Positions 1-64,000 of a stretch of 64,000 nucleotides of DNA are shown here, one piece after another. How positions within the stretch are numbered: the first letter of the stretch is position 1; the number at the start of each line of letters is the position of its first letter. The translations under genes were made by a program, and so were the position numbers. Origin of the DNA: Gammaproteobacteria bacterium. GTDB taxonomy: Bacteria; Pseudomonadota; Gammaproteobacteria; Pseudomonadales; Halieaceae. The stretch is from positions 1 through 64,000 of the forward strand of contig JAUIEP010000003.1 of assembly GCA_030428835.1 (NCBI GenBank). Direction: 5' to 3'. The notes below the pieces were generated by a model that saw only the letters and a list, made by a program, of their open reading frames with translations, ran no database searches and was not told the origin of the DNA.

Positions 1-285
1 GCGGGGCCGACAGCGAGCGAAGAGATATCGCGGGCCGGGGCCTGGGTGGGGCTAACGACGTCAACGCCAGCGCGGTAATCGAGGCCACTGGGCCACGGGA
101 TGCCGTACCACCGCCTACGCGGGGGGGGACGAAGGTTGCGTTCTGTGCAGGGGCGACGATGGTGGGGTTCTACGTATCGGCCACGATGGTTGGGTTATAC
201 GCGCGGCGACGAAGATCGAGTTCGCATGAGCGACGCGAGTTGGGTTCGCGTGAGCGACAATGGTTGCGTGCTGCGCGGGTGCTAG
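1..285. repeat. Dispersed repeat copy A: ~130 bp unique-like block followed by decayed ~27-bp minisatellite units
   Basis: Positions 1-134 are nearly identical to 12455-12588 (gcggggccgacagcgagcgaagagatatcgcg...gatgccgtaccaccgcct); 124-282 carries degenerate ggcgacgatggtggggttctacg-type units. Confidence 0.85.
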
Positions 286-854
286 AGCGGTGTGTAGGTG
301 AACTTCTGTCCGCCGAGGGCCGCCTCTACCATGAAGCCGCCCTTGGCGATGGTGAAGACCGCCAGGCCTTTGCGGTAGCCGGCGCTCACGACCTTGGCGT
401 CGTTGCGGCCGCCGCTGATGCCGACGACGGCGCCGCCACCGGTGCTGGCCTCCGCGGAGGCGCCCGCGGTGATCGCCACGGCAGTGGCCTGGGCGCTGAA
501 CTCGAAGGACTCCGAGGTGAAATACTTGAAGGCCTGTTCGTTCTCGAAAAAGATGATCTGGCTGAATGCCTGGCCGCCTATCTGCGCGCCGGCGGTGATC
601 TGGGTCATCGTGGCATTGCCGACATGCTTGGAGTCGATGAACACTTTGCCCTCGCCATGCGCGCCACCGACCACGAGACCGCCCTTGCCAACCGTGGGAA
701 ACACCGCGTAGCCGTAGGCGGTCTTGAAATAGTCCGCCGTCTGGCCGGCATTACTGAAGGAGCGGATGGCATCCGCGTAGGGGTTTGCCGCAACCGCCTG
801 GTTGAACAGGGCCAGAACGGACAGCAGAACGCTTAACGACAGTGCTTTGGTCAT
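282..854 (-). CDS. SYLF/YSC84-like lipid-binding domain protein with signal peptide
   Basis: ORF with signal peptide; FKTAYGYAVFPTVGKGGLVVGGAHGEGKVF and GAQIGGQAFSQIIFF are typical of the family. Confidence 0.85.
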   Translation of the reverse strand: MTKALSLSVLLSVLALFNQAVAANPYADAIRSFSNAGQTADYFKTAYGYAVFPTVGKGGLVVGGAHGEGKVFIDSKHVGNATMTQITAGAQIGGQAFSQIIFFENEQAFKYFTSESFEFSAQATAVAITAGASAEASTGGGAVVGISGGRNDAKVVSAGYRKGLAVFTIAKGGFMVEAALGGQKFTYTPL

Positions 855-1001
855 GGCGGCAATCCCTTTTCGGTCGCGTCAATGGCTGCGCACAGGTCAC
901 CCGTGAGCGCCATCTCATTGTCCGTAGGGCTACTGATGAGGTCAAGGGCGCGGGGTGTGAATACCCCGCAGGAACTCGAAAGACGGCTCGCGGTCGGCGC
1001 G

Positions 1002-2276
1002 CTAGTCTTCCAGGCGGATCTCGGAGAGGTCGAGGTCGTAAGCCTCGGGTTCGAGACTCTTGCTGATGCTCACCGCGTCCGCAGCATCGGTCGCCTCCAG
1101 CGCGTAGAGGTCCAGGACGCGCGAACGGGGCAGGCGCCGCTTGTTGGCATCGAGCAATACCATGATCTTCGGGCGCAGCCGGCGGGTGCGATATTCCGCG
1201 ACAACCACCCCGACTTCGCCCGAAGACAGCTCCACTAGGGTGCCCGCGGGGTAGAGTCCTACCGCCTGGATGAACGCTTCGACCAGCTCCGCCTGGAAAT
1301 CGGTGTCGCGCACGTTGTAGAGCAGCTTGATGGCGGCGGAGGGCGAGATGCGACTGGCATGCGGTCGCTGGTTGGTCAGCGCGTCGTAGGTATCCACGAT
1401 ACCGGCGATGCGCGCAAAGGCGGGTATCTGCTCCCGCGACAGCCCCGACGGGTAACCGGAACCGTCGTGTCGCTCGTGGTGATAGGCCACGATGTCGATG
1501 ACGTCCTGGTTGATCACACCACAATCATCGAGAATATTGAGGCCGTGCTGCACGTGCGCGGCGAGCGCCTGGGTCTCGCCATCGTCCAGCTCGCGGTCGC
1601 TGCGCAGGAGCGTTGGCTCGATCCGCAGTTTGCCGACGTCCATCAGCATGCAGCCCATCGCGAGCGAGCGCAGGTCGTGCCGCGGCAAGCCGATCTGCCG
1701 ACCGACGGCCACCGCCCAGATCGAGGCGCTCAGGGAGTGCTGGTAAGTGTACTTGTCGTGTTGCTTGAGGCGCGTTACCCACAGGCACGCATCGGGATTG
1801 CGGCTGATGCTGTCGACGATCGGGTCAACGGATTTGCGCAGCTTGATGACATCGAGCTTGCCGCCGTCGTTGACCTCCTGGTAAATCCTGCCGATGTCCT
1901 GCCGCAGGGTGCTGACGGCAGCGTGCGCCCGCGGGTGTTCCTCGTCCCACTGGGAGGCGTCGCGATAGCTCTTGATCGACCGGCCGGAGAAAATTTTCTC
2001 CATGGGAATGCGCTTGCGATTGACGCCCTTCCTCGGATCGGCCTCCCGCTCCGGTCGCGCTGACAGCACGTGTCGGATGCGCGCCTGCGGTACGGCGCTG
2101 CGCCGGTGATCCACATAGACGTAGTTGCAATAATGGCGTACACGCGCGAGGTCCTCCTCCGTCTCGATGAGGAAGCCTTGCGTTACGAATGGTGTCTCGA
2201 GCCATGGCCTGTCGAGCCCACTGACAAACATGCCAAGGCCCAACTCGCTTGTGGCTATCTTGACGGTCTTCAACAT
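1002..2276 (-). CDS. HD-GYP domain phosphodiesterase (c-di-GMP type)
   Basis: AYHHERHDGSGYPSGLSREQIPAFARIAGIVDTYDALT motif; start re-placed at MLKTVKIATSELGLGMFV (2276) from the longer ORF 1002..2768. Confidence 0.9.
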   Translation of the reverse strand: MLKTVKIATSELGLGMFVSGLDRPWLETPFVTQGFLIETEEDLARVRHYCNYVYVDHRRSAVPQARIRHVLSARPEREADPRKGVNRKRIPMEKIFSGRSIKSYRDASQWDEEHPRAHAAVSTLRQDIGRIYQEVNDGGKLDVIKLRKSVDPIVDSISRNPDACLWVTRLKQHDKYTYQHSLSASIWAVAVGRQIGLPRHDLRSLAMGCMLMDVGKLRIEPTLLRSDRELDDGETQALAAHVQHGLNILDDCGVINQDVIDIVAYHHERHDGSGYPSGLSREQIPAFARIAGIVDTYDALTNQRPHASRISPSAAIKLLYNVRDTDFQAELVEAFIQAVGLYPAGTLVELSSGEVGVVVAEYRTRRLRPKIMVLLDANKRRLPRSRVLDLYALEATDAADAVSISKSLEPEAYDLDLSEIRLED

Positions 2277-2613
2277 CGCCGTCGGTTGCCCCGCTGTAAA
2301 ATGTGCTGCTTTTTCTGGATTCCCCCCTCCGCGTGAGGGCGCGTGCGGGTCAGAGAGGGCAATCCTCTGGTGCAGGGTGCGCCGCGCCATCGGCAATGTC
2401 CATAACAAAGACACTGACATATTAACGTTGGCGCCACAGTGTGAGCTGGCGCACAGTTTTCCGGCTGTCGGTCCGACGCCGCATCGGCACAGGTGGCGAG
2501 CACGGGTAGCCGACCCCGCCGTGGAGCGCCGCCCCGCCGCGGCCCCTGTGCTATAGTCGCTCGCCAGTGGCGGGGTTCCCGCCACACTCACGAAGGAGCA
2601 CAAGGGAGCGGGG

Positions 2614-4110
2614 ATGCGCAAGTTCTTGATGGTATTGGGGGTGCTTGCCCTCCTGCTGGTCAGCCTGCCGGTACTGCTGCTGGCGACCGGCACCATCGAC
2701 CCCACCAGCCTGCGCATGGTCCTCAACGTGATGACCGGCGCCGGGGGCCCCGCGACGGACGAGGCCACCGCGCGCGAGCGCTACTCCCTGCCCCCGGGCT
2801 TCACCCTCTCCGTCTATGCCAACGATGTACCGAAGGCACGCTTCATGCGCTTCACCGAGGCGGGAGACCTGCTGCTCAGCCGCCCCCACGCCGGGGATAT
2901 CCTGCTGCTGCGGCGCGATGCGAACGGCGACGGCAGGCCTGACGCGAAGGACGTCCTGCTCGACGGGCTCAAGCGCCCGCTGGGGCTGGCCATCGACGGC
3001 TCATGGCTGTACGTCGCGGAATCCAACCGGGTGGGCCGCGTCCTGTTCGACGCGGAATCGGGCAGGCTGGACGGCGAATACCACCCGGTCATCGAGGGGC
3101 TGACCGACAACGGCAATCACTGGAGCAAGACCATCGGCATCGGCCCGGACGGCAAGCTCTACCTCGCCCAGGGTTCCACCTGCAATATCTGCGAGGAAGA
3201 GGATGAGCGCCGCGCCACCATGATGCGCTTCAACCCGGATGGTACCGCGGGCGAGATTATCGCCACGGGACTGCGCAACAGTGTCGGCTTCGACTGGGCG
3301 CCCTGGAACCAGGCGCTGTATGCGACCGACAACGGTCGCGACCTCATGGGCGATGACTTCCCGCCCTGCGAACTGAACCGCATCGAAGCCGGCAAGTTCT
3401 ACGGCTGGCCCTACTTCAACGGCGACAACGTACCCGACCCCGACATGGGCGCGGACCCTCTGGGCCGCTCCCCGACCGCGCCGGCCCACCCGTTTCGGGC
3501 ACACAACGCGCCCCTGGGCATGACCTTCCTGGACGCACGCGGCCTCCCCGCCCACTACAGGCGCAGCGCGCTGGTCGCGCTGCACGGTTCCTGGAACCGC
3601 TCGTCGCCGGACGGTTACAAGGTCGTGTCACTGCACTTCAGCGGGGACGGCATCGAGGAGCGCGATTTCCTCGCGGGCTTCAACAATGCAGACGGCATCA
3701 CGGGCCGGCCGGTGGATGTCGCGCAGGGGCCGGACGGCGCGATCTACATCTCGGACGACTACGCGGGTGCGATCTACCGCATCACCTACACCGGCGACAC
3801 CATTGCCAATGCTGGCGCACTCGCGGAACTGCGCAGCGTTTCACGCCTGGATACGCAACCCCCCGACTGGCTGGCGACGGCCGACCTGGAGGCGCTGGAC
3901 ACACGCGGTGCCGCACTGTACGCGCGGCACGACTGCGCCTCCTGCCACGAGCGGGGCGAGAACCCGAAACTGCTCAACGGCCTGGGCGAGCGCCTCGGCT
4001 ACAACGCCATCGACCAGGTGCTGCGGGAGCCGCCCTCGCCGATGCCCGCCCTGCCGCTGACGGAGGATGAGCGCCGCGCGCTGGCCGTACACCTCCTGAC
4101 GCGCAACTGA
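2614..4110 (+). CDS. PQQ-dependent sugar dehydrogenase-like beta-propeller with C-terminal c-type heme motif
   Basis: GLKRPLGLAIDGSWLYVAESNRVGRV, TGLRNSVGFDWAP, GSWNRSSPDGYKV; C-terminal CASCH. Confidence 0.85.
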   Translation: MRKFLMVLGVLALLLVSLPVLLLATGTIDPTSLRMVLNVMTGAGGPATDEATARERYSLPPGFTLSVYANDVPKARFMRFTEAGDLLLSRPHAGDILLLRRDANGDGRPDAKDVLLDGLKRPLGLAIDGSWLYVAESNRVGRVLFDAESGRLDGEYHPVIEGLTDNGNHWSKTIGIGPDGKLYLAQGSTCNICEEEDERRATMMRFNPDGTAGEIIATGLRNSVGFDWAPWNQALYATDNGRDLMGDDFPPCELNRIEAGKFYGWPYFNGDNVPDPDMGADPLGRSPTAPAHPFRAHNAPLGMTFLDARGLPAHYRRSALVALHGSWNRSSPDGYKVVSLHFSGDGIEERDFLAGFNNADGITGRPVDVAQGPDGAIYISDDYAGAIYRITYTGDTIANAGALAELRSVSRLDTQPPDWLATADLEALDTRGAALYARHDCASCHERGENPKLLNGLGERLGYNAIDQVLREPPSPMPALPLTEDERRALAVHLLTRN

Positions 4111-4124
4111 CGCACCGGCGCTCG

Positions 4125-4673
4125 ATGTTGAACTGGTTGCCCAATGCACTGACCGCCTGCCGGCTGGTGCTCGCTCTGCCCCTGGCGTACTGCATCCTGC
4201 AGCAGGAATTCTTCCACGCGCTATTGCTGGGGGCCTTCGCCGGCTTTACCGACCTGCTCGACGGCTTTGCCGCGCGCAGGCTGCAGGCGTTCTCACGCCT
4301 CGGCGCCGCGCTGGACCCCATCGCGGACAAGCTGATGATCAACCTGACCCTGTTGTGCCTGGCCCAGGTAGAGCTAGTGCCGTGGGTCCTGGCACTGGTC
4401 GTGGTCCTGCGCGACCTGGTCATCGTCGCGGGCGCGGTGGCCTACCACTTCCTCATCGGGCCGTTCGACTTCGCCGCCCGCTGGCTCAGCAAGCTGAACA
4501 TGTTCATCCAGATCACCTATTGCGTGCTCGTTCTCAGCGCCCAGCTGACCCCGTTCACCGAGGAGCTGCTGGCCTGGGGCGGCATCGCCGTCATCCTGAT
4601 CGCGCTGGTCAGCGGCATCGACTACGTGTTCACGTGGTCGCGCAAGGCCCTCTCCGCCCGGAGCGCAGCCTGA
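4125..4673 (+). CDS. CDP-alcohol phosphatidyltransferase family protein
   Basis: FAGFTDLLDGFAARRLQAFSRLGAALDPIADKLM matches the DGxxAR...GxxxDxxxD signature. Confidence 0.9.
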   Translation: MLNWLPNALTACRLVLALPLAYCILQQEFFHALLLGAFAGFTDLLDGFAARRLQAFSRLGAALDPIADKLMINLTLLCLAQVELVPWVLALVVVLRDLVIVAGAVAYHFLIGPFDFAARWLSKLNMFIQITYCVLVLSAQLTPFTEELLAWGGIAVILIALVSGIDYVFTWSRKALSARSAA

Positions 4674-4674
4674 C

Positions 4675-5463
4675 ATGGGCGGTGTGGAGCAAGGCGGCAA
4701 GCTGGAGACGCGGGACGAACTGCACGTCCTCACCTACAACATCCACAAGGGCTACTGTTCCGGCAAACGGCGCTTCGTGCTGGACCACATGCGCGAGCGT
4801 ATCGCCGAGACGGGCGCGGATATCGTGTTCCTGCAGGAGATCCACGGGACCGCCATCAAGAGCGACGCCAAGCGGCGGCGCTTCTCCTACCCGGACCAGC
4901 CACACTTCGAGTACCTCGCGGACCAGGCCTGGCCGCACTACGCGTACGGCCGCAATGCCATCTACCGCAAGGGCGACCACGGCAACGCCATCCTCAGCAT
5001 GTACCCCTTCGCGAGCTGGGAGAACATCGATATCTCGCGTTTCCGCCGCGCCAGCCGCAGCATACTGCACGGGGTCATCGAACTGCCCCACCGCGAGACG
5101 CGCCTGCACACACTGTGTGTACACATGGGCCTGCTGGAACAGGAGCGCAAGGAGCAGTTGCGGGCCCTGACCGACCGCATCAACGAGCATGTACCCCGCG
5201 ATGAGCCCATGATTGTCGCCGGCGACTTCAATGACTGGCGCCGCCGCGCCGAGGACCACCTGCACGACGACCTCGGGCTGTCCGAGATGTTCCTGCAGAT
5301 GCACGGCGAGCACGCGCGCACCTTCCCGGTATGGGCGCCGGTACTGCCGGTGGATCGCATCTACTACCGCGGGCTCAAACCCGAGCGCTGCCGCCGCCTC
5401 TCGCGCGGGCCGTGGCGCGACCTGTCCGACCACGCCGCCCTGTTCGGGGTGTTCAAGTTCTAG
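4675..5463 (+). CDS. Endonuclease/exonuclease/phosphatase family protein
   Basis: LTYNIHKG, DIVFLQEIHG, VAGDFNDW, SDHAALFGVF motifs. Confidence 0.9.
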   Translation: MGGVEQGGKLETRDELHVLTYNIHKGYCSGKRRFVLDHMRERIAETGADIVFLQEIHGTAIKSDAKRRRFSYPDQPHFEYLADQAWPHYAYGRNAIYRKGDHGNAILSMYPFASWENIDISRFRRASRSILHGVIELPHRETRLHTLCVHMGLLEQERKEQLRALTDRINEHVPRDEPMIVAGDFNDWRRRAEDHLHDDLGLSEMFLQMHGEHARTFPVWAPVLPVDRIYYRGLKPERCRRLSRGPWRDLSDHAALFGVFKF

Positions 5464-5557
5464 TAACGCACCCGGCGCGGGCCCGCACGGCGGAAACGGT
5501 TGCCGCGGGAACCCTCACTGGTTATCTTTTGACCCCCCGACCCCAGGTAACCGGACC

Positions 5558-7366
5558 ATGAGCTTACGCGAACGAATCTCCACCCTGCTCGAACTGCCCG
5601 CGCTGATGAAACTCAAGAAGGACCTCGCGCCGGTGCCCGCGGATACGCGGGACAGCGTGGTCGCGCGCATGGAAGCCACCGCCGGCAAGTACGCGCGGCG
5701 CGAGGCCGTGGTATTCGAGGGCAGGAGCCTGACGTGGGGTGAACTGAATGCCGAGGTCAATCGCGTGGCCCATGCGCTGAAAGCCAGGGGCATCGAACCC
5801 GGCGACGCCGTCGCGCTGATGATGGAGAACCGCATCGAGTTCCTGGTCTGCTGGCTGGCGTTGAACAAGATCGGCGGAATAGCCGCCATGATCAACACCA
5901 ACCTGACCGGCGGCTCGCTTACCCACTGTATGAAAATTGCCAATTCGCGGATGTGCATCTTCGGCGAGGAGCGCCTTGAGCCCATCGCGGAGGTGCGTGA
6001 GAACCCGGAACTCGCCGGCATCGAGGCGTGGCTGTACGTTGCCGATTCTGGGGCCATCGCCTGCCCGGACTGGGCCAGCGACCTGGTCGAGGAGGCAAAG
6101 GGCTGCTCCACACAGAACCCGCCGGACACACAGGAGCGCACCCACGCCGACACCGCCCTCTACATCTATACCTCCGGTACCACGGGGTTCCCCAAGGCGG
6201 CGGTGCTGTCGAACCGGCGCTTCCTGGTCTCCTCGGGCATCTCCCACATGGGCGGACTGAACCTGGACCACAGGGACCGCATCTACATCTGCCTGCCGCT
6301 CTACCACGGTACCGGGCTGTTCCTCGGCGCGGCCGCGGCCTGCCGCTCGGGCGCCTGCATCGTGCTGCGCCGGCGCTTTTCGGCGAGCAGCTTCCTCCCC
6401 GATATTCGTGAACATCGCGCCACGAGCTTCGTGTACATCGGCGAGTTGTGCCGCTACCTGCTGAACACGCCGGAAAAAATGGACGATCACAAAACGACGC
6501 TGACGAAGGCCATGGGCAACGGGCTGCGACCGGATATATGGCACGAGTTCAAGTCGCGCTTCGGCCTGAAGCGGGTCGCCGAGTTCTACGGCTCGAGTGA
6601 AGGCAACATCGCCTTTGTAAACTTCCTCAACAAGGACTGCACGGTGGGTACTACCGTGATGCCCCTGGCGCTGGTCAAGTACGACGTCGACGAGGACGAA
6701 ATCGTGCGCGACGCCAACGGCCACTGCATTCGCGTCGCGGACGGCGAACCGGGACTACTGCTCGGTCCTATCACCGACGAGACCGTCTTCGAGGGTTACA
6801 CCAGCAGCGAGGAAACGGAGAAGAAGATCCTGCGCAACGTGTTCGAGGAAGGCGACGCCTGGTTCAACACGGGCGACCTGATGCGCACCGTGGACGTCGG
6901 CTACGCGGTGAACTTCACGCACTACCAGTTCGTGGACCGCATCGGCGACACCTTCCGCTGGAAGTCGGAGAACGTGTCGACCAACGAGGTCGGTGAGATC
7001 ATCAACGGCTTCCACCAGGTGGATATGTGCAACGTGTACGGTGTGGAGATACCCGGCGCGGACGGCAAGGCGGGTATGGCCTCCATCGTGCTGGGCCCGG
7101 ATGTGAAGGAGTTCGACGTCGAGGACTTCTCCAACTACGTCGAGTCGGAGCTGCCGCCCTACGCCCGCCCCGTGTTCCTTCGGGTGCAGCGCGAGATGGA
7201 CACCACGGGCACGTTCAAGATGCTCAAGGGTGACCTGCGCAAGCAGGGCTACGACCCGGAACTGGTGACCGACCCGTTGTACGTCATGAAACCGCGCGCC
7301 GCGGGCTACGAGCAACTCGACCGCGAATTCTACGCCACGCTGCGCTCGGGCGCCGCGGGATACTGA
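5558..7366 (+). CDS. Long-chain acyl-CoA synthetase (AMP-binding, FATP/FadD6-like)
   Basis: YIYTSGTTGFPKAAVLSNRR, FYGSSEGNIAFVN, NTGDLM; start set at MSLRERISTLLELPALMKLKKD. Confidence 0.9.
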   Translation: MSLRERISTLLELPALMKLKKDLAPVPADTRDSVVARMEATAGKYARREAVVFEGRSLTWGELNAEVNRVAHALKARGIEPGDAVALMMENRIEFLVCWLALNKIGGIAAMINTNLTGGSLTHCMKIANSRMCIFGEERLEPIAEVRENPELAGIEAWLYVADSGAIACPDWASDLVEEAKGCSTQNPPDTQERTHADTALYIYTSGTTGFPKAAVLSNRRFLVSSGISHMGGLNLDHRDRIYICLPLYHGTGLFLGAAAACRSGACIVLRRRFSASSFLPDIREHRATSFVYIGELCRYLLNTPEKMDDHKTTLTKAMGNGLRPDIWHEFKSRFGLKRVAEFYGSSEGNIAFVNFLNKDCTVGTTVMPLALVKYDVDEDEIVRDANGHCIRVADGEPGLLLGPITDETVFEGYTSSEETEKKILRNVFEEGDAWFNTGDLMRTVDVGYAVNFTHYQFVDRIGDTFRWKSENVSTNEVGEIINGFHQVDMCNVYGVEIPGADGKAGMASIVLGPDVKEFDVEDFSNYVESELPPYARPVFLRVQREMDTTGTFKMLKGDLRKQGYDPELVTDPLYVMKPRAAGYEQLDREFYATLRSGAAGY

Positions 7367-7369
7367 ACG

Positions 7370-7777
7370 CTACAGGTTACGCTCGCAGGCCTGCCTGATA
7401 CGCTCGGCCGGCACGGCGAGTTGCGCCAGCATGTACTGCCGGAATTCCTCCGGATAGCAGCAGGTCTCGAGGGCCTCGCCCATGCAGGCGAGCCAGTTGT
7501 CGCGCAGGCGGGCATCCACCTTCAGGTGCGCGTGGGCGGGCGGAATGCTGATCGGGCCGTACTTCTCCCGGTAGAGACGCGGCCCGCCGGTCCAGGCACA
7601 GAGGAAGCGCGCCAGCTTGTCGCGCGACACCGCCTTGTCGCCGGGGTGCATGTCCCAGATTTCCCGGTATCGCGGCGTATCCCGCATCAGGTCGAAAAAC
7701 GTGTTCACCAGGGTAAAGATGCCCTCCTCGGAACCCGCCGCACGGAACGTCGCATCGCCCTCGCCGTAAGTCGCCAT
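7370..7777 (-). CDS. Group II truncated hemoglobin-like protein
   Basis: LVNTFFDLMRDTPRYREIWDMHP, KLARFLCAWTGGPRLYREKYG, AHLKVDARLRDNWLACM. Confidence 0.9.
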   Translation of the reverse strand: MATYGEGDATFRAAGSEEGIFTLVNTFFDLMRDTPRYREIWDMHPGDKAVSRDKLARFLCAWTGGPRLYREKYGPISIPPAHAHLKVDARLRDNWLACMGEALETCCYPEEFRQYMLAQLAVPAERIRQACERNL

Positions 7778-7818
7778 CTACAACACCTGTGCAATCAAGG
7801 ATAGCTGCATCGTAAGGG

Positions 7819-8667
7819 TCAACCCGCCCGCGGCACGAGGCGGTCCAGCCCGAAGCGCCTGGCCAGCAGCGCATCGAAGACCCGCAGTGGCAGCCAGCGC
7901 TTGAGCAGCGGCAGGACAGTGCTGCCCTTGCCGCCGCGCAGGATGGCGGGTGGCGCGTCCGACAACATCCTGTCAACCACGGGAGCGACGAACACCGCCG
8001 CCGGGGTCGCGTCCACCTGGCCCGCCTGGGCGCGAGCGCGGACGCCGTCTTCCACGCTCTTGTACAGGGAGTCTCCCGGCAGTTGCAGGTTCGCCTCCGC
8101 GTGGTCACCGAAAGAGGAGCGGATGCCGCCGGGTTGCACCGTGAGTACGTTGATTCCGAGCGGGGCCGTCTCCATGCGCAGCGCATCCGCCAGCGAATGG
8201 AGAGCCGCCTTGCTGGAACAGTAGGCGCCGGCAAAGGGCGTCGTGAACAGGCCCACGATACTGCCGACCATCGTCACCTGGGCGCGGCCGTTTTTCGCCA
8301 CCGCCGCGCGCAACAGCGGCAGTGCCGCTCTTGTGACCGCTACCGGGGCGATCACGTTGGTCTCGTACTGGGCGCGCAGGTCCTCGCGCGTGAGGTCGAG
8401 CACCGCTCCCACCTGCGAGAAGCCCGCGTTGTTCACCAGGATGTCGAGGTGGCCTTCTTGTTCCTGCACGGTACGCATCGCGGCAGCGATGCTGGTGTCG
8501 TCGTTCACATCGAGCGCCAGTGTCTGCAGGCCGAGTTCGCCGAGTTCCGCCAACGCTTCGGGCCGCCGCGCGGTGGCGAACACCCGGTGGCCGCGAGCGT
8601 GCAGCTCCCGGGCCAGCGCGGCGCCGATGCCGGTGGAACAACCGGTGATGAGAACAGTTTGCGCCAT
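7819..8667 (-). CDS. SDR family oxidoreductase
   Basis: TGCSTGIGAALAREL, LVNNAGFSQVG, YCSSKAALH. Confidence 0.9.
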   Translation of the reverse strand: MAQTVLITGCSTGIGAALARELHARGHRVFATARRPEALAELGELGLQTLALDVNDDTSIAAAMRTVQEQEGHLDILVNNAGFSQVGAVLDLTREDLRAQYETNVIAPVAVTRAALPLLRAAVAKNGRAQVTMVGSIVGLFTTPFAGAYCSSKAALHSLADALRMETAPLGINVLTVQPGGIRSSFGDHAEANLQLPGDSLYKSVEDGVRARAQAGQVDATPAAVFVAPVVDRMLSDAPPAILRGGKGSTVLPLLKRWLPLRVFDALLARRFGLDRLVPRAG

Positions 8668-8741
8668 GGCGGCCTCTCCCTGCGTAAGACCCAGCCAGTG
8701 TAGCGACTATGCGGGCGACCTGTCAGCGCAGGTCGGGCCGT

Positions 8742-10061
8742 TCAGGCGCGGGCGTTGCCGCCCGCAGCGTTGCGACGGCGCCGCGAACGACGCCTCCCCG
8801 CACCCTCGCGCTGCCCGGCCCGGGGCTTGCCCTGGCCGCCGCGGCGCTCGCCTGTACGCCGGGAGTCGCGGGCCGGCTGCTCACCCGCAGCCCTCGGCCT
8901 GCCCAGTGGTTTGCTCGCGGGCAACTCGTGGTCCGGCTCGAAGCCGTCCCAGTACTCCCGCGGCAGGTGCGCCTGAGTCAGGCGCTCGATGGCCTCGAGT
9001 TGCTTGATTTCGTCCGCCGACACCAGGGAAAAGGCACGACCGCTCGCGCCGGCACGGCCCGTGCGGCCGATGCGGTGCACATAGTCCTCCGGGACATTGG
9101 GCAGGTCGACGTTAACGACCTGGGGCAACTGCGCGATGTCGAGGCCGCGAGCCGCGATATCGGTCGCAACCAGCACCCGCAGGTCGCCTTTCTTGAACCC
9201 TGAAAGTGCGCGCGTGCGCGCGCCCTGGCTCTTGTTACCGTGGATGGCCGCCGCGTCCACGCCCGCCTTTTCAAGGTACTGCGCGAGCTGGTTGGCGCCG
9301 CGCTTGGTGCGGCTGAACACGAGGACCTGCTGCCAGTTGTTCTGCACGACCAGGTCGAGCAGCAGCGCCGCCTTGCGCTTCTTGTCTACCGGGTACACCC
9401 ACTGCTCCACGCGTTCCGCCGTCGCGTTGGGCGGAGCGACGGAAATCTCCTGCGGCTTGTGCAGGAACGTGCCGGCGAGTTCGCGGATCTCGGGCGCGAA
9501 GGTGGCGGAGAACAGCAGGTTCTGTCGCTTTTCCGGCAGCATCTTGATGATGCGCCGGATGTCGTGGATAAAGCCCATATCCAGCATGCGGTCCGCCTCA
9601 TCCAGCACCAGCACTTCCAGGCCGGAGAAATTCACCTCGCCCTGTCCGGCCAGGTCGAGCAGCCTGCCGGGTGTGGCGACGAGGATATCCACGCCGCGCC
9701 GCAGGCGGCTGATCTGCGGGTTGATTTTCACCCCGCCAAAAACTACCGCGGACCTGAACGGGAGGTGTGCGCCATACGTGGCGACGCTCTCGCCGACCTG
9801 CGCCGCCAACTCGCGTGTCGGGGTGAGGACCAGCACCCGGATGCGCTGCGACCTGCCCGCGCCGGACTCGTGCAGGCGTTGCAACAGCGGCAGCGTAAAA
9901 CCCGCGGTCTTGCCCGTGCCGGTTTGCGCCGCCGCCATGAGGTCGCGTCCTGTGAGTACCGCGGGTATCGCGGCCGACTGTATCGGTGTGGGCTGGGTGT
10001 AGCCACGCGCCTCGATGGCGCGCAGCAGTGGCTCGGCAAGACCGAGTTCGGCGAATGTCAT
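8742..10061 (-). CDS. rhlE: DEAD-box ATP-dependent RNA helicase, RhlE-like, with R/G-rich tail
   Basis: [42 protein letters not shown]; start set at [21 protein letters not shown]. Confidence 0.9.
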
Positions 10062-10210
10062 GCTGGAATCTCTGCGTCGGTGGGGGCGCCGCCCGCGCGG
10101 CGGACGGCCCTGAAAAGTCGCGCATCTTACCGCCTCGATGGCGAAATAGATACGCCCACCGACATACAACTATTGCCACTCCACTTATTGCCACCACTGT
10201 GGCGGTACAC

Positions 10211-10984
10211 TCAACTCTCGACGAAGGCGCGCTCGATCACATACTCCCCCAGCTCGCCATTGCGCGACTCGCTGAAGCCCGCGTTGTCCAGCAATGGGCA
10301 GATATCGCGCAAGAGGGCCGGGCTGCCACAGATCATAAAGCGATCGTCTTCCGGGTTCGGCCGCGGCAGGCCGACATCGGCACTCAGCTTGCCGATACGC
10401 AGCAGGTCGGTCAGGCGCCCGTTGTTGTCGAACTTCTCCCGCGTCACCGTGGGGTAGTAGATGAGCTTGTCCCGCACCACGGCGCCCAGGTACTCGTCCC
10501 GCGGCAGGTGCTCGGTAATCAGCTCCCGGTAGGCGAGTTCCTCCGTGTAGCGACAACCGTGCGTCAGCACCACCTTGTCGTAGTTCTCATACAGCTCGGG
10601 GTCGCGAATCAGGCTCAGGAACGGCGCCAGTCCGGTGCCGGTGGCGATCATGTACAGGTGTTTGCCGGGCCTGAGGTGATCCGGCACCAGTGTGCCCGTG
10701 GCCTTGGAGTTGACGAGCAGCTGGTCGCCCACCTGGATGTGCTGCAACCTGGATGTCAGGGGCCCGTCGGGCACCTTGATGCTGAAGAACTCCAGCTCGT
10801 CCTCGTAGTTCGCGCTCGCCATGCTGTAGGCGCGCAGCAGCGGTCGGCCCTCGTCCTCGATGCCGATCATCGTGAAGTAGCCGTTGCGGAAGCGAAATCC
10901 GGGGTTGCGGGTGGTTTTGAAACTGAACAAGCGGTCGGTCCAGTGGTGTACCGACGTCACTTCCTCGCGCAGTAGTTCGGCCAT
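10211..10984 (-). CDS. fpr: Ferredoxin--NADP(+) reductase
   Basis: RAYSMASANYEDELEFFSIKVPDGPLTSRLQ, MIATGTGLAPFLSLIRDP; C-terminal YVIERAFVES. Confidence 0.9.
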   Translation of the reverse strand: MAELLREEVTSVHHWTDRLFSFKTTRNPGFRFRNGYFTMIGIEDEGRPLLRAYSMASANYEDELEFFSIKVPDGPLTSRLQHIQVGDQLLVNSKATGTLVPDHLRPGKHLYMIATGTGLAPFLSLIRDPELYENYDKVVLTHGCRYTEELAYRELITEHLPRDEYLGAVVRDKLIYYPTVTREKFDNNGRLTDLLRIGKLSADVGLPRPNPEDDRFMICGSPALLRDICPLLDNAGFSESRNGELGEYVIERAFVES

Positions 10985-11043
10985 GGTCGGGCCTCCTGTG
11001 GCAATTGGCTCAAGGACGCAGGTTACGCCCTGTCCTTAATATG

Positions 11044-11080
11044 TAAAAACGGTTATATTCAATATATATAATCGTTTTTA
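11044..11080. promoter_or_regulatory. Imperfect inverted repeat (candidate LysR-type operator) between fpr and lysR
   Basis: AAAAACGGTTATAT (11045-11058) / ATATAATCGTTTTT (11066-11079): 13/14 complementary, in the divergent intergenic region. Confidence 0.7.
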
Positions 11081-11089
11081 TGGATATCA

Positions 11090-11977
11090 ATGCGCTATTC
11101 CCTGCGCCAGCTCGAGGTCTTCCTCGCCACCGCCCGGCACGAAAACGTGACCCGGGCGGCGCAGGCGCTGGCCATGTCCCAGTCCGCTGCCTCCGGGGCC
11201 CTCAAGGAACTCGAGGGGCAGTTCGGGGTGCTGCTGTTCGACCGCGTCGGCAAGCGGCTGCAGCTCAGCGAGCTGGGCCGGCAGTTGCGCCCCCGGGCCG
11301 AGAGTTTATTGGCGCAGGCCCGCGCCTTCGAGGAGGCCCTCGCCGCCGACCACAGCGTCGGTGACCTCGAGGTCGGGGCCACCCTCACCATCGGCAATTA
11401 CCGCGCCGTGAACATGCTGGCGGACTTCCGCAGCCGCTTCCCCGGTGCGCGGGTCGCACTGCGGGTGGCGAACACCCAGAGCATCGCCGAGTCCGTTGCC
11501 CGGTTCGAGCTGGACGTCGGGCTGATCGAGGGCGAGTTCCACCACCCCGACCTCGACATCCGCCACTGGCGCGGTGACGAGCTGCTGGCATTCGCAGCGC
11601 CGGGCCACCCGCTGGCGCGGCGGCGCGCGCTGCAGGACGCGGATCTCGTCGCCCTGCCCTGGATCGTGCGCGAGACGGGCTCCGGCACGCGGCAGGCGTT
11701 TGATCGCGCGATGCACGGCATACTGACCGACCTCAATATCGAACTGGAGCTGCAACACACCGAGGCGATCAAGCGCGCCGTGGAGGCGGGGCTCGGCGTC
11801 GGCTGCCTGTCGCGCATCGCCCTGGAAGACGCCTTCAATCGCGGCTCCCTGGTACCCCTGCCCATCCGCCACCGGGACTTCTCCCGCGAGTGGTACCTCA
11901 TTACGCACCGACACAAGTACCACAGCGCCGCTGTTCGCGAGTGGCTCGCGATGTGCCAGTCGGAGTGGTTGGACTAG
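11090..11977 (+). CDS. LysR family transcriptional regulator
   Basis: MRYSLRQLEVFLATARHENVTRAAQALAMSQSAASGALKELEGQFGVLLFDR. Confidence 0.95.
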   Translation: MRYSLRQLEVFLATARHENVTRAAQALAMSQSAASGALKELEGQFGVLLFDRVGKRLQLSELGRQLRPRAESLLAQARAFEEALAADHSVGDLEVGATLTIGNYRAVNMLADFRSRFPGARVALRVANTQSIAESVARFELDVGLIEGEFHHPDLDIRHWRGDELLAFAAPGHPLARRRALQDADLVALPWIVRETGSGTRQAFDRAMHGILTDLNIELELQHTEAIKRAVEAGLGVGCLSRIALEDAFNRGSLVPLPIRHRDFSREWYLITHRHKYHSAAVREWLAMCQSEWLD

Positions 11978-11983
11978 CTTCGC

Positions 11984-12154
11984 GCGAGCGTTGGGCCGGG
12001 AGTTGCTTTATTGCTTAGCGGACGACGGGGTTCAGTGCTCGCTGGCTTTGGGCGAAGAGTTGGTTGAGTATCTGGCGGACCTGGGGATTCCACGGGTACG
12101 TTGGGCGGAGAGTTGGTTGAGTACCTAGCGGACGAGGGGGTTCAGCGCTCGCGA
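11984..12154. repeat. About three diverged ~57-bp tandem units
   Basis: gttgggccgggagttgctttattgcttagcggacgacggggttcagtgctcgc / tttgggcgaagagttggttgagtatctggcggacctgggg / gttgggcggagagttggttgagtacctagcggacgagggggttcagcgctcgc. Confidence 0.7.
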
Positions 12155-12256
12155 GAGTGGCACCCGGGCGCCACGCCATCGTGAAACTTTTTGCGGGCGC
12201 AAGGCCCGAAAAAAGTTCCCCAATAACGCGTCACCCTACCCACTTTGTGAACCTCG

Positions 12257-12322
12257 ATGTGCGGTGCCTGACACACGTTCGCGCAGACATCAGATGTGCG
12301 GTGCCTGCCACACGTTCGCGCG
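12257..12322. repeat. Short direct repeat x2
   Basis: atgtgcggtgcctgacacacgttcgcgc and atgtgcggtgcctgccacacgttcgcgc in tandem. Confidence 0.8.
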
Positions 12323-12352
12323 GAACGAAGGCATTCTTAGCGCTCGATGGAA

Positions 12353-12496
12353 GGACCCGGGCCGGGATATCTCTTCGCGTAGCCGTCAGGGAGGCACCGA
12401 GGGAATGGCGCGAGACCCCGCAGGGGGCTCGCAACTGACCGAGGGCACCGCGGAGCGGGGCCGACAGCGAGCGAAGAGATATCGCGGCCCGGGGCC
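12353..12496. repeat. ~144-bp inverted-repeat element with 26-bp arms
   Basis: GGACCCGGGCCGGGATATCTCTTCGC (12353-12378) vs reverse complement of 12471-12496 (GGCCCCGGGCCGCGATATCTCTTCGC), 24/26 match. Confidence 0.8.
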
Positions 12497-12701
12497 TGGG
12501 TGGGGCTAACGACGTCAACGCCAGCGCGGCAATCGAGGCCACTGGGCCCCGGGATGCCGTACCACCGCCTGCGCGGGGGCGACGATGATTGGGTTCTGCT
12601 CCGAGGCGACGATGGTGGGGTTCTGCGCCGGGGCGACGATGATTGGGTTCTGCGCAGGGGCGACGATGGTGGGGTTCTGCGCGGGGGCCACGCCGGTGGG
12701 G
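12455..12701. repeat. Dispersed repeat copy B with 27-bp minisatellite (four full units plus partial)
   Basis: 12455-12588 matches 1-134; 27-bp units at 12578, 12605, 12632, 12659 and a partial at 12686 (GGCGACGATGRTKGGGTTCTGCNCNGG). Confidence 0.9.
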
Positions 12702-12774
12702 CCGATGTTTAAATTATTGCCGGGACTATATAAAATGTGCGCCTTCCCTTCCCACGGTACACAAGGCAGTCACC

Positions 12775-13880
<1,106 letters not shown>

Positions 13881-13881
<1 letters not shown>

Positions 13882-14714
13882 TGGAGAAGGTGGCGGAAAA
13901 CGCCTGCTTTGGCGGGCGCCAGCTGCGCTACGCGCACCATTCCGACGTGCTGTCCTGCGACATGCACTTCGCCGTCTACCTGCCGCCGCAGGCGGACAGC
14001 GGCCGGGTGCCCGTGCTGTACTGGCTGTCGGGCCTGACCTGCACGGATGAGAACTTCACCACCAAGGCCGGCGCGCAGCGCTACGCGGCGGAACACGGCA
14101 TCGCGATCGTCGCGCCGGACACCAGCCCGCGCGGCGACGACGTACCCGATGATCCCGAGGGCGCCTATGACTTCGGCCTCGGCGCGGGCTTCTATGTCAA
14201 CGCCACGCAGGCGCCCTGGTCCACCCACTACCACATGTACGACTACGTGGTGGAGGAGCTGCCCGCGCTGGTAACGCAGGCGCTGCCCCTGGACGGCGCG
14301 CGCGCGGGAATCAGCGGCCACTCGATGGGCGGTCACGGCGCGATCACGCTGGGGCTCAACAACCCCGGGCGCTACCGGAGCATCTCGGCCTTCGCACCGA
14401 TCAGTTCACCCATGCACTGCCCCTGGGGTGAAAAGGCGCTCAGCAACTACCTCGGTGCTGATCGCGAGGCCTGGAAGAAACACGACAGTGCCCAGTGCGT
14501 GCGCAACGCGGCGCAACAATTGCCGTTGCTGGTGGACCAGGGCGACGCCGACAACTTCCTCGCCGAACAACTGCAACCGGAGCGACTGGAGGCGGCGTGT
14601 ACCGAGGCGAACTACACCGCTAACCTGCGCATGCAGCCGGGCTACGACCACAGTTACTACTTTATCGCGAGTTTTATCGGCGAACACATCGCCTTTCACG
14701 CGCAGCACCTGTAA
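13881..14714 (+). CDS. fghA: S-formylglutathione hydrolase
   Basis: VLYWLSGLTCTDENF, ISGHSMGGHGAI; TGATG overlap with the upstream frmA-like gene. Confidence 0.95.
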
Positions 14715-14729
14715 CCACGCGCTTACCGG

Positions 14730-15245
14730 TCAGGGCTTCCAGTCGCGGTGCGCGATGTGCCCCGGGCCGCCCTCCTGCTTGCGCTTGATCGCCTGGTCAC
14801 CCAGCCATTCGAACCACTCCGCCCAGGATGGCTGGTTCTGCTCCACGCGCAGATCCTCGTTCCACTGCCTGAGTTTGCGACACATGGTGGCCACGATGCC
14901 CCCGGCCAGGTCCAGCACGAGATCCATGGGCGCTATACGCCGGTAGACCAACAGGCCCATGGTCTCGAAGGAGGTACACAGACTGATGGCCGCCTGTTCC
15001 ACCTCCGGACCGCGGGCGCGAATCTCTTCGAGTGTGATGCCGTCGGGCAGCGGCTGCAGGATCGCCATGGCCCGGGCAAGTTCGTCACTGTAAAAAGTCT
15101 GCGCCAGGTTGATGGCCACCAGGTCGCGTTGCTGGCGCCGCAGGTGGCGAATCTGCACCCACCCCACGATTAAACCGGTGATGATACTGCCGGCGCCGAT
15201 GATCTCGGCAATGCCGGCCCAGGTGTCCAGACTGATTTCACCCAT
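14730..15245 (-). CDS. Hypothetical membrane-anchored protein (single N-terminal TM)
   Basis: MGEISLDTWAGIAEIIGAGSIITGLIVGWVQIRHLRRQQRDLVAIN; start re-placed from longer ORF. Confidence 0.7.
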   Translation of the reverse strand: MGEISLDTWAGIAEIIGAGSIITGLIVGWVQIRHLRRQQRDLVAINLAQTFYSDELARAMAILQPLPDGITLEEIRARGPEVEQAAISLCTSFETMGLLVYRRIAPMDLVLDLAGGIVATMCRKLRQWNEDLRVEQNQPSWAEWFEWLGDQAIKRKQEGGPGHIAHRDWKP

Positions 15246-15390
15246 GTCACCTACTCCCTGCACCTGGTCTGTCGCCAGGCGCTCTGTGCACGCGCGCAGT
15301 ATCCCCCCGGTGCCGCGCGGTCGCAAGGCAGACGCTTTACAGCGGCGGCACCCGCTACTAGTCTCAGTCGAGAAACCGCAGGAGACCACC

Positions 15391-16413
15391 ATGGATAAAC
15401 GCCTGTTGCAGCGCCGCCAACTACTTGCGCACCTCGCAACCCTGGGGGTGCTCAGTGCCCTGCCCGCCCATCTGCTGGCACAGATCATCACCCGCGAACC
15501 CGGCGAAAGCCCATTCGGCAAGCACTCCACGGCGGAGGAACTTACCGAGGGTATCGACCTGACCGGCATGACCATGGCGATCACCGGCTGCAATTCGGGG
15601 CTCGGCTTCGAGACGATGCGCGTGCTGGCCATGCGCGGCGCGCACGTGATCGGGATCGCGCGCACGCAGGAAAAGGCGGAAGTCGCCTGCGAGAGTGTGG
15701 ACGGCATGACGACGCCGGCGTTCTGCGACCTCGCCGACTGGGAATCCGTGGTGCAGTGCGCCGACACCGTGCGCGCGATGGACGTGCCGCTGGACGCGTT
15801 GATTACCAACGCCGGCATCATGGCGCTGCAGGAGCTCGAACTGGTCAACGGCGTGGAGAAGCAGTTCGCGGTCAATCACCTCGGCCACTTCATCCTGATC
15901 AACCAGCTCCGCGACACGGTGCTCGCCGCCCCCGCCGGGCGCTTCGTGGTGCTGAGTTCCGCCGCGCACACGGCGGCCGGGGACGGCATCGAGTTCGACA
16001 ACCTCGACGGCAGCCAGGGCTACGCGCCGTGGCGCGCCTACGGCGTCTCCAAGCTGGCCAACGCGCTGTGTGCGCGGGAACTTGCGGCACAGATTTCGAA
16101 CACCAACGCCACGGCGAACAGCCTGCACCCGGGCGTGATCCAGACCAACCTGGGCAAGCACATGCCCTGGTACATCCGCTTCCTGTCGAGCGCCTTCGGC
16201 TGGATTTTCATGAAGAGCATACCCGAGGGCGCGGCCACCACCTGTTACGTGGCCACGAACCCTGGTCTCGAGGGAGTGCGCGGCTACTACTTCGCGGACT
16301 GCAACGTCGGCGAGGGCACGCAATACCTGACTGACGACGCCATGGCTTCCCGGCTCTGGCAGGTGTCGGAGGAACTGACGCGGGACTATCTGCCGGCCAC
16401 GCGGCAGGCGTGA
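15391..16413 (+). CDS. SDR family oxidoreductase with N-terminal signal-like segment
   Basis: MAITGCNSGLGFETMRVLAMRGAHVIGIARTQ, ITNAGIMA, YGVSKLANAL. Confidence 0.85.
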   Translation: MDKRLLQRRQLLAHLATLGVLSALPAHLLAQIITREPGESPFGKHSTAEELTEGIDLTGMTMAITGCNSGLGFETMRVLAMRGAHVIGIARTQEKAEVACESVDGMTTPAFCDLADWESVVQCADTVRAMDVPLDALITNAGIMALQELELVNGVEKQFAVNHLGHFILINQLRDTVLAAPAGRFVVLSSAAHTAAGDGIEFDNLDGSQGYAPWRAYGVSKLANALCARELAAQISNTNATANSLHPGVIQTNLGKHMPWYIRFLSSAFGWIFMKSIPEGAATTCYVATNPGLEGVRGYYFADCNVGEGTQYLTDDAMASRLWQVSEELTRDYLPATRQA

Positions 16414-16473
16414 GTAACTGCCGGGGCACGCCGTCCCGGCCACGCCCCGCGCAGCGGCGAACAACTGCCCTGC

Positions 16474-17721
16474 CTACCGGGAAACGGTCTCCAGTTCGCG
16501 CAGCTGGTAGCGCAGCCACGACGACAGCCAGAAATTCTCGCTGTCCTCGAGCAGGTGCGCATGCGCCGCGCGCAGCGCCGCGTTGACGCGCGCATCGCCC
16601 GGCGATAACAGGTCGAGCAGGTGAATCGCCTCCTCCGGTTTGCCCTCCGCCAGTTTCTCTTCCGCGCGCGCCACAACGCGGTCCGGGCCTCCCGCCAGCT
16701 CCACGAGGTCGGCGTGCACCGCGCTCTGCGGCACCGCGTAGAGTTCGGTCGTTGAGCGGTGCTTGAACCAGCCCGCGTAGTTTTCCCAGATGGCGCGCAC
16801 GCTCCATGACACCTTGCCGTAACCCTGCCCCACCTCCAGCTCCGGCGGCAGCGTGATCCCGGCCATCAGGGAGTGCAGCTCCCTGCCCTCGTTCATGCCC
16901 GCGACAGTCGCGTCGTGCACGTACAGGATCGCCCCGTGCAGCGCATCGAGTTCCGACTGTATGAGGTCCGCACCCCGCACCGGGCCGTGGTGACCGTAGA
17001 GGATCATCTCGGGTTCCAGCGCGCGCACGCGCTCGACGGCGGCGGCGACAGTCAACGCGTCGCGGTAGCGATCGCCGCGTATGGTGACGAGGTTGGGGAA
17101 ATGACCGAAGGGACAGCCGAAGAGGTTGCCCGTCAGGCAGATGCGATGCTGGGGCAGCCAGACGATCAGCGAGTCGTTGGTCTCGGCGCCGGGGACTGCG
17201 ATGAGTTCTACCTCGAGGCCACCCAGCGTGAAGCGGTACTCGCCCTCGAACAGGATGTCCGGTGTGGGCGCATCCTGCGTGGGATAGTCCGTGTAGCCGG
17301 CGGCGCCGTAGTGCTCGAACGCGGCGGCGAACTTCTCGGCGAAGGCGAAGGCGGATCGATTGGTGCGGAAGTTCGCCAGGCGCGCGTCGTACGCCTGGTG
17401 CTCAGGGTTGTACGCCGTGGCCACCACCTTGAGGCCGGGATGCTGTTCGCGCAGCCACGCGGTTCCGCCCACGTGATCGACGTGGCCCTGGGTGAAGACC
17501 AGGTAGCGCACCGGGTCGGCACTGAAACTGTCGAAGTTGCGCTTGATGACCGGCGCCTCGATGCCCATACCGGCATTAACCTGGATATTGCCGTCGCTGG
17601 TCTGCAACAGGTAACTGTTGGAGAAAGCCTCCGACAGCACGATAAAGTCGTTGATGCGCTCGCCGCCGAACGCGGCGGGATTCGGTTCTACAGGGCGGCT
17701 CTTGTACAGAGGTGTTCTCAT
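16474..17721 (-). CDS. MBL-fold metallo-hydrolase with alkyl-sulfatase-type dimerisation region
   Basis: FTQGHVDHVGGTAWLREQHPG, LPQHRICLTGNLFG, YGHHGPVRG. Confidence 0.85.
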   Translation of the reverse strand: MRTPLYKSRPVEPNPAAFGGERINDFIVLSEAFSNSYLLQTSDGNIQVNAGMGIEAPVIKRNFDSFSADPVRYLVFTQGHVDHVGGTAWLREQHPGLKVVATAYNPEHQAYDARLANFRTNRSAFAFAEKFAAAFEHYGAAGYTDYPTQDAPTPDILFEGEYRFTLGGLEVELIAVPGAETNDSLIVWLPQHRICLTGNLFGCPFGHFPNLVTIRGDRYRDALTVAAAVERVRALEPEMILYGHHGPVRGADLIQSELDALHGAILYVHDATVAGMNEGRELHSLMAGITLPPELEVGQGYGKVSWSVRAIWENYAGWFKHRSTTELYAVPQSAVHADLVELAGGPDRVVARAEEKLAEGKPEEAIHLLDLLSPGDARVNAALRAAHAHLLEDSENFWLSSWLRYQLRELETVSR

Positions 17722-17737
17722 GGTTGTGTCCCGGCAG

Positions 17738-19006
17738 TCACTGCACTTCCACCTGTACGGGGAAGCGATCGAAATAAAAACCAAAGCGCTCGCGCAGGGC
17801 GGCGGGCTCGACGCCGAAGTCTCCGCGCAGGTCGTAGACAACCTGGCCGTGCTTGCCGCGCGGGTGCGCCGCCAGGAAGCGTTCAAGCTCGGCGCGGGCC
17901 GCGGCGGTCAACTCGAGTCCCGCGCGCGCATAGATGCGCTCGACCATGGCCATGTCGTCGGCCATGAATTCGTGGAACAGGACGTCGATACTCTGCGCAG
18001 GCGGCAGCACGTCGCGATCGCGCACGCAGGCCTCGAGCAGGCGCACCACACGGTCGCTCCAGTAATCGATGAGCGCCTGCAGCTCGACCCTGTCGCGATT
18101 CAGGCGCTGGCCGTAGGCGAGCATGGTCGCGGCGGACTGGATAACGGAGACAGGGTCGCGGTGGGTGATTGCAACGGTGGCCGCGGGGAAGACCTTGTGC
18201 AACACGGGCAACTGCTCCAGGTGCTGCGGGCACTTGAGGACCCAGCGCGTGTTCTCCCCGGTGCGGTCGCCGTCCTGCCAGGTGAGGAGCTTCAGCACCG
18301 TTTTCATATACTCGTAATGCGGTGTCTGGTCCGTCGACAGGTAGTGGTCGCGCCAGCGCGGCGACATCGACAACCACTCGTAGTTGTACGAGGCGAAATC
18401 CGGACCCATGAGTTCCAGTTCCTCGTGAATGTGGTCCGGGTTCATCGGGTGCATCGCCGCGAGCAGCGGCGACATGCCCTGCATCATCTGCCAGGTGTCT
18501 TCGCAACGCTGCCAGCGCGGGTCGACGCCGTCAGCCGACACGTGTTCGCCGGGGCGCGGCACCGGCTCGTAGGATTCCCACAGCGGCAGGGAGCGAAAGC
18601 GGGTGTCGGCGCCCAGCAGGTTCAGCAGGTGGGTGGTGCCGGAGCGGGGCAGCCCCGCGACGATGATCGGCGCGTGCACCTGGATGTCATGTATCTCCGG
18701 GTGGCGCGTGAGTGTGTCCTGGATCAGCAGGCGGCTGCAGGCGTGCTGCAGCAGTTTGTTGCGCAGGGTGAGCCGGCCGATATTGCGCAGCCCCCGGTCA
18801 GCGCCCCACTCGTCACAGAGCAGCCCGATGCGCTCCCGGAAGTCATCGGGACCGAAGTCCGCAAGCCCGGTCTGCTGCACGGCCTCCGCGAGGATACTGT
18901 CGGCGCGCAGGTCGACATCGAGCGTCTGCGTGAACTCGATCGCGGCGCGCTGTTGCTCGGTCAGTTCGGGTTCAGCCAGGTCCGTGATACGTATCTTCGC
19001 AGCCAT
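17738..19006 (-). CDS. Sulfotransferase family protein
   Basis: PIIVAGLPRSGTTHLLNLLGAD (5'-PSB), WVLKCPQHLEQLPVL, VAITHRDPVSVIQS. Confidence 0.85.
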   Translation of the reverse strand: MAAKIRITDLAEPELTEQQRAAIEFTQTLDVDLRADSILAEAVQQTGLADFGPDDFRERIGLLCDEWGADRGLRNIGRLTLRNKLLQHACSRLLIQDTLTRHPEIHDIQVHAPIIVAGLPRSGTTHLLNLLGADTRFRSLPLWESYEPVPRPGEHVSADGVDPRWQRCEDTWQMMQGMSPLLAAMHPMNPDHIHEELELMGPDFASYNYEWLSMSPRWRDHYLSTDQTPHYEYMKTVLKLLTWQDGDRTGENTRWVLKCPQHLEQLPVLHKVFPAATVAITHRDPVSVIQSAATMLAYGQRLNRDRVELQALIDYWSDRVVRLLEACVRDRDVLPPAQSIDVLFHEFMADDMAMVERIYARAGLELTAAARAELERFLAAHPRGKHGQVVYDLRGDFGVEPAALRERFGFYFDRFPVQVEVQ

Positions 19007-19040
19007 GCAGGTGCCGCCTGTGCAGGGTATCGTGCAATAA

Positions 19041-19056
19041 TAATACGATTGTATTA
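19041..19056. promoter_or_regulatory. Operator-like palindrome TAATACGATTGTATTA upstream of sulfotransferase
   Basis: Near-perfect 16-bp dyad 35 bp upstream of the 19006 start; same motif at 63303-63318. Confidence 0.7.
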
Positions 19057-19199
19057 AATATGTAAAGGCTCCCGTACAGATGCTTCCGCGACGCGCAGCC
19101 GGCTTGGGAGCGAGCGGCCTTCCCCATTGCGGTACTAGCCCCCACACCCGCCGGGCTGTTAGCATGTCCCGCCCACATCGAAGAACGGTGGCGACCACG

Positions 19200-19709
19200 A
19201 TGTTTGAGCGCAACAAGAACAAACCGGCTCCCGAACCCCCCAGGGCGCCGGCCTCCCCATCTTCCAACCCAGCACCATCCAACACTGCCAGCGCGAGGAG
19301 CACTGCCATGATAGGACCGAGCATCACGATCAAGGGCGAAGTCACCGGCGAAGAGGATCTGCTCATCCAGGGCACGGTCGAGGGCACGGTGAACCTCGGC
19401 AACAACGAGGTGACGGTCGGTGACTCGGGCAAGGTGTTCGCCAATGTCAGGGCGAAGAACATCCGCATCGACGGCGAGGTCACCGGTGACATTGACGGCG
19501 CTGAAAAGGTAGTGATTTCCCGTTCGGGCAACGTGCGCGGCAACATCGTGGCGCCGCGCGTCACGCTGGAAGACGGCGCGATCTTCAAGGGCAGCATCGA
19601 CATGGACCCGGGCGGCGCCTCCGACAAGGTCGACATCACCAGCAAGCAACCGGCCAATTCACCGAGCGCCGAGCCGGATGCCCCGGGCCTGGACCTGAAG
19701 AGCGGCTGA
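19200..19709 (+). CDS. Bactofilin / polymer-forming cytoskeletal protein
   Basis: SITIKGEVTGEEDLLIQGTVEGTVNLGNNEVTVGDSGKVFANVRAKNIRIDGEVTGDIDG. Confidence 0.9.
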   Translation: MFERNKNKPAPEPPRAPASPSSNPAPSNTASARSTAMIGPSITIKGEVTGEEDLLIQGTVEGTVNLGNNEVTVGDSGKVFANVRAKNIRIDGEVTGDIDGAEKVVISRSGNVRGNIVAPRVTLEDGAIFKGSIDMDPGGASDKVDITSKQPANSPSAEPDAPGLDLKSG

Positions 19710-19725
19710 GCCGGGACCGGCATTC

Positions 19726-20364
19726 ATGGCAGCATTCGCGGCCGCCCGCAAAGCGGACACTCCCATTGCCACACAGGCCTCCAAGATCCTGCCCGGCCTG
19801 GTAGCAGGACTGGACGAGGATACACGGCTGTCCGTGCTGCACGTGGGGCCGGCCTGCGGCGACACGCTGGACTTCTTTGCCGGGTTCCGCAGCCGACTTT
19901 ATATTGTCGATGCGTTCACCGAGCTGCCGCTGCGGGTGCCGGATGACGAGCCGCCGGATTTCGAGGGCCAGTGGCGCGAGATCCTGCAACTGCCGACCGA
20001 CACGCGCTTCGACCTGTGCCTGTTCTGGGACCTGTTCAACTTCCTCAGCGCCCCCGCCGTCCGGGCCATGATGGCCGTACTGGCGCCCAGCCTGCAGGAG
20101 GGGGCGCGCGGCCACGCCTTCTCGGTCCACAACCCGCGGCACTCGTTGCAGAACTGCCTGTACGGTATACGCGATGCCAACACCCTCAGCACGCGCCCCC
20201 GTCAGCACACCCCGCCGGGCTACGCGCCCCTGAGCCAGCGGCAGCTCAGCGCCGCCCTGGCATGCTTCGATATCGAGCGCAGCGTGCTCCTGCCGGACAG
20301 CCGGCTGGAACTCTCCCTGCGGGCGAAGCGCGCGCCGAACCAGCCGGTAAGCCGGGGACCCTGA
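19726..20364 (+). CDS. Hypothetical protein, possibly methyltransferase-like
   Basis: SVLHVGPACGDTLDFFAGFRSRLYIVD, DLCLFWDLFNFLSAPAVRAMM. Confidence 0.6.
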   Translation: MAAFAAARKADTPIATQASKILPGLVAGLDEDTRLSVLHVGPACGDTLDFFAGFRSRLYIVDAFTELPLRVPDDEPPDFEGQWREILQLPTDTRFDLCLFWDLFNFLSAPAVRAMMAVLAPSLQEGARGHAFSVHNPRHSLQNCLYGIRDANTLSTRPRQHTPPGYAPLSQRQLSAALACFDIERSVLLPDSRLELSLRAKRAPNQPVSRGP

Positions 20365-20464
20365 CCAGGCCCTGTGGGGTACCGGTCGCCGCCCTGTTTC
20401 GCGGGCCCCGGCCGCCACCGGGCGAGTGCCTGTAAAATCGCGTGTACTGGGCTACTATAGACAC

Positions 20465-20977
20465 ATGCAACACCGCCGCTGCCAATACCTCACCCTCGCG
20501 CTGGGCCTGCTGCTCGCGGGCGCCGCCGGCGCCACCACCGTGTACCGGACCGTGGACCGTTTCGGGGCGGTCAGTTTCTCCGACACACCGCCCGCACACG
20601 CGGCGATACCCGCCGAGACGTTGCAGATCAGCGCCAGCCCGGGCAGTGAAGACGACACTACCGCCGCGCGCCTCGAGGAGATGCGCGAGACGACCGCGCG
20701 CATGATCGCCAGCCGCATGGCCCGGGAGCGCCACCGCGCCGAGTTGCGCAAGCTGCACGCCGAGACAGACCTGTCGCGCGCCGCCCTCGACGCACCCTAC
20801 CCGGAAGAGGACTACACGGTGTACCGCGAGCCACTGTACCTGACGCCTTATCGCAGGCACCCCGTCGGTCACCGGCCGCGTCCCCCGCTGAGGGCTGCCC
20901 CGGCACCCCGGTCGAGCTACCCGGCTTCGCTCATCCGTCGCCACTACAACCCGCAGGTGCGCCAGGTCTTCGAATAG
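20465..20977 (+). CDS. DUF4124-type secreted protein
   Basis: Signal peptide then TTVYRTVDRFGAVSFSDTPPAHA. Confidence 0.75.
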   Translation: MQHRRCQYLTLALGLLLAGAAGATTVYRTVDRFGAVSFSDTPPAHAAIPAETLQISASPGSEDDTTAARLEEMRETTARMIASRMARERHRAELRKLHAETDLSRAALDAPYPEEDYTVYREPLYLTPYRRHPVGHRPRPPLRAAPAPRSSYPASLIRRHYNPQVRQVFE

Positions 20978-21016
20978 GACCAGGCGACACGGCACGCTAT
21001 TTCCCTGCACTGACGC

Positions 21017-21895
21017 ATGCGCCAGCCACGCGAGTTTACGATTGACGTCGGCGATATCGACCTGGCCGTCCACGAGTGGGCCGGCACCGGCGAGCCGCTG
21101 CTGCTACTGCACGCCACGGGGTTTCACGCCCGCTGCTGGACCGAGGTCGTATTGCGGCTTCCCGGTCGCCACATCTACGCGATCGACCTGCGCTACCACG
21201 GCTCCAGCGGCGCCGCGGGCGAGGTCGACTGGGGCGTCATGAGCCGTGACGTCGCCGCCTGCCTCGAGATCCTGGACCTCAACAATGTGCTGGGCGTCGG
21301 CCACTCCATAGGCGGCTACCTGCTCACCCGCGCCGCCACCCAGGATCCGCGACGCTTCCGCCACCTGTTGTTGCTTGACCCCGTGATCATGTCGCCGGAG
21401 AGCTACGCGGCGCTCGGCAAGTTCCGCGCGGGTTTGTCGGCCAGCGACCACCCTGTCAGCCGGCGGCGGAACCAGTGGCGCGACGCCGATGAGATGTTCG
21501 AGCGCTTCGCGGGTCGCGAACCGTTTACGACGTGGCGCCCGGAGGTATTGCGCGACTATTGCGAGTACGCGCTGCGCCCGCACAGCGAAGAAGAGTGGCA
21601 ACAACTGGCCTGCGACCCGATCAACGAGGCCGCGATCTACATGCACCAGGGCGGCAACGAGGTGCTCTACGAGCAACTGCCCAACCTGCAACTGCCGGTG
21701 ACCCTGTTGCGCGCCCCGCCGGGCGAAGGCGGACCCGGCCACGACTTCGCCAACTCCCCCACGTGGCCGAAACTCGGCGAAGTCCTTCCCAACTGCACCG
21801 AGACCCTGCTGGAAAACCACAACCACTTCATCCCGATGCAGGACCCCGATCTCGTGGCACGTTATATAGAAGATATCTGCAACGCTGGCGCTTGA
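21017..21895 (+). CDS. Alpha/beta hydrolase
   Basis: LLLLHATGFHARCWTEV, VLGVGHSIGGYLLTRAA; late His in ENHNHFIPMQDPD. Confidence 0.9.
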   Translation: MRQPREFTIDVGDIDLAVHEWAGTGEPLLLLHATGFHARCWTEVVLRLPGRHIYAIDLRYHGSSGAAGEVDWGVMSRDVAACLEILDLNNVLGVGHSIGGYLLTRAATQDPRRFRHLLLLDPVIMSPESYAALGKFRAGLSASDHPVSRRRNQWRDADEMFERFAGREPFTTWRPEVLRDYCEYALRPHSEEEWQQLACDPINEAAIYMHQGGNEVLYEQLPNLQLPVTLLRAPPGEGGPGHDFANSPTWPKLGEVLPNCTETLLENHNHFIPMQDPDLVARYIEDICNAGA

Positions 21896-21942
21896 ACGCC
21901 GGCCGGATATACTGTGCTCCCGCAAATCCGGAGCGCAACCCG

Positions 21943-23310
21943 ATGAGTTTCACCCGCCACGCAATACCCGTGCTGCTGACGCTTGCGCTTGTCGCCTGCA
22001 GCGACAACAGCGACGACGGCCTCGGCGAGCCGTCCTCGGTCACCGTGATCTCCACCGCGGCACCGGAGGGCGCGGCCGGCGGCATGGGTGCGCTGACTTT
22101 CCGCGTCATTCTCGACCGGCCGCAGTCCACGCCGACGCGCATCGACTATCGCACGGTGGCCGGTTCCGCGACCGCCGGCGTCGACTACCTGGACACGCAG
22201 GGCCGCACGACCATTCCCGCGGGTGCGCTGTCGGGTTCCATCACGATAGAACTGGTGGGCGACGCCGAGGAAGAGGACGGCGAGACGTTTACCCTGGAGT
22301 ATTCCGCCGGGGGCAATGTCACGGCGACGGCGGACAGCGCCCTCGGCACCATCGCGAACGACGACAGCACCTGCGACCAACCGTTCAGCAATGACCCCAA
22401 CCCCTGGATCATCGGCGACGCCGACCCGCTGAACTTCGCCCACCGCGGCGGCGTGATCGATTTCCCGGAGAACACGCTCTACGCCTACGCGGAGGCCGCG
22501 CGGGCCGGCGCCGACGTCCTGGAGATGGATGTCTACCAGACCCTGGACAACGAACTGGTCATACTCCACGACCTGACGGTGGATCGCACGACCAACGGCA
22601 CCGGCCGCGTCGCGGACCTCACGCTGGCGGAACTGCGCGCGCTGGACGCGGCGTACTGGTTCATCAGCGGCGAGGGCACGCGCCGGGACCGCCCCGAGGA
22701 GGACTATACCTTCCGCGGGATTGCCACGGGGGCGAAACCCCCGCCCCCCGGTTACGCGCCGGAGGACTTTCGCATCCCGACCCTCGAGGAGGCGCTCGCC
22801 CGCTTCCCGCACGAGTTGATCAACCTCGAACTGAAGCCGGACCTCGACGGCGAGGGCAACTACGAGCAGCAGATGGCGGAATTGCTGCAGCGCTACGGCC
22901 GCCGCACCGACGTCATCGCGGCGTCGTTCGTCGACGAGGCGGCCTTCAATTTCAAGGACGTCGCGCCCTGTATCTATACCTCGGTGCCGCTGGACCAGGC
23001 GGTGGGTATAGGACTTGCCTACTTCGCCGGTGGCCCCATGCCGGAGGTGCCGGAACACATCACCTGGCAGGTACCGCCCGACACGAGCCAGATCAGCCAG
23101 TTGCCCGACGACCTGTTCCTCGAAGTCATCACACCCCGCTTCGTGGCCGACAGCCACGCGGTGAACCTCGCTGTCCAGGTCTGGACCATCAACGCCTGCG
23201 AGGAAATGCTGCAGATGATAGATGCAGGCGTCGACGCGATCATGACCGACCGACCACTGCTGCTGGAACAGATCCTCAACACCCCGCCCGCGGAGCGCAG
23301 TTGCGACTGA
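21943..23310 (+). CDS. Lipoprotein: Calx-beta-like domain fused to glycerophosphodiester phosphodiesterase
   Basis: Lipobox LALVACSD; ATAGVDYLDTQGRTTIPAGALSGSITIELVGDAEEEDGETFTL; FAHRGGVIDFPENTLYAY...DVLEMDVYQTLDNELVILHD. Confidence 0.85.
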   Translation: MSFTRHAIPVLLTLALVACSDNSDDGLGEPSSVTVISTAAPEGAAGGMGALTFRVILDRPQSTPTRIDYRTVAGSATAGVDYLDTQGRTTIPAGALSGSITIELVGDAEEEDGETFTLEYSAGGNVTATADSALGTIANDDSTCDQPFSNDPNPWIIGDADPLNFAHRGGVIDFPENTLYAYAEAARAGADVLEMDVYQTLDNELVILHDLTVDRTTNGTGRVADLTLAELRALDAAYWFISGEGTRRDRPEEDYTFRGIATGAKPPPPGYAPEDFRIPTLEEALARFPHELINLELKPDLDGEGNYEQQMAELLQRYGRRTDVIAASFVDEAAFNFKDVAPCIYTSVPLDQAVGIGLAYFAGGPMPEVPEHITWQVPPDTSQISQLPDDLFLEVITPRFVADSHAVNLAVQVWTINACEEMLQMIDAGVDAIMTDRPLLLEQILNTPPAERSCD

Positions 23311-23358
23311 CCCGCCCTACCCAATACAAGAAAAACACATCGATAAGGAAACGCCATC

Positions 23359-23751
23359 ATGAATACCGTCATCGCCAGCCTGCTCATCCTCTGCATCCTG
23401 CCGATCGCCTGCGCCTGGATAGCCGGCTACCACAAGCAAAAGCAACTGGGCAGCGTCGACAACAAGGAACCGCGCACGCAGGCCCTGCAACTCACCGGCG
23501 CCGGCGCCCGCGCCATGGCGGCGCAGGGCAACTCCTGGGAGGCGCTCGGAATTTTCAGCGCCGCGGTGCTCGCCCTCACCGTCGCCGGGGTGGACCTCGC
23601 CACCGTCAGCGCCCAGGCGCTCGCCTACACCGTCTTGCGCATCATCTACATCCCGCTGTACATCGCGAACATCGACAAGGCGCGCTCACTGGTGTTCCTC
23701 GCCGGCTTCGGCATCTGCATGTACTTTTTCTACCTCGCCCTGACGCACTGA
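23359..23751 (+). CDS. MAPEG family membrane protein
   Basis: RTQALQLTGAGARAMAAQGNSWEALGIFSAAVL, hydrophobic. Confidence 0.8.
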   Translation: MNTVIASLLILCILPIACAWIAGYHKQKQLGSVDNKEPRTQALQLTGAGARAMAAQGNSWEALGIFSAAVLALTVAGVDLATVSAQALAYTVLRIIYIPLYIANIDKARSLVFLAGFGICMYFFYLALTH

Positions 23752-23767
23752 GGCGGGAGCAACCGAC

Positions 23768-24202
23768 ATGAGCATCCAGGAGAACAAGGCAGTTGTCGAA
23801 CGCATGTGGCGCGCGCTGTCCGAGATGGACTGGGACGCGATGAAAGCCTGCATGCACCCGGAAATCTTCTACGAGGACATTCCCACCGAGGATGCCGGCG
23901 CGCCCGGGCCGGACAACACCGTGAAGCGCCTGCAGATCGCCTTCGACCACCTGGCACAGCAGGAACAAACCACCCACCATATCGCGGCCGAGGGCGACAC
24001 CGTCTTCATCGACCACACCGAGAAGTGGACCTTCAAGACCGGGGAAACCGCACAACACCGTTTCGTCACGCTGCACGAAATGAAAGACGGCCTCGTCTAC
24101 CGCTGGAGCGACTTCTGGGACATGAACCGGTTCGTCAGCCAGTTTCCCGACTGGTTTCTCGAGGAGATGGCGAAGGCGAGCGCCGAAGACTTCGGCGGCT
24201 AG
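23768..24202 (+). CDS. SnoaL/NTF2-like protein, limonene-1,2-epoxide hydrolase-type
   Basis: NKAVVERMWRALSEMDWDAMKACMHPEIFYEDIPTED...VYRWSDFWDMNRF. Confidence 0.8.
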   Translation: MSIQENKAVVERMWRALSEMDWDAMKACMHPEIFYEDIPTEDAGAPGPDNTVKRLQIAFDHLAQQEQTTHHIAAEGDTVFIDHTEKWTFKTGETAQHRFVTLHEMKDGLVYRWSDFWDMNRFVSQFPDWFLEEMAKASAEDFGG

Positions 24203-24262
24203 TAACGAGCAGGTAGCGTCACTAAATCCCGACACACAGACTAACACTATACTGTGACCACG

Positions 24263-24487
24263 ATGCTGGAACTGCGCCCCAACTGCAAAACTTGCGACTG
24301 CGATCTGCCGCCGGACAGCGAAGCGGCGCGCATCTGCAGTTTCGAATGCGCCTTCTGCGCGGACTGTACCGACGGACCACTAGCAGAAAAGTGTTCCAAC
24401 TGCGAAGGTGAACTGCTACCCAGGCCGCGCAGGGCGGTATCCCTGCTGGAGAAATTCCCAGGCTCCAGCACGAGAATAACGCGCTAG
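24263..24487 (+). CDS. DUF1272-type small Cys-rich protein
   Basis: MLELRPNCKTCDCDLPPDSEAARICSFECAFCADCTDGPLAEKCSNCEGELLPRPRRA. Confidence 0.85.
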   Translation: MLELRPNCKTCDCDLPPDSEAARICSFECAFCADCTDGPLAEKCSNCEGELLPRPRRAVSLLEKFPGSSTRITR

Positions 24488-24609
24488 CTCGGGAAAAGCG
24501 TCAATTCATGTAGTCCAGCCCCGATTGGTCACTGCAGTGTCAGTGTTCTCCGAGATCATATAATGAAAAAAACGACTCTCTGGGAACGAACCGGCTCATC
24601 CAGGGCGTC

Positions 24610-24636
24610 ACCGTTAACACCGTTAACACCGTTAAA
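24610..24636. repeat. 9-bp tandem repeat x3 (ACCGTTAAC)
   Basis: accgttaac accgttaac accgttaaa. Confidence 0.9.
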
Positions 24637-24660
24637 ACGGCATGGGAGTGTTCTAAAAAG

Positions 24661-25557
24661 TCAGTCAAGAATGTACATCAACCCGACGGAAAACGTCGAG
24701 TCCTTGTGTTCTGTATCCAGGTCTCTGATGAGTATCGGGTTAGGCGAAGGAAGGATAGTCAGCTCTGCGCGGCCATTTTTTGATTCATAGTCTTGGAACT
24801 TCAGGCCAATCGTGTACGCCCAGTTTTCCGCGATACCAGCGCTCCATTGCAATCCGTAGCTGAGCCCCGTAGCAGTTCCGCTAAATCCGAGTTCACCGAG
24901 AGTAAGGTCTGCATTTGGCAATGGCTCCGACGGAACTTTGCTTTCAGAAAACTCTGAATCAAGCGACGCGTACGCCATACTGAAAGTCAGCGCCCCAATA
25001 TCACCAAAGTCTTGTGTATAGCTACCGCCAAGGAATAATCCATCTTCAACAAATTGCTGGTCCTTGTTTTGAAAGAGAAAATTAAATTCGAGTGATTCCA
25101 AATCCCAACGTCCATATTTATATCCCCCGAACAAGTTCCACCCTTTCCCATTATTGAACCCTGCAGTAAAGTTGAAATCGACCCTATCATACTCTGACCG
25201 ACGGCCATCGTTTCCCGGGAAGAAAGCTGTTTGACCCGGAACCGCCTCCACATTGACTTCGAGCGTGGTAGTTTCAGTCTGAGGAACTAAATCATATTGA
25301 GCAGTCAGATAAAAACCCTCATAGAACACCGTCGCGGAAAACATCGCGACATATATAGTTTCATCAAAGCTAATATCTGCAAACGCCGCTCCCACACCCG
25401 TGGAAACAGATGAAGTGCGAAACTCTACCTCTCTAACGCCAATTGATAACCCTGCAATATAACCAATCTCTTCGTCCGCGTGAGGCACTACTGAGAAACC
25501 GGAAGCTATGGCTGCGACTATGGCTACAGCGAACCTTCTAAATATTAGTTTTTTCAC
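24661..25557 (-). CDS. Putative outer-membrane beta-barrel protein
   Basis: Signal peptide MKKLIFRRFAVAIVAAIASGFSVVPHA; alternating aromatic/Gly strands (AGFNNGKGWNLFGGYKYGRWDLE). Confidence 0.65.
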   Translation of the reverse strand: MKKLIFRRFAVAIVAAIASGFSVVPHADEEIGYIAGLSIGVREVEFRTSSVSTGVGAAFADISFDETIYVAMFSATVFYEGFYLTAQYDLVPQTETTTLEVNVEAVPGQTAFFPGNDGRRSEYDRVDFNFTAGFNNGKGWNLFGGYKYGRWDLESLEFNFLFQNKDQQFVEDGLFLGGSYTQDFGDIGALTFSMAYASLDSEFSESKVPSEPLPNADLTLGELGFSGTATGLSYGLQWSAGIAENWAYTIGLKFQDYESKNGRAELTILPSPNPILIRDLDTEHKDSTFSVGLMYILD

Positions 25558-25617
25558 TTAAACAATCTCCTTATTGTAAGTCGTTTCAAACCCCGCGACC
25601 AAGCGAGAGTGTTTCGG

Positions 25618-27933
25618 CTAAAAGGTCGGAGTCGGAAACCTCCGCGAAACTTTCTTGGCAGAGGACATCTTGCGCTCAAATTCCGAACCCAGGGCCGGAA
25701 CGCCGAGGCCAGAAATCTCACTGCTCTCGAGCGCATTTTTATATACAAGCAGAAGATCGTCTCGCTTCTCAGACAAGTAATAATTGAATCGGGCCTGGAA
25801 AGATTCCACGACTTCCTCGGCGAGAGACTCCAAGCCCGCATGCGAGGCATCGATTCGCAACCCCTGATCGATCGATCGAAGCGCCTCAATATGCATAGCA
25901 GCCACCTCGCGCTGCGTGGCGAGAGAATCATCAGATTCGGGGAACGAGGCAATATTTTCGACGATATTTTGTGCCGCGGCGAGATACTCTGCCGCGCGCG
26001 CCCTATTACGTTGTCGCAACATGACGTCAGAACTGAACTCGCTCACTGCCTCATTCCCCTCGAACTTCGCTCCCAAGTAATCCGAAATTTCTACTGCGCG
26101 TGATATTTCCAATGAAGCCAGCGCGGCCCGGCCCTCGACAAGCTCTGCCGCTACGAGGGAGTTCAGCGCGGTCTGTGTCTGCCAATCTCTTGCATCAAGC
26201 GCAAGTATCTGTAAATTAATCTCAATAAGTTCACGCCGCTTAGAACTATCGGTTCCCAGGTTGGACGCCAGCTCATCGGCACGGTCATGCAACTTGCGCA
26301 GCCTAGAACGTTTGCTGTTAATCTGGGATTGTGCGACCTCAAGCGATTCACGGAGCGGATTAGAAACTTCTACAGACACAAATCTTTCTAGTTCGGTAAT
26401 AAGTTTATCCGCCTCGGACAGCAATCCGCGATCAATTCGATCCTGGATTTTCAGACTGGCTGCAGAAGTAATTCGCCGCTCCAGCGAGCCGAGCTCCCGA
26501 TAACCTGGGGCCACTTCTCTTAGGCGAGCCAGCGCGTGAAAAGCATTGGCCTGGCGCGGCATCAGGTAGGCGGACTGAGCTATCATCTGGCCTACTTCAA
26601 TAGCTAGGCTTTCGGTGAGCGCCTCCTTCTCCATAGCCTGCTCTCGCAGCCCAATGACACGAGCGAGTTCAACCTGGAGTTCCGGCGATAATGAGCCAAT
26701 ATTTGTAACAAGGTTAATCAACGCTTCCGCGCTCTCAATGCGCCCCTCCTCCAGCGCAATTTGTGCTTGTTCAAGGGTTTGCGCCGCCATATTGTTTCGC
26801 ATTTGTTCGCGAGCACGTTTATCAGCCTCTGATTTAGATAGGGCGTCTACCTGCTGTTCTGACTCGAGAGACAACTGGGAATCGGTAGCGTCAGCCCTGT
26901 CCCCGGTCTCAAGATAGGGAAACAGAACCAATACACCACCGACCACGAGCATTGTGCAAATAAGAGCAACTGACAGTTGCCTCAGTCGCTTGAAACGCAA
27001 TTCCTGTGCAGCTGCTCTGCGAGTCGCGTTTTTCCTTCTACGCGAACGAGTCCCAGACATACCAGACGCAAGCGAGTCTCCCAGTTCTGCATGGGGCTGG
27101 CTTTGCAGAATGGTGGTTGACAACTCTTCGGGCATGACTTGCCTGATCTGATCAATCGCCCAAATTAAATGCATGCCAGACTCGTATCGATACGCGGGCT
27201 CTTTCTCCAGTACTGTATCTACGACCTCTTGAAAGAGGCACATTTCAACGGGAAGCGGCGGAACTTCGGCAGACACATGTTGCAGGCCTACTGCAGCAGC
27301 ACTGTTAGCAGTGAACGGCGCCGTTCCGGATAACAGCTCATAGAACACGACACCGAGGCTATAGAGGTCTGACCTCAGATCCAGATCTTTCCCAAGCGCT
27401 TGTTCCGGACTCATGTACCTGGGTGTACCGAGGACTGCACCCGCCTGGGTAACCTCTGTATCTGCAGTAAGATCCCGCGCTATCCCAAAATCAACCAGGC
27501 AGACACTTCCATCCGAGCGAAACATTATGTTGGCAGGCTTGATATCCCGATGAATGACTCCCTGCTCTGATGCATAGTCAATCGCATCAGCGATAGATTT
27601 GACGATTTCCAAGGTTTCCAGCAGGGGAATGCCCGTCTTTAAGCGCTCCTTGAGGTCTCCTCCAGGGAGATATTCCATCGCTAGGTAGTAGTTTCCGTCG
27701 ACAGAACCCGTATCAAAGACCTGGACGATATTCGGATGGGTAAGGTGCGCTGCAATCCGCGCTTCGCGCAGGAACCGTCTGCCGAAGTGTTCGGTTTCAG
27801 CCCTGTTTGCAGTGAGAACTTTGAGCGCAACAAGACGGCCAAAGCTCGTCTGCTCGGCGAGATAGACACTGGACATGCCTCCCTCGCCGAGAGAATTAAT
27901 TACCTTATAGCCTGGGATGTAGATATTTGCCAC
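25618..27933 (-). CDS. Serine/threonine protein kinase with TM segment and long helical C-terminal region
   Basis: INSLGEGGMSSVYLAEQ, VIHRDIKPANIMF, VDFGIARD, GTPRYMSPEQ; TM LSVALICTMLVVGGVLVLFPYL. Confidence 0.95.
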   Translation of the reverse strand: MANIYIPGYKVINSLGEGGMSSVYLAEQTSFGRLVALKVLTANRAETEHFGRRFLREARIAAHLTHPNIVQVFDTGSVDGNYYLAMEYLPGGDLKERLKTGIPLLETLEIVKSIADAIDYASEQGVIHRDIKPANIMFRSDGSVCLVDFGIARDLTADTEVTQAGAVLGTPRYMSPEQALGKDLDLRSDLYSLGVVFYELLSGTAPFTANSAAAVGLQHVSAEVPPLPVEMCLFQEVVDTVLEKEPAYRYESGMHLIWAIDQIRQVMPEELSTTILQSQPHAELGDSLASGMSGTRSRRRKNATRRAAAQELRFKRLRQLSVALICTMLVVGGVLVLFPYLETGDRADATDSQLSLESEQQVDALSKSEADKRAREQMRNNMAAQTLEQAQIALEEGRIESAEALINLVTNIGSLSPELQVELARVIGLREQAMEKEALTESLAIEVGQMIAQSAYLMPRQANAFHALARLREVAPGYRELGSLERRITSAASLKIQDRIDRGLLSEADKLITELERFVSVEVSNPLRESLEVAQSQINSKRSRLRKLHDRADELASNLGTDSSKRRELIEINLQILALDARDWQTQTALNSLVAAELVEGRAALASLEISRAVEISDYLGAKFEGNEAVSEFSSDVMLRQRNRARAAEYLAAAQNIVENIASFPESDDSLATQREVAAMHIEALRSIDQGLRIDASHAGLESLAEEVVESFQARFNYYLSEKRDDLLLVYKNALESSEISGLGVPALGSEFERKMSSAKKVSRRFPTPTF

Positions 27934-28066
27934 TGGGCAACTGCCTCCAATCCCCCCAAAAAGTGACCCTAGAAACCCGACTACGGTTCGTGTTCACTTC
28001 CTTCCTCCCCTGCCTCAGAACAGCAGGGCCTCAGTGAAGCCTAGGGGAGCGGAATCCTTTCCAAGG

Positions 28067-28078
28067 GACACTAGTGTC
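28067..28078. promoter_or_regulatory. 12-bp perfect palindrome GACACTAGTGTC in the gap between gdhA 3' end and kinase 5' end
   Basis: Sequence self-complementary; function unknown. Confidence 0.3.
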
Positions 28079-28088
28079 TACACTCCGA

Positions 28089-29432
28089 TCACGCCACGCC
28101 GTACGCCAGCATCGCGTCGGCCACCTTGATGAAGCCGGCGATATTGGCGCCCTTCACGTAGTTGGTGAAGTCGCCCTCCTTGCCCCACTTCGCGCAGTTG
28201 TTGTGGATGTTCTGCATGATGTCCTTGAGCTTCTGCTCCAGTTCCTCGGACGTCCAGGCCATGCGGATGCTGTTCTGGGTCATCTCCAGGCCTGACACCG
28301 CGACGCCGCCTGCGTTGGCCGCCTTGCCGGGGCCGTAGAGCAGCTTGTTTTCGAGCAGGACATGGATGGCCTCGACGGTGGTCGGCATGTTGGCGCCCTC
28401 GGAAACCGCCTTGCAACCGTTCGCGACCAGCGTCTTGGCGTCGTCCTCGCCCAGTTCGTTCTGCGTGGCGCAGGGAAACGCGAGGTCGCAGGGCACGCCC
28501 CAGGGTCGCTTGCCCTTGTGGTACTCCGCCCCGAAGTGCTTGGCGTACTCCGAGATGCGGCCGCGCTTGACGGTCTTCAGGTTGATGACCCAGGCCAGTT
28601 TCTCCGCGTCGATACCATCCTTGTCGTAGATGAAGCCACTGGAGTCGGACAGGGTGACGACCTTGCCGCCGAGGTGATTGATCTTCTCGGTACAGTACGT
28701 CGCGACATTGCCCGAACCGGACACGACGCAGGTCTTGCCCTTGATGCTGTCGTTGTGGTGATTGAGCATGTTTTCCATGAAATAGGCGTTACCGTAGCCG
28801 GTCGCCTCGGTGCGGATCAGACTGCCGCCGAACTCTATCGCCTTGCCAGTGAGCACGCCGGTGAACTCGTGGCGCAGGCGCTTGTACTGGCCGAACATGT
28901 AGCTGATCTCGCGCGCGCCGACACCGATATCGCCCGCGGGCACGTCGGTATTGGGGCCGATGTGGTGGAAGAGCTCGGTCATGAAGGCCTGGCAGAAGCG
29001 CATGACCTCGCGGTCGGACTTGCCCTTGGGGTTGAAGTCGGAACCGCCCTTGCCCGCCCCCATTGGCAGCGTCGTCAGGCTGTTCTTGAAGGTCTGCTCG
29101 AAGCCGAGGAACTTCAGGATGCTCAGGTTCACCGAGGGGTGGAAGCGGATACCGCCCTTGTAAGGCCCGATGGAGTTATTGAACTGCACGCGGTAACCGC
29201 GATTCACGCGGATATGCCCCTCGTCGTCCTCCCAGTTCACACGGAAGATGATGGTGCGGTCCGGCTCGGTCATGCGCTGGATGATCCCCGCCTGCCGGTA
29301 CCTCGTGTGCTCGAGGATGAACGGGATCACCGACTCCGCCACCTCGTAAACCGCCTGGTGGAACTCCTTCTCCCCGGGTGTGCGCTTCTTCAGCCCGGAC
29401 ATGAAGTGTTCCAGTGACAGATCGTCGTACAT
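28089..29432 (-). CDS. gdhA: NADP-specific glutamate dehydrogenase
   Basis: GPYKGGIRFHPSVNLSILKFLGFEQTFKNSLTTLPMGAGKGGSDFNPKGKSD. Confidence 0.97.
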   Translation of the reverse strand: MYDDLSLEHFMSGLKKRTPGEKEFHQAVYEVAESVIPFILEHTRYRQAGIIQRMTEPDRTIIFRVNWEDDEGHIRVNRGYRVQFNNSIGPYKGGIRFHPSVNLSILKFLGFEQTFKNSLTTLPMGAGKGGSDFNPKGKSDREVMRFCQAFMTELFHHIGPNTDVPAGDIGVGAREISYMFGQYKRLRHEFTGVLTGKAIEFGGSLIRTEATGYGNAYFMENMLNHHNDSIKGKTCVVSGSGNVATYCTEKINHLGGKVVTLSDSSGFIYDKDGIDAEKLAWVINLKTVKRGRISEYAKHFGAEYHKGKRPWGVPCDLAFPCATQNELGEDDAKTLVANGCKAVSEGANMPTTVEAIHVLLENKLLYGPGKAANAGGVAVSGLEMTQNSIRMAWTSEELEQKLKDIMQNIHNNCAKWGKEGDFTNYVKGANIAGFIKVADAMLAYGVA

Positions 29433-29629
29433 AACAAGCTCCTTCTTTTATAAGCCCTGGATGGGGTGTGCTGGACGCACGTATGGGCGATAGCAATGAA
29501 GTGTAGACAAGTTTTCAATAGTCACACGAAATTTGCGCGCCGACCAGCTACCGCTAGACAGCAAGCGTAAACCCATGGTACTTGTGTTGGATATCCGACC
29601 GACACGAACTGGCACTGCACTGGCACTAC

Positions 29630-30364
29630 ATGACTGGCCCGGTTGAGTCACTGCGCCGCCTCGGGCGCGAACTGCGGCGCCGCGGCGTGACGCGCGCCTG
29701 CGTCGTCTACATCATCGCCTGCTGGGTGGTCCTGCAGGTCAGCGATATCGTGTTCAACTCACTCGAGGCGGACATGACCCTCGTCTCCCGGGGCCTGCTG
29801 GCGGCGGCCCTGCTGGGACTGCCGGTGGTGATCGCCATTTCCTGGTTCTACCAGTTTTCCGCCACGGGCGTACGCCGCACTACACCTTTCACGGAGCAGC
29901 GCGTGCTCGACAACATCGCCATGCTCGACGACCGCCGCAAGGATGCACCAAAGCGGGGCCTCCCGGCCCGCCACGCGGCGACCTACGACTGGGTACTGGA
30001 AGTCGACTCGGGGCCGCTGTCGGGCAAGCGCTACGGCGTGGAGGAAGATGTCATCGTGGGTCGCTCTTCCGGTTGCGAACTGACGATTCCGGTGGCGCAT
30101 ATATCGCGCCGCCATCTGCGCTTTCGCATCGACGACGACGGCCTGCTGCTCGAAGATCTCGGTTCGTCCAACGGCACGCTGTTAAACGGCCGTCAAATTG
30201 CCGGGCCAACCCTGTTACACCATCATGACGTGGTGGAAATTCCCAACGTGAAAATTCGCGTCCTTGAGAACCTGGCACGCGCGCGCAACACCGACGCGAC
30301 CACCCAACACACGTTGCAACTCGCGGCGGAGCGCAATCCCCATAAAGTCCCGCCAGAAACTTGA
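29630..30364 (+). CDS. Membrane-anchored FHA domain protein
   Basis: N-terminal two-TM module RRRGVTRACVVYIIACWVVLQVSDIVFNSLEAD...; FHA core VGRSSGCELTIPVAHISRRHLRFRIDDDGLLLEDLGSSNGTLLNGR. Confidence 0.9.
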   Translation: MTGPVESLRRLGRELRRRGVTRACVVYIIACWVVLQVSDIVFNSLEADMTLVSRGLLAAALLGLPVVIAISWFYQFSATGVRRTTPFTEQRVLDNIAMLDDRRKDAPKRGLPARHAATYDWVLEVDSGPLSGKRYGVEEDVIVGRSSGCELTIPVAHISRRHLRFRIDDDGLLLEDLGSSNGTLLNGRQIAGPTLLHHHDVVEIPNVKIRVLENLARARNTDATTQHTLQLAAERNPHKVPPET

Positions 30365-30405
30365 CTTCGTTTAGGCAGAGTCTATAACTTACCTGTCATG
30401 ACAGG
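30361..30405 (+). promoter_or_regulatory. Sigma70-like promoter with overlapping 14-bp palindromic operator candidate
   Basis: TTGACT (30361-30366), 16-bp spacer, TATAAC (30383-30388), perfect palindrome CCTGTCATGACAGG (30392-30405). Confidence 0.6.
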
Positions 30406-30472
30406 AACGTCCGTGAAGGTGCCGTAAGAGCACCGAGGCACCCGAAAATTACAAAAACGGGAGTGCACAGCT

Positions 30473-32968
30473 TTGGCTGAGAGCTACCACATCGCCATTA
30501 TTGGCGCTGGTCCGGCTGGGCTGAGTGCAGCCGGAAGAGCGGCCCACCACGACAAGGAGTCCGGGGCAAGCAATCCCACCTACGTCCTCCTTGAAGGTTT
30601 CTCGACCTTCGCGAAAACGATCCAGAAGTACCAGAAGGGCAAGCATGTCATGGACACGCCCGGCTTCCTGGACCTGCGCAGCCCCGTACCGTTCGTGGCC
30701 GGCACGCGGGAGGCCATCCTCGACGGCTGGCAGAACAGCATCGACACCGACGGCATCAACATCCGCTACAACAGCGAGGTGACCGCGATCGAGGGGGAGC
30801 GCGGCAACTTTTCCATCAAGACCTCGAGCGGCGAGACGATCAGCGCCGAGCACGTGATCATGTCGATCGGCACCCAGGGCAACCCGCGGACGCTCGGGGT
30901 TCCAGGTGATGCTGAATCTGACTTTGTGCTCTATACCCTTGATGATCCTGAAGAATTCCAAAAGGAGACCATCGTTGTCGTGGGCGCGGGCGACGCCGCG
31001 ATCGAAAACGCCATCGCGCTGGCCGAGTACAACAAGGTGTATATCGTCAACCGGCGCAACGAATTCAGCCGGGCGAAGGACGGCAACCTGAACGCGGTAC
31101 TCGCGGCCATCAACGACAAGAGCCGCGACTTCCACTGTTTCTACGAGACCAATATCGGCGGCCTGGAACTGCCGGACGCACCCGGCGCCGCCGGGGCCAT
31201 CATCCTGAACACGGCCACCGGCGAGGAGCGGGTGGAGTGCCACCGCATCATCGCCCGGCTGGGCACCCTGCCGCCGCGCAAGTTCGTGGAGTCCTGCGGC
31301 ATCGAGATCTCCAGCCCCAGCGCCGACGCGGTACCGGACGTCGACAACGAGTACATGAGCAACGTGCCGGGTCTCTACGTCATCGGCGCGCTCGGCGGCT
31401 ACCCGCTCATCAAGCAGGCGATGAACCAGGGTTATGACGTCGTCGAGTACATCCACGGCAACCACGTGGAGCCCGTGGACACGCCCATCCTGAAGAAGAA
31501 GTTCCAGGGCCTGCCGATCAAGATGCCCACCCCGGAAGAGGTTCTGAGCCTCTACCAGTCCAAGATCCCGATGTTCCGCCGCATGAACCCGCTCGCCTTC
31601 CGCGAGTTGATTATCGAGAGCCGCATCCTCGTCGGCCTCGAGCCGGGGGAGTTCGACCGGACCCCCGCGGACGACGACGAACACGCCACGGTTTTCATCA
31701 AGGACGGCGAGCCGGTGTACCAGCACGGCGAGTACTCCACCTCCTTCTATACCCTCGTGGAGGGCGAGGTGCGCATGCAGCTCGACGAGGACGGGGCCTG
31801 GCACGACATCAAGCCCGGGCAGTTCTTCGGCGAGATGAGCCTGATCTCCGGGCGCCCGCGCCAGGGCAGCGCCATCGCCGAACGCGACTGCATCCTGATC
31901 GAGACGCCGCGGCGTATCATGGTCAAGCTGATGAACTCCAACGAGGAGGTGCGCGCCGGCATCGACCGCGTCTTCATCATCCGCGCGCTGCAGTCGGCTT
32001 TCAAACCGAACCTGTCCCTGGCCGAGATGGCGGAGATCGCCGACAACGTCGAGTCCTGCCAGTTCAAGCCGGGCGAGGCGATCTTCCGCGAGGGCGAAGA
32101 AGGCGACGCGCTGCACCTGATCCGCTCGGGCACGGTGACACTCTCCCGCGGCAAGGAACAACTCGTGGTCGCCAAGCGCCACTCCGGCGAAATCGTCGGC
32201 CAGATGGCGCTGATGGGCTCACCCATGCGCCGCGACACCGCGACCGCCGCCGTCCGCGCCGAAACGCTCAAGGTGCGCCGCCCCGAATTCCTGAAGATGG
32301 CCAACAGCCAGCCCGATACGGTGGAGAAGCTCCAGGACGGCCTGAGCACCCTGCTGCGCCAGACCAACTCCATGGCGTCCCAGCCCGAATCCTCCCGCGC
32401 CATCGGCTTCCTGATGGACCAGGGCCTGGGCGAGGCGACCAACGCGCTGGTGATCGACGAGGCGCTCTGCGTCGGCTGCGACAACTGCGAGAAGGCCTGC
32501 GCCGAAACACACGGCGGCATCTCCCGCCTGCGCCGGGAGGAAGGCGCGTCGTTCGCGTCCCTGCACGTGCCCATCGTGTGCCGCCACTGCGAGCTGCCGC
32601 ACTGCATGAAAGACTGCCCGCCCGACGCCCTGCGCCGCTCGCCGACCGGCGAGGTCTTTATCTCGGACACCTGCATCGGCTGCGGCAACTGCGAGACGAA
32701 CTGTCCCTACGACGCCATCAAGCTGAGCTACCAGCCCAAGCCCAAGCCCTCCCTCTTCTCCTGGCTGTTCTTTGGCCGCGGCTCGGGACCGGGAGAGCCC
32801 GACAGCTTCACGCCGACTGATGCCTCCAAGAATTCCGGCAAGAAGGCCGTCAAGTGCGACGCCTGCATGAACCTGGCCGGCGGCCCGGCGTGCGTGCGCG
32901 CCTGCCCCACGGGCGCGGCGGTCAGGCTGGGCCCGGAACAGTTCATTGAACTGGTGGAGGCGCGCTGA
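30473..32968 (+). CDS. FAD/NAD(P) oxidoreductase fused to two cyclic-nucleotide-binding domains and a multi-[4Fe-4S] domain
   Basis: TTG start; HIAIIGAGPAGLSAAGRAA; VVVGAGDAAIENAIAL; cNMP-like GEYSTSFYTLVEGEVRM...GQFFGEMSLISGRPRQGSAIA and FKPGEAIFREGEEGDALHLIRSG; CVGCDNCEKAC, CRHCELPHCMKDCPP, CIGCGNCETNCP, CDACMNLAGGPACVRACP. Confidence 0.92.
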   Translation: MAESYHIAIIGAGPAGLSAAGRAAHHDKESGASNPTYVLLEGFSTFAKTIQKYQKGKHVMDTPGFLDLRSPVPFVAGTREAILDGWQNSIDTDGINIRYNSEVTAIEGERGNFSIKTSSGETISAEHVIMSIGTQGNPRTLGVPGDAESDFVLYTLDDPEEFQKETIVVVGAGDAAIENAIALAEYNKVYIVNRRNEFSRAKDGNLNAVLAAINDKSRDFHCFYETNIGGLELPDAPGAAGAIILNTATGEERVECHRIIARLGTLPPRKFVESCGIEISSPSADAVPDVDNEYMSNVPGLYVIGALGGYPLIKQAMNQGYDVVEYIHGNHVEPVDTPILKKKFQGLPIKMPTPEEVLSLYQSKIPMFRRMNPLAFRELIIESRILVGLEPGEFDRTPADDDEHATVFIKDGEPVYQHGEYSTSFYTLVEGEVRMQLDEDGAWHDIKPGQFFGEMSLISGRPRQGSAIAERDCILIETPRRIMVKLMNSNEEVRAGIDRVFIIRALQSAFKPNLSLAEMAEIADNVESCQFKPGEAIFREGEEGDALHLIRSGTVTLSRGKEQLVVAKRHSGEIVGQMALMGSPMRRDTATAAVRAETLKVRRPEFLKMANSQPDTVEKLQDGLSTLLRQTNSMASQPESSRAIGFLMDQGLGEATNALVIDEALCVGCDNCEKACAETHGGISRLRREEGASFASLHVPIVCRHCELPHCMKDCPPDALRRSPTGEVFISDTCIGCGNCETNCPYDAIKLSYQPKPKPSLFSWLFFGRGSGPGEPDSFTPTDASKNSGKKAVKCDACMNLAGGPACVRACPTGAAVRLGPEQFIELVEAR

Positions 32969-32970
32969 CA

Positions 32971-33843
32971 ATGCATGAGAGCCTTCTCAGCTGGCAGCGT
33001 TTCCGCTACCTCTATATCGCACTCGCGCTCGCGGGCGCCAGCATCGTCCTCTATATCACCCAGAGCGGCAACACCGCGCAGCCGCCCAACGGCGGCACCT
33101 GGCAGGGCTATACGCTGGGCACCGTCGGCGCCCTGCTGATCCTGTGGCTCAGCCTGCTCGGCATCCGCAAGCGCCAGTACAGTTCCAATGTCGGCTCGGT
33201 GCAAAGCTGGGCGTCGGCCCACGTCTACCTCGGTATCGCACTGCTCGTGGTCGCCACGCTGCACTGCGCCGCCCAGTTCGGCTGGAACGTGCACACACTC
33301 GCCTATGTGCTCATGTGCCTGGTCATCGGCACCGGCATCTACGGTCTCTACGTCTACCTGCACCTGCCCCGCGCCATGGCGCGCAACCACGCCGGCCGCG
33401 ACGTGAACAGCTGGATGAAGGAGCTGGGCGACGTGGACGACGGGATCCGCGACGCCGCGGGCAATGTCGACGCCGACCTGCAGGCAATGGTGTTGTCGGC
33501 GCTCGATCTCACCCGGCTGGGTGGCGGCGTCTTCGCGCAAATATTTGCACAGGACCGCTGCCGCGTGCAGACCGGCAGCGGCGTCATCTCCAACCAGGGC
33601 CAGCAGGCCCTGATCGACGAATTGTCCAGGCGCATACCCGACGCGCGCGTCGTCCGCGAGGCCGAGACGCTGAACGAGCTGATGGCGCTCTTCGGGCGGC
33701 GGCAGGTCATCCTGAACCTGCTGCGCAAGGACGTGCAGTACCGGGCGCTGCTCAAGATCTGGCTGTACTTCCACGTGCCACTGACCATGGCCCTGCTGGT
33801 GGCCCTGACCATTCACATCATCGTTGTCTTCCTCTACTGGTAG
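32971..33843 (+). CDS. Cytochrome-b-like multi-TM membrane protein
   Basis: About 4-5 TM helices with His in membrane segments (SAHVYLGIALLVVATLHCAAQFGW, LYFHVPLTMALLVALTIHIIVVFLYW). Confidence 0.65.
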   Translation: MHESLLSWQRFRYLYIALALAGASIVLYITQSGNTAQPPNGGTWQGYTLGTVGALLILWLSLLGIRKRQYSSNVGSVQSWASAHVYLGIALLVVATLHCAAQFGWNVHTLAYVLMCLVIGTGIYGLYVYLHLPRAMARNHAGRDVNSWMKELGDVDDGIRDAAGNVDADLQAMVLSALDLTRLGGGVFAQIFAQDRCRVQTGSGVISNQGQQALIDELSRRIPDARVVREAETLNELMALFGRRQVILNLLRKDVQYRALLKIWLYFHVPLTMALLVALTIHIIVVFLYW

Positions 33844-33847
33844 CGCC

Positions 33848-35581
33848 GTGCATTATCTGATCAGAACTCTCACAGGTCGCGGCCGGGACACAGCTCTCGA
33901 GACGGAATACTCCGCAGACCAGCTCACACTGGGCAGCGGCGAGAAGGACACGGTGCAGTTGCCGGGCCTGGCCGGACAGCTCCGCTTCAGCCCGACCGGC
34001 GACGGCGGCGCCAGTTTCTCGGCGAAGGGCATCAAGGCCACGATCGGCGGCGACAGCACCGCCAAGGCCAAACTGGCGGTCGGCGACCAGCTCCAGGTGC
34101 CCGGCTACGCGCTGGAAGTCATCGCGGCGCCGACCGGCTTCGATTTCGGGCTGCAGATCCAGTCCGAGGGCGTCAGCTACGCGGACAGCATGGAGGTCAG
34201 CGAACGGCTGTGGAGTATGCGGCGCTCGAGCTGGTTGCTTGCACTCCTGGTCCTCGTGCTGTGCTTCCTTATCCCCGTCGGGGTCCTGTTCTCCCCCGAC
34301 GTGGCGCAGACATTGCGCGACGCGCCACTGCCGGACGACGGCATGTGGTCCAGCGGCCCGCTGGTCAGCGCGCACTCCACGGCGGGCATCGCCGAGGACT
34401 GCCAGTCCTGCCATACCACACCGTTTGTGATGGTGAAGGACCAGGCCTGCCTGACCTGCCACCGCGACATCCAGGAACACGTGGACATCGGCATACACGG
34501 GGCGGAGGATTTCGCCGACGTACGTTGCGCCACGTGTCACCGCGAGCACAATGAGCCCACGACCATGGTGCGCATGGACAACGGCCTGTGCGTCGATTGC
34601 CACGCCGAGCCGGCCGACTTCCCGAAGGCCGAGGGCATGGCCGAGGCGCACAACTTCACGGCCGATGAGCACCCCGAATTCCGCATCGACCTGCTGGTGC
34701 CGAAAGGTCGCGGCGGTTCGATGAGCTGGGTCTACGAACCGCGTCGACTGAACGAGCCGGGTCTGGCCGAACAGTCCGGTCTCAAGTTCAACCACGACGT
34801 GCACCTGAACCCGGCCAAGGTGAAGAACCTGCAGACCGACGAGGCGCTGGACTGCGCCGCCTGCCACCAGCTGGAGGCGGACGACGAGCACTTCGCGCCC
34901 ATCACCATGGACGGCGAGTGCCGCAGTTGCCACGAGCTGGTCTTCGACAAGTTCGATCCCAAGCGTGAACTGCCGCACGGTAATACCGAGGCCGCGCTCG
35001 TGGCCATGGAGGCGCACTACATTCGCCAGTTCACCGACCCTGACCTGCGTGCCAAGCGCTCCGGCGGAGACAATGACGCCCGCTCGAGCCGCCGCAAGCC
35101 CGGCAGCAAGCCGAACGAGGGCGTGACCTGTAACGGCACTCCCTTCGAGTGCGGCCGCCAGGAGACCGAGCGCCAGGCCGGCGTCCAGTTCAGCAAGACA
35201 GGCTGCGTGACCTGCCACAACGTGGTCGATTCCATGAGCGACAACCTGCTCGACCGCTACTACGTGCAGCCCGTGCGGATCACGGGCGACTGGTATACCG
35301 GCAACCGATTCGATCACCGCGCCCACATGGCCTTCCAGGGCGAAAACCAGGATGAAGTCTGCATGAGCTGCCACGAGGTCATGACCTCGGGCCATGCCGA
35401 AGACATCCTGATTCCCGGCCGCGACAACTGCCTGGAGTGTCACGACGACAACCTGGGCGACACCACCGTTTACTGCGTCAGTTGCCACGCGTTCCACCTG
35501 CCCGCGGGCACCATGGCTACCGAAAGCCGGAACGTCGGCCTGATGCACCAAAACCCGCGCGAGAGCACTGAGGGAGAATAA
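33848..35581 (+). CDS. Decaheme c-type cytochrome with N-terminal FHA-like cytoplasmic domain and single TM
   Basis: GTG start (TTG at 33824 also possible); N-term beta-rich VHYLIRTLTGRGRDTALETEYSADQLTLGSGEKDTVQLPG; TM LLALLVLVLCFLIPVGVLF; ten CXXCH (CQSCH, CLTCH, CATCH, CVDCH, CAACH, CRSCH, CVTCH, CMSCH, CLECH, CVSCH). Confidence 0.85.
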   Translation: MHYLIRTLTGRGRDTALETEYSADQLTLGSGEKDTVQLPGLAGQLRFSPTGDGGASFSAKGIKATIGGDSTAKAKLAVGDQLQVPGYALEVIAAPTGFDFGLQIQSEGVSYADSMEVSERLWSMRRSSWLLALLVLVLCFLIPVGVLFSPDVAQTLRDAPLPDDGMWSSGPLVSAHSTAGIAEDCQSCHTTPFVMVKDQACLTCHRDIQEHVDIGIHGAEDFADVRCATCHREHNEPTTMVRMDNGLCVDCHAEPADFPKAEGMAEAHNFTADEHPEFRIDLLVPKGRGGSMSWVYEPRRLNEPGLAEQSGLKFNHDVHLNPAKVKNLQTDEALDCAACHQLEADDEHFAPITMDGECRSCHELVFDKFDPKRELPHGNTEAALVAMEAHYIRQFTDPDLRAKRSGGDNDARSSRRKPGSKPNEGVTCNGTPFECGRQETERQAGVQFSKTGCVTCHNVVDSMSDNLLDRYYVQPVRITGDWYTGNRFDHRAHMAFQGENQDEVCMSCHEVMTSGHAEDILIPGRDNCLECHDDNLGDTTVYCVSCHAFHLPAGTMATESRNVGLMHQNPRESTEGE

Positions 35582-35584
35582 ACC

Positions 35585-37750
35585 ATGAAATGGCGTGCAC
35601 TATTGCTCAGCGGAGTTCTCGTCCTCGGCGCCTGCGGCGGCGGAGGGGGCGGCGGACCCGGCCTGGGCTCCTCCCCCGGCAACGACGATACGGGTAAATC
35701 GTGCGACGGTTTCTGCGCGGACGCCGGGGCACCCATCCGCCTGACGGTGGCGGACGTCAAGCAGATCCTGGCCCAGGCGCTGCACCAATCCACCGCACTG
35801 GAGGGCGCCGAGAAAACCACCATCGCGGTCGTGGACCGGGTCGGCAATGTGCTGGCAGTTCACCAGAAAGGCGGCGGCCAGACCCTGCGCATCACGACGG
35901 ACGACCCGAATCAGGTCAAGGCGGCGCTCGATGGCCTGACGATTCCCGCCGATTTCAGCCCGGACACGCTGGCCGCGATCGCCAAGGCCATTACGGGCGC
36001 CTACCTGTCCAGCGAGGGCAATGCATTCACCACCCGCACCGCCAACCAGATCGTGCAGGAACACTTCAACCCGGGCGAGCGCAACCAGCCGAGCGGCCCG
36101 CTGTTCGGCGTGCAGTTCAGCCAGCTCGCCTGCTCCGACTTTATGATGGCATCGCCCGAGCCGGGCACGAGCGTCGGTCCGCAGCGTTCGCCGCTGGGCA
36201 TGTCCGCGGATCCGGGCGGCCTGCCGCTGTACAAGAACGGCACTGTGGTCGGCGGCATCGGTGTCATCTCGGACGGCCTGTACGGCATCGACAAGAACAT
36301 TCTCAACAACGACCGCGACAACGATGAGATGATAGCGGTAGCGGGTACCTTCGGGTTTGCCGCTCCCAAGCCGCGACGCGCGGATCGCATCACGGTTGAG
36401 GGCAAGACCTTCCGCTACGCCGACGTCGACTTCGAGAATCTCCCGGTGTCGCCGGAAGATGCGCCGGCCTATGACTCACTCGGCGCAGAGATGGGAATGC
36501 TGCGCGCGGTAAACGGCTACACAGACGGAGCGATCGTCGCGGGCACGGCATTTACCACCCCGGAATCCGGCGTGCGCGCGGTGCAGGCGGGCGACTACCC
36601 ACCGGCCGACGTCGCGGACTTCCAGGCGCTGCAGGCGTTTACCTTCGTCGACGAGAACAACCAGGTGCGTTTCCCCCCGAGGGACGGCATGGACGCGGCC
36701 GAGCTGGCCCAGGCGGGCGGCGCGGCCCCGATTTCCGCCGATGAGGTCACGCAGCTGATGAAAAGCGCCCTCGGCGTCGCGTTGCGGGGTCGCGCGCAGA
36801 TCCGCACGCCGCAGAGCACGCCGATCCGGGTCACAGTTTCCGTCGTCGACTCCCAGGGCAATATCCTCGGCATGATGCGCACCCGCGACGGGCCCATCTT
36901 CGGCTCCGATGTTTCGCTGCAGAAGGCGCGCACCGCCACCTTCTTCTCGTCGAAGGATGCCGCTTCGGTACTGCGCTCCATCGACGACCTGACCTACATC
37001 CCCCTGCTGCAAGCAGACGGCTTTCCCCCACTCGGGCCTGTCCCGGATATCCAGTACCTTGAAATTGACCCCGTGATCGACCCGTCCGGCGTGCCGGTGG
37101 TCCGGCCGTACGGCGATCCCATCCTGGTCAGCGACTACGTGGCGGCGGCCAAGGCCTTCGTCGGCGCGGGCGCGCTGGAGGACGGCACCGCGTTCGCGGA
37201 CCGCTCCGGCGGCAACCTGTCGCGCCCGTTCTTCCCGGACGGCATTCGCAACACTGCCAACGGCCCGTTCAGCAAGCCCTTCGAACTGGCGGAGCCGGGC
37301 CAGGTGCAGTGGAGTGTCTTCTCGTCAGGACTGCAGCTGGACCTGGTCCTCGGGCGCATACTGCAGCACGTGCTGTTTGCACTGGGTGACCCTCGCGTCC
37401 CGGATGTCGGCAGCAACTGCATCGGTCTCGAGCCGGACGCACCCACCAGGATCAATAACGGTATCCAGATCTTCCCGGGCTCCGTCCCCATCTTCCGCGG
37501 CGACCAACTGGTCGGCGGCATCGGCATCTCTGGCGACGGTATCGACCAGGACGACATGATTTCCTTCCTCGGCCTGCACGAGGCGGGGCTCGCCCTGGCT
37601 GACGCCGGCGCGGCGAACCCTATCGGCAACGCACCGAAGGAAATGCGGGCAGACCAGTTGAAGCCCAAGGGCGAGCGCCTGCGCTACGTGCAGTGTCCAC
37701 AAACACCTTATATCGGAAGCAGCGAAAACTTCGTCTGCGACGGCAAATAG
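35585..37750 (+). CDS. Lipoprotein with two GlcG/HbpS-like (DUF336) domains
   Basis: Lipobox LVLGACGGGGGGG; LTVADVKQILAQALHQS...TTIAVVDRVGNVLAVHQ and second ISADEVTQLMKSALGVALRGRAQIRTP...VTVSVVDSQGNILGMMRTRDGPIFGSDVSLQKARTA. Confidence 0.8.
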   Translation: MKWRALLLSGVLVLGACGGGGGGGPGLGSSPGNDDTGKSCDGFCADAGAPIRLTVADVKQILAQALHQSTALEGAEKTTIAVVDRVGNVLAVHQKGGGQTLRITTDDPNQVKAALDGLTIPADFSPDTLAAIAKAITGAYLSSEGNAFTTRTANQIVQEHFNPGERNQPSGPLFGVQFSQLACSDFMMASPEPGTSVGPQRSPLGMSADPGGLPLYKNGTVVGGIGVISDGLYGIDKNILNNDRDNDEMIAVAGTFGFAAPKPRRADRITVEGKTFRYADVDFENLPVSPEDAPAYDSLGAEMGMLRAVNGYTDGAIVAGTAFTTPESGVRAVQAGDYPPADVADFQALQAFTFVDENNQVRFPPRDGMDAAELAQAGGAAPISADEVTQLMKSALGVALRGRAQIRTPQSTPIRVTVSVVDSQGNILGMMRTRDGPIFGSDVSLQKARTATFFSSKDAASVLRSIDDLTYIPLLQADGFPPLGPVPDIQYLEIDPVIDPSGVPVVRPYGDPILVSDYVAAAKAFVGAGALEDGTAFADRSGGNLSRPFFPDGIRNTANGPFSKPFELAEPGQVQWSVFSSGLQLDLVLGRILQHVLFALGDPRVPDVGSNCIGLEPDAPTRINNGIQIFPGSVPIFRGDQLVGGIGISGDGIDQDDMISFLGLHEAGLALADAGAANPIGNAPKEMRADQLKPKGERLRYVQCPQTPYIGSSENFVCDGK

Positions 37751-37766
37751 GGACAGGGGGAGCAAC

Positions 37767-39629
37767 GTGAAAAGAAGCCTACTGTACTGTGCACTGGTCG
37801 CCGGTATTACCGGCGTGGCCAGCCTGTCCACCGCTCCCGTCCTGGCGCAGGATGGCGGAGAGAGCGCCGCGCAGGCGAGCGAGGATCGTCGCGACGCGCG
37901 CCGCCGCCCAGGCCGCAGCAACCGCAACGAGGAGTACTCGCGTGAGATCGTGGACGAAACCGCGCCCGGCGGCATCCGCGAGGAAAAAGTGGAGAAGCGC
38001 ACCGGCGGCGGCCGCTACGTCCTGCCGCGCAAGTACCGCAATACACCGCGCCCGACCGAAGACCACTTTGTGGATTCCATACCGATCCCCGATCGCTGGC
38101 GCATCATGGACAACTTCTACCCGGGCAATATCTGGGACCCCTACAACAACCAGAACGTCCTCAAAGGCGACGTGCCGCTGCACGACGACTGGTTCTTCAA
38201 CGTCATCGCCATCAGCGACACGGTGCTGGAATTCCGCCAGGTACCGACGCCGGTGGGCGTGCAGAGCACGCGCGATGCGGGCGACCTGGATGTACTCGGC
38301 ACGACGGAGCAACTCACGTTCAGCCAGAGCCTCCCGATCGAGTTCGTGTACTACCAGGGCAACACCGTGTTCAAGCCACCGGACTGGGAATTCCGTTTCA
38401 CGCCGGTGTTCAACTACAACTACACCGAGTTGGAGGAAATCACCGGGGTGAACGCCAACCCCGACGATGAGGCACGGCGCCACGACGACCACGTGGGCAT
38501 CCAGACGCTGTTCGTCGACAAGCACCTGCGCAACGTCTCGGATCGCTACGACTTCGACAGTCTGCGGGTGGGCATCCAGCCCTTTTCCAGCGACTTCCGG
38601 GGCTTCCTGTTCCAGGACGTGCCGTTCGGCGTGCGCCTGTTCGGCACGCGCGACAACAACATTTTCCAGTACAACCTCGCCTGGTTCCGGCGCATGGAGA
38701 AGGACACCAACAGCGGCCTGAACGACGTCACGGAAGACCTGCGCGACGACGACGTCTTCATCGCGAACCTGTACTGGCAGGATCTCGGCGTGAAAGGCTT
38801 CTTCTCCCAGGCGACCGTCGCGTACAACCGCAACCGTGAAGACTCGATCTTCTACGACAGCAACAACTTCATCCAGCGACCGGCCTCCATCGGCCAGGAG
38901 CGGCCGCGCACGTACGACGTCTACTACCTGGGCTACAACGGCGACGGGCACTTCGGGCGCCTCAACCTGACCGTGTCCGCGTACCTCGCCCTGGGCGAGG
39001 AGGACAACGGCGTGTTCAACGGGGAGAATTCCGACATCGAGGCGTTCTTCTTCGCCGCCGAGCCGGGTATCGACTTCGACTGGATACGCCTGCGCGGTTC
39101 CTTCCTCTACGGTTCGGGTGACGACGACCCCTATGACAACAAGTCACAGGGCTTCGACGCGATCTTCGAGAACCCGCAGTTCGCGGGTGCCGATACCAGC
39201 TACTGGATTCGCCAGGGCGTGCCGCTCATCGGCGGCGGCCGGGTTGCGCTGCAACAGCGCAACGGCGTGCTCAACTCGCTGGAGTCCTCGAAGGAACACG
39301 GCCAGTCCAACTTCACCAACCCCGGCGTAATCCTGGTCGGCGGCGGCGTGGACCTGGACGTCCTGCCCGAGTTCCGGCTGAGCTTCAACGCCAACTACCT
39401 GGCCTTCGCCGAGACCGAGGTGCTGGAAGTGGCGCGCGCCCAGTCGAACGTCGACGAGGAGATCGGTATCGACCTGTCCGCGGCGATCATCTGGCGGCCG
39501 TTCATGAGCCAGAATGTCGTGGTGCGGCTGTCCTACGCGCAGCTGCTCGCCGGCGACGGCTACGAAGACCTGTACGGCGATGAAGACGATCCCTACTCCA
39601 TCCTGCTCAATACGACCCTGACCTTCTGA
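37767..39629 (+). CDS. Putative large outer-membrane beta-barrel protein
   Basis: Signal peptide MKRSLLYCALVAGITGVASLSTAPVLAQ; repeated amphipathic strands; C-terminal PYSILLNTTLTF ending in Phe. Confidence 0.7.
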   Translation: MKRSLLYCALVAGITGVASLSTAPVLAQDGGESAAQASEDRRDARRRPGRSNRNEEYSREIVDETAPGGIREEKVEKRTGGGRYVLPRKYRNTPRPTEDHFVDSIPIPDRWRIMDNFYPGNIWDPYNNQNVLKGDVPLHDDWFFNVIAISDTVLEFRQVPTPVGVQSTRDAGDLDVLGTTEQLTFSQSLPIEFVYYQGNTVFKPPDWEFRFTPVFNYNYTELEEITGVNANPDDEARRHDDHVGIQTLFVDKHLRNVSDRYDFDSLRVGIQPFSSDFRGFLFQDVPFGVRLFGTRDNNIFQYNLAWFRRMEKDTNSGLNDVTEDLRDDDVFIANLYWQDLGVKGFFSQATVAYNRNREDSIFYDSNNFIQRPASIGQERPRTYDVYYLGYNGDGHFGRLNLTVSAYLALGEEDNGVFNGENSDIEAFFFAAEPGIDFDWIRLRGSFLYGSGDDDPYDNKSQGFDAIFENPQFAGADTSYWIRQGVPLIGGGRVALQQRNGVLNSLESSKEHGQSNFTNPGVILVGGGVDLDVLPEFRLSFNANYLAFAETEVLEVARAQSNVDEEIGIDLSAAIIWRPFMSQNVVVRLSYAQLLAGDGYEDLYGDEDDPYSILLNTTLTF

Positions 39630-39638
39630 GTGACTGCC

Positions 39639-42600
39639 ATGAGAACCTCGACAACAAAGTTCCGTAGCCTCTCTACCATCGGCCGCTTCGCGCTGGCCGC
39701 ACTGGTGGCAGGGTTAGCCTGGGCCGGCCCGGTAAGCGCGGCATCAAAGCTGGTGGCCGTGGAGCGGGATTACATCACCGCGCCGGACGCGCCGCCGAGC
39801 CAGACCGCGGCCGCCGTCGCCGCCAAGTCGGACGGCTGCGAGAGTTGCCATACGTCGACAGACCAGAAGACCATGCACGCCAACCCGGCGGTGAAACTGG
39901 GCTGTACCGACTGCCACGGGGGCAGCGCCGACGTGTTCCGCCCCGACGGTACGTCCAGCCTCAGTGAGGCGCCCTACCTCAAGGCGATGGAAGCGGCCCA
40001 CGTACTGCCGCGCTACCCGGACGCATGGCACTACCCGTCCAGTGCCAACCCCGAGCGCACCTATACCCTGCTCAACAAGGAGAGCCCGGAGTTCGTCAGG
40101 TTCATCAACCCGTCTGACTACCGCATCGCCAGGGAAGCCTGTGGCGCCTGCCACCTGTCTATCATCCAGGCCGCCGAGCGCAGCCTGATGGCCACCTCCG
40201 CCATGCTGTGGGGCGGCGCCGCCTACAACAACGGCATCCTGCCGTTCAAGCGCTACATCCTGGGCGAGGCCTACAACCGCGAGGGCGTCGGCGTCAGCCT
40301 CGTCAACCCGATCGAGCCCACCGAGGAGATGACCAAGGCGGGCATCCTGCCGCAGCTCTACCCGCTGCCGGCCTGGGAGACCATCCATCCCGGCGACATT
40401 TTCCGCGTGTTCGAGCGCGGCGGGCGCAACATCAGCAACGTGTTCCCGGAAACCGGCCTGCCGAACGCGCTGGGCCTGCTGCAGCGCATCGAGGAGCCGG
40501 GCCGGCCCGACTTCCGCCAGTCCAACCGCGGCCCGGGTACGGGTGCGCGCATCGCGGTGCCGGTGATCAACATCACCAAGACCCGCCTGAACGACCCGCA
40601 TACGTGGTTCATGGGCACCAACGACCAGCCCGGTGACTTCCGCCATTCCGGCTGCGCGTCGTGCCACGTGGTCTACGCGAACGACCGCGATCCGCGCCAC
40701 TCCGCCGGCTACAGCCAGTTCGGCCACACCGGCAGGACGCAGACCGCCGACCCGACCATCTCCAGGGAGGAGAAGGGCCACCCGCTGAAGCATGAATTCA
40801 CGCGGGCGATACCGAGCAGCCAGTGCATGTCCTGTCACATGCACCAGCCGAACATGTTCATCAATACCTACCTCGGCTACACGATGTGGGACTACGAGTC
40901 AGACGCACCGCGCATGTGGCCCGAGAAGCAGTTCTATCCCACGGACGAGGAACGCCACGAGACACTCGAACGCAACCCGGAGGGCGCGTCCCCGCGCGGC
41001 AAGTGGAAGGACATCGAGTTCGTGGAGCAGGTCTCCGAGATGAACGACCAGATGCAGGACACCCAGTTTGCCGACTATCACGGCCACGGCTGGAACTTCC
41101 GCGCGATCTTCAAGCGCGACCGCGTGGGTAACCTGCTCGACGCCGAGGGCAACATCGTCAGCGACGATGATCCCGAGAAGTTCGACAAGGCGGTGCACAT
41201 GTCCTCCATCCACGTGGATGTGGGCATGCACTGCGTGGACTGTCACTTCGCCCAGGACAACCACGGCAACGGCCATATCTACGGTGAAGTCGCGGCCGCG
41301 GTCGAGATCGACTGCAAGGACTGCCACGGCTCCGCCGACGCCTACCCGAACCTGTATACCTCGGGTCCGGCGGCCCTGGAGGGCGGCACCAACCTGGGCG
41401 CGATCCGCAACCCGGACGGCCGCCGCCGTTTCGAGTGGGTGGGCGACAAGCTCATACAGCGCTCCGTGCTGAATCCCGACCTCGAGTGGGAGATGAGCCT
41501 GGTCAAGGACACGGTGACCAAGGGCAATCCGAACTACAACGCGAAAGCGGCCCGCGCCAAGCTCATGAGCAACGACACCGCCAAGCAGGACTGGGGCGCG
41601 AGTGTTGCGAAAGAGGACCGCGCGCACTCGGATGACGACATCGAGTGCTACACCTGCCACACCTCCTGGACCACGAGTTGCGGCGGTTGTCACCTGCCGA
41701 TCGAGGCCAACAACAAGACCGAGCGACACCACTACGAGGGCGGCGAGACGCGCAACTACGCAACCTACAACCCGCAGGTGGCGCGCGACCAGATCTTCAT
41801 GATCGGCCGGCGCGAGGTGGCCAAGGGCGGCAAGATCGCGCCGGTGCGCTCGACCTCCGCGCTGGTGCTGTCGTCGACCAACTCCAACCGCGAGAAGATC
41901 TACGTGCAGCAGCCGCCGATGGCTGCCTCCGGGTACAGCTCGCAGGCCATGAACCCGCACTTCCCGCACACGGCGCGCAAGACCGAGACCCGGGTCTGCG
42001 ACGATTGCCACCTGTCGAAGGAGAAGGACAACAACGCGATCATGGCGCAGACGCTGATGTACGGCACCGACTTCATCGACCTGCTGGGCTACCACGCCTA
42101 CGTGGGCAGCGAGGAGCACATCACGCCGGTGCAGGTCACGGAGTGGCAGGAACCGCAGGCGGTGATCGGCAGTTACCTGCAACGCTACGCCTACCCCGAT
42201 TACTTCGGGGAGCACCAGGCGAACGGCAAGGTGCTGCAGCACGGCTACCCGCACAGCAGCGGCCGGGCCGGCTGCATCCAGCTGCGCGGCGAGTACCTGT
42301 TCGTCGCCGAGGGCGATCGCGGCATGCAGGTCTACGATGCCGCGAGCGTGGCCAACAAGGGCATTTCCCAGCGCGTCATCACGGCGCCCTTCAGCCCGCT
42401 GGGCCACGACACGCGTATCGAAAGCAGCAACGCCACCTGCGTGGCGCTGTCGACGACGCAGCCTGTGGCGCCGAAGCGCTTCGACGACAAGTACGAACTG
42501 ATGGTGGAAACCAACCTCGAACAGCCGTTCCAGGACCACTATCGCTACGCGTACATCACGGACGCCGAGGAAGGCCTCATCCTGACGAACCTGGACACGC

Positions 42601-43385
42601 TGAGTGACGGTGAGCCGCGCAACAACTTCATGGACCGCGCGCTCACGTGGAACGACGGCGGCGTGCTGGACGGGGCGCGGCATATCATCCTCGGCGGTTA
42701 CTACGCCTACATCATCGCCGATGCCGGCCTGGTGGTCGTGAACCTGGAGGATCCCCTGAATCCGGTGCACGAGGCGACGGTGCCGCTGAACAACGGCCAC
42801 TCGGTGGCGCAGCAGTTCCGCTACCTGTTCGTGACCGATGCCGACGGCCTGAAGGCGATCGACATTACCCACCCGACCAGGCCGAAGCTGGTGGCCAACA
42901 ACACCATCGCGCTGGCCCAGGCCGGCCGACTGCACCTGGCGCGCACCTACGCCTACGTGGCGGCGGGCTCCGAGGGCATGGCCATCGTGGACATCACGAA
43001 ACCGGAGAGCATGAAGCTCCACCAGATGTTCAGCGATGGCCTTGTGGACAGCCGGGATGTTACTGTAGCCACCACGAACGCCTCCCTGTTCGCTTACGTG
43101 GCCGACGGCAGGGGTGGCCTGAAGGTGATACAGCTGACCTCGCCGGACAGCCAGCCCAAGTTCTACGGCTTCAGCCCGGAACCGAAGCCGGAACTGATCG
43201 CGAGCTACCCGACCAAGTCGCCGGCGCTGTCGCTGTCGCGCGCCCTGGAGCGGGACCGCGGTGTTGACGAGACCGGCGGGCAGGTCGCGGTATTCGGACG
43301 CGTGGGCTCGCGCCCGCTGAACCTGGAAGAGATGCAGAAGCTCTTCCTCGATGATCAAGGCAAGCCATGGTATGTAGAAAACTAG
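39639..43385 (+). CDS. Decaheme c-type cytochrome fused to C-terminal LVIVD-type beta-propeller repeats
   Basis: Ten CXXCH (CESCH, CTDCH, CGACH, CASCH, CMSCH, CVDCH, CKDCH, CYTCH, CGGCH, CDDCH); repeats YLFVAEGDRGMQVYDAAS, YAYIIADAGLVVVNLEDPLNP, YLFVTDADGLKAIDITHPTRP, YAYVAAGSEGMAIVDITKPES, FAYVADGRGGLKVIQLTSPDS. Confidence 0.88.
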   Translation: MRTSTTKFRSLSTIGRFALAALVAGLAWAGPVSAASKLVAVERDYITAPDAPPSQTAAAVAAKSDGCESCHTSTDQKTMHANPAVKLGCTDCHGGSADVFRPDGTSSLSEAPYLKAMEAAHVLPRYPDAWHYPSSANPERTYTLLNKESPEFVRFINPSDYRIAREACGACHLSIIQAAERSLMATSAMLWGGAAYNNGILPFKRYILGEAYNREGVGVSLVNPIEPTEEMTKAGILPQLYPLPAWETIHPGDIFRVFERGGRNISNVFPETGLPNALGLLQRIEEPGRPDFRQSNRGPGTGARIAVPVINITKTRLNDPHTWFMGTNDQPGDFRHSGCASCHVVYANDRDPRHSAGYSQFGHTGRTQTADPTISREEKGHPLKHEFTRAIPSSQCMSCHMHQPNMFINTYLGYTMWDYESDAPRMWPEKQFYPTDEERHETLERNPEGASPRGKWKDIEFVEQVSEMNDQMQDTQFADYHGHGWNFRAIFKRDRVGNLLDAEGNIVSDDDPEKFDKAVHMSSIHVDVGMHCVDCHFAQDNHGNGHIYGEVAAAVEIDCKDCHGSADAYPNLYTSGPAALEGGTNLGAIRNPDGRRRFEWVGDKLIQRSVLNPDLEWEMSLVKDTVTKGNPNYNAKAARAKLMSNDTAKQDWGASVAKEDRAHSDDDIECYTCHTSWTTSCGGCHLPIEANNKTERHHYEGGETRNYATYNPQVARDQIFMIGRREVAKGGKIAPVRSTSALVLSSTNSNREKIYVQQPPMAASGYSSQAMNPHFPHTARKTETRVCDDCHLSKEKDNNAIMAQTLMYGTDFIDLLGYHAYVGSEEHITPVQVTEWQEPQAVIGSYLQRYAYPDYFGEHQANGKVLQHGYPHSSGRAGCIQLRGEYLFVAEGDRGMQVYDAASVANKGISQRVITAPFSPLGHDTRIESSNATCVALSTTQPVAPKRFDDKYELMVETNLEQPFQDHYRYAYITDAEEGLILTNLDTLSDGEPRNNFMDRALTWNDGGVLDGARHIILGGYYAYIIADAGLVVVNLEDPLNPVHEATVPLNNGHSVAQQFRYLFVTDADGLKAIDITHPTRPKLVANNTIALAQAGRLHLARTYAYVAAGSEGMAIVDITKPESMKLHQMFSDGLVDSRDVTVATTNASLFAYVADGRGGLKVIQLTSPDSQPKFYGFSPEPKPELIASYPTKSPALSLSRALERDRGVDETGGQVAVFGRVGSRPLNLEEMQKLFLDDQGKPWYVEN

Positions 43386-44659
43386 TCGCCGCCTGTTGCG
43401 CACTGCTCCTGACCGGGGCGGTGCAGGCGGCGCCGCTGCCGGACTCCGGGACCAATGTACACGAGGGCGTTGCGAGCTGTTCCAACAGCGTCTGCCACGG
43501 CAAGAAAGCACCCAGCAGCGACGCACCCGTGCTGCTCAACGAGTACACCACCTGGATCGACGAGGACCAGCACTCCCAAGCCTACGCAACGCTGAAGTCG
43601 GAGCAGTCTGTGCGCATCGCGCAGAACCTGGGCCTGCCGAACGCGCACACCGCCGATATCTGCCTGGACTGCCACGCGGACAACGTCCCCAAGGACAAGC
43701 GCGGCGACCGCTTCCACATCAATGAAGGCGTGGGCTGCGAGGCCTGCCACGGCGGCGGCGGGCGCTGGCTGGAGTCCCACGCGGAGAAAGGCACCTCCCA
43801 CGCGGACAACCTCGCCAAGGGCATGTACCCCACCGAACAGCCCATGGAACGGGCCCGGCTGTGCCTCGCCTGTCACCTGGGCACCGAGCGCAAGTTCGCG
43901 ACCCACGAGATCATGGGTGCGGGTCATCCGCGCCTCGCCTTCGAACTGGAGCTGTACACGGTCTTCCAGCCGCGGCACTACGAGACCGACGCGGATTACC
44001 GCAAGCGCAAACCGTTCATCCCCTCGGTCAATATGTGGCTGGCCGGATTGCTGGTCTCCAGCGAGCGCACCCTGGAACTGCTGCAGGAGGACTGGTTCAC
44101 CAAGCGCAGCCTGGTGCCGGAGCTGTCGTTTTTCCAGTGCCACGCCTGCCACCACCCCCTGGATGACCTGCGCTGGCAGCCAGAGGGCGGGGACGCCGCC
44201 CTGCCCCCGGGGTCGGTCAGGCTGAATGACGCCTCGTTGCTCGTGCTGCAGTCGGTGCTCGAGATCCTGGGTAACAACACCGCGGGCGCTATCCGCAAGG
44301 GCATCAACAAACTGCACCAGTCGACCATGCAGGACCGCGCCGCGGTAACCGCTGCCGCGGCGGAAATGGAGAAGCTACTGCCGCCTCTTGAGCAGGCCGT
44401 GATCGACCGGGACTACGGCGTGGAAGACATGAAGAAGCTGCGCGCGGGCATCCTGCAGGCTGCGGCCAAGCAGCGGTATCGCCATTTCACCGCTGCTGAA
44501 CAGGCCTACATGGCCGTGGAAAACCTGTGTATCGAACTGAAGGATGACAAGCGCCTGCAGGCAAACCTCGACGAGTGGTTCGCCATTGTAGAAAAGGAGA
44601 ATGAGTTCAACCCACAGCAGTTCGCCGCCTCTGCCAACAGGTTCCTGGGTGCTTTGTGA
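43367..44659 (+). CDS. Cytochrome c554-like multiheme protein (four CXXCH plus one CX4CH)
   Basis: VASCSNSVCHGKKAPS (CX4CH), CLDCH, CEACH, CLACH, CHACH; signal peptide. Confidence 0.85.
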   Translation: MVCRKLVAACCALLLTGAVQAAPLPDSGTNVHEGVASCSNSVCHGKKAPSSDAPVLLNEYTTWIDEDQHSQAYATLKSEQSVRIAQNLGLPNAHTADICLDCHADNVPKDKRGDRFHINEGVGCEACHGGGGRWLESHAEKGTSHADNLAKGMYPTEQPMERARLCLACHLGTERKFATHEIMGAGHPRLAFELELYTVFQPRHYETDADYRKRKPFIPSVNMWLAGLLVSSERTLELLQEDWFTKRSLVPELSFFQCHACHHPLDDLRWQPEGGDAALPPGSVRLNDASLLVLQSVLEILGNNTAGAIRKGINKLHQSTMQDRAAVTAAAAEMEKLLPPLEQAVIDRDYGVEDMKKLRAGILQAAAKQRYRHFTAAEQAYMAVENLCIELKDDKRLQANLDEWFAIVEKENEFNPQQFAASANRFLGAL

Positions 44660-45642
44660 GCGGGTCTATCGATGCCTCTGATCTCGAAACCAGTGGCTAT
44701 ACGGATGTCGGCAAAAGGAAGCACAACGAAGACGCTTTCCTGATCGACCGGGACCTCGGGCTGTACGTGGTAGCGGACGGCGTGGGCGGACACCATTCCG
44801 GTGAGGTCGCCAGCGCCCTGACCATCGAGGTCATCCAGCGCGAGATCGCCGCCGGCAACGACCTCGACACCGCCATACAGTTGGCCAACCAGGCCGTCAT
44901 CGAGGGCGTGGAGAGCGGCAAGGGCAAAACGGGCATGGCCACTACCGTGGTCGCCGTGAAGCTCGCCGGGACGCGCTTCGAGGTGGCCTGGATCGGTGAC
45001 AGCCGCGCCTACCTGTGGGACGGCAAGCTGACGCTGCTGACCAGGGACCACTCCTTCGTGGAGGCGCAACTGGCGGCGGGCAAGATCACGCTGGAGGAAG
45101 CGCGGGTACATCCCCGGCGCCACGTTATCCTGCAGGCGATCGGCCTGCAGGTTGAGGGTCGACTGAATGTGGGCCACAACAGCGGCGAGCTGGCGGACGG
45201 CAACTGCCTGCTGCTGTGCAGTGACGGTGTCACGGACCCGCTGGACAATGAACAACTGTCTCACCTGCTCGGGCGCGATACACCACTGGAGCAGACCTGC
45301 GACAGCCTCGTGCGGACCGCGCTGCAGTGTGGCGGCAAGGACAACGCCACCGCGATCGCGCTGGCCTACCGCCGGGACGCAGGGACAGACATACAGCCGG
45401 GCACTGCCGACGAGGTGGTCTGGGTCTACAATCCCGAGAGCGGGGAGTACGAAGGGTTGCCGGATGCGACCCCCGAGATCAACCTGGAGGAGACCCAGGT
45501 GATGCGCATTCGCCCCTCCGCGGCCGAACCGACAGAGACGGCGGGCGATGCCCACGAGGGCGGGATCGGCTGGCCTTATATCTGGGGTGTCGCCATTGTC
45601 GGCACCGCACTGGGGCTGGCGCTGGTATACGCCCTGCACTGA
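44656..45642 (+). CDS. PP2C-family Ser/Thr protein phosphatase with C-terminal TM tail
   Basis: GTG start; SGYTDVGKRKHNEDAFLIDRDLGLYVVADGVGGHHSGEVAS, WIGDSRAYLW, SDGVTDPLDNEQL, GGKDNATAI; tail GGIGWPYIWGVAIVGTALGLALVYALH. Confidence 0.93.
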   Translation: MSGSIDASDLETSGYTDVGKRKHNEDAFLIDRDLGLYVVADGVGGHHSGEVASALTIEVIQREIAAGNDLDTAIQLANQAVIEGVESGKGKTGMATTVVAVKLAGTRFEVAWIGDSRAYLWDGKLTLLTRDHSFVEAQLAAGKITLEEARVHPRRHVILQAIGLQVEGRLNVGHNSGELADGNCLLLCSDGVTDPLDNEQLSHLLGRDTPLEQTCDSLVRTALQCGGKDNATAIALAYRRDAGTDIQPGTADEVVWVYNPESGEYEGLPDATPEINLEETQVMRIRPSAAEPTETAGDAHEGGIGWPYIWGVAIVGTALGLALVYALH

Positions 45643-45668
45643 CACGCGGGACAGAGGAAGACGAAGCA

Positions 45669-45767
45669 ATGGCAGACGAACATCAATCCATCGGTTGGCA
45701 GTACATCTGGGGCGTCGCAATCCTGGGTACGACCCTCGGACTGGCCCTCGTCTACGCGCTGCAGTAA
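45669..45767 (+). CDS. 32-aa single-TM micro-ORF, paralogous to the C-terminal tail of the upstream PP2C
   Basis: MADEHQSIGWQYIWGVAILGTTLGLALVYALQ vs GGIGWPYIWGVAIVGTALGLALVYALH; in-frame ATG and TAA between phosphatase and FHA genes. Confidence 0.65.
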   Translation: MADEHQSIGWQYIWGVAILGTTLGLALVYALQ

Positions 45768-45799
45768 CGGCGACAGGCGGAAAATCTGGGAGAAAGCAC

Positions 45800-46903
45800 A
45801 TGGTAGACCAAGACGGCGTCAGCGCCCGGCTGATAGCAAGCGACGGCACGTCCTACGAGTTGTCCGGCGAACAGACCCTCGGCAGGTCGAAGGACGCCGA
45901 CATCACCATCAGTGACCCGAAGATCTCGCGCAACCACGCGCGCTTCAAACTGGACGGCGCACAGCTGACGGTGGAAGACCTCGGCTCGTCCAACGGCACG
46001 CGGGTAAACCAGCGCAAGATCGACGGGCCGGCGACGCTGGCCGACGGGGATACCATCAGCTTCGACACGGTGGACCTGCGCGTCGAACTGATCGGCGCCG
46101 ATGCCGGCAGCGATGGGCCGGAGGAGGCCACGATCATAGGCAGCCTTGACGACGAGGCGACCATGGTCGGCATGGCCGCGGCGGAACCGGCACCGGAGCC
46201 GGCGCCCGCGCCGGAACCCGAACCGGCGCCAGAGCCCGAACCGGCACCCGAACCCGCACCGGAACCTCCCCCTGCACCCACGCCACCGCCGGAGGGCAAG
46301 GTCAGCGCCGCCGCCAAGTCGGGCGCCGAAGCCGTACCGGAGGCGTGGGTCGACGAAGGCACGGGTTCCGAGACCCAGTTCATCACGCCGGAGATGGCAG
46401 CGAAGATCTCCGAGATGGCGGACCTCAATGTCGCCGCGGCCTCGGACCTGCCGCACCTCATCGTGGTCAATGACAACGGCACGCAACAGGTCGTCGAGCT
46501 GGAAACGGGCTCGGACGGCCCGGACGTGTGGGAGATCGGCCGCCAGGACAGCTGCCAGATCGTGCTCAACCAGGTGGGCGTCTCGGGGCGGCACGCGCAA
46601 CTGGTGCACGAGGACGGTCGCTGGCGCATCGTGAACCTCGTCTCCACCAACAGCATCTTCGTGAACGGCGAAAAGCGGCCCAAGGCGTTTCTCTCTGACG
46701 ACGACAAGATCGGACTCGGTGAAGCCAAGCTGGTATTCAAGGCCGGCAAGGGCGGCGGCGCCCCGCGTCCGGCGGCCGCCAAAGCCGCTTCCGGCGGCGG
46801 GCAGGCATCCGCCGGTGGCGGCGGCATGTCGCCCGCGCTGATCGGCGGCATCGTCGGCGCCGTGGTGGTGGTCGCCGCTCTGGCCTACTTCCTGCTGGGC
46901 TGA
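45800..46903 (+). CDS. Double-FHA protein with Pro/Glu linker and C-terminal TM anchor
   Basis: LGRSKDADITISDPKISRNHARF...EDLGSSNGTRVN; IGRQDSCQIVLNQVGVSGRHAQLVHEDGRW...STNSIFVNG; EPAPAPEPEPAPEPEPAPEPAPEPPP; MSPALIGGIVGAVVVVAALAYFLLG. Confidence 0.92.
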   Translation: MVDQDGVSARLIASDGTSYELSGEQTLGRSKDADITISDPKISRNHARFKLDGAQLTVEDLGSSNGTRVNQRKIDGPATLADGDTISFDTVDLRVELIGADAGSDGPEEATIIGSLDDEATMVGMAAAEPAPEPAPAPEPEPAPEPEPAPEPAPEPPPAPTPPPEGKVSAAAKSGAEAVPEAWVDEGTGSETQFITPEMAAKISEMADLNVAAASDLPHLIVVNDNGTQQVVELETGSDGPDVWEIGRQDSCQIVLNQVGVSGRHAQLVHEDGRWRIVNLVSTNSIFVNGEKRPKAFLSDDDKIGLGEAKLVFKAGKGGGAPRPAAAKAASGGGQASAGGGGMSPALIGGIVGAVVVVAALAYFLLG

Positions 46904-47868
46904 TGCCCTTCCCTTCCGGCCGGTGATCCGAGGATCGCCGGCCACTCCCGCAACCAGCAGCAGCGATGATCGTAGCCGTCCAGCGGCACGGTCACGCTGT
47001 GCGGTGGCGCCAACCCCGTGCGCGTGTGATAGGACGCCGCGATGAATGGCGGCACCTGTGCATCGTCGGTACCCACCAGGTGAAGCTGCCGCGTGCGCGC
47101 GGGCCAGTCACCGAGGTCCGCGGGATTGGAAGCCGCCGCCAGCTCCGTGTAGCCGTGGTGTCGCGTCCACGCCGCAGTATCGAGGGGCGACGCGACGGTG
47201 ATGACGCGCTCGACACGGTCGAGCTGCCGCGCCGCCAACACGGCGATCACCCCGCCACCGCTATACCCCACCAGCGTCAGCCGCGCGCGAGGGTAGCGTG
47301 CTGCGATGTCTGCCAGCGCTGCCACGACTGCCGCTACAACCCGCGGGCCGTAGCGCTCCAGCGTCCAGAGCGCCGGCTCGCAGGGCGGCTCCGTCGCGCC
47401 GCCGTAGTAGCAGGGCCGGCCGAGGAATGCGCTGGGCGCCGGGTCGGCGAGTGCCAGTCGCAGCCCGAGGTGTTCACTGCTCGTGGGGTCGCGAGCAATG
47501 CGCCGGCGCGTCGCGAACGCGCGGCCGTCGCCGCCGAGGTAGACATGCAGGTGCGGCGTATCCGCGGGCAGCGGCTCGCTGAACCAGGCCAATGGCAATC
47601 CACCCGCCGGGAGCACGAACTGCGTCCAGCCGGCGTCATTGAGCAGGCGTTGGGCGGAAGCCGGTCCGTGCAGCGCACACCCGGCGCCGAGAAGGAGTGC
47701 GAACAGGGCCGGCAGCGCGGCGATCCGGCAGCGGCACGCGTCTCGCAAGGGTGTGATAATTCCCTGCTTTTTATGGTATTTCCGTACAGGGATCACAGGC
47801 TGGCCGGCTTTATTTATGATGACGATCTGCGGTAGTTGGCCTAGTATATAGCTGCTCGCCAACAACAC
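46885..47868 (-). CDS. Alpha/beta hydrolase-like lipoprotein (start uncertain)
   Basis: LFALLLGAGCALHG lipobox; ARLTLVGYSGGGVIAVLAARQ nucleophile elbow; HLVGTDDAQVPPF. Confidence 0.75.
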   Translation of the reverse strand: MLLASSYILGQLPQIVIINKAGQPVIPVRKYHKKQGIITPLRDACRCRIAALPALFALLLGAGCALHGPASAQRLLNDAGWTQFVLPAGGLPLAWFSEPLPADTPHLHVYLGGDGRAFATRRRIARDPTSSEHLGLRLALADPAPSAFLGRPCYYGGATEPPCEPALWTLERYGPRVVAAVVAALADIAARYPRARLTLVGYSGGGVIAVLAARQLDRVERVITVASPLDTAAWTRHHGYTELAAASNPADLGDWPARTRQLHLVGTDDAQVPPFIAASYHTRTGLAPPHSVTVPLDGYDHRCCWLREWPAILGSPAGREGHQPSRK

Positions 47869-47890
47869 TAACTAATCGAACGGAGTCGTT

Positions 47891-49366
47891 ATGAAGTTTC
47901 CTCTCGCAGGCCTGATCGGCGTTGTCGCACTCTCACAGGCAAGCCCGTTAACTGCCCAGCAGGCCGGCCCGACCAACGAACTGGGTCAGGCGGTCTTCGC
48001 GGCCCAGAACGACACCCCCCTGCAGGTTACCGCGGGTAACGCTATCCAGAACACGTGCGTGGACCTGGCCGGTGAACGCCCCAACGGCACACCCACCGGC
48101 GATGTCGCCGAGGACAACCTGTCACTGCGCTGCACCGAAATGGTGTCTACTGCGTTTGGCCTGCTCGATTCCCGCACCGCCCCCAACACCCTCGGGTACT
48201 CCAACGAACAACTCGCGGAGGCGATGCAGCAGCTCTCCGGCGAGGAACAGGTCTCCAAGGGCCGGCTGGCGACGGAAAGCTCTAACGGGCAGTTCGCCAA
48301 CATCGGCATGCGCCTCGACGCCATCCGCGCCGGCGCGCGGGCTACCGCGGGCGGTCTCAGCGTTGCCATGAACGGCATGCCCGTATCCGGCGGCAACGCG
48401 GGTGACGACGGCGGCGGCTGGGGCTGGTTCCTCAACGGCGCGCTCGGCACTGGTGACCGCGATGCCACGAAAGGCGAAGACGAATACGAATACGATTCCT
48501 ACGGCGCGACCCTCGGCTTCGACTACATGTACGAGTCGGGCTTTGTGGCGGGTGTCGCCCTCGGCTACAGCGACTACGAGGTGGACTTCGAGAGCACGAA
48601 ATCCTTCGTGACCGGCAGCGACCTGACCAGCACGCAGTCCGGCGGCGGTTTCGACGTCGACGGCTACGCCCTCAGCCTCTACGGTATCGGTGATGTCGGC
48701 CCGGTCTCCGTGGACGCGCTGCTGAGCTATGGCCAGAACGACTACGACAACGAGCGCGCCATCCGCTACCGGAGCGGCGCCGGGGCATCCGGGACGCCCA
48801 TCACGGTGGACCGCATGCTGACCGGCAGCACCGAGAGCGAGTCGCTGACCATCGGCGTTAACGCCAGCAAGGTGTTCGAACTGGGCGGTGTCGACCTCGC
48901 CCTCAGCGGCGGCCTGAGCTACCTCGACCTCACGGTGGACGGCTACACGGAGAAAGACAGGCTCGACGCCAACAACCCGACGCCGAGCGGCCTCGCCCTG
49001 CGGTATGAGGACCAGGATGTCGATTCACTGCAGTCCGCGATCGGCGCGCAACTCTCCAAAGTATTCAGCACGGGAGGCGGCGTAATACTGCCCTACGCCA
49101 AGGTCGAGTGGCGCCACGAGTTTGAAAACGATTCCGATGCGGTCCGGACACGCTACGCCGCGTACAATGTGGGCCAGGATAAAGCCGACAATACCGACCT
49201 GGTGATCATCACCGATGAACCGGATGAAGATTACTTCGAGGTCGGCATCGGCGTCTCGGCCGTCTTCGCGCAGAACATCCAGGCTTTCATCGATTACACG
49301 ACGACGGTGGATCTCGAAGATGTCAGTGCCGAGCTCATCACGATCGGTATCCGGGGCTCGTTCTAA
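47891..49366 (+). CDS. Autotransporter-type outer-membrane beta-barrel protein
   Basis: Signal peptide; barrel GWGWFLNGALGTGDRDATKGEDEYEYDSYGATLGFDYMYESGFVAGVALGYSDYEVDF; C-terminal ELITIGIRGSF. Confidence 0.85.
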   Translation: MKFPLAGLIGVVALSQASPLTAQQAGPTNELGQAVFAAQNDTPLQVTAGNAIQNTCVDLAGERPNGTPTGDVAEDNLSLRCTEMVSTAFGLLDSRTAPNTLGYSNEQLAEAMQQLSGEEQVSKGRLATESSNGQFANIGMRLDAIRAGARATAGGLSVAMNGMPVSGGNAGDDGGGWGWFLNGALGTGDRDATKGEDEYEYDSYGATLGFDYMYESGFVAGVALGYSDYEVDFESTKSFVTGSDLTSTQSGGGFDVDGYALSLYGIGDVGPVSVDALLSYGQNDYDNERAIRYRSGAGASGTPITVDRMLTGSTESESLTIGVNASKVFELGGVDLALSGGLSYLDLTVDGYTEKDRLDANNPTPSGLALRYEDQDVDSLQSAIGAQLSKVFSTGGGVILPYAKVEWRHEFENDSDAVRTRYAAYNVGQDKADNTDLVIITDEPDEDYFEVGIGVSAVFAQNIQAFIDYTTTVDLEDVSAELITIGIRGSF

Positions 49367-49384
49367 CACGCTGCCGGGTACGGC

Positions 49385-50968
49385 ATGAGCGGTGACCCAC
49401 CGCCCGGGGATTCCTCCCCGGGCGCCCCAGGCGACAGGCAGGTGGCCGGCTCCGAACTGGAGCGGGAGACCGAGCTACGCGATACCGCGGACGACCCCAC
49501 CGCACTCTCCGAGGACGACACCGCCGCCGGCACGGCGCCGCCCGCCCCGGCATACGCCAGCGGCGACCCGGTGCCCGGCGACCTCGTTTCCGGCCGCTAC
49601 CGGCTCGAGAAAAAGCTCGGCGAAGGCGGCATGGGGACGGTATTCAAGGCGCTGGACGAGGTTTACGCCGGCGAATTCGAGGACCGCAACGCGCACGTCG
49701 CCCTCAAGTTCCTGAACACCAAATTTTCGCAACACAAGATCTCGCGCATCGCACTGCAACGCGAGACGCGCAAGTCGCAGCAACTCGCCCACCCCAACGT
49801 CGTGCGCGTGATGCACTTCGACGTACACGAGAATACGCCCTACATGATCATGGAGTTCATGAGCGGGCAGCCGATGGACGAATACCTCGCGCAGCGGCGC
49901 GGGCAGGCGATGAGCCTCGAGGAAGCCATGCCGCTGATCAAGGGCATGGCCAGTGGTCTGGAATACATCCACGAAGAGGGCCTGGTGCACTCGGACTTCA
50001 AACCGGGGAATGTGTTCGTGACCGACGCCGGTGTGCCGAAAATCCTGGATCTGGGCATCGCGCGCATCAGCGAGGCATTCCAGGAGGATGACCACCAGAC
50101 CAAGTTCGACGTGTCGTCCCTCGGCGCGCTCACGCCTACCTACGCCAGCTGTGAAATGTTCGACGGGCTGCCGCCCGACCCCAAGGACGACATCTACGCA
50201 CTCGCGCTGGTGATCTATGAACTGCTGGCCGGGCATCACCCCTTCGAGCGCACGCCCGCGAACAAGGCCCGGGCCCAGGAGATGCAGCCGCCGCGCATCA
50301 AGGCCGTCAGCCGCTCGCGCTGGCGCGCGCTGGAGAAGGGCCTCGCGTTCGAGCGGTCACGCCGGATCGACAGCGCCGAGGCACTGTACAGTGCATTGCG
50401 CGGCGACAAGCAGCGTCGCGCAATGGTCACGCGCGGCCTCGTGGCGGCCACCGTCCTCGCCCTGGTTACCGCGGTCGCCCTCGGCATTTTCGGCGGCAAA
50501 CCCCAGGACCCGGACGACCTGTACAAGGTCGAACTGATGGGCATCTCGCTGGACGCACCCCCGCCGCGGCCCGAGGACATGGCGCGCATTGAGCGCTGGC
50601 TCGCGCAGGGACAGGCCTATCTCGGGATTGCCCAGGACGTGTTCGACCAGGGCGACCTGGTGTCCGCCCACCACATCCTGCAGGTGGGCGCCGACAATGC
50701 CCTCAAGGCGTTCATGTCCATCCTCAAGCGCACCTCGAACGACGCGGCGGCGCAGGGCATGCTCGACATGGTGAACCTGTACGCCGGCTGGGCAGCGACT
50801 AAACTGGAGGAAGGCGACGCCAACGCGGCGCTGTGGACAGCCTGCCAGGGCCTCGCGCTGCACGGCTCCCACGAGGAGCTCAACACGCTGTACGGCGCGG
50901 CCGCGAAGGCGCTGGGCAAATCCGAGCCGGACTGCGCCGAGGTCATGCTGACCGACCCCGGGGCCTGA
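49385..50968 (+). CDS. Serine/threonine protein kinase with TM segment
   Basis: KLGEGGMGTVFKALDE, LVHSDFKPGNVFV, ILDLGIARI; TM GLVAATVLALVTAVALGIF. Confidence 0.92.
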   Translation: MSGDPPPGDSSPGAPGDRQVAGSELERETELRDTADDPTALSEDDTAAGTAPPAPAYASGDPVPGDLVSGRYRLEKKLGEGGMGTVFKALDEVYAGEFEDRNAHVALKFLNTKFSQHKISRIALQRETRKSQQLAHPNVVRVMHFDVHENTPYMIMEFMSGQPMDEYLAQRRGQAMSLEEAMPLIKGMASGLEYIHEEGLVHSDFKPGNVFVTDAGVPKILDLGIARISEAFQEDDHQTKFDVSSLGALTPTYASCEMFDGLPPDPKDDIYALALVIYELLAGHHPFERTPANKARAQEMQPPRIKAVSRSRWRALEKGLAFERSRRIDSAEALYSALRGDKQRRAMVTRGLVAATVLALVTAVALGIFGGKPQDPDDLYKVELMGISLDAPPPRPEDMARIERWLAQGQAYLGIAQDVFDQGDLVSAHHILQVGADNALKAFMSILKRTSNDAAAQGMLDMVNLYAGWAATKLEEGDANAALWTACQGLALHGSHEELNTLYGAAAKALGKSEPDCAEVMLTDPGA

Positions 50969-51011
50969 ACCCGTGCAACGAAAGCGGGTCAAAGTAAAGA
51001 GGAGGCAACCG

Positions 51012-53714
51012 ATGAGACGCCATATCCCCGTCATCGCCCTCGTGTTGGGCACGCTACCCAATCTGGTGGTGTCGCAGCAACAGGAAGCGCTGAGCAAGGA
51101 CTACGGGCTCGTGGACGAGAACAAGCCGGTGGTGTGTCTCCTGCCAGGCCGGGTGCGCAAGCTCGGCTCGGTGATGACCTACCTGGAGCGCCGCAAGCCG
51201 CGCGAGATGTCCGCTTCCGAGTGCGAGATTCGCGGCGGCGAGTACACCCTGTACGATCGCGCCAACTACGAAAACGCGCTCGCCGTCTGGCGCCAGGCGG
51301 CCGACGAGGGCGATGCCACGGCCCAGGTCTACGTGGGCGAAATCTACGAGAAGGGCTGGGTGGGCGAGCCCGACTACGCCACCGCCGCCACCTGGTACGC
51401 GAAGGCCGCGGAACAGGGTGATCGACGCGCCAAGCGCCGTCTCGCCTACTTCTACGAGAACGGCCTCGGGGTCGGCGAAGACCGCCAGCAGGCCCTGAGC
51501 CTGTGGCGCGATGCGCTGGGACTGAAAGAGGACCTGGTCCTGGCCTCCGAGCTCGAGGCCGCAAAGTCCGAGGCGCAGCGCCAGATCGACGCCCTGGTCG
51601 CCCAGCTCGAAGAGCAGAACATCCAGACCGGGCGACTGCAGCGCAACCTCGACCAGGTCCGCGCAGAACTGGCCGCGCAATCCCGTTCGCTGCAGACCGA
51701 GCAAACCGCCGCGCGGAGGCTGGAACAGCAGGTGGCGACCTCGCGAGCCGCCGGCGACAACGCGCGCGTACGCGAACTGGAGGCGCAGCTCGCCGCCAGC
51801 GAGGCGCGGGTGGAGGAGCAGGAAATCGCCATTGAGCTGCTGCAGGCAGACGTCGCCGCGCAGCAGGCGCAGGTCAAGGCCAGCTTGCGACGCGCCGAGG
51901 TACGCGGCAAGCAACTGGCCAAAGCGAAGGCGGAATTGCTCGCGGAGTCCAGCCGCGGTGCCGCGTTGTTGCGCGAGCTCAAGGAAAAGGACCTCGCCGT
52001 CCGGGCGCTGGAGGAGCAGGTGGTGGCGGCGCAAACGCAGCTCGCGCAATCGCGGAGCAAGCAGGAGCAACTGTCCACGCAGGTCTCCTCCGCCAGTGGC
52101 GCCGACAAGGCGGCCCTCGAGCAGGAGCTCGCACGCGCCCTGGCGGACGTGCAGAAGCGCGAGCAACAGATGCAGGTGCTGAAGAGCCAGGCGGCGCAAC
52201 AGCGCGCGGCTTTCGATGCGCAACTCGCGGAGTCGAAGATCCGGGAGGCGGACCTGAGCGCGGAACTCGCGCGCAGCCAGCAGGAGAAGGAACAGCTCGC
52301 CGCCAGGCTTTCGAACACCAACGAACGGCTCGCTAAGCTGGAACAGGATCTCACGGACGCGCGCCACCAGTTGGCGGACCGGCAGGCCGCCGCCGCGGGG
52401 CTGCGCGACCGGTTGGCCACACTGGGCAGTGGTGACAGCGCGGAGCGCGACGCGCTGCAGCGCAAGATCGCGGAGCAGGAGGCCGCCATCGCCGGTCTGC
52501 AGCAGGAGCGGGACAAGCTGGTGGCCGGCTGGCAGGCAATGGAGCAGGAGCGCGACCAGGTGCGCTCCGAGCTCTCCGACGAGGTCGACACGACGAGCTG
52601 GCTCAATGTGGAGCTCGAATCGGCGAGCAGCAAGATGGCGGCCCTGCGCGACGAACTCAAGGCGGCGCAACTGGCCCTCGCCGATGCCAACTTCGCCAAG
52701 ACGCAGCTGACCGAGGATGTGCAGCGCCTGGAGGAGGACCTGTCACGCAGCGAGCAGCGCAGTGCCGCGGATCGGCGGGTCATGGAACAACAGCTCAACA
52801 GGATGCGGGAGCAACTGGCCGACGCCAGCGCCGGTGTTGCGCAGGCCCGCACCGTCGCACTGCGCACGGAGAGTGATTTCGAACGCTACGGCCAGCGCCA
52901 GCAGTCGCGCGCGGCGGCCCTGCGCCAGGCCCGGCCGGTGGTCGCCTCGATAACGCAGATTCCGAAGGGTGCGCCCAAGGTGCGCTATCGGGCCGTGATC
53001 ATCGCGAACTACGATTACGACTACCTGCCCGACCTGTCATCGCCGCCGAACGACGCCAATCAATTGATGAAAGTGCTGCAACAGGAATACGGCTTCGATG
53101 TAAAAGTGCACATCAATCTCGGCCGTTCGGAGATGTACAAGGTGCTCGCGCAGGTGCGCAAGTTCGATGAGGACGACAGCGTGCTGCTGTACTACGTGGG
53201 CCACGGCAGGATGGACGAATTCGGCGACGGCTACTGGCTGCCGGTCGATTACAACACGTCGCGCCCGCTGGCTGATGCAATCTCCAGCTCCGACCTGACC
53301 CAGACCATGAACCAGAGCAAGGCCAGGCACCTGATGGTCATGGCGGACAGCTGCTACTCCGGCGCGCTCGCGCGCAACGGCGACCCCACGCTGGCCAAGA
53401 ACATCCCGGCGCTGCTCAACTACTGGATGGCGAACAAGTCACGCACGGTCCTTACCTCCGGCGGCCTGAAGCCGGTGCTGCGCGAGGGACCGAACAATCA
53501 CTCCATCTTCGCCACGGCGCTGCTGGATGTGCTGGAAGCGAACGGGGGTGCCATCAACGGGGAAATGCTGCACGCGCAGCTCTACGAACGTGTGCGCGAG
53601 TCAGCCGCCCAGGCGGGCTTCCTGGACCAGCGACCGCAGTTCGCGGCCGTCGAGGATGCCGGCCACGAGAACGGCCAGTTCGTCTTCATGCGGCCGGATA
53701 CGCTCAGGCTGTAG
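51012..53714 (+). CDS. Secreted caspase-like (C14) protein with Sel1-like repeats and long coiled coil
   Basis: Signal-like N-term; AQVYVGEIYEKGWVGEPDYATAATWYAKAAEQGDRRAKRRLAYFYENG; coiled coil; YRAVIIANYDYDYLPDLSSPPNDANQL, LLYYVGHGRMDEFG, HLMVMADSCYSGAL. Confidence 0.88.
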   Translation: MRRHIPVIALVLGTLPNLVVSQQQEALSKDYGLVDENKPVVCLLPGRVRKLGSVMTYLERRKPREMSASECEIRGGEYTLYDRANYENALAVWRQAADEGDATAQVYVGEIYEKGWVGEPDYATAATWYAKAAEQGDRRAKRRLAYFYENGLGVGEDRQQALSLWRDALGLKEDLVLASELEAAKSEAQRQIDALVAQLEEQNIQTGRLQRNLDQVRAELAAQSRSLQTEQTAARRLEQQVATSRAAGDNARVRELEAQLAASEARVEEQEIAIELLQADVAAQQAQVKASLRRAEVRGKQLAKAKAELLAESSRGAALLRELKEKDLAVRALEEQVVAAQTQLAQSRSKQEQLSTQVSSASGADKAALEQELARALADVQKREQQMQVLKSQAAQQRAAFDAQLAESKIREADLSAELARSQQEKEQLAARLSNTNERLAKLEQDLTDARHQLADRQAAAAGLRDRLATLGSGDSAERDALQRKIAEQEAAIAGLQQERDKLVAGWQAMEQERDQVRSELSDEVDTTSWLNVELESASSKMAALRDELKAAQLALADANFAKTQLTEDVQRLEEDLSRSEQRSAADRRVMEQQLNRMREQLADASAGVAQARTVALRTESDFERYGQRQQSRAAALRQARPVVASITQIPKGAPKVRYRAVIIANYDYDYLPDLSSPPNDANQLMKVLQQEYGFDVKVHINLGRSEMYKVLAQVRKFDEDDSVLLYYVGHGRMDEFGDGYWLPVDYNTSRPLADAISSSDLTQTMNQSKARHLMVMADSCYSGALARNGDPTLAKNIPALLNYWMANKSRTVLTSGGLKPVLREGPNNHSIFATALLDVLEANGGAINGEMLHAQLYERVRESAAQAGFLDQRPQFAAVEDAGHENGQFVFMRPDTLRL

Positions 53715-53746
53715 GCACGCGGCGGGCCGGCTGGCCCGCCGGGAAA

Positions 53747-55180
53747 TCAGCGGTCCTTGTTGCGGATCACCAGGTTGCGAATCTCCGACATGTCCTCGAT
53801 GGCGAAGATGATGCCCTCGCGACCCAGCCCTGAGTCCTTCACCCCGCCGTAGGGCATGTTGTCCACGCGGAAGGACGGCACGTCGCCGATCACCACACCA
53901 CCCACGTCGAGTTCATCCCAGGCTTTCTGCGCCTTGTACAGGTCGCGCGTGAAAATGCCCGCCTGCAGGCCGAACTTCGAGTCGTTCACCTCGGCCAGCG
54001 CCGCGTCGAAGTCGTCGAAGGTGGAGATGCTCGCCACCGGGCCGAAGGCCTCTTCGACCCCCAGCGTGCAGTCCTTCGGCGTGTTCTCGACCAGCGTCGG
54101 CTCCATCATCACCCCGTCGCGCTTGCCGCCGCACAGGATTTTGCCGCCTTTCTCGGCGGCCTCGTTGGCCCAGCTCTCCAGGCGCGCCGCATCCTTCTCG
54201 GAGATGACGGGACCGATGAAGGTGTTTTCCTCCTTCGGGTCGCCCATGGGCAGGCTCTTCACCCTGGCCACCAGCTTGTCGCGCAGTTCGGGGTAAATGG
54301 CGCTGTGGACCATGATGCGCTGCACGCTGATACAACTCTGGCCGGACTGGTAGAACGCCCCGAAGACGATGCGCTCCACCGCATCGTCGATGTCCGCGTC
54401 CTCGTCCACGATACACGCCGCATTACCGCCCAGTTCCAGCACCACGGGCTTCTTGCCGGCGCGCGCCTTCAGCGCCCAGCCCACATCGGGAGAGCCGGTA
54501 AAACTCAGCAGCTTGAGGCGATCGTCGGTGGTGAGCAGGTCGGCGCCGTCGCGGGAAGCCGGCAGGATGGAGAAAGCACCGGGCGGGAGATCCGTCTCGC
54601 TCATCACTTCGCCGATCAGCAGTGCGCCGATCGGCGTCAGGCTCGCCGGTTTCATCACGAACGGGCAACCGATCGCCAGCGCCGGCGCGATCTTGTGCGC
54701 GGCCAGGTTCAACGGGAAGTTGAACGGCGAAATAAACGAGCAGGGGCCGATCGGCACGCGCTTCCACATGGCGCTGTAGCCGCGGGCGCGGGGCGAGATC
54801 TCGAGGTTCATGACCTCGCCGTTGATGCGCACCGACTCCTCGGCGGCGATGCGGAACGTATCGATGAGGCGCGAGACCTCACCGCGCGCATCCTTGATGG
54901 GCTTGCCCGCTTCCACGCAGAGTGAGTACGCAAACTCCTCGAAGCGCTCGGTAAACCGGTCCACGCAGTGGTTGAGGATCTCCTGCCGCTGGTAGGCCGG
55001 CATCTTGCGCATGGCTTCAAAGCTCGCGTCCGCGGCCGCGATTGCCTGCTCGATGGCATCGGCGTCGGCGAGGGCGACCCTGGTCGCCACCTCGCCGGAG
55101 TACTTGTCGATAACGTCGAGGTCTTCGTTAGCGTAGACCGCCTTGTTCGCCAGGTAGTAGGGATAGGTTTCCTTCAGCAT
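53747..55180 (-). CDS. NAD(P)-dependent aldehyde dehydrogenase
   Basis: FNFPLNLAAHKIAPALAIGCPFVMKPA, VLELGGNAACIVDEDADID, YQSGQSCISVQR. Confidence 0.92.
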   Translation of the reverse strand: MLKETYPYYLANKAVYANEDLDVIDKYSGEVATRVALADADAIEQAIAAADASFEAMRKMPAYQRQEILNHCVDRFTERFEEFAYSLCVEAGKPIKDARGEVSRLIDTFRIAAEESVRINGEVMNLEISPRARGYSAMWKRVPIGPCSFISPFNFPLNLAAHKIAPALAIGCPFVMKPASLTPIGALLIGEVMSETDLPPGAFSILPASRDGADLLTTDDRLKLLSFTGSPDVGWALKARAGKKPVVLELGGNAACIVDEDADIDDAVERIVFGAFYQSGQSCISVQRIMVHSAIYPELRDKLVARVKSLPMGDPKEENTFIGPVISEKDAARLESWANEAAEKGGKILCGGKRDGVMMEPTLVENTPKDCTLGVEEAFGPVASISTFDDFDAALAEVNDSKFGLQAGIFTRDLYKAQKAWDELDVGGVVIGDVPSFRVDNMPYGGVKDSGLGREGIIFAIEDMSEIRNLVIRNKDR

Positions 55181-55192
55181 GACCGCCCTCCC

Positions 55193-56833
<1,641 letters not shown>

Positions 56834-57002
56834 GGGCAATATCCTTATAGTTCCTAAAGTTTTATGTGCGATCCGGTCCGCTAATTCTAGTCGCAAATTT
56901 CGGGATGTGTGGCGAGAAGGCACATTTATTACACGCCTTGTGCGCTGCCGGCCGCGGCGTTGCCGGGGCAGGACCCGGGAAGGTGATGCCAGGGGCTCGC
57001 CG

Positions 57003-57536
57003 TCAAAAGCGGTAACGCATATCGAGCACCCCGCCGTACTGGCTCTGGTCCTCGGTCTCGAAGTAGCGCAGGCCCAGGTCGAGTTCAAGCTCCCCGGCAA
57101 ACTGCACGCTCACTCCACCACCGAGTTTGCCCGCGAGATAGACGCCTTTGCGACTCAGGTCGGTCTTGGTGACGGAACTCTGTCCGTCCCGCTCCTGGAA
57201 GGCGGGGCCGATACCGATGACGGCGTAGGGTGCCACTGACCCGGCCGGGCGCCAGCGCAGGTTGGCAAGCAACGCGAACGTGTTCACGTTGCCCTCGGCG
57301 TTCTGCTCTCCCGCCTCGCCGTCCTCCCCGTCGGGGTTGTAGCCGTGCAGGGTGTCCCGGTGCCAGGCCAGTTCCAACTCGTAGCAGAGCGCGCCGCGGG
57401 CAGCCCCGACCGCGATGGCGGTCATCGGCTGCACCTTGTTCGTGGCCTCGAACTCGTCCGAGTTCTCGGTGTAATCCGGCGCCATCATGCCCACTGCCAG
57501 GGCGAGGTAACAACCGGTCGCGAAACTACAGCTCAT
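57003..57536 (-). CDS. Small outer-membrane barrel-like protein
   Basis: AVGAARGALCYELELAWHRDT, TFALLANLRWRPAGSVAPYAVIGIGPAFQ, LDLGLRYFETEDQSQYGGVLDMRYRF. Confidence 0.65.
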   Translation of the reverse strand: MSCSFATGCYLALAVGMMAPDYTENSDEFEATNKVQPMTAIAVGAARGALCYELELAWHRDTLHGYNPDGEDGEAGEQNAEGNVNTFALLANLRWRPAGSVAPYAVIGIGPAFQERDGQSSVTKTDLSRKGVYLAGKLGGGVSVQFAGELELDLGLRYFETEDQSQYGGVLDMRYRF

Positions 57537-57876
57537 GCGGGGCTCTCCTTGGCTATCGCGGGCTGGCGGGGCGCTCCCAGTATAACGACCCTCCGGCGGG
57601 GCAGCAGCGGCGCTGGCGGCGACCGGCTCGACGCGCGGGCACGCACCGCGAAAGACTAGCCTAAGCCATTGTTTTAGCTTACCTTTCGCGAATTCTGAGC
57701 GCCAGTTCACAGCCGGAGCCGGGGCTGCGAAGAATGCGCTGTACAAGCGTGAATTTTCACGCTATGAATTAGCCCGAGTAATCCTCCCGGCGCTGATGCG
57801 CCTGGCAGCGGCCGCCTTCGCCCCAACCCGCCGAGAGCGACCTAAGAAAAAAGCAGTCTCGAGGGAGTCTCCGGCC

Positions 57877-59229
57877 GTGCATCATCGTTCTCGCACCCTG
57901 CGGCAGTTGCTCGCCGTTCTCGTCATCGCCGTCACAGCACTGCCGGCGACGGCACAGACCCCGACAGGGCGCAATATCCTGTTCATCGCCATCGACGACC
58001 TGCGCGACTGGCCGGGCTACACCGGCAACTACGGCGGCACGATTCACACGCCCCACATCGATGCGCTGGCCAGCGTGTCCACGCGCTTTACCAATGCCTA
58101 TGCGAGTGTCCCGGTATGCCTCGGCTCGCGGACCAGTGTGGTGACGGGCTTGAGTCCCGCCACGCACCAGGTGGGACTGGACGGCTCACTCGTCGGCGTG
58201 AATACGCCACAGTACAGCGCGATCTACGAAAATCCCGCCATAAAGACGCTTCCCGAGGTCATGAGTGACAACGGGTACTACTCCGCCGCCGCCGGCAAGG
58301 TATTCCATCGTCAAATCCCGGAGAAGTGGGACGAGGTCGGCCCGGCGACGATCATCTCGGAGCTGTTCAACCCGTTCGACCCCGGCCCGGATGGCACGTA
58401 CATCGTCCCGGAGGTTTTGCCCCCGGAAATGGAGCATCCCGACCAGACCGTGGCCAACTGGGCGATCAACTTCATCGAGACCTACACCGCACCCAATCCC
58501 TTTTTCCTCGCGGTCGGTTTCTACCAGCCCCATATCCCCTGGCGCGTGCCGCAATGGGCCTACGACCTTTACCCGATCGGCTCGGTGGTTGCGCACACAC
58601 CCACTCCCGGCGACCTGGACGACGAGCCGAATGCCGCGGTCAACAGCGTCAGCAACCAGCTTCCCTCGGGGCTGACGGTGCACGAGGCGGTCGAGCTTGC
58701 CGGCAAGTCTATCGACTACACGCAGGCCTACCTGGCGACTGTCAGCCATACGGATGCGATGATCGGCGAGGTGATGCAGGCCTTGCAGAACAGCGCCTTC
58801 GCCGGCAACACCGATGTGGTGCTGTGGTCGGATCACGGTTTTCACCTGGGCGAGAAGTTCCACTGGAACAAACTGACGTTCTGGGAGCCAGCGGTGCGCG
58901 TACCCCTGCTGGTCAGTTCCGCGAACAACCCCGACTACCCCGCGGTAGACGAGCCCCGCGTCGTCAGCCTGCTCGACCTGGCGCCCACGGTGCTGGACCT
59001 GGCGGGCCTGCCGCCCTTCGCGCAGTTTGAAGGCGTGCCCCTGCACGATGCGATCAACGCGGGGCCCGTGGAGGTGTACCTGCGCGAGGGTCGCGCGACG
59101 ATCACGGCCGGGGAGAAGTTCGTGGACTACGACCTCAGCAAGAACCGCAATTCCCACATTGCCACCTACGACCTCGATACGGACCCCGAGGAACTCATTA
59201 ACCTTACGCCACCCCCGTCCGGTTGTTGA
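57877..59229 (+). CDS. Sulfatase family protein (iduronate-sulfatase-like) with atypical active-site motif
   Basis: NILFIAIDDLRDWPGYTGNYGGTIHTPHIDALA, VPVCLGSRTSVVTGLSP, LWSDHGFHLGEKFHWNKLTFWEPAVRVPLLV; likely GTG start at 57877. Confidence 0.88.
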   Translation: MHHRSRTLRQLLAVLVIAVTALPATAQTPTGRNILFIAIDDLRDWPGYTGNYGGTIHTPHIDALASVSTRFTNAYASVPVCLGSRTSVVTGLSPATHQVGLDGSLVGVNTPQYSAIYENPAIKTLPEVMSDNGYYSAAAGKVFHRQIPEKWDEVGPATIISELFNPFDPGPDGTYIVPEVLPPEMEHPDQTVANWAINFIETYTAPNPFFLAVGFYQPHIPWRVPQWAYDLYPIGSVVAHTPTPGDLDDEPNAAVNSVSNQLPSGLTVHEAVELAGKSIDYTQAYLATVSHTDAMIGEVMQALQNSAFAGNTDVVLWSDHGFHLGEKFHWNKLTFWEPAVRVPLLVSSANNPDYPAVDEPRVVSLLDLAPTVLDLAGLPPFAQFEGVPLHDAINAGPVEVYLREGRATITAGEKFVDYDLSKNRNSHIATYDLDTDPEELINLTPPPSGC

Positions 59230-59262
59230 CGGCGCCCGACCTGTGTCGGGGCAGGCCCGCGC

Positions 59263-60033
59263 TCACTGCTCCTTTTCGCTGCGGCCCCGCGCCATGACGT
59301 CCTCGCGCCGCGCGGCAAATGCCGCGCCGAACGCCTGGCGCGAGTAGTTGATCGCCCGCGCCTCTTCCCATTCGAGCGCTTCACGGTAAGGCAGTGAATA
59401 GCCTTCCTCGATCAGCGGCTTGTACGCCGCGAGCACCTCGGGCACGCAGGCGCACATGTCCTCGGCCATCTTGACGGCGCGCGGCAACAGTTCGTCGGCC
59501 GGCAGTACATGGTTGACGAGGCCCCACTCGTAAGCCTGCTGCGCGAACACCGGCGCCCCGGTGAAGGAGATTTCCTTGGCGCGCGACAGGCCGATGAGCC
59601 GGGGCAGTTTCTGCGACAGCCCCCAACCCGGCAGCACGCCGACGCGCGCGTGAGTGTCCGCGAAACGCGCGTTCTCGGAGGCGATCAGCACATCGCAGGC
59701 AAGCGCCATCTCGAAACCACCGGTAACGCAGTGGCCGTTGATCGCGCCGATGATGGGGCCGGGAAATGACTCCATTGCGCGCGCGATCACGTTGTCCGCC
59801 TCGTCCGCGGCGGTGTGTTCGGTCGACGCCAGCTCCTTGAGGTCGAAGCCGGCACAGAAGGCGCGACCGCTGCCCGTGAGAATTAACACGCGGATGCTCT
59901 CGTCACGCACGCATTCGGCGAACACCTCGACAAAGTCCGCGCGCAACTCGCGCGACAGCGCATTCATCTCGTCCGGGCGATTCAGGGTGACGATGGCGAA
60001 ACCGTCGCGCTTGTCCAGCAATACCTTGTTCAT
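59263..60033 (-). CDS. Enoyl-CoA hydratase/isomerase family protein
   Basis: VTLNRPDEMNALSRELRADF, SGSGRAFCAGFDLKEL-type region, AINGHCVTGGFEMALACDVLIAS. Confidence 0.92.
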   Translation of the reverse strand: MNKVLLDKRDGFAIVTLNRPDEMNALSRELRADFVEVFAECVRDESIRVLILTGSGRAFCAGFDLKELASTEHTAADEADNVIARAMESFPGPIIGAINGHCVTGGFEMALACDVLIASENARFADTHARVGVLPGWGLSQKLPRLIGLSRAKEISFTGAPVFAQQAYEWGLVNHVLPADELLPRAVKMAEDMCACVPEVLAAYKPLIEEGYSLPYREALEWEEARAINYSRQAFGAAFAARREDVMARGRSEKEQ

Positions 60034-60034
60034 A

Positions 60035-60874
60035 TCAGCCTCCGAGGTAGGAAGGGACCCGCAACAGGTCCAGTTGTTTGGCGATAGCGGGCGCGGCGAG
60101 CACCTCGTCGGGGCACCACTCGTCGCGCGGCTCGTTGTCGGCGAGCCAGGCGACCACGGCGGCGATGGCCTGGGGTGTGCAAGGCTTGTAGCGCGCCATC
60201 ACCTCCTCGGTGATGCCCGCCGCCTTCATCACCTCCGTCACCACCGTGCCGGGCTCGATATTGAAGACCCGCAGGCCGCTGTCGGGGTGCTCCACGCGCA
60301 GCGCGCCGGCCATGCGCGCAAACGCGGCCTTGGAGGACGGGTAGGCAAAACCCCAGCCGCCCCGGGCCGCCGGCACCGGCGGGTTGTTGAACGCGGTGTA
60401 CGACACCATGTTCAGTATGGTGCCGCCACCGCGTTCGAGCATGGGGGGCAACAGCGCCTGCACGAGCGCGAGCGGCGTGAAAACGTTGCCCTGGTAGATC
60501 GCGGCGAGCTGCTCCCGCGTCACGTCGAGCACCGGCTCCTGGTTGCCCGTGCCCTGGTACACCGCGTTGTTGAACAAGAGGTCGATGTGCCCGAACGCCG
60601 CCAGCGCGCTGCGCGCGGCCGCGAGCACGCTGGCCTCGTCGAGAATGTCCGCGCGCAGGCACAGCGCCTCGCCACCCGCGTCCGCCACCGCCTTCGCGGT
60701 CGCCTCCAGGCTGCCCGGCAGCGGCGCGTCGCTGCCCACGTGGTCGTGTTGCTCACCCTCGCTCAGGGTGCGCGCCGTGAGCGCAACGCGGTACCCCGCC
60801 CGCGCCAGGGCAACCGCGGTCTCGGCGCCGATGCCGCGGCTCGCGCCGGTGATAAAGGCGGTCTTGTCGCTCAT
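60035..60874 (-). CDS. SDR family oxidoreductase
   Basis: MSDKTAFITGASRGIGAETAVALARAGYRVALTART, YPSSKAAFARMAGAL. Confidence 0.92.
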   Translation of the reverse strand: MSDKTAFITGASRGIGAETAVALARAGYRVALTARTLSEGEQHDHVGSDAPLPGSLEATAKAVADAGGEALCLRADILDEASVLAAARSALAAFGHIDLLFNNAVYQGTGNQEPVLDVTREQLAAIYQGNVFTPLALVQALLPPMLERGGGTILNMVSYTAFNNPPVPAARGGWGFAYPSSKAAFARMAGALRVEHPDSGLRVFNIEPGTVVTEVMKAAGITEEVMARYKPCTPQAIAAVVAWLADNEPRDEWCPDEVLAAPAIAKQLDLLRVPSYLGG

Positions 60875-61317
60875 GCCGTGTCCTCCGCACTGAGTTGCAC
60901 AAGGCGCCGCAGCGCCGTCATGGTTACATCCAGCTCCTTTTCCCCGAGCAGCGCGGCGTACTCGTCCCACACGCGCTCGGTGGCCGCGCCGAGTTGCGCG
61001 ATCAGGCGCTTACCTGCGGGCGTGAATTCGATCAGCTTGGCACGGGAGTCCGCGGGGTCGGCACTGCGGCTCACGAGGCCGAGGTCCTCCAGTTCATGCA
61101 CGCTCTTCATCATGGACTGGGGCGTGACACCCGCGGCGGCGGCCAGGTCGACGCTGCGGCTGGCGCCGTGCCGCTCCAGATGCAGGAACACCGCGCGATG
61201 CCGGTGCCGCAAACCCGGAAAGCCGACCGCCGCGAGATCCCGGTCGAGCCGCCGGCGGAAGTCCTGCAATGCCAGCATCAGGGTCTGCCCGAGTTCATGC
61301 TGGGGGTGCCGAGGCAT
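60871..61317 (-). CDS. MarR family transcriptional regulator
   Basis: VDLAAAAGVTPQSMMKSVHELEDLGLVSRSADPADSRAKLIEFTPAGKRLIAQ. Confidence 0.9.
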   Translation of the reverse strand: MPRHPQHELGQTLMLALQDFRRRLDRDLAAVGFPGLRHRHRAVFLHLERHGASRSVDLAAAAGVTPQSMMKSVHELEDLGLVSRSADPADSRAKLIEFTPAGKRLIAQLGAATERVWDEYAALLGEKELDVTMTALRRLVQLSAEDTA

Positions 61318-61339
61318 TGCGCGCCCTCATTTAATCATC

Positions 61340-61358
61340 TAAACTTATTATAAGTTTA
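61340..61358. promoter_or_regulatory. 19-bp perfect palindrome, candidate MarR operator
   Basis: TAAACTTAT-T-ATAAGTTTA between divergent MarR and LLM oxidoreductase genes. Confidence 0.85.
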
Positions 61359-61383
61359 ACTGACTATTTGCAGAGTGCAAGCC

Positions 61384-62406
61384 ATGTTCGAAGTATTCGC
61401 CGCCACTCCCGAAGACATGGGGCCGGGCGACATCGGCGCACACGCGGCCCGGGCCGAAGCAATGGGCTTCGACGGTTTGCAGGTGCCCGACGCCATCCAC
61501 GACGGCCTGCTGCTGTCCGCCATGGCACTCGCCGCGACGCAGCGGCTGATCGTCGGTACGGGCGTCCTGCTGGCCTTCCCGCGCAGCCCGATGATTACTG
61601 CCGTCGCCGCCTGGGACCTGCAGAAGATGTCCGCGGGTCGCTTCGAACTCGGGCTCGGCACGCAGATCAAGCCGAACATCGAGCAGCGCTATTCCGCGCG
61701 CTGGGATTCACCCGTACCGCAACTGCGCGAGTATGTGCAGGCGCTGAAAGCCGTGTTCCACAGCTTCCAGACCGGGGAACGGCTCAATTTCGTCGGCGAG
61801 CACTACGCGCTGACGAAGTTGCAGCCGTTCTTCAACCCGGGGCCGATCGAGCACCCGGATATCCCCATCCTGTGCGGCGCGGTCGGGCCGGCCATGACAC
61901 GCATGGTAGGCCGCGTGGCGGACGGCATGATCACGCACCCGACCAACACGCCGCCCGAGTATATCCGCGAGGTCTGCCTGCCGCGCCTGCAGGCCGGGTT
62001 CGACAAGGCGGGCCGCGACGGCACCGACTTCCGGTTGATCCTCGGCCCGCTGACCGCGACAGGCAAGGACGAGGCAACCGTCGCCGCCGAGTGGGAGAAA
62101 CAGCGCAACCTGCTCGGCTTCCTCTACTCCACCCCCGCCTACTGGCCGAGCCTGGAGCTGTTCGGCTGGCAGGACAAGGGCCAGCAGCTGCTGGACCTCA
62201 CCCGCGCCGGGGACTGGGGAGCAATGTCGGAGATCGTGACGGACGAGATGCTGGAGAAGTTCGTACCGCGCGGCACCTACGACGAGATCGATGCGGTCTA
62301 CCGCGAACGCTACGCCGGGCTGACGCGGCGTATTACCTTCCCGCTGCCGGCCGACCCCGCGGACGACGACGCGGCCGCCGCCGCTATCGCGCGCCTGAAA
62401 ACCTGA
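61384..62406 (+). CDS. LLM-class flavin/F420-dependent oxidoreductase (TIGR03617-like)
   Basis: AARAEAMGFDGLQVPDAIHDGLLLSAMALAATQRLIVGTGVLLAFPRSPMITA; MSAGRFELGLGTQIK. Confidence 0.88.
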   Translation: MFEVFAATPEDMGPGDIGAHAARAEAMGFDGLQVPDAIHDGLLLSAMALAATQRLIVGTGVLLAFPRSPMITAVAAWDLQKMSAGRFELGLGTQIKPNIEQRYSARWDSPVPQLREYVQALKAVFHSFQTGERLNFVGEHYALTKLQPFFNPGPIEHPDIPILCGAVGPAMTRMVGRVADGMITHPTNTPPEYIREVCLPRLQAGFDKAGRDGTDFRLILGPLTATGKDEATVAAEWEKQRNLLGFLYSTPAYWPSLELFGWQDKGQQLLDLTRAGDWGAMSEIVTDEMLEKFVPRGTYDEIDAVYRERYAGLTRRITFPLPADPADDDAAAAAIARLKT

Positions 62407-62457
62407 TCAGCAGTCCTACGAATTGCGCGGAGCGCCCGGCAGCACTCCCGGCCGTTG

Positions 62458-63222
62458 TTAAATATGGTCCGTGCGCATATGCGCGTCGTAACCGCCGTCG
62501 ATGAACAGCAGCGAGCCGTGCACGTAGCTCGCTTTGTCGCTGAGCAGGAAGAGTATGCAGTCGGAGATCTCGCTCGCCTGCGCGGCGCGCTCGATGGGCG
62601 TGTTCTCCAACAAGCCTTTCATGATCGGCGCGTACTCCTCGCTCTCGAACAGCGGCTTGGTCATGGGCGTGAGGGTCGGCCCGGGTGCAACCCCGTTCAT
62701 CCGGATGCCGTCGCGGCCGTAAGCCATGGCATTGCGGCGCATCCAGTAGTTGACGGCGCGCTTGGTCTGCATGTAGTGGGTGCCGGGCGCGATCGTCTCG
62801 GCCAGCTCCAGCGCGCGCGGCTCGTCTCCCGACAGCAGCGCGTCGAGAAAGCCTGCGTCAACCACATCCATCGGCGCCGAGTTGGAACACAACAGAACGA
62901 TGGCGCCCGATTTGCGCGCCAGCAGTTCGCGCAGCCCCTCGACCACCTCGACCGTACCGAAGTAGTTCAATCGTGTGATCAACGCGTCGGGCGCGGTGCC
63001 GCCGCCGAGTCCCGCAACCGGCACAAAGCCGTCCAGGCCGTCCGGAGCGGCCTCTTTCACGGCCGCAATGGCCGCCTGGCGCCCCTCGGGGGTGGTGAGG
63101 TCCGCAATGATGTCCGCGTCCTTGATATCGATGGTGATCACCTTGTGGCCCTCCGCGAGGAGTGAGGAGGCCAGTGCGGCGCCGATACCGGATGCGCTGC
63201 CGGTGAGTGCGTAAGTGCCCAT
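62458..63222 (-). CDS. SDR family oxidoreductase
   Basis: MGTYALTGSASGIGAALASSLLAEGHKVITIDIKDADIIADL; MQTKRAVNYWMRR. Confidence 0.9.
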   Translation of the reverse strand: MGTYALTGSASGIGAALASSLLAEGHKVITIDIKDADIIADLTTPEGRQAAIAAVKEAAPDGLDGFVPVAGLGGGTAPDALITRLNYFGTVEVVEGLRELLARKSGAIVLLCSNSAPMDVVDAGFLDALLSGDEPRALELAETIAPGTHYMQTKRAVNYWMRRNAMAYGRDGIRMNGVAPGPTLTPMTKPLFESEEYAPIMKGLLENTPIERAAQASEISDCILFLLSDKASYVHGSLLFIDGGYDAHMRTDHI

Positions 63223-63302
63223 GATGCGGTCTCTTTTTCGTGTGTCGCTGTGGAATCCAACCCGGTGCAGGTGCCGGCCCGGGGCGCGGTGGCCGGGCAT
63301 TT

Positions 63303-63318
63303 TAATACGATCGTATTA
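63303..63318. promoter_or_regulatory. 16-bp perfect palindrome TAATACGATCGTATTA upstream of SDR
   Basis: Fully self-complementary; ~80 bp upstream of the 63222 start; near-identical to 19041-19056. Confidence 0.8.
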
Positions 63319-63472
63319 GTCGTTTCAAGGGATCGCGCCTCGCGGGGGGCACGGATACGGCAGATGCCGCGTCGCGGCACGCTCCGCCAACACGGCAACA
63401 GGCGGCCCCGGGTGCGGCGACAGCGCCGGAAACCGCTTGTACAGGCCGGCTCCGGTGGGTCACACTGGCGCC

Positions 63473-63889
63473 ATGCATCCGCGAGTTCCCCTATTGCTGC
63501 TCTGCCTCGCGCTGGGCGCCTGCACCGCACCGCCGCAGCGGCCGGACACCGGCGAACCGCTGCCGCCCTGCGGCAGTTCACCCAACTGCGTCAGCAGTGA
63601 AGAGACCCGGGAGGATTTCCGGGTGGCGCCGCTGGCCGCCACCCCCCAACAGTGGCGCGCGCTCATCGCGACACTGCGCGACCGCGACGACTGGTCGGTG
63701 ACCGCGGAGGACGACGACTTCGTCCAGTTCGTGGCCGTCACACCGCTGATGCGCTACCGCGACGATGTGCAACTGCGCTACGACGCCGCGGCCGGGCTTA
63801 TTCACGTGCGCTCCTCCTCGCGCGTCGGCTACGGCGACATGGGGGCCAATCGCAAGCGTGTCGAGGCCCTGCGCGACGCGCTGCATTAA
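63473..63889 (+). CDS. DUF1499-type lipoprotein
   Basis: Lipobox LALGACTAPP; CGSSPNCVSSEETREDFRVAPL...VGYGDMGANRKRVEALRDAL. Confidence 0.85.
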   Translation: MHPRVPLLLLCLALGACTAPPQRPDTGEPLPPCGSSPNCVSSEETREDFRVAPLAATPQQWRALIATLRDRDDWSVTAEDDDFVQFVAVTPLMRYRDDVQLRYDAAAGLIHVRSSSRVGYGDMGANRKRVEALRDALH

Positions 63890-63948
63890 GCCCGCCACAG
63901 GTGCCGCGATTCCCTCTATACTGGGGCAAAAACCTATAAGGAAGTCCC

Positions 63949-64000
63949 ATGATCCCGCTACGCCACCTGCTGCCCTGTCTCGCCCTGCCCCTTGCCATCG
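63949..64000 (+). CDS. Start of a secreted protein, truncated by window end
   Basis: ATG at 63949 encoding MIPLRHLLPCLALPLAI, signal-peptide-like. Confidence 0.4.
   Translation, partial: MIPLRHLLPCLALPLAI

Follow-up and report, generated by a model that had tools for sequence, protein, structure and literature searches.

A porin–cytochrome conduit with a predicted cyclic-nucleotide-sensing reductase at its cytoplasmic end

The closest described systems are the PCC3 and PCC4 porin–cytochrome conduits, and He et al. 2017 (PMC5566968) give the inner-membrane proteins of both two WX3HX13H motifs. There, PCC4 is defined by a five-transmembrane inner-membrane protein with SGXXG, joined in subgroup II by an upstream PF13247 gene, and has three periplasmic multihaem cytochromes of 4, 5 and 10 haems; the PCC3 cytochromes have medians of 21 and 34 haems (PMC5566968). 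These related conduits are drawn there as electron uptake into the quinone pool. The gene cluster described here lies in a 64,000-nucleotide stretch of DNA (the window) and is a relative of the PCC3 and PCC4 conduits.

At the head of the cluster, a single, complete 831-aa ORF with a TTG start (30473..32968, +) encodes a reductase of the layout FAD – cNMP ×2 – 4×[4Fe-4S]. Pfam places Pyr_redox_2/3 at residues 5–320 (E 1e-25 to 1e-28), detects two PF00027 stretches (E 7e-34) and assigns residues 698–815 to several 4Fe-4S families; a profile search of the PDB matches the three parts to three unrelated protein groups. A scan of genome contigs returned at least 583 relatives, the best 80 of which were taken as orthologues; these are full or near-full length, mostly from Gammaproteobacteria, 47–75% identical across ~830 aa, and keep all three domain types. 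Domain content and conservation are directly established, and the orthologues rule out a chance fusion or assembly error. A CRP-type transcription factor was ruled out by the lack of any HTH match in Pfam. Sphingobium plasmids also encode the reductase, and in evenly drawn samples its carriers number 17 among 369 genomes at class level and 15 among 399 at phylum level. The AlphaFold2 model (57 sequences) has a mean pLDDT of 84, with lower values in the FeS region, which was modelled with its cofactors missing. Literature on cyclic-nucleotide domains with multihaem cytochromes, LVIVD, thioredoxin reductase and CHASE2 yielded no description of this protein.

The FAD/NAD(P)H domain (30485..31432, +; residues 5–320; PF07992/PF13738) is TrxR/YpdA/FNR-like and carries two Rossmann motifs, GAGPAG at residues 11–16 and VVGAGDAAIENA at residues 169–180. 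YpdA (7a7b, E 1.8e-29) and TrxR-like ferredoxin–NADP reductases are matched in the PDB profile search, and Foldseek with the reductase model returns 7a7b first, its best matches being YpdA structures. The fold is thus common to these enzymes and the reductase, whereas the FeS and cNMP domains are found only in the latter. Against the family model for YpdA bacillithiol-disulfide reductases the protein scores 92.6 bits, below the cut-off of 339.9. Across residues 1–345 of the orthologue alignment (best 80 of at least 583 relatives), no conserved CxxC or Cys pair is present, and the protein is therefore not a thioredoxin reductase, an identity that we rejected. The strand end past the second Rossmann motif reads VNRRNEF with an invariant Arg, which would be compatible with NADPH as the cofactor.

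The tandem cNMP domains sit between the FAD and FeS parts and match PKG and PKA-R in the PDB profile search (E 3e-39). Domain A (31694..31942, +; residues 408–490; PF00027), with its own PKG/PKA-R matches, contains phosphate-binding cassette A (31823..31879, +; residues 451–469), which reads FFGEMSLISGRPRQGSAIA and holds the Glu and Arg of a canonical cNMP domain: among 81 sequences, which include the best 80 of at least 583 relatives, Glu454 is kept in all 81 and Arg463 in 80. The cassette columns average 87% conservation and the domain in its entirety 63%. Domain B (32057..32374, +; ~residues 529–634) is the second PF00027 stretch and matches a CRP-type model over residues 529–634. Its cassette (32198..32254, +; residues 576–594; GQMALMGSPMRRDTATAAV) carries Gln at position 577, a site normally occupied by Glu, where the 81 sequences have E in 55, Q in 25 and D in 1, while Arg586 is kept in 79. 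Cassette B is canonical in most relatives; in the Q clade, to which the window belongs, the missing Glu marks the second sensor domain as degenerate. The PKA regulatory subunit and PKG likewise pair a canonical first cassette with a second domain, but their tandem controls kinases, whereas that of the reductase lies within a redox enzyme.

The C-terminal ferredoxin domain (32447..32926, +; residues 659–818) is HycB3/DmsB-like, with a HycB3 match in the PDB profile search (E 5e-25) and PF13247 at residues 698–750 (E 4e-9); it misses the NCBIfam equivalog cut-offs, such as that for DmsB. Four groups of four Cys with the spacing typical of DmsB/HycB proteins (666/669/672/676, 703/706/711/715, 734/737/740/744 and 795/798/807/811) would ligate the [4Fe-4S] clusters, and all 16 are invariant in the 81 sequences (best 80 of at least 583 relatives included) except in one truncated sequence. 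AegA-type proteins, whose FeS part the reductase matches, also combine DmsB-like FeS and TrxR-like FAD in one chain; they differ from the reductase in having the FeS part N-terminal and no cNMP domains. A sequence-only reading had proposed a flavin domain, two cNMP domains and a four-cluster ferredoxin in one polypeptide, an architecture with which Pfam and the orthologues agree. Its GAGPAG Rossmann motif is the one located above, its DmsB/HybA-like Cys groups are borne out by the 16 conserved Cys and the HycB3 match, and the arginine it picked out in the first cassette is the near-invariant Arg463.

That reading considered the protein alone; the reductase, one of a family with at least 583 relatives, stands at the head of a porin–cytochrome conduit. 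Two nucleotides separate the reductase stop from the ATG at 32971 of an inner-membrane diheme cytochrome b (32971..33843, +; 290 aa), which carries two WX3HX13H motifs and TGIYG. It is followed by a decaheme c3-type cytochrome with an N-terminal FHA-like domain, a hydrophobic segment and 10 CXXCH (33824..35581, +), an HbpS-like haem-binding putative lipoprotein (35585..37750, +; PF03928), a putative outer-membrane porin (37767..39629, +; weak porin-model match, 54–76% identity in orthologous clusters), a decaheme cytochrome with an LVIVD repeat domain (39630..43385, +; 10 CXXCH) and a cytochrome c554-like multiheme protein (43367..44659, +; 4 CXXCH and 1 long motif). At the loci of the best 80 of at least 583 relatives, where many non-carriers are cut by contig ends, cytochrome b is present in 74, the FHA-c3 decaheme in 69–71, HbpS in 61–62, the porin in 56 and the LVIVD decaheme in 54–57, and most sufficiently long loci keep the five in this order. 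Ten CXXCH are found in 66 of 69 homologues of the FHA-c3 cytochrome, whose N-terminal FHA was recognised in 10 of 17, and in 51 of 54 of the LVIVD cytochrome. The Sphingobium reductase gene has genes for a hypothetical protein and cytochrome c3 behind it, and the opposite strand nearby encodes a multiheme cytochrome, a heme-binding protein and a further cytochrome.

In two genomes of one genus, reductase and cytochrome b form one ORF of 1118–1123 aa (7850–11203 of L094/L145; 3052–6420 of L095/L146), a fusion that is strong evidence of electron passage between the two. Operon and fusion are both observed directly. The cluster is a porin–cytochrome conduit, with the putative cyclic-nucleotide-sensing reductase as its predicted cytoplasmic end. 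The same genes could instead form a reductase-powered redox defence of the periplasm or outer membrane, or serve haem or iron acquisition, independently of extracellular electron transfer. The HbpS-like protein in the operon would suit such a role, as would the resemblance, over a short stretch, of the LVIVD decaheme to ExtM, a cytochrome of a selenite/tellurite operon. We nevertheless consider it quite unlikely: a porin, two decahemes and a diheme cytochrome b make up the standard porin–cytochrome layout, and elsewhere the window genome encodes a PCC3-like cluster whose cytochromes have 21 and 31 haems.

Possible regulators flank the conduit, namely an upstream FHA-domain membrane protein (29582..30364, +), not conserved in orthologous clusters, and a downstream PP2C-type phosphatase and FHA-domain protein (44656..46903, +; PP2C at 2 and FHA2 at 1 of 80 loci). 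Kinase, phosphatase and FHA neighbours other than the FHA-cytochrome are unconserved across loci and were rejected as parts of the system. The region directly downstream of the cytochromes (44656–53714) encodes PP2C, FHA, an autotransporter, a Ser/Thr kinase and a Sel1 protein with a caspase domain (Peptidase C14). Near the reductase lies a gene for NADP-specific glutamate dehydrogenase (28089–29432, −), homologues of which flank the reductase in L015, L027, L047, L048, L054, L055, L066, L092 and L100, several of them gammaproteobacterial and two from other proteobacteria.

Cyclic-nucleotide sensing by the cNMP domains would require carriers to synthesise the nucleotide. All 22 carrier genomes examined encode a nucleotide cyclase (21 class III, 1 class I). 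Relative to random placement, a null that ignores any clustering tendency of signalling genes, class III cyclases lie close to the reductase (within 25 kb) far more often than expected (13 of 22 against 1.16, P ~3e-13; counted once per taxonomic family, 10 of 16 against 1.15, P ~2e-9). This linkage, directly established in relatives, is also seen as a tight operon with partly overlapping genes, in the order CHASE2-cyclase, TPR/Slam-like protein, FecR protein, reductase. It occurs in a second locus set, from the genome-contig scan, at the six gammaproteobacterial loci L045, L049, L050 (where the contig holds just the end of the cyclase), L052, L059 and L080, and also at L147. In L045 the overlapping genes lie at 4832–6973, 6940–8370, 8355–10001 and 9998–12379. 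The cyclases near the reductase in L150, L153, L154 and L160 are of types other than CHASE2. Linked CHASE2-cyclases have the metal Asp pair and the Asn/Arg pair, and their nucleotide-choice residues are Lys and Thr; we take them to be of the adenylate type.

In the window genome there is no cyclase near the reductase locus and no class I cyclase. The single class III cyclase, a response-regulator type on contig C156 (locus L101), has Glu/Gly at the nucleotide-choice positions; as it is both unlinked and of this type, the ligand supply is uncertain here, and the messenger in this genome may be cGMP. The C156 cyclase adjoins a stand-alone cNMP-domain protein with a canonical cassette. Among relatives, a linked cyclase accompanies Glu577→Gln in 0 of 17 cases, against 6 of 32 in the comparison group (P 0.08), a correlation between the substitution and the absence of a linked cyclase that is only suggestive.

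The cNMP domains might alternatively be structural, or sense another ligand, with an ungated reductase serving the conduit. Numerous domains of the CRP/FNR fold do not bind cyclic nucleotides, and both the degenerate cassette B of the window and the lack of a linked cyclase in its genome are in keeping with such a role. We judge it unlikely, given the near-invariant Glu and Arg of cassette A over 81 sequences, the cyclase in all 22 carriers and the CHASE2-cyclases within the reductase operon. Cyclic-nucleotide gating is supported by this comparative evidence as the predicted function. The cAMP/cGMP-gated redox entry point of the sequence-only reading thus gains from the conservation of cassette A and from the cyclases, in all carriers examined and, in several lineages, in the reductase operon; as regards its second sensor, the Glu→Gln change in the window clade counts against it.

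In the reading that we prefer, and hold to be somewhat probable, the reductase is the cytoplasmic electron-input or exchange part of a conduit for extracellular electron transfer and is switched allosterically by a cyclic nucleotide, with cAMP the likeliest ligand. We infer here the ligand, the gating, NAD(P)H as partner and the outward direction. NAD(P)H would reduce the FAD, from which electrons would pass through the four [4Fe-4S] clusters and reach both b haems in the inner-membrane cytochrome at 32971–33843, and onward through the membrane-anchored decaheme (33824) to the porin and LVIVD decaheme at the outer membrane. The cyclase product, from the operon CHASE2-cyclase in several lineages, would bind the tandem cNMP domains between FAD and FeS, and binding would open or close the FAD-to-FeS step.

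Since such conduits are drawn as uptake in He et al. 2017 (PMC5566968), the flow may also be inward, from an extracellular donor through conduit and cytochrome b to FeS and FAD, with NAD(P)+ or quinone reduced and the cNMP domains gating uptake. That source proposes uptake for PCC3 and PCC4, whose inner-membrane protein has the same WX3HX13H pair, and orthologue L010 comes from the MAG Biocath_Gamma_022, presumably of biocathode origin. We find this direction rather unlikely, as flavin domains of this kind that oxidise NAD(P)H usually act as electron donors, and the reduction of NADP+ by haem-derived electrons requires an energy source of which the cluster shows no sign.

A profile search with the cytochrome b returned distant relatives in surroundings of two types, PCC3-like and PCC4-like, an assignment based on haem numbers and gene order rather than on the published sequences. 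As in PCC4, the window protein and every full-length homologue carry both WX3HX13H motifs, with the transmembrane count taken from sequence, and the gene for the PF13247 protein lies directly upstream of cytochrome b, as in subgroup II, where an Fe-S gene adjoins the [ST]GXXG inner-membrane gene and a decaheme is also present. The window cluster differs in its fused N-terminal FAD/NAD(P)H domain and in its haem numbers (10, 10 and 4 + 1 motifs, the first two conserved, rather than 4, 5 and 10). At the PCC4-like loci L133–L136, L140 and L143, an FeS protein gene immediately precedes the inner-membrane gene, and a decaheme gene follows. This FeS protein (~565–630 aa) has the layout cNMP ×2 – FeS, without FAD; Pfam detects 1–3 cNMP stretches, and in the sequences read the first cassette keeps Glu and Arg (e.g. 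LFGEIGALTRFPRSVSV) while the second is degenerate. No mention of these cNMP domains was found in the literature searched, and the Fe-S protein of the published PCC4 clusters probably carries them too. As a linkage control, the cyclase matches listed for eight genomes of the PCC4-like search (6–10 each) are all more than 25 kb from the inner-membrane gene, the nearest being ~34 kb away. The window porin and LVIVD cytochrome have no match in PCC4-like loci (porin BLAST, E 1e-4; barrel porins diverge fast). The window cluster has an inner-membrane module in common with PCC4, alongside a FAD domain, an LVIVD cytochrome and perhaps a porin of its own.

PCC3 resembles the window cluster in its ~290–300-aa inner-membrane protein, its porin and its periplasmic and probably extracellular multihaem cytochromes. 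It differs in a FAD-FeS neighbour that has no cNMP domain and FeS before FAD, and in cytochromes of ~21 and 34 haems, where the window has 10 and 10. The window genome holds a second, PCC3-like conduit (L132, contig C10, 4829–11106 of the locus), with a 281-aa inner-membrane protein bearing two WX3HX13H motifs, cytochromes of 31 and 21 CXXCH, and a divergent, separate 466-aa FeS-FAD protein without cNMP domains.

It is quite possible, if short of probable, that these clusters form a new class of porin–cytochrome conduit in which cAMP (or cGMP) binding to the reductase switches flux within seconds, a dedicated CHASE2-cyclase senses the periplasm, and a PKA-R-like tandem has been recruited, here and in PCC4, as the gate of a redox wire. 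To our knowledge, the known cAMP control of extracellular electron transfer is transcriptional. If correct, our reading would place, beside control at the level of gene expression, a switch that acts post-translationally on electron exchange with the exterior, and with a spread of ~4–5% of sampled Gammaproteobacteria and a similar share across the phylum, Sphingobium included, many bacteria may switch exterior electron flow, in either direction, directly by cAMP or a related messenger. In Shewanella (PMC4417206), where cAMP affects extracellular electron transfer and the Mtr genes are under cAMP-CRP control, the nucleotide acts on transcription, whereas the reductase described here has its putative sensor inside the redox enzyme itself.

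Follow-up and report, generated by a model that had tools for sequence, protein, structure and literature searches.

The window analysed here comprises 64,000 nucleotides of contig JAUIEP010000003.1 from a marine gammaproteobacterium of the family Halieaceae. Its forward strand carries a series of redox and signalling genes, one of which (g4, 33848–35581) encodes a multiheme cytochrome joined to an N-terminal domain of the forkhead-associated (FHA) type. The reading frame of g4 is complete, and its GTG start at 33848 aligns with the ATG starts of its relatives. The 577-residue product begins with about 110 beta-rich residues that make up a degenerate FHA domain (33848–34174), followed by a linker, a single transmembrane segment and a decaheme domain of the c3/c7 type, predicted to be periplasmic. 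The transmembrane segment (LLALLVLVLCFLIPVGVLF, residues 130–148, 34235–34291) is the sole hydrophobic segment of the protein, with a Kyte-Doolittle mean of 3.14, and is flanked on its N side by MRRSSW. Ten CXXCH heme-attachment motifs follow (34400–35488), at residues 185, 201, 227, 248, 336, 358, 453, 505, 528 and 543. The three-part layout read from the DNA letters in a preliminary description is therefore all present in the protein. The gene occurs as a single copy in its source genome, and its closest named relative, from Pseudohalioglobus lutimaris, is 52% identical. Scanned on its own against Pfam, the protein matches the c3, c7 and doubled-CXXCH families. Assignment to MtrA/MtoA (DmsE-family decaheme cytochromes) was rejected, as TIGR03508 scored 35.4 bits against a cut-off of 192.2; so were QrcA (NF041781, 25.8 bits against a cut-off of 180) and ActA (best match E 0.065 in a PDB search).

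Relatives of g4 were found at 38 loci in Gammaproteobacteria and Alphaproteobacteria (in the GTDB sense). Because 38 homologous ORFs from many families have the same layout, with one member (L070) devoid of the FHA part, this layout lies far beyond chance. Exactly ten CXXCH motifs are present in 36 of the 38 homologues and nine in the other two. One genome holds a second, very divergent copy of g4 and its two upstream partners (L053, G049:C114), in which g4 is 755 residues long and has a large insert among the hemes. Since c-type hemes are attached in the periplasm, here on the C-terminal side of the only transmembrane segment, and since the flank of that segment is of the positive-inside kind, the protein would be oriented N-in, with the FHA domain in the cytosol and the decaheme domain in the periplasm. 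Positive-inside counts agree with this orientation in 33 of the 38 family members, which supports the original proposal of a cytosolic domain joined directly to a periplasmic heme wire.

The resemblance of the N-terminus to an FHA fold, also proposed at the outset, is supported by homology across the family and not from g4 alone, as a Pfam FHA match was not found in the window protein itself. The same domain is present in 37 of the 38 relatives, and among the 14 that were scanned, seven match Pfam FHA (PF00498) and nine match the FHA-related YscD_cpl model of the YscD cytoplasmic domain (PF16697). Furthermore, hhalign comparison of the N-terminal family with the window's own canonical FHA domains gave a probability of 95 and an E-value of 4e-8, and when a profile of the family was compared with the PDB, all top matches were FHA structures (GarA, TB39.8, Rv1747, OdhI and kinesin; E 3e-7 to 2e-4, the best being 3e-7). 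A similar length and an FHA-like pattern (conserved Gly, VN/DG, L..GD) are kept in 37 of 38 members across classes. Structure prediction, from which the preliminary description had expected a check, did place FHA structures first, but weakly: an AlphaFold model based on three sequences is all-beta with 12 strands, where an FHA beta sandwich has eleven (pLDDT 72.6), and its Foldseek matches, EssC FHA structures being among the best, reach only E 6.7e-3 (above 1e-3) and a TM-score of 0.42. A second model, of the more FHA-like relative L019, was poor (pLDDT 69.5, with the other four models at 41–57), so that its fold search was meaningless and was given no weight. The sequence evidence for FHA homology is decisive and the structural evidence only consistent with it. 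As the relatives match Pfam FHA and the family profile matches solved FHA structures, the domain is, on homology, a genuine and locally degenerate FHA domain; the alternative of an unrelated beta domain was rejected on the grounds that relatives match FHA directly.

Immediately upstream of g4 lie two genes with which it forms a conserved trio. The first, g2 (30473–32968), encodes an NAD(P)/FAD oxidoreductase domain, two cNMP-binding domains and a ferredoxin-like region, whose 16 invariant cysteines would hold four predicted [4Fe-4S] clusters. The second, g3 (32971–33843), encodes a membrane protein that carries a pair of WX3HX13H motifs as well as TGIYG, a form of the S/TGXXG motif, and is a predicted di-heme b protein resembling the inner-membrane protein (IMP) of the PCC3 and PCC4 conduits. 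Only 2 bp separate g2 from g3, 4 bp separate g3 from g4, and 3 bp separate g4 from g5; in nearly every one of the 38 loci the genes of the trio follow one another directly or at a short distance. Farther upstream, g1 (29582–30364), 108 bp before g2, encodes a membrane protein with one canonical FHA domain and has no clear association with the cluster. The 16 Fe-S cysteines are invariant in all 30 g2 homologues, among which the first (FAD) GxGxxG motif is found in 28 and the second Rossmann motif in 30; the first cNMP domain shows a conserved Gly-Glu...Arg pattern, and g2 matches PF13247 with 36.9 bits (cut-off 26.2). Likewise, both WX3HX13H motifs are present in all 37 g3 homologues, most of which other than the window protein have SGXXG as the S/TGXXG motif. 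In two alphaproteobacterial genomes g2 and g3 are fused as one ORF of 1120–1125 residues (L073:4844-8203 and L074:3046-6420). Given the g2 motifs, the b-heme motifs of g3 and this fusion, the chain NAD(P)(H)-FAD-4x[4Fe-4S]-b-b-c10, as predicted from sequence, is anatomically complete.

Downstream, the order of genes continues with g5 (35585–37750), a lipoprotein-like relative of the heme-binding protein HbpS; g6 (37767–39629), a predicted outer-membrane beta-barrel, whose only match is a weak, sub-cutoff one to an outer-membrane porin model; g7 (39630–43385), a secreted decaheme cytochrome with LVIVD repeats and distant similarity to ExtM; g8 (43367–44659), a c554-like periplasmic cytochrome with four CXXCH motifs and one CX4CH; and the signalling genes g9 and g10. 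Across the family, g4 usually adjoins the HbpS-like protein, the barrel, the LVIVD decaheme cytochrome and the c554-like cytochrome. The set g5-g6-g7 is present in most of the 38 loci, and in several its members lie apart or beyond the fetched stretch. Genomes with g4 contain g7 in 24 of 33 cases, versus none of the 26 genomes without g4. The family is spread over many Proteobacteria, among them the Halieaceae, and is found on a group of Sphingobium megaplasmids; the iron-oxidising Gallionellaceae probably have it too. The megaplasmid pMSHV of Sphingobium herbicidovorans carries the cluster, with the g5-g8 set nearby on the other strand; its trio is annotated as 'cyclic nucleotide-binding domain-containing protein', 'hypothetical protein' and 'cytochrome c3 family protein'. 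Relatives of g4 occur on plasmids of about 0.9–1.3 Mb in 12 Sphingobium records (AP027331 and others), one of them typed as conjugative; the single record inspected, NZ_CP020539, holds the complete cluster. Within the window, whose GC content is 0.65, a patch at 24001–28000 has a GC content of 0.51–0.53; on the reverse strand it holds a second Ser/Thr kinase gene (25618–27933) and an unassigned ORF that looks like an outer-membrane protein (24661–25557).

We infer from this anatomy that the three proteins form a complex and that electrons take an outward path through it. They would start from cytosolic NAD(P)(H) and FAD, pass the four [4Fe-4S] clusters of g2, cross the membrane over the two b hemes of g3 and reach the ten periplasmic c hemes of g4, from which g8 and g7 could pass them through the barrel g6 to the outside. 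It would be possible to run the same path in reverse, and one could speculate that the cluster serves electron uptake, with extracellular or periplasmic donors feeding the c hemes, then the b hemes, and finally the quinone pool or NAD(P)+. We regard this as rather improbable. Halieaceae and Sphingobium, to our knowledge not iron oxidisers, are also among its members, and direction is not something that can be read from genome data. In favour of the idea, He et al. suggested that clusters of the PCC4 type allow Fe(II) oxidisers to take up extracellular electrons (PMC5566968), and a Forkhead-associated protein with ten hemes is listed for 27 of 87 Gallionellaceae iron oxidisers (PMC10734462). 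As for the other end of the outward path, the PCC4 model has quinone as its inner-membrane partner (PMC5566968), and by analogy the partner of the present trio may be quinone rather than NAD(P)H.

What the FHA domain contributes to this chain depends on its phosphate site. At the canonical GR, S..H and N positions the window protein has G-S, Q, F and G, so that none of the four phosphopeptide residues is kept and the earlier observation that GR..S..H is missing holds. Among the 37 domain-bearing members, 22 have the Arg, four the Ser, 28 the His and 26 the Asn. Arg, Ser and His are kept together in four members, all outside the window's clade, where many members retain Arg and His. On a tree of the cytochrome part only, ten of the 15 Arg-less members fall into one clade (support 100/100) that includes the window and five lie elsewhere, a distribution that corresponds to about four changes in all; in the Halieaceae-type subclade of the window's clade the His is also absent. 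The tree is unrooted, and loss rather than gain of the Arg is favoured because the universal FHA pattern has it; on these alignments, the missing residues in the window's clade look like a derived loss. Retention of Arg and His outside that clade suggests that the ancestral role of the fused domain may have been phospho-dependent.

That the fold is kept in 37 of 38 members while Arg, Ser and His are lost in the window and its nearest relatives fits a domain retained for a role other than phosphothreonine binding. Most likely, the degenerate domain would now serve for docking without phosphate, keeping the cytochrome attached to g2 on the cytosolic side. In type III secretion ring proteins such as YscD, an FHA-like domain before the transmembrane segment acts in assembly, and the docking role suggested here would resemble it by analogy. 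It might be argued instead that the domain is a relic of little function, mainly an N-terminal anchor or a translocation-neutral leader. The natural family member L070 (G400, 9012-10454, reverse strand) has no FHA domain at all in an operon that looks intact, and since g3 ends about 20 bp before g4 there, the domain is absent rather than misannotated and hence not indispensable; the domain also changes a little faster than the protein as a whole, the window and L018 being 45% identical in the domain and 53% over the full length. A relic would hardly be expected to keep its length and FHA-like pattern in nearly all members across classes, and we consider this explanation doubtful.

The signalling genes beside the cytochromes raise a further possibility. 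The first of them, g9 (44656–45642), begins within the last bases of g8 and encodes a PP2C-type Ser/Thr phosphatase. The product of g10 (45800–46903) has two canonical FHA domains and, after them, a transmembrane segment, and g12 (49385–50968), near the cluster, encodes a Ser/Thr protein kinase with a transmembrane segment. The pair of PP2C and tandem-FHA genes lies directly downstream of the cytochrome genes in the window (44656–46903) and near L045, L046, L047, L048, L049, L050 and L056. Amid the kinase and phosphatase genes is also an autotransporter beta-domain protein (47891–49366), with homologues near the cluster in L047, L048 and L058. Adjoining the kinase gene, 50973–53714 encodes a caspase-like (Peptidase_C14) protein with a Sel1 repeat and a long probable coiled-coil region, and similar genes are found near the cluster in L047 and L058.

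Of the 27 genomes with usable contigs, nine have a PP2C gene no more than about 12 kb away from g4; without linkage, 0.53 would be expected. Eight of these nine belong to the window's clade, and in the ninth (G318) a PP2C and a kinase gene directly follow g4. Furthermore, the tandem-FHA gene stands beside the PP2C gene in all eight testable genomes of that clade, the one with the Arg-less fused domain. It would be tempting to see here a phospho-switch in which the nearby Ser/Thr kinases and PP2C phosphatase control phosphorylation of g2 or of some other partner, the phosphorylated site is bound by the cytochrome's FHA domain, and signalling gates electron flow. The GR, H and N residues retained in many relatives, and the four members that keep Arg, Ser and His, would suit such a switch. 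However, the linkage is at its strongest in the very clade in which the fused FHA domain has lost the Arg and, in the Halieaceae, the His as well; separate canonical FHA proteins (g1 and g10) in the window are better suited to reading phosphorylation; and, as the genomes are related, the nine linkages are not nine independent events. We therefore give a simple phospho-switch less weight and deem it unlikely, and for the window protein we favour docking over phospho-reading. A more elaborate version would have the cytosolic domain read the phosphorylation or nucleotide-signalling state of the NAD(P)H-Fe-S partner and switch electron flow to the surface, so that extracellular electron transfer would be under kinase control; the fused domain of the window's clade would then have become a pseudo-FHA, with sensing moved to the neighbouring PP2C and tandem-FHA proteins. 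This last idea is speculative, and we think the chances are slight that it is correct.

Our preferred reading, to which we give about an even chance, is that g2, g3 and g4 make up an inner-membrane electron-transfer complex on an outward path, in which g4 would be the membrane-anchored cytochrome subunit and its FHA fold a phosphate-independent docking domain. The absence of g5-g7 from the vicinity of g4 at several loci counts against it. In broader terms, g4 belongs to a widespread, uncharacterised gene set that probably conveys electrons from metabolism in the direction of the cell surface. Descriptions of known extracellular electron-transfer systems begin at the quinone pool and lead outwards. 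The trio would constitute a continuous redox chain that starts at a cytosolic flavin and Fe-S protein and ends at periplasmic hemes, and domains of a regulatory type (two cNMP folds and one FHA fold) would be built into the redox wire itself. If electron flow were gated at the trio, cell signalling would be tied directly to extracellular substrates, whether these are respired or exchange electrons with the cell.

Among described systems, the nearest is PCC4, a conduit predicted by He et al. (2017, PMC5566968) in which a porin and multiheme cytochromes are joined by an IMP, Fe-S proteins and further redox proteins. Both systems have an IMP of about 300 residues with S/TGXXG and two WX3HX13H motifs, the latter being the basis on which two b hemes were ascribed to the PCC3 and PCC4 IMPs (PMC5566968), and both include other redox proteins, an outer-membrane barrel and multiheme cytochromes and occur in Alpha- and Gammaproteobacteria. 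As in PCC4 subgroup II, a pfam13247 Fe-S protein is encoded upstream of the IMP, here g2, 2 bp ahead of g3; in g2 the Fe-S region shares one protein with FAD and cNMP domains. The periplasmic cytochromes of PCC4 have 4, 5 and 10 hemes, whereas here there are ten in g4, ten in g7, and four CXXCH plus one CX4CH in g8. The FHA and cNMP domains of g4 and g2 are absent from the description of PCC4 in the main text (PMC5566968). Because the IMP and Fe-S proteins are shared and the heme numbers differ, and because PCC4 was compared by description only, we class the cluster as a predicted PCC4-like porin-cytochrome conduit and not as PCC4.

The combination of an FHA annotation with ten heme motifs has been recorded once before by name. 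Cluster 403 of a 2023 Gallionellaceae pangenome, a 'Forkhead-associated protein' with 10 CXXCH in 27 of 87 Gallionellaceae iron-oxidiser genomes, is tabulated under 'Other' without description or model (PMC10734462, Table 1) and, matched by name, is likely to belong to the g4 family. Full-text literature searches for an FHA-multiheme fusion, for LVIVD with multiheme cytochromes and for cNMP with FHA and decaheme cytochromes gave no description beyond PMC10734462 and PMC5566968, and no mention of FHA was found in papers on Sideroxydans and Leptothrix. The phosphothreonine-binding proteins GarA, OdhI and TB39.8 share fold and sequence homology with the N-terminal family; unlike them, the FHA domain of g4 lacks the phosphate-binding Arg, Ser and His, is tethered to the membrane and is fused to a cytochrome. 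YscD-type ring proteins and EssC likewise place a cytosolic FHA-like fold next to a transmembrane segment, an analogy of use only, as these belong to secretion machines without hemes. ActA of alternative complex III and QrcA, both weak matches of g4, have one N-terminal transmembrane segment followed by periplasmic c hemes and are part of membrane oxidoreductases, but they have no cytosolic FHA domain and their families carry fewer hemes. ExtM, a c-type cytochrome of the selenite/tellurite reduction operon, is a distant match of g7 (65.6 bits against an 800-bit cut-off), from which it differs by the C-terminal LVIVD repeats of g7. The preliminary description was right to call the architecture unusual, but it is not a one-off, being conserved in 37 of the 38 relatives, and a 10-heme Forkhead-associated protein was already tabulated in 2023 (PMC10734462). 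We conclude that the FHA-TM-c10 architecture is unusual, not unique, and is an undescribed variant within the predicted porin-cytochrome conduits with one prior sighting by name.
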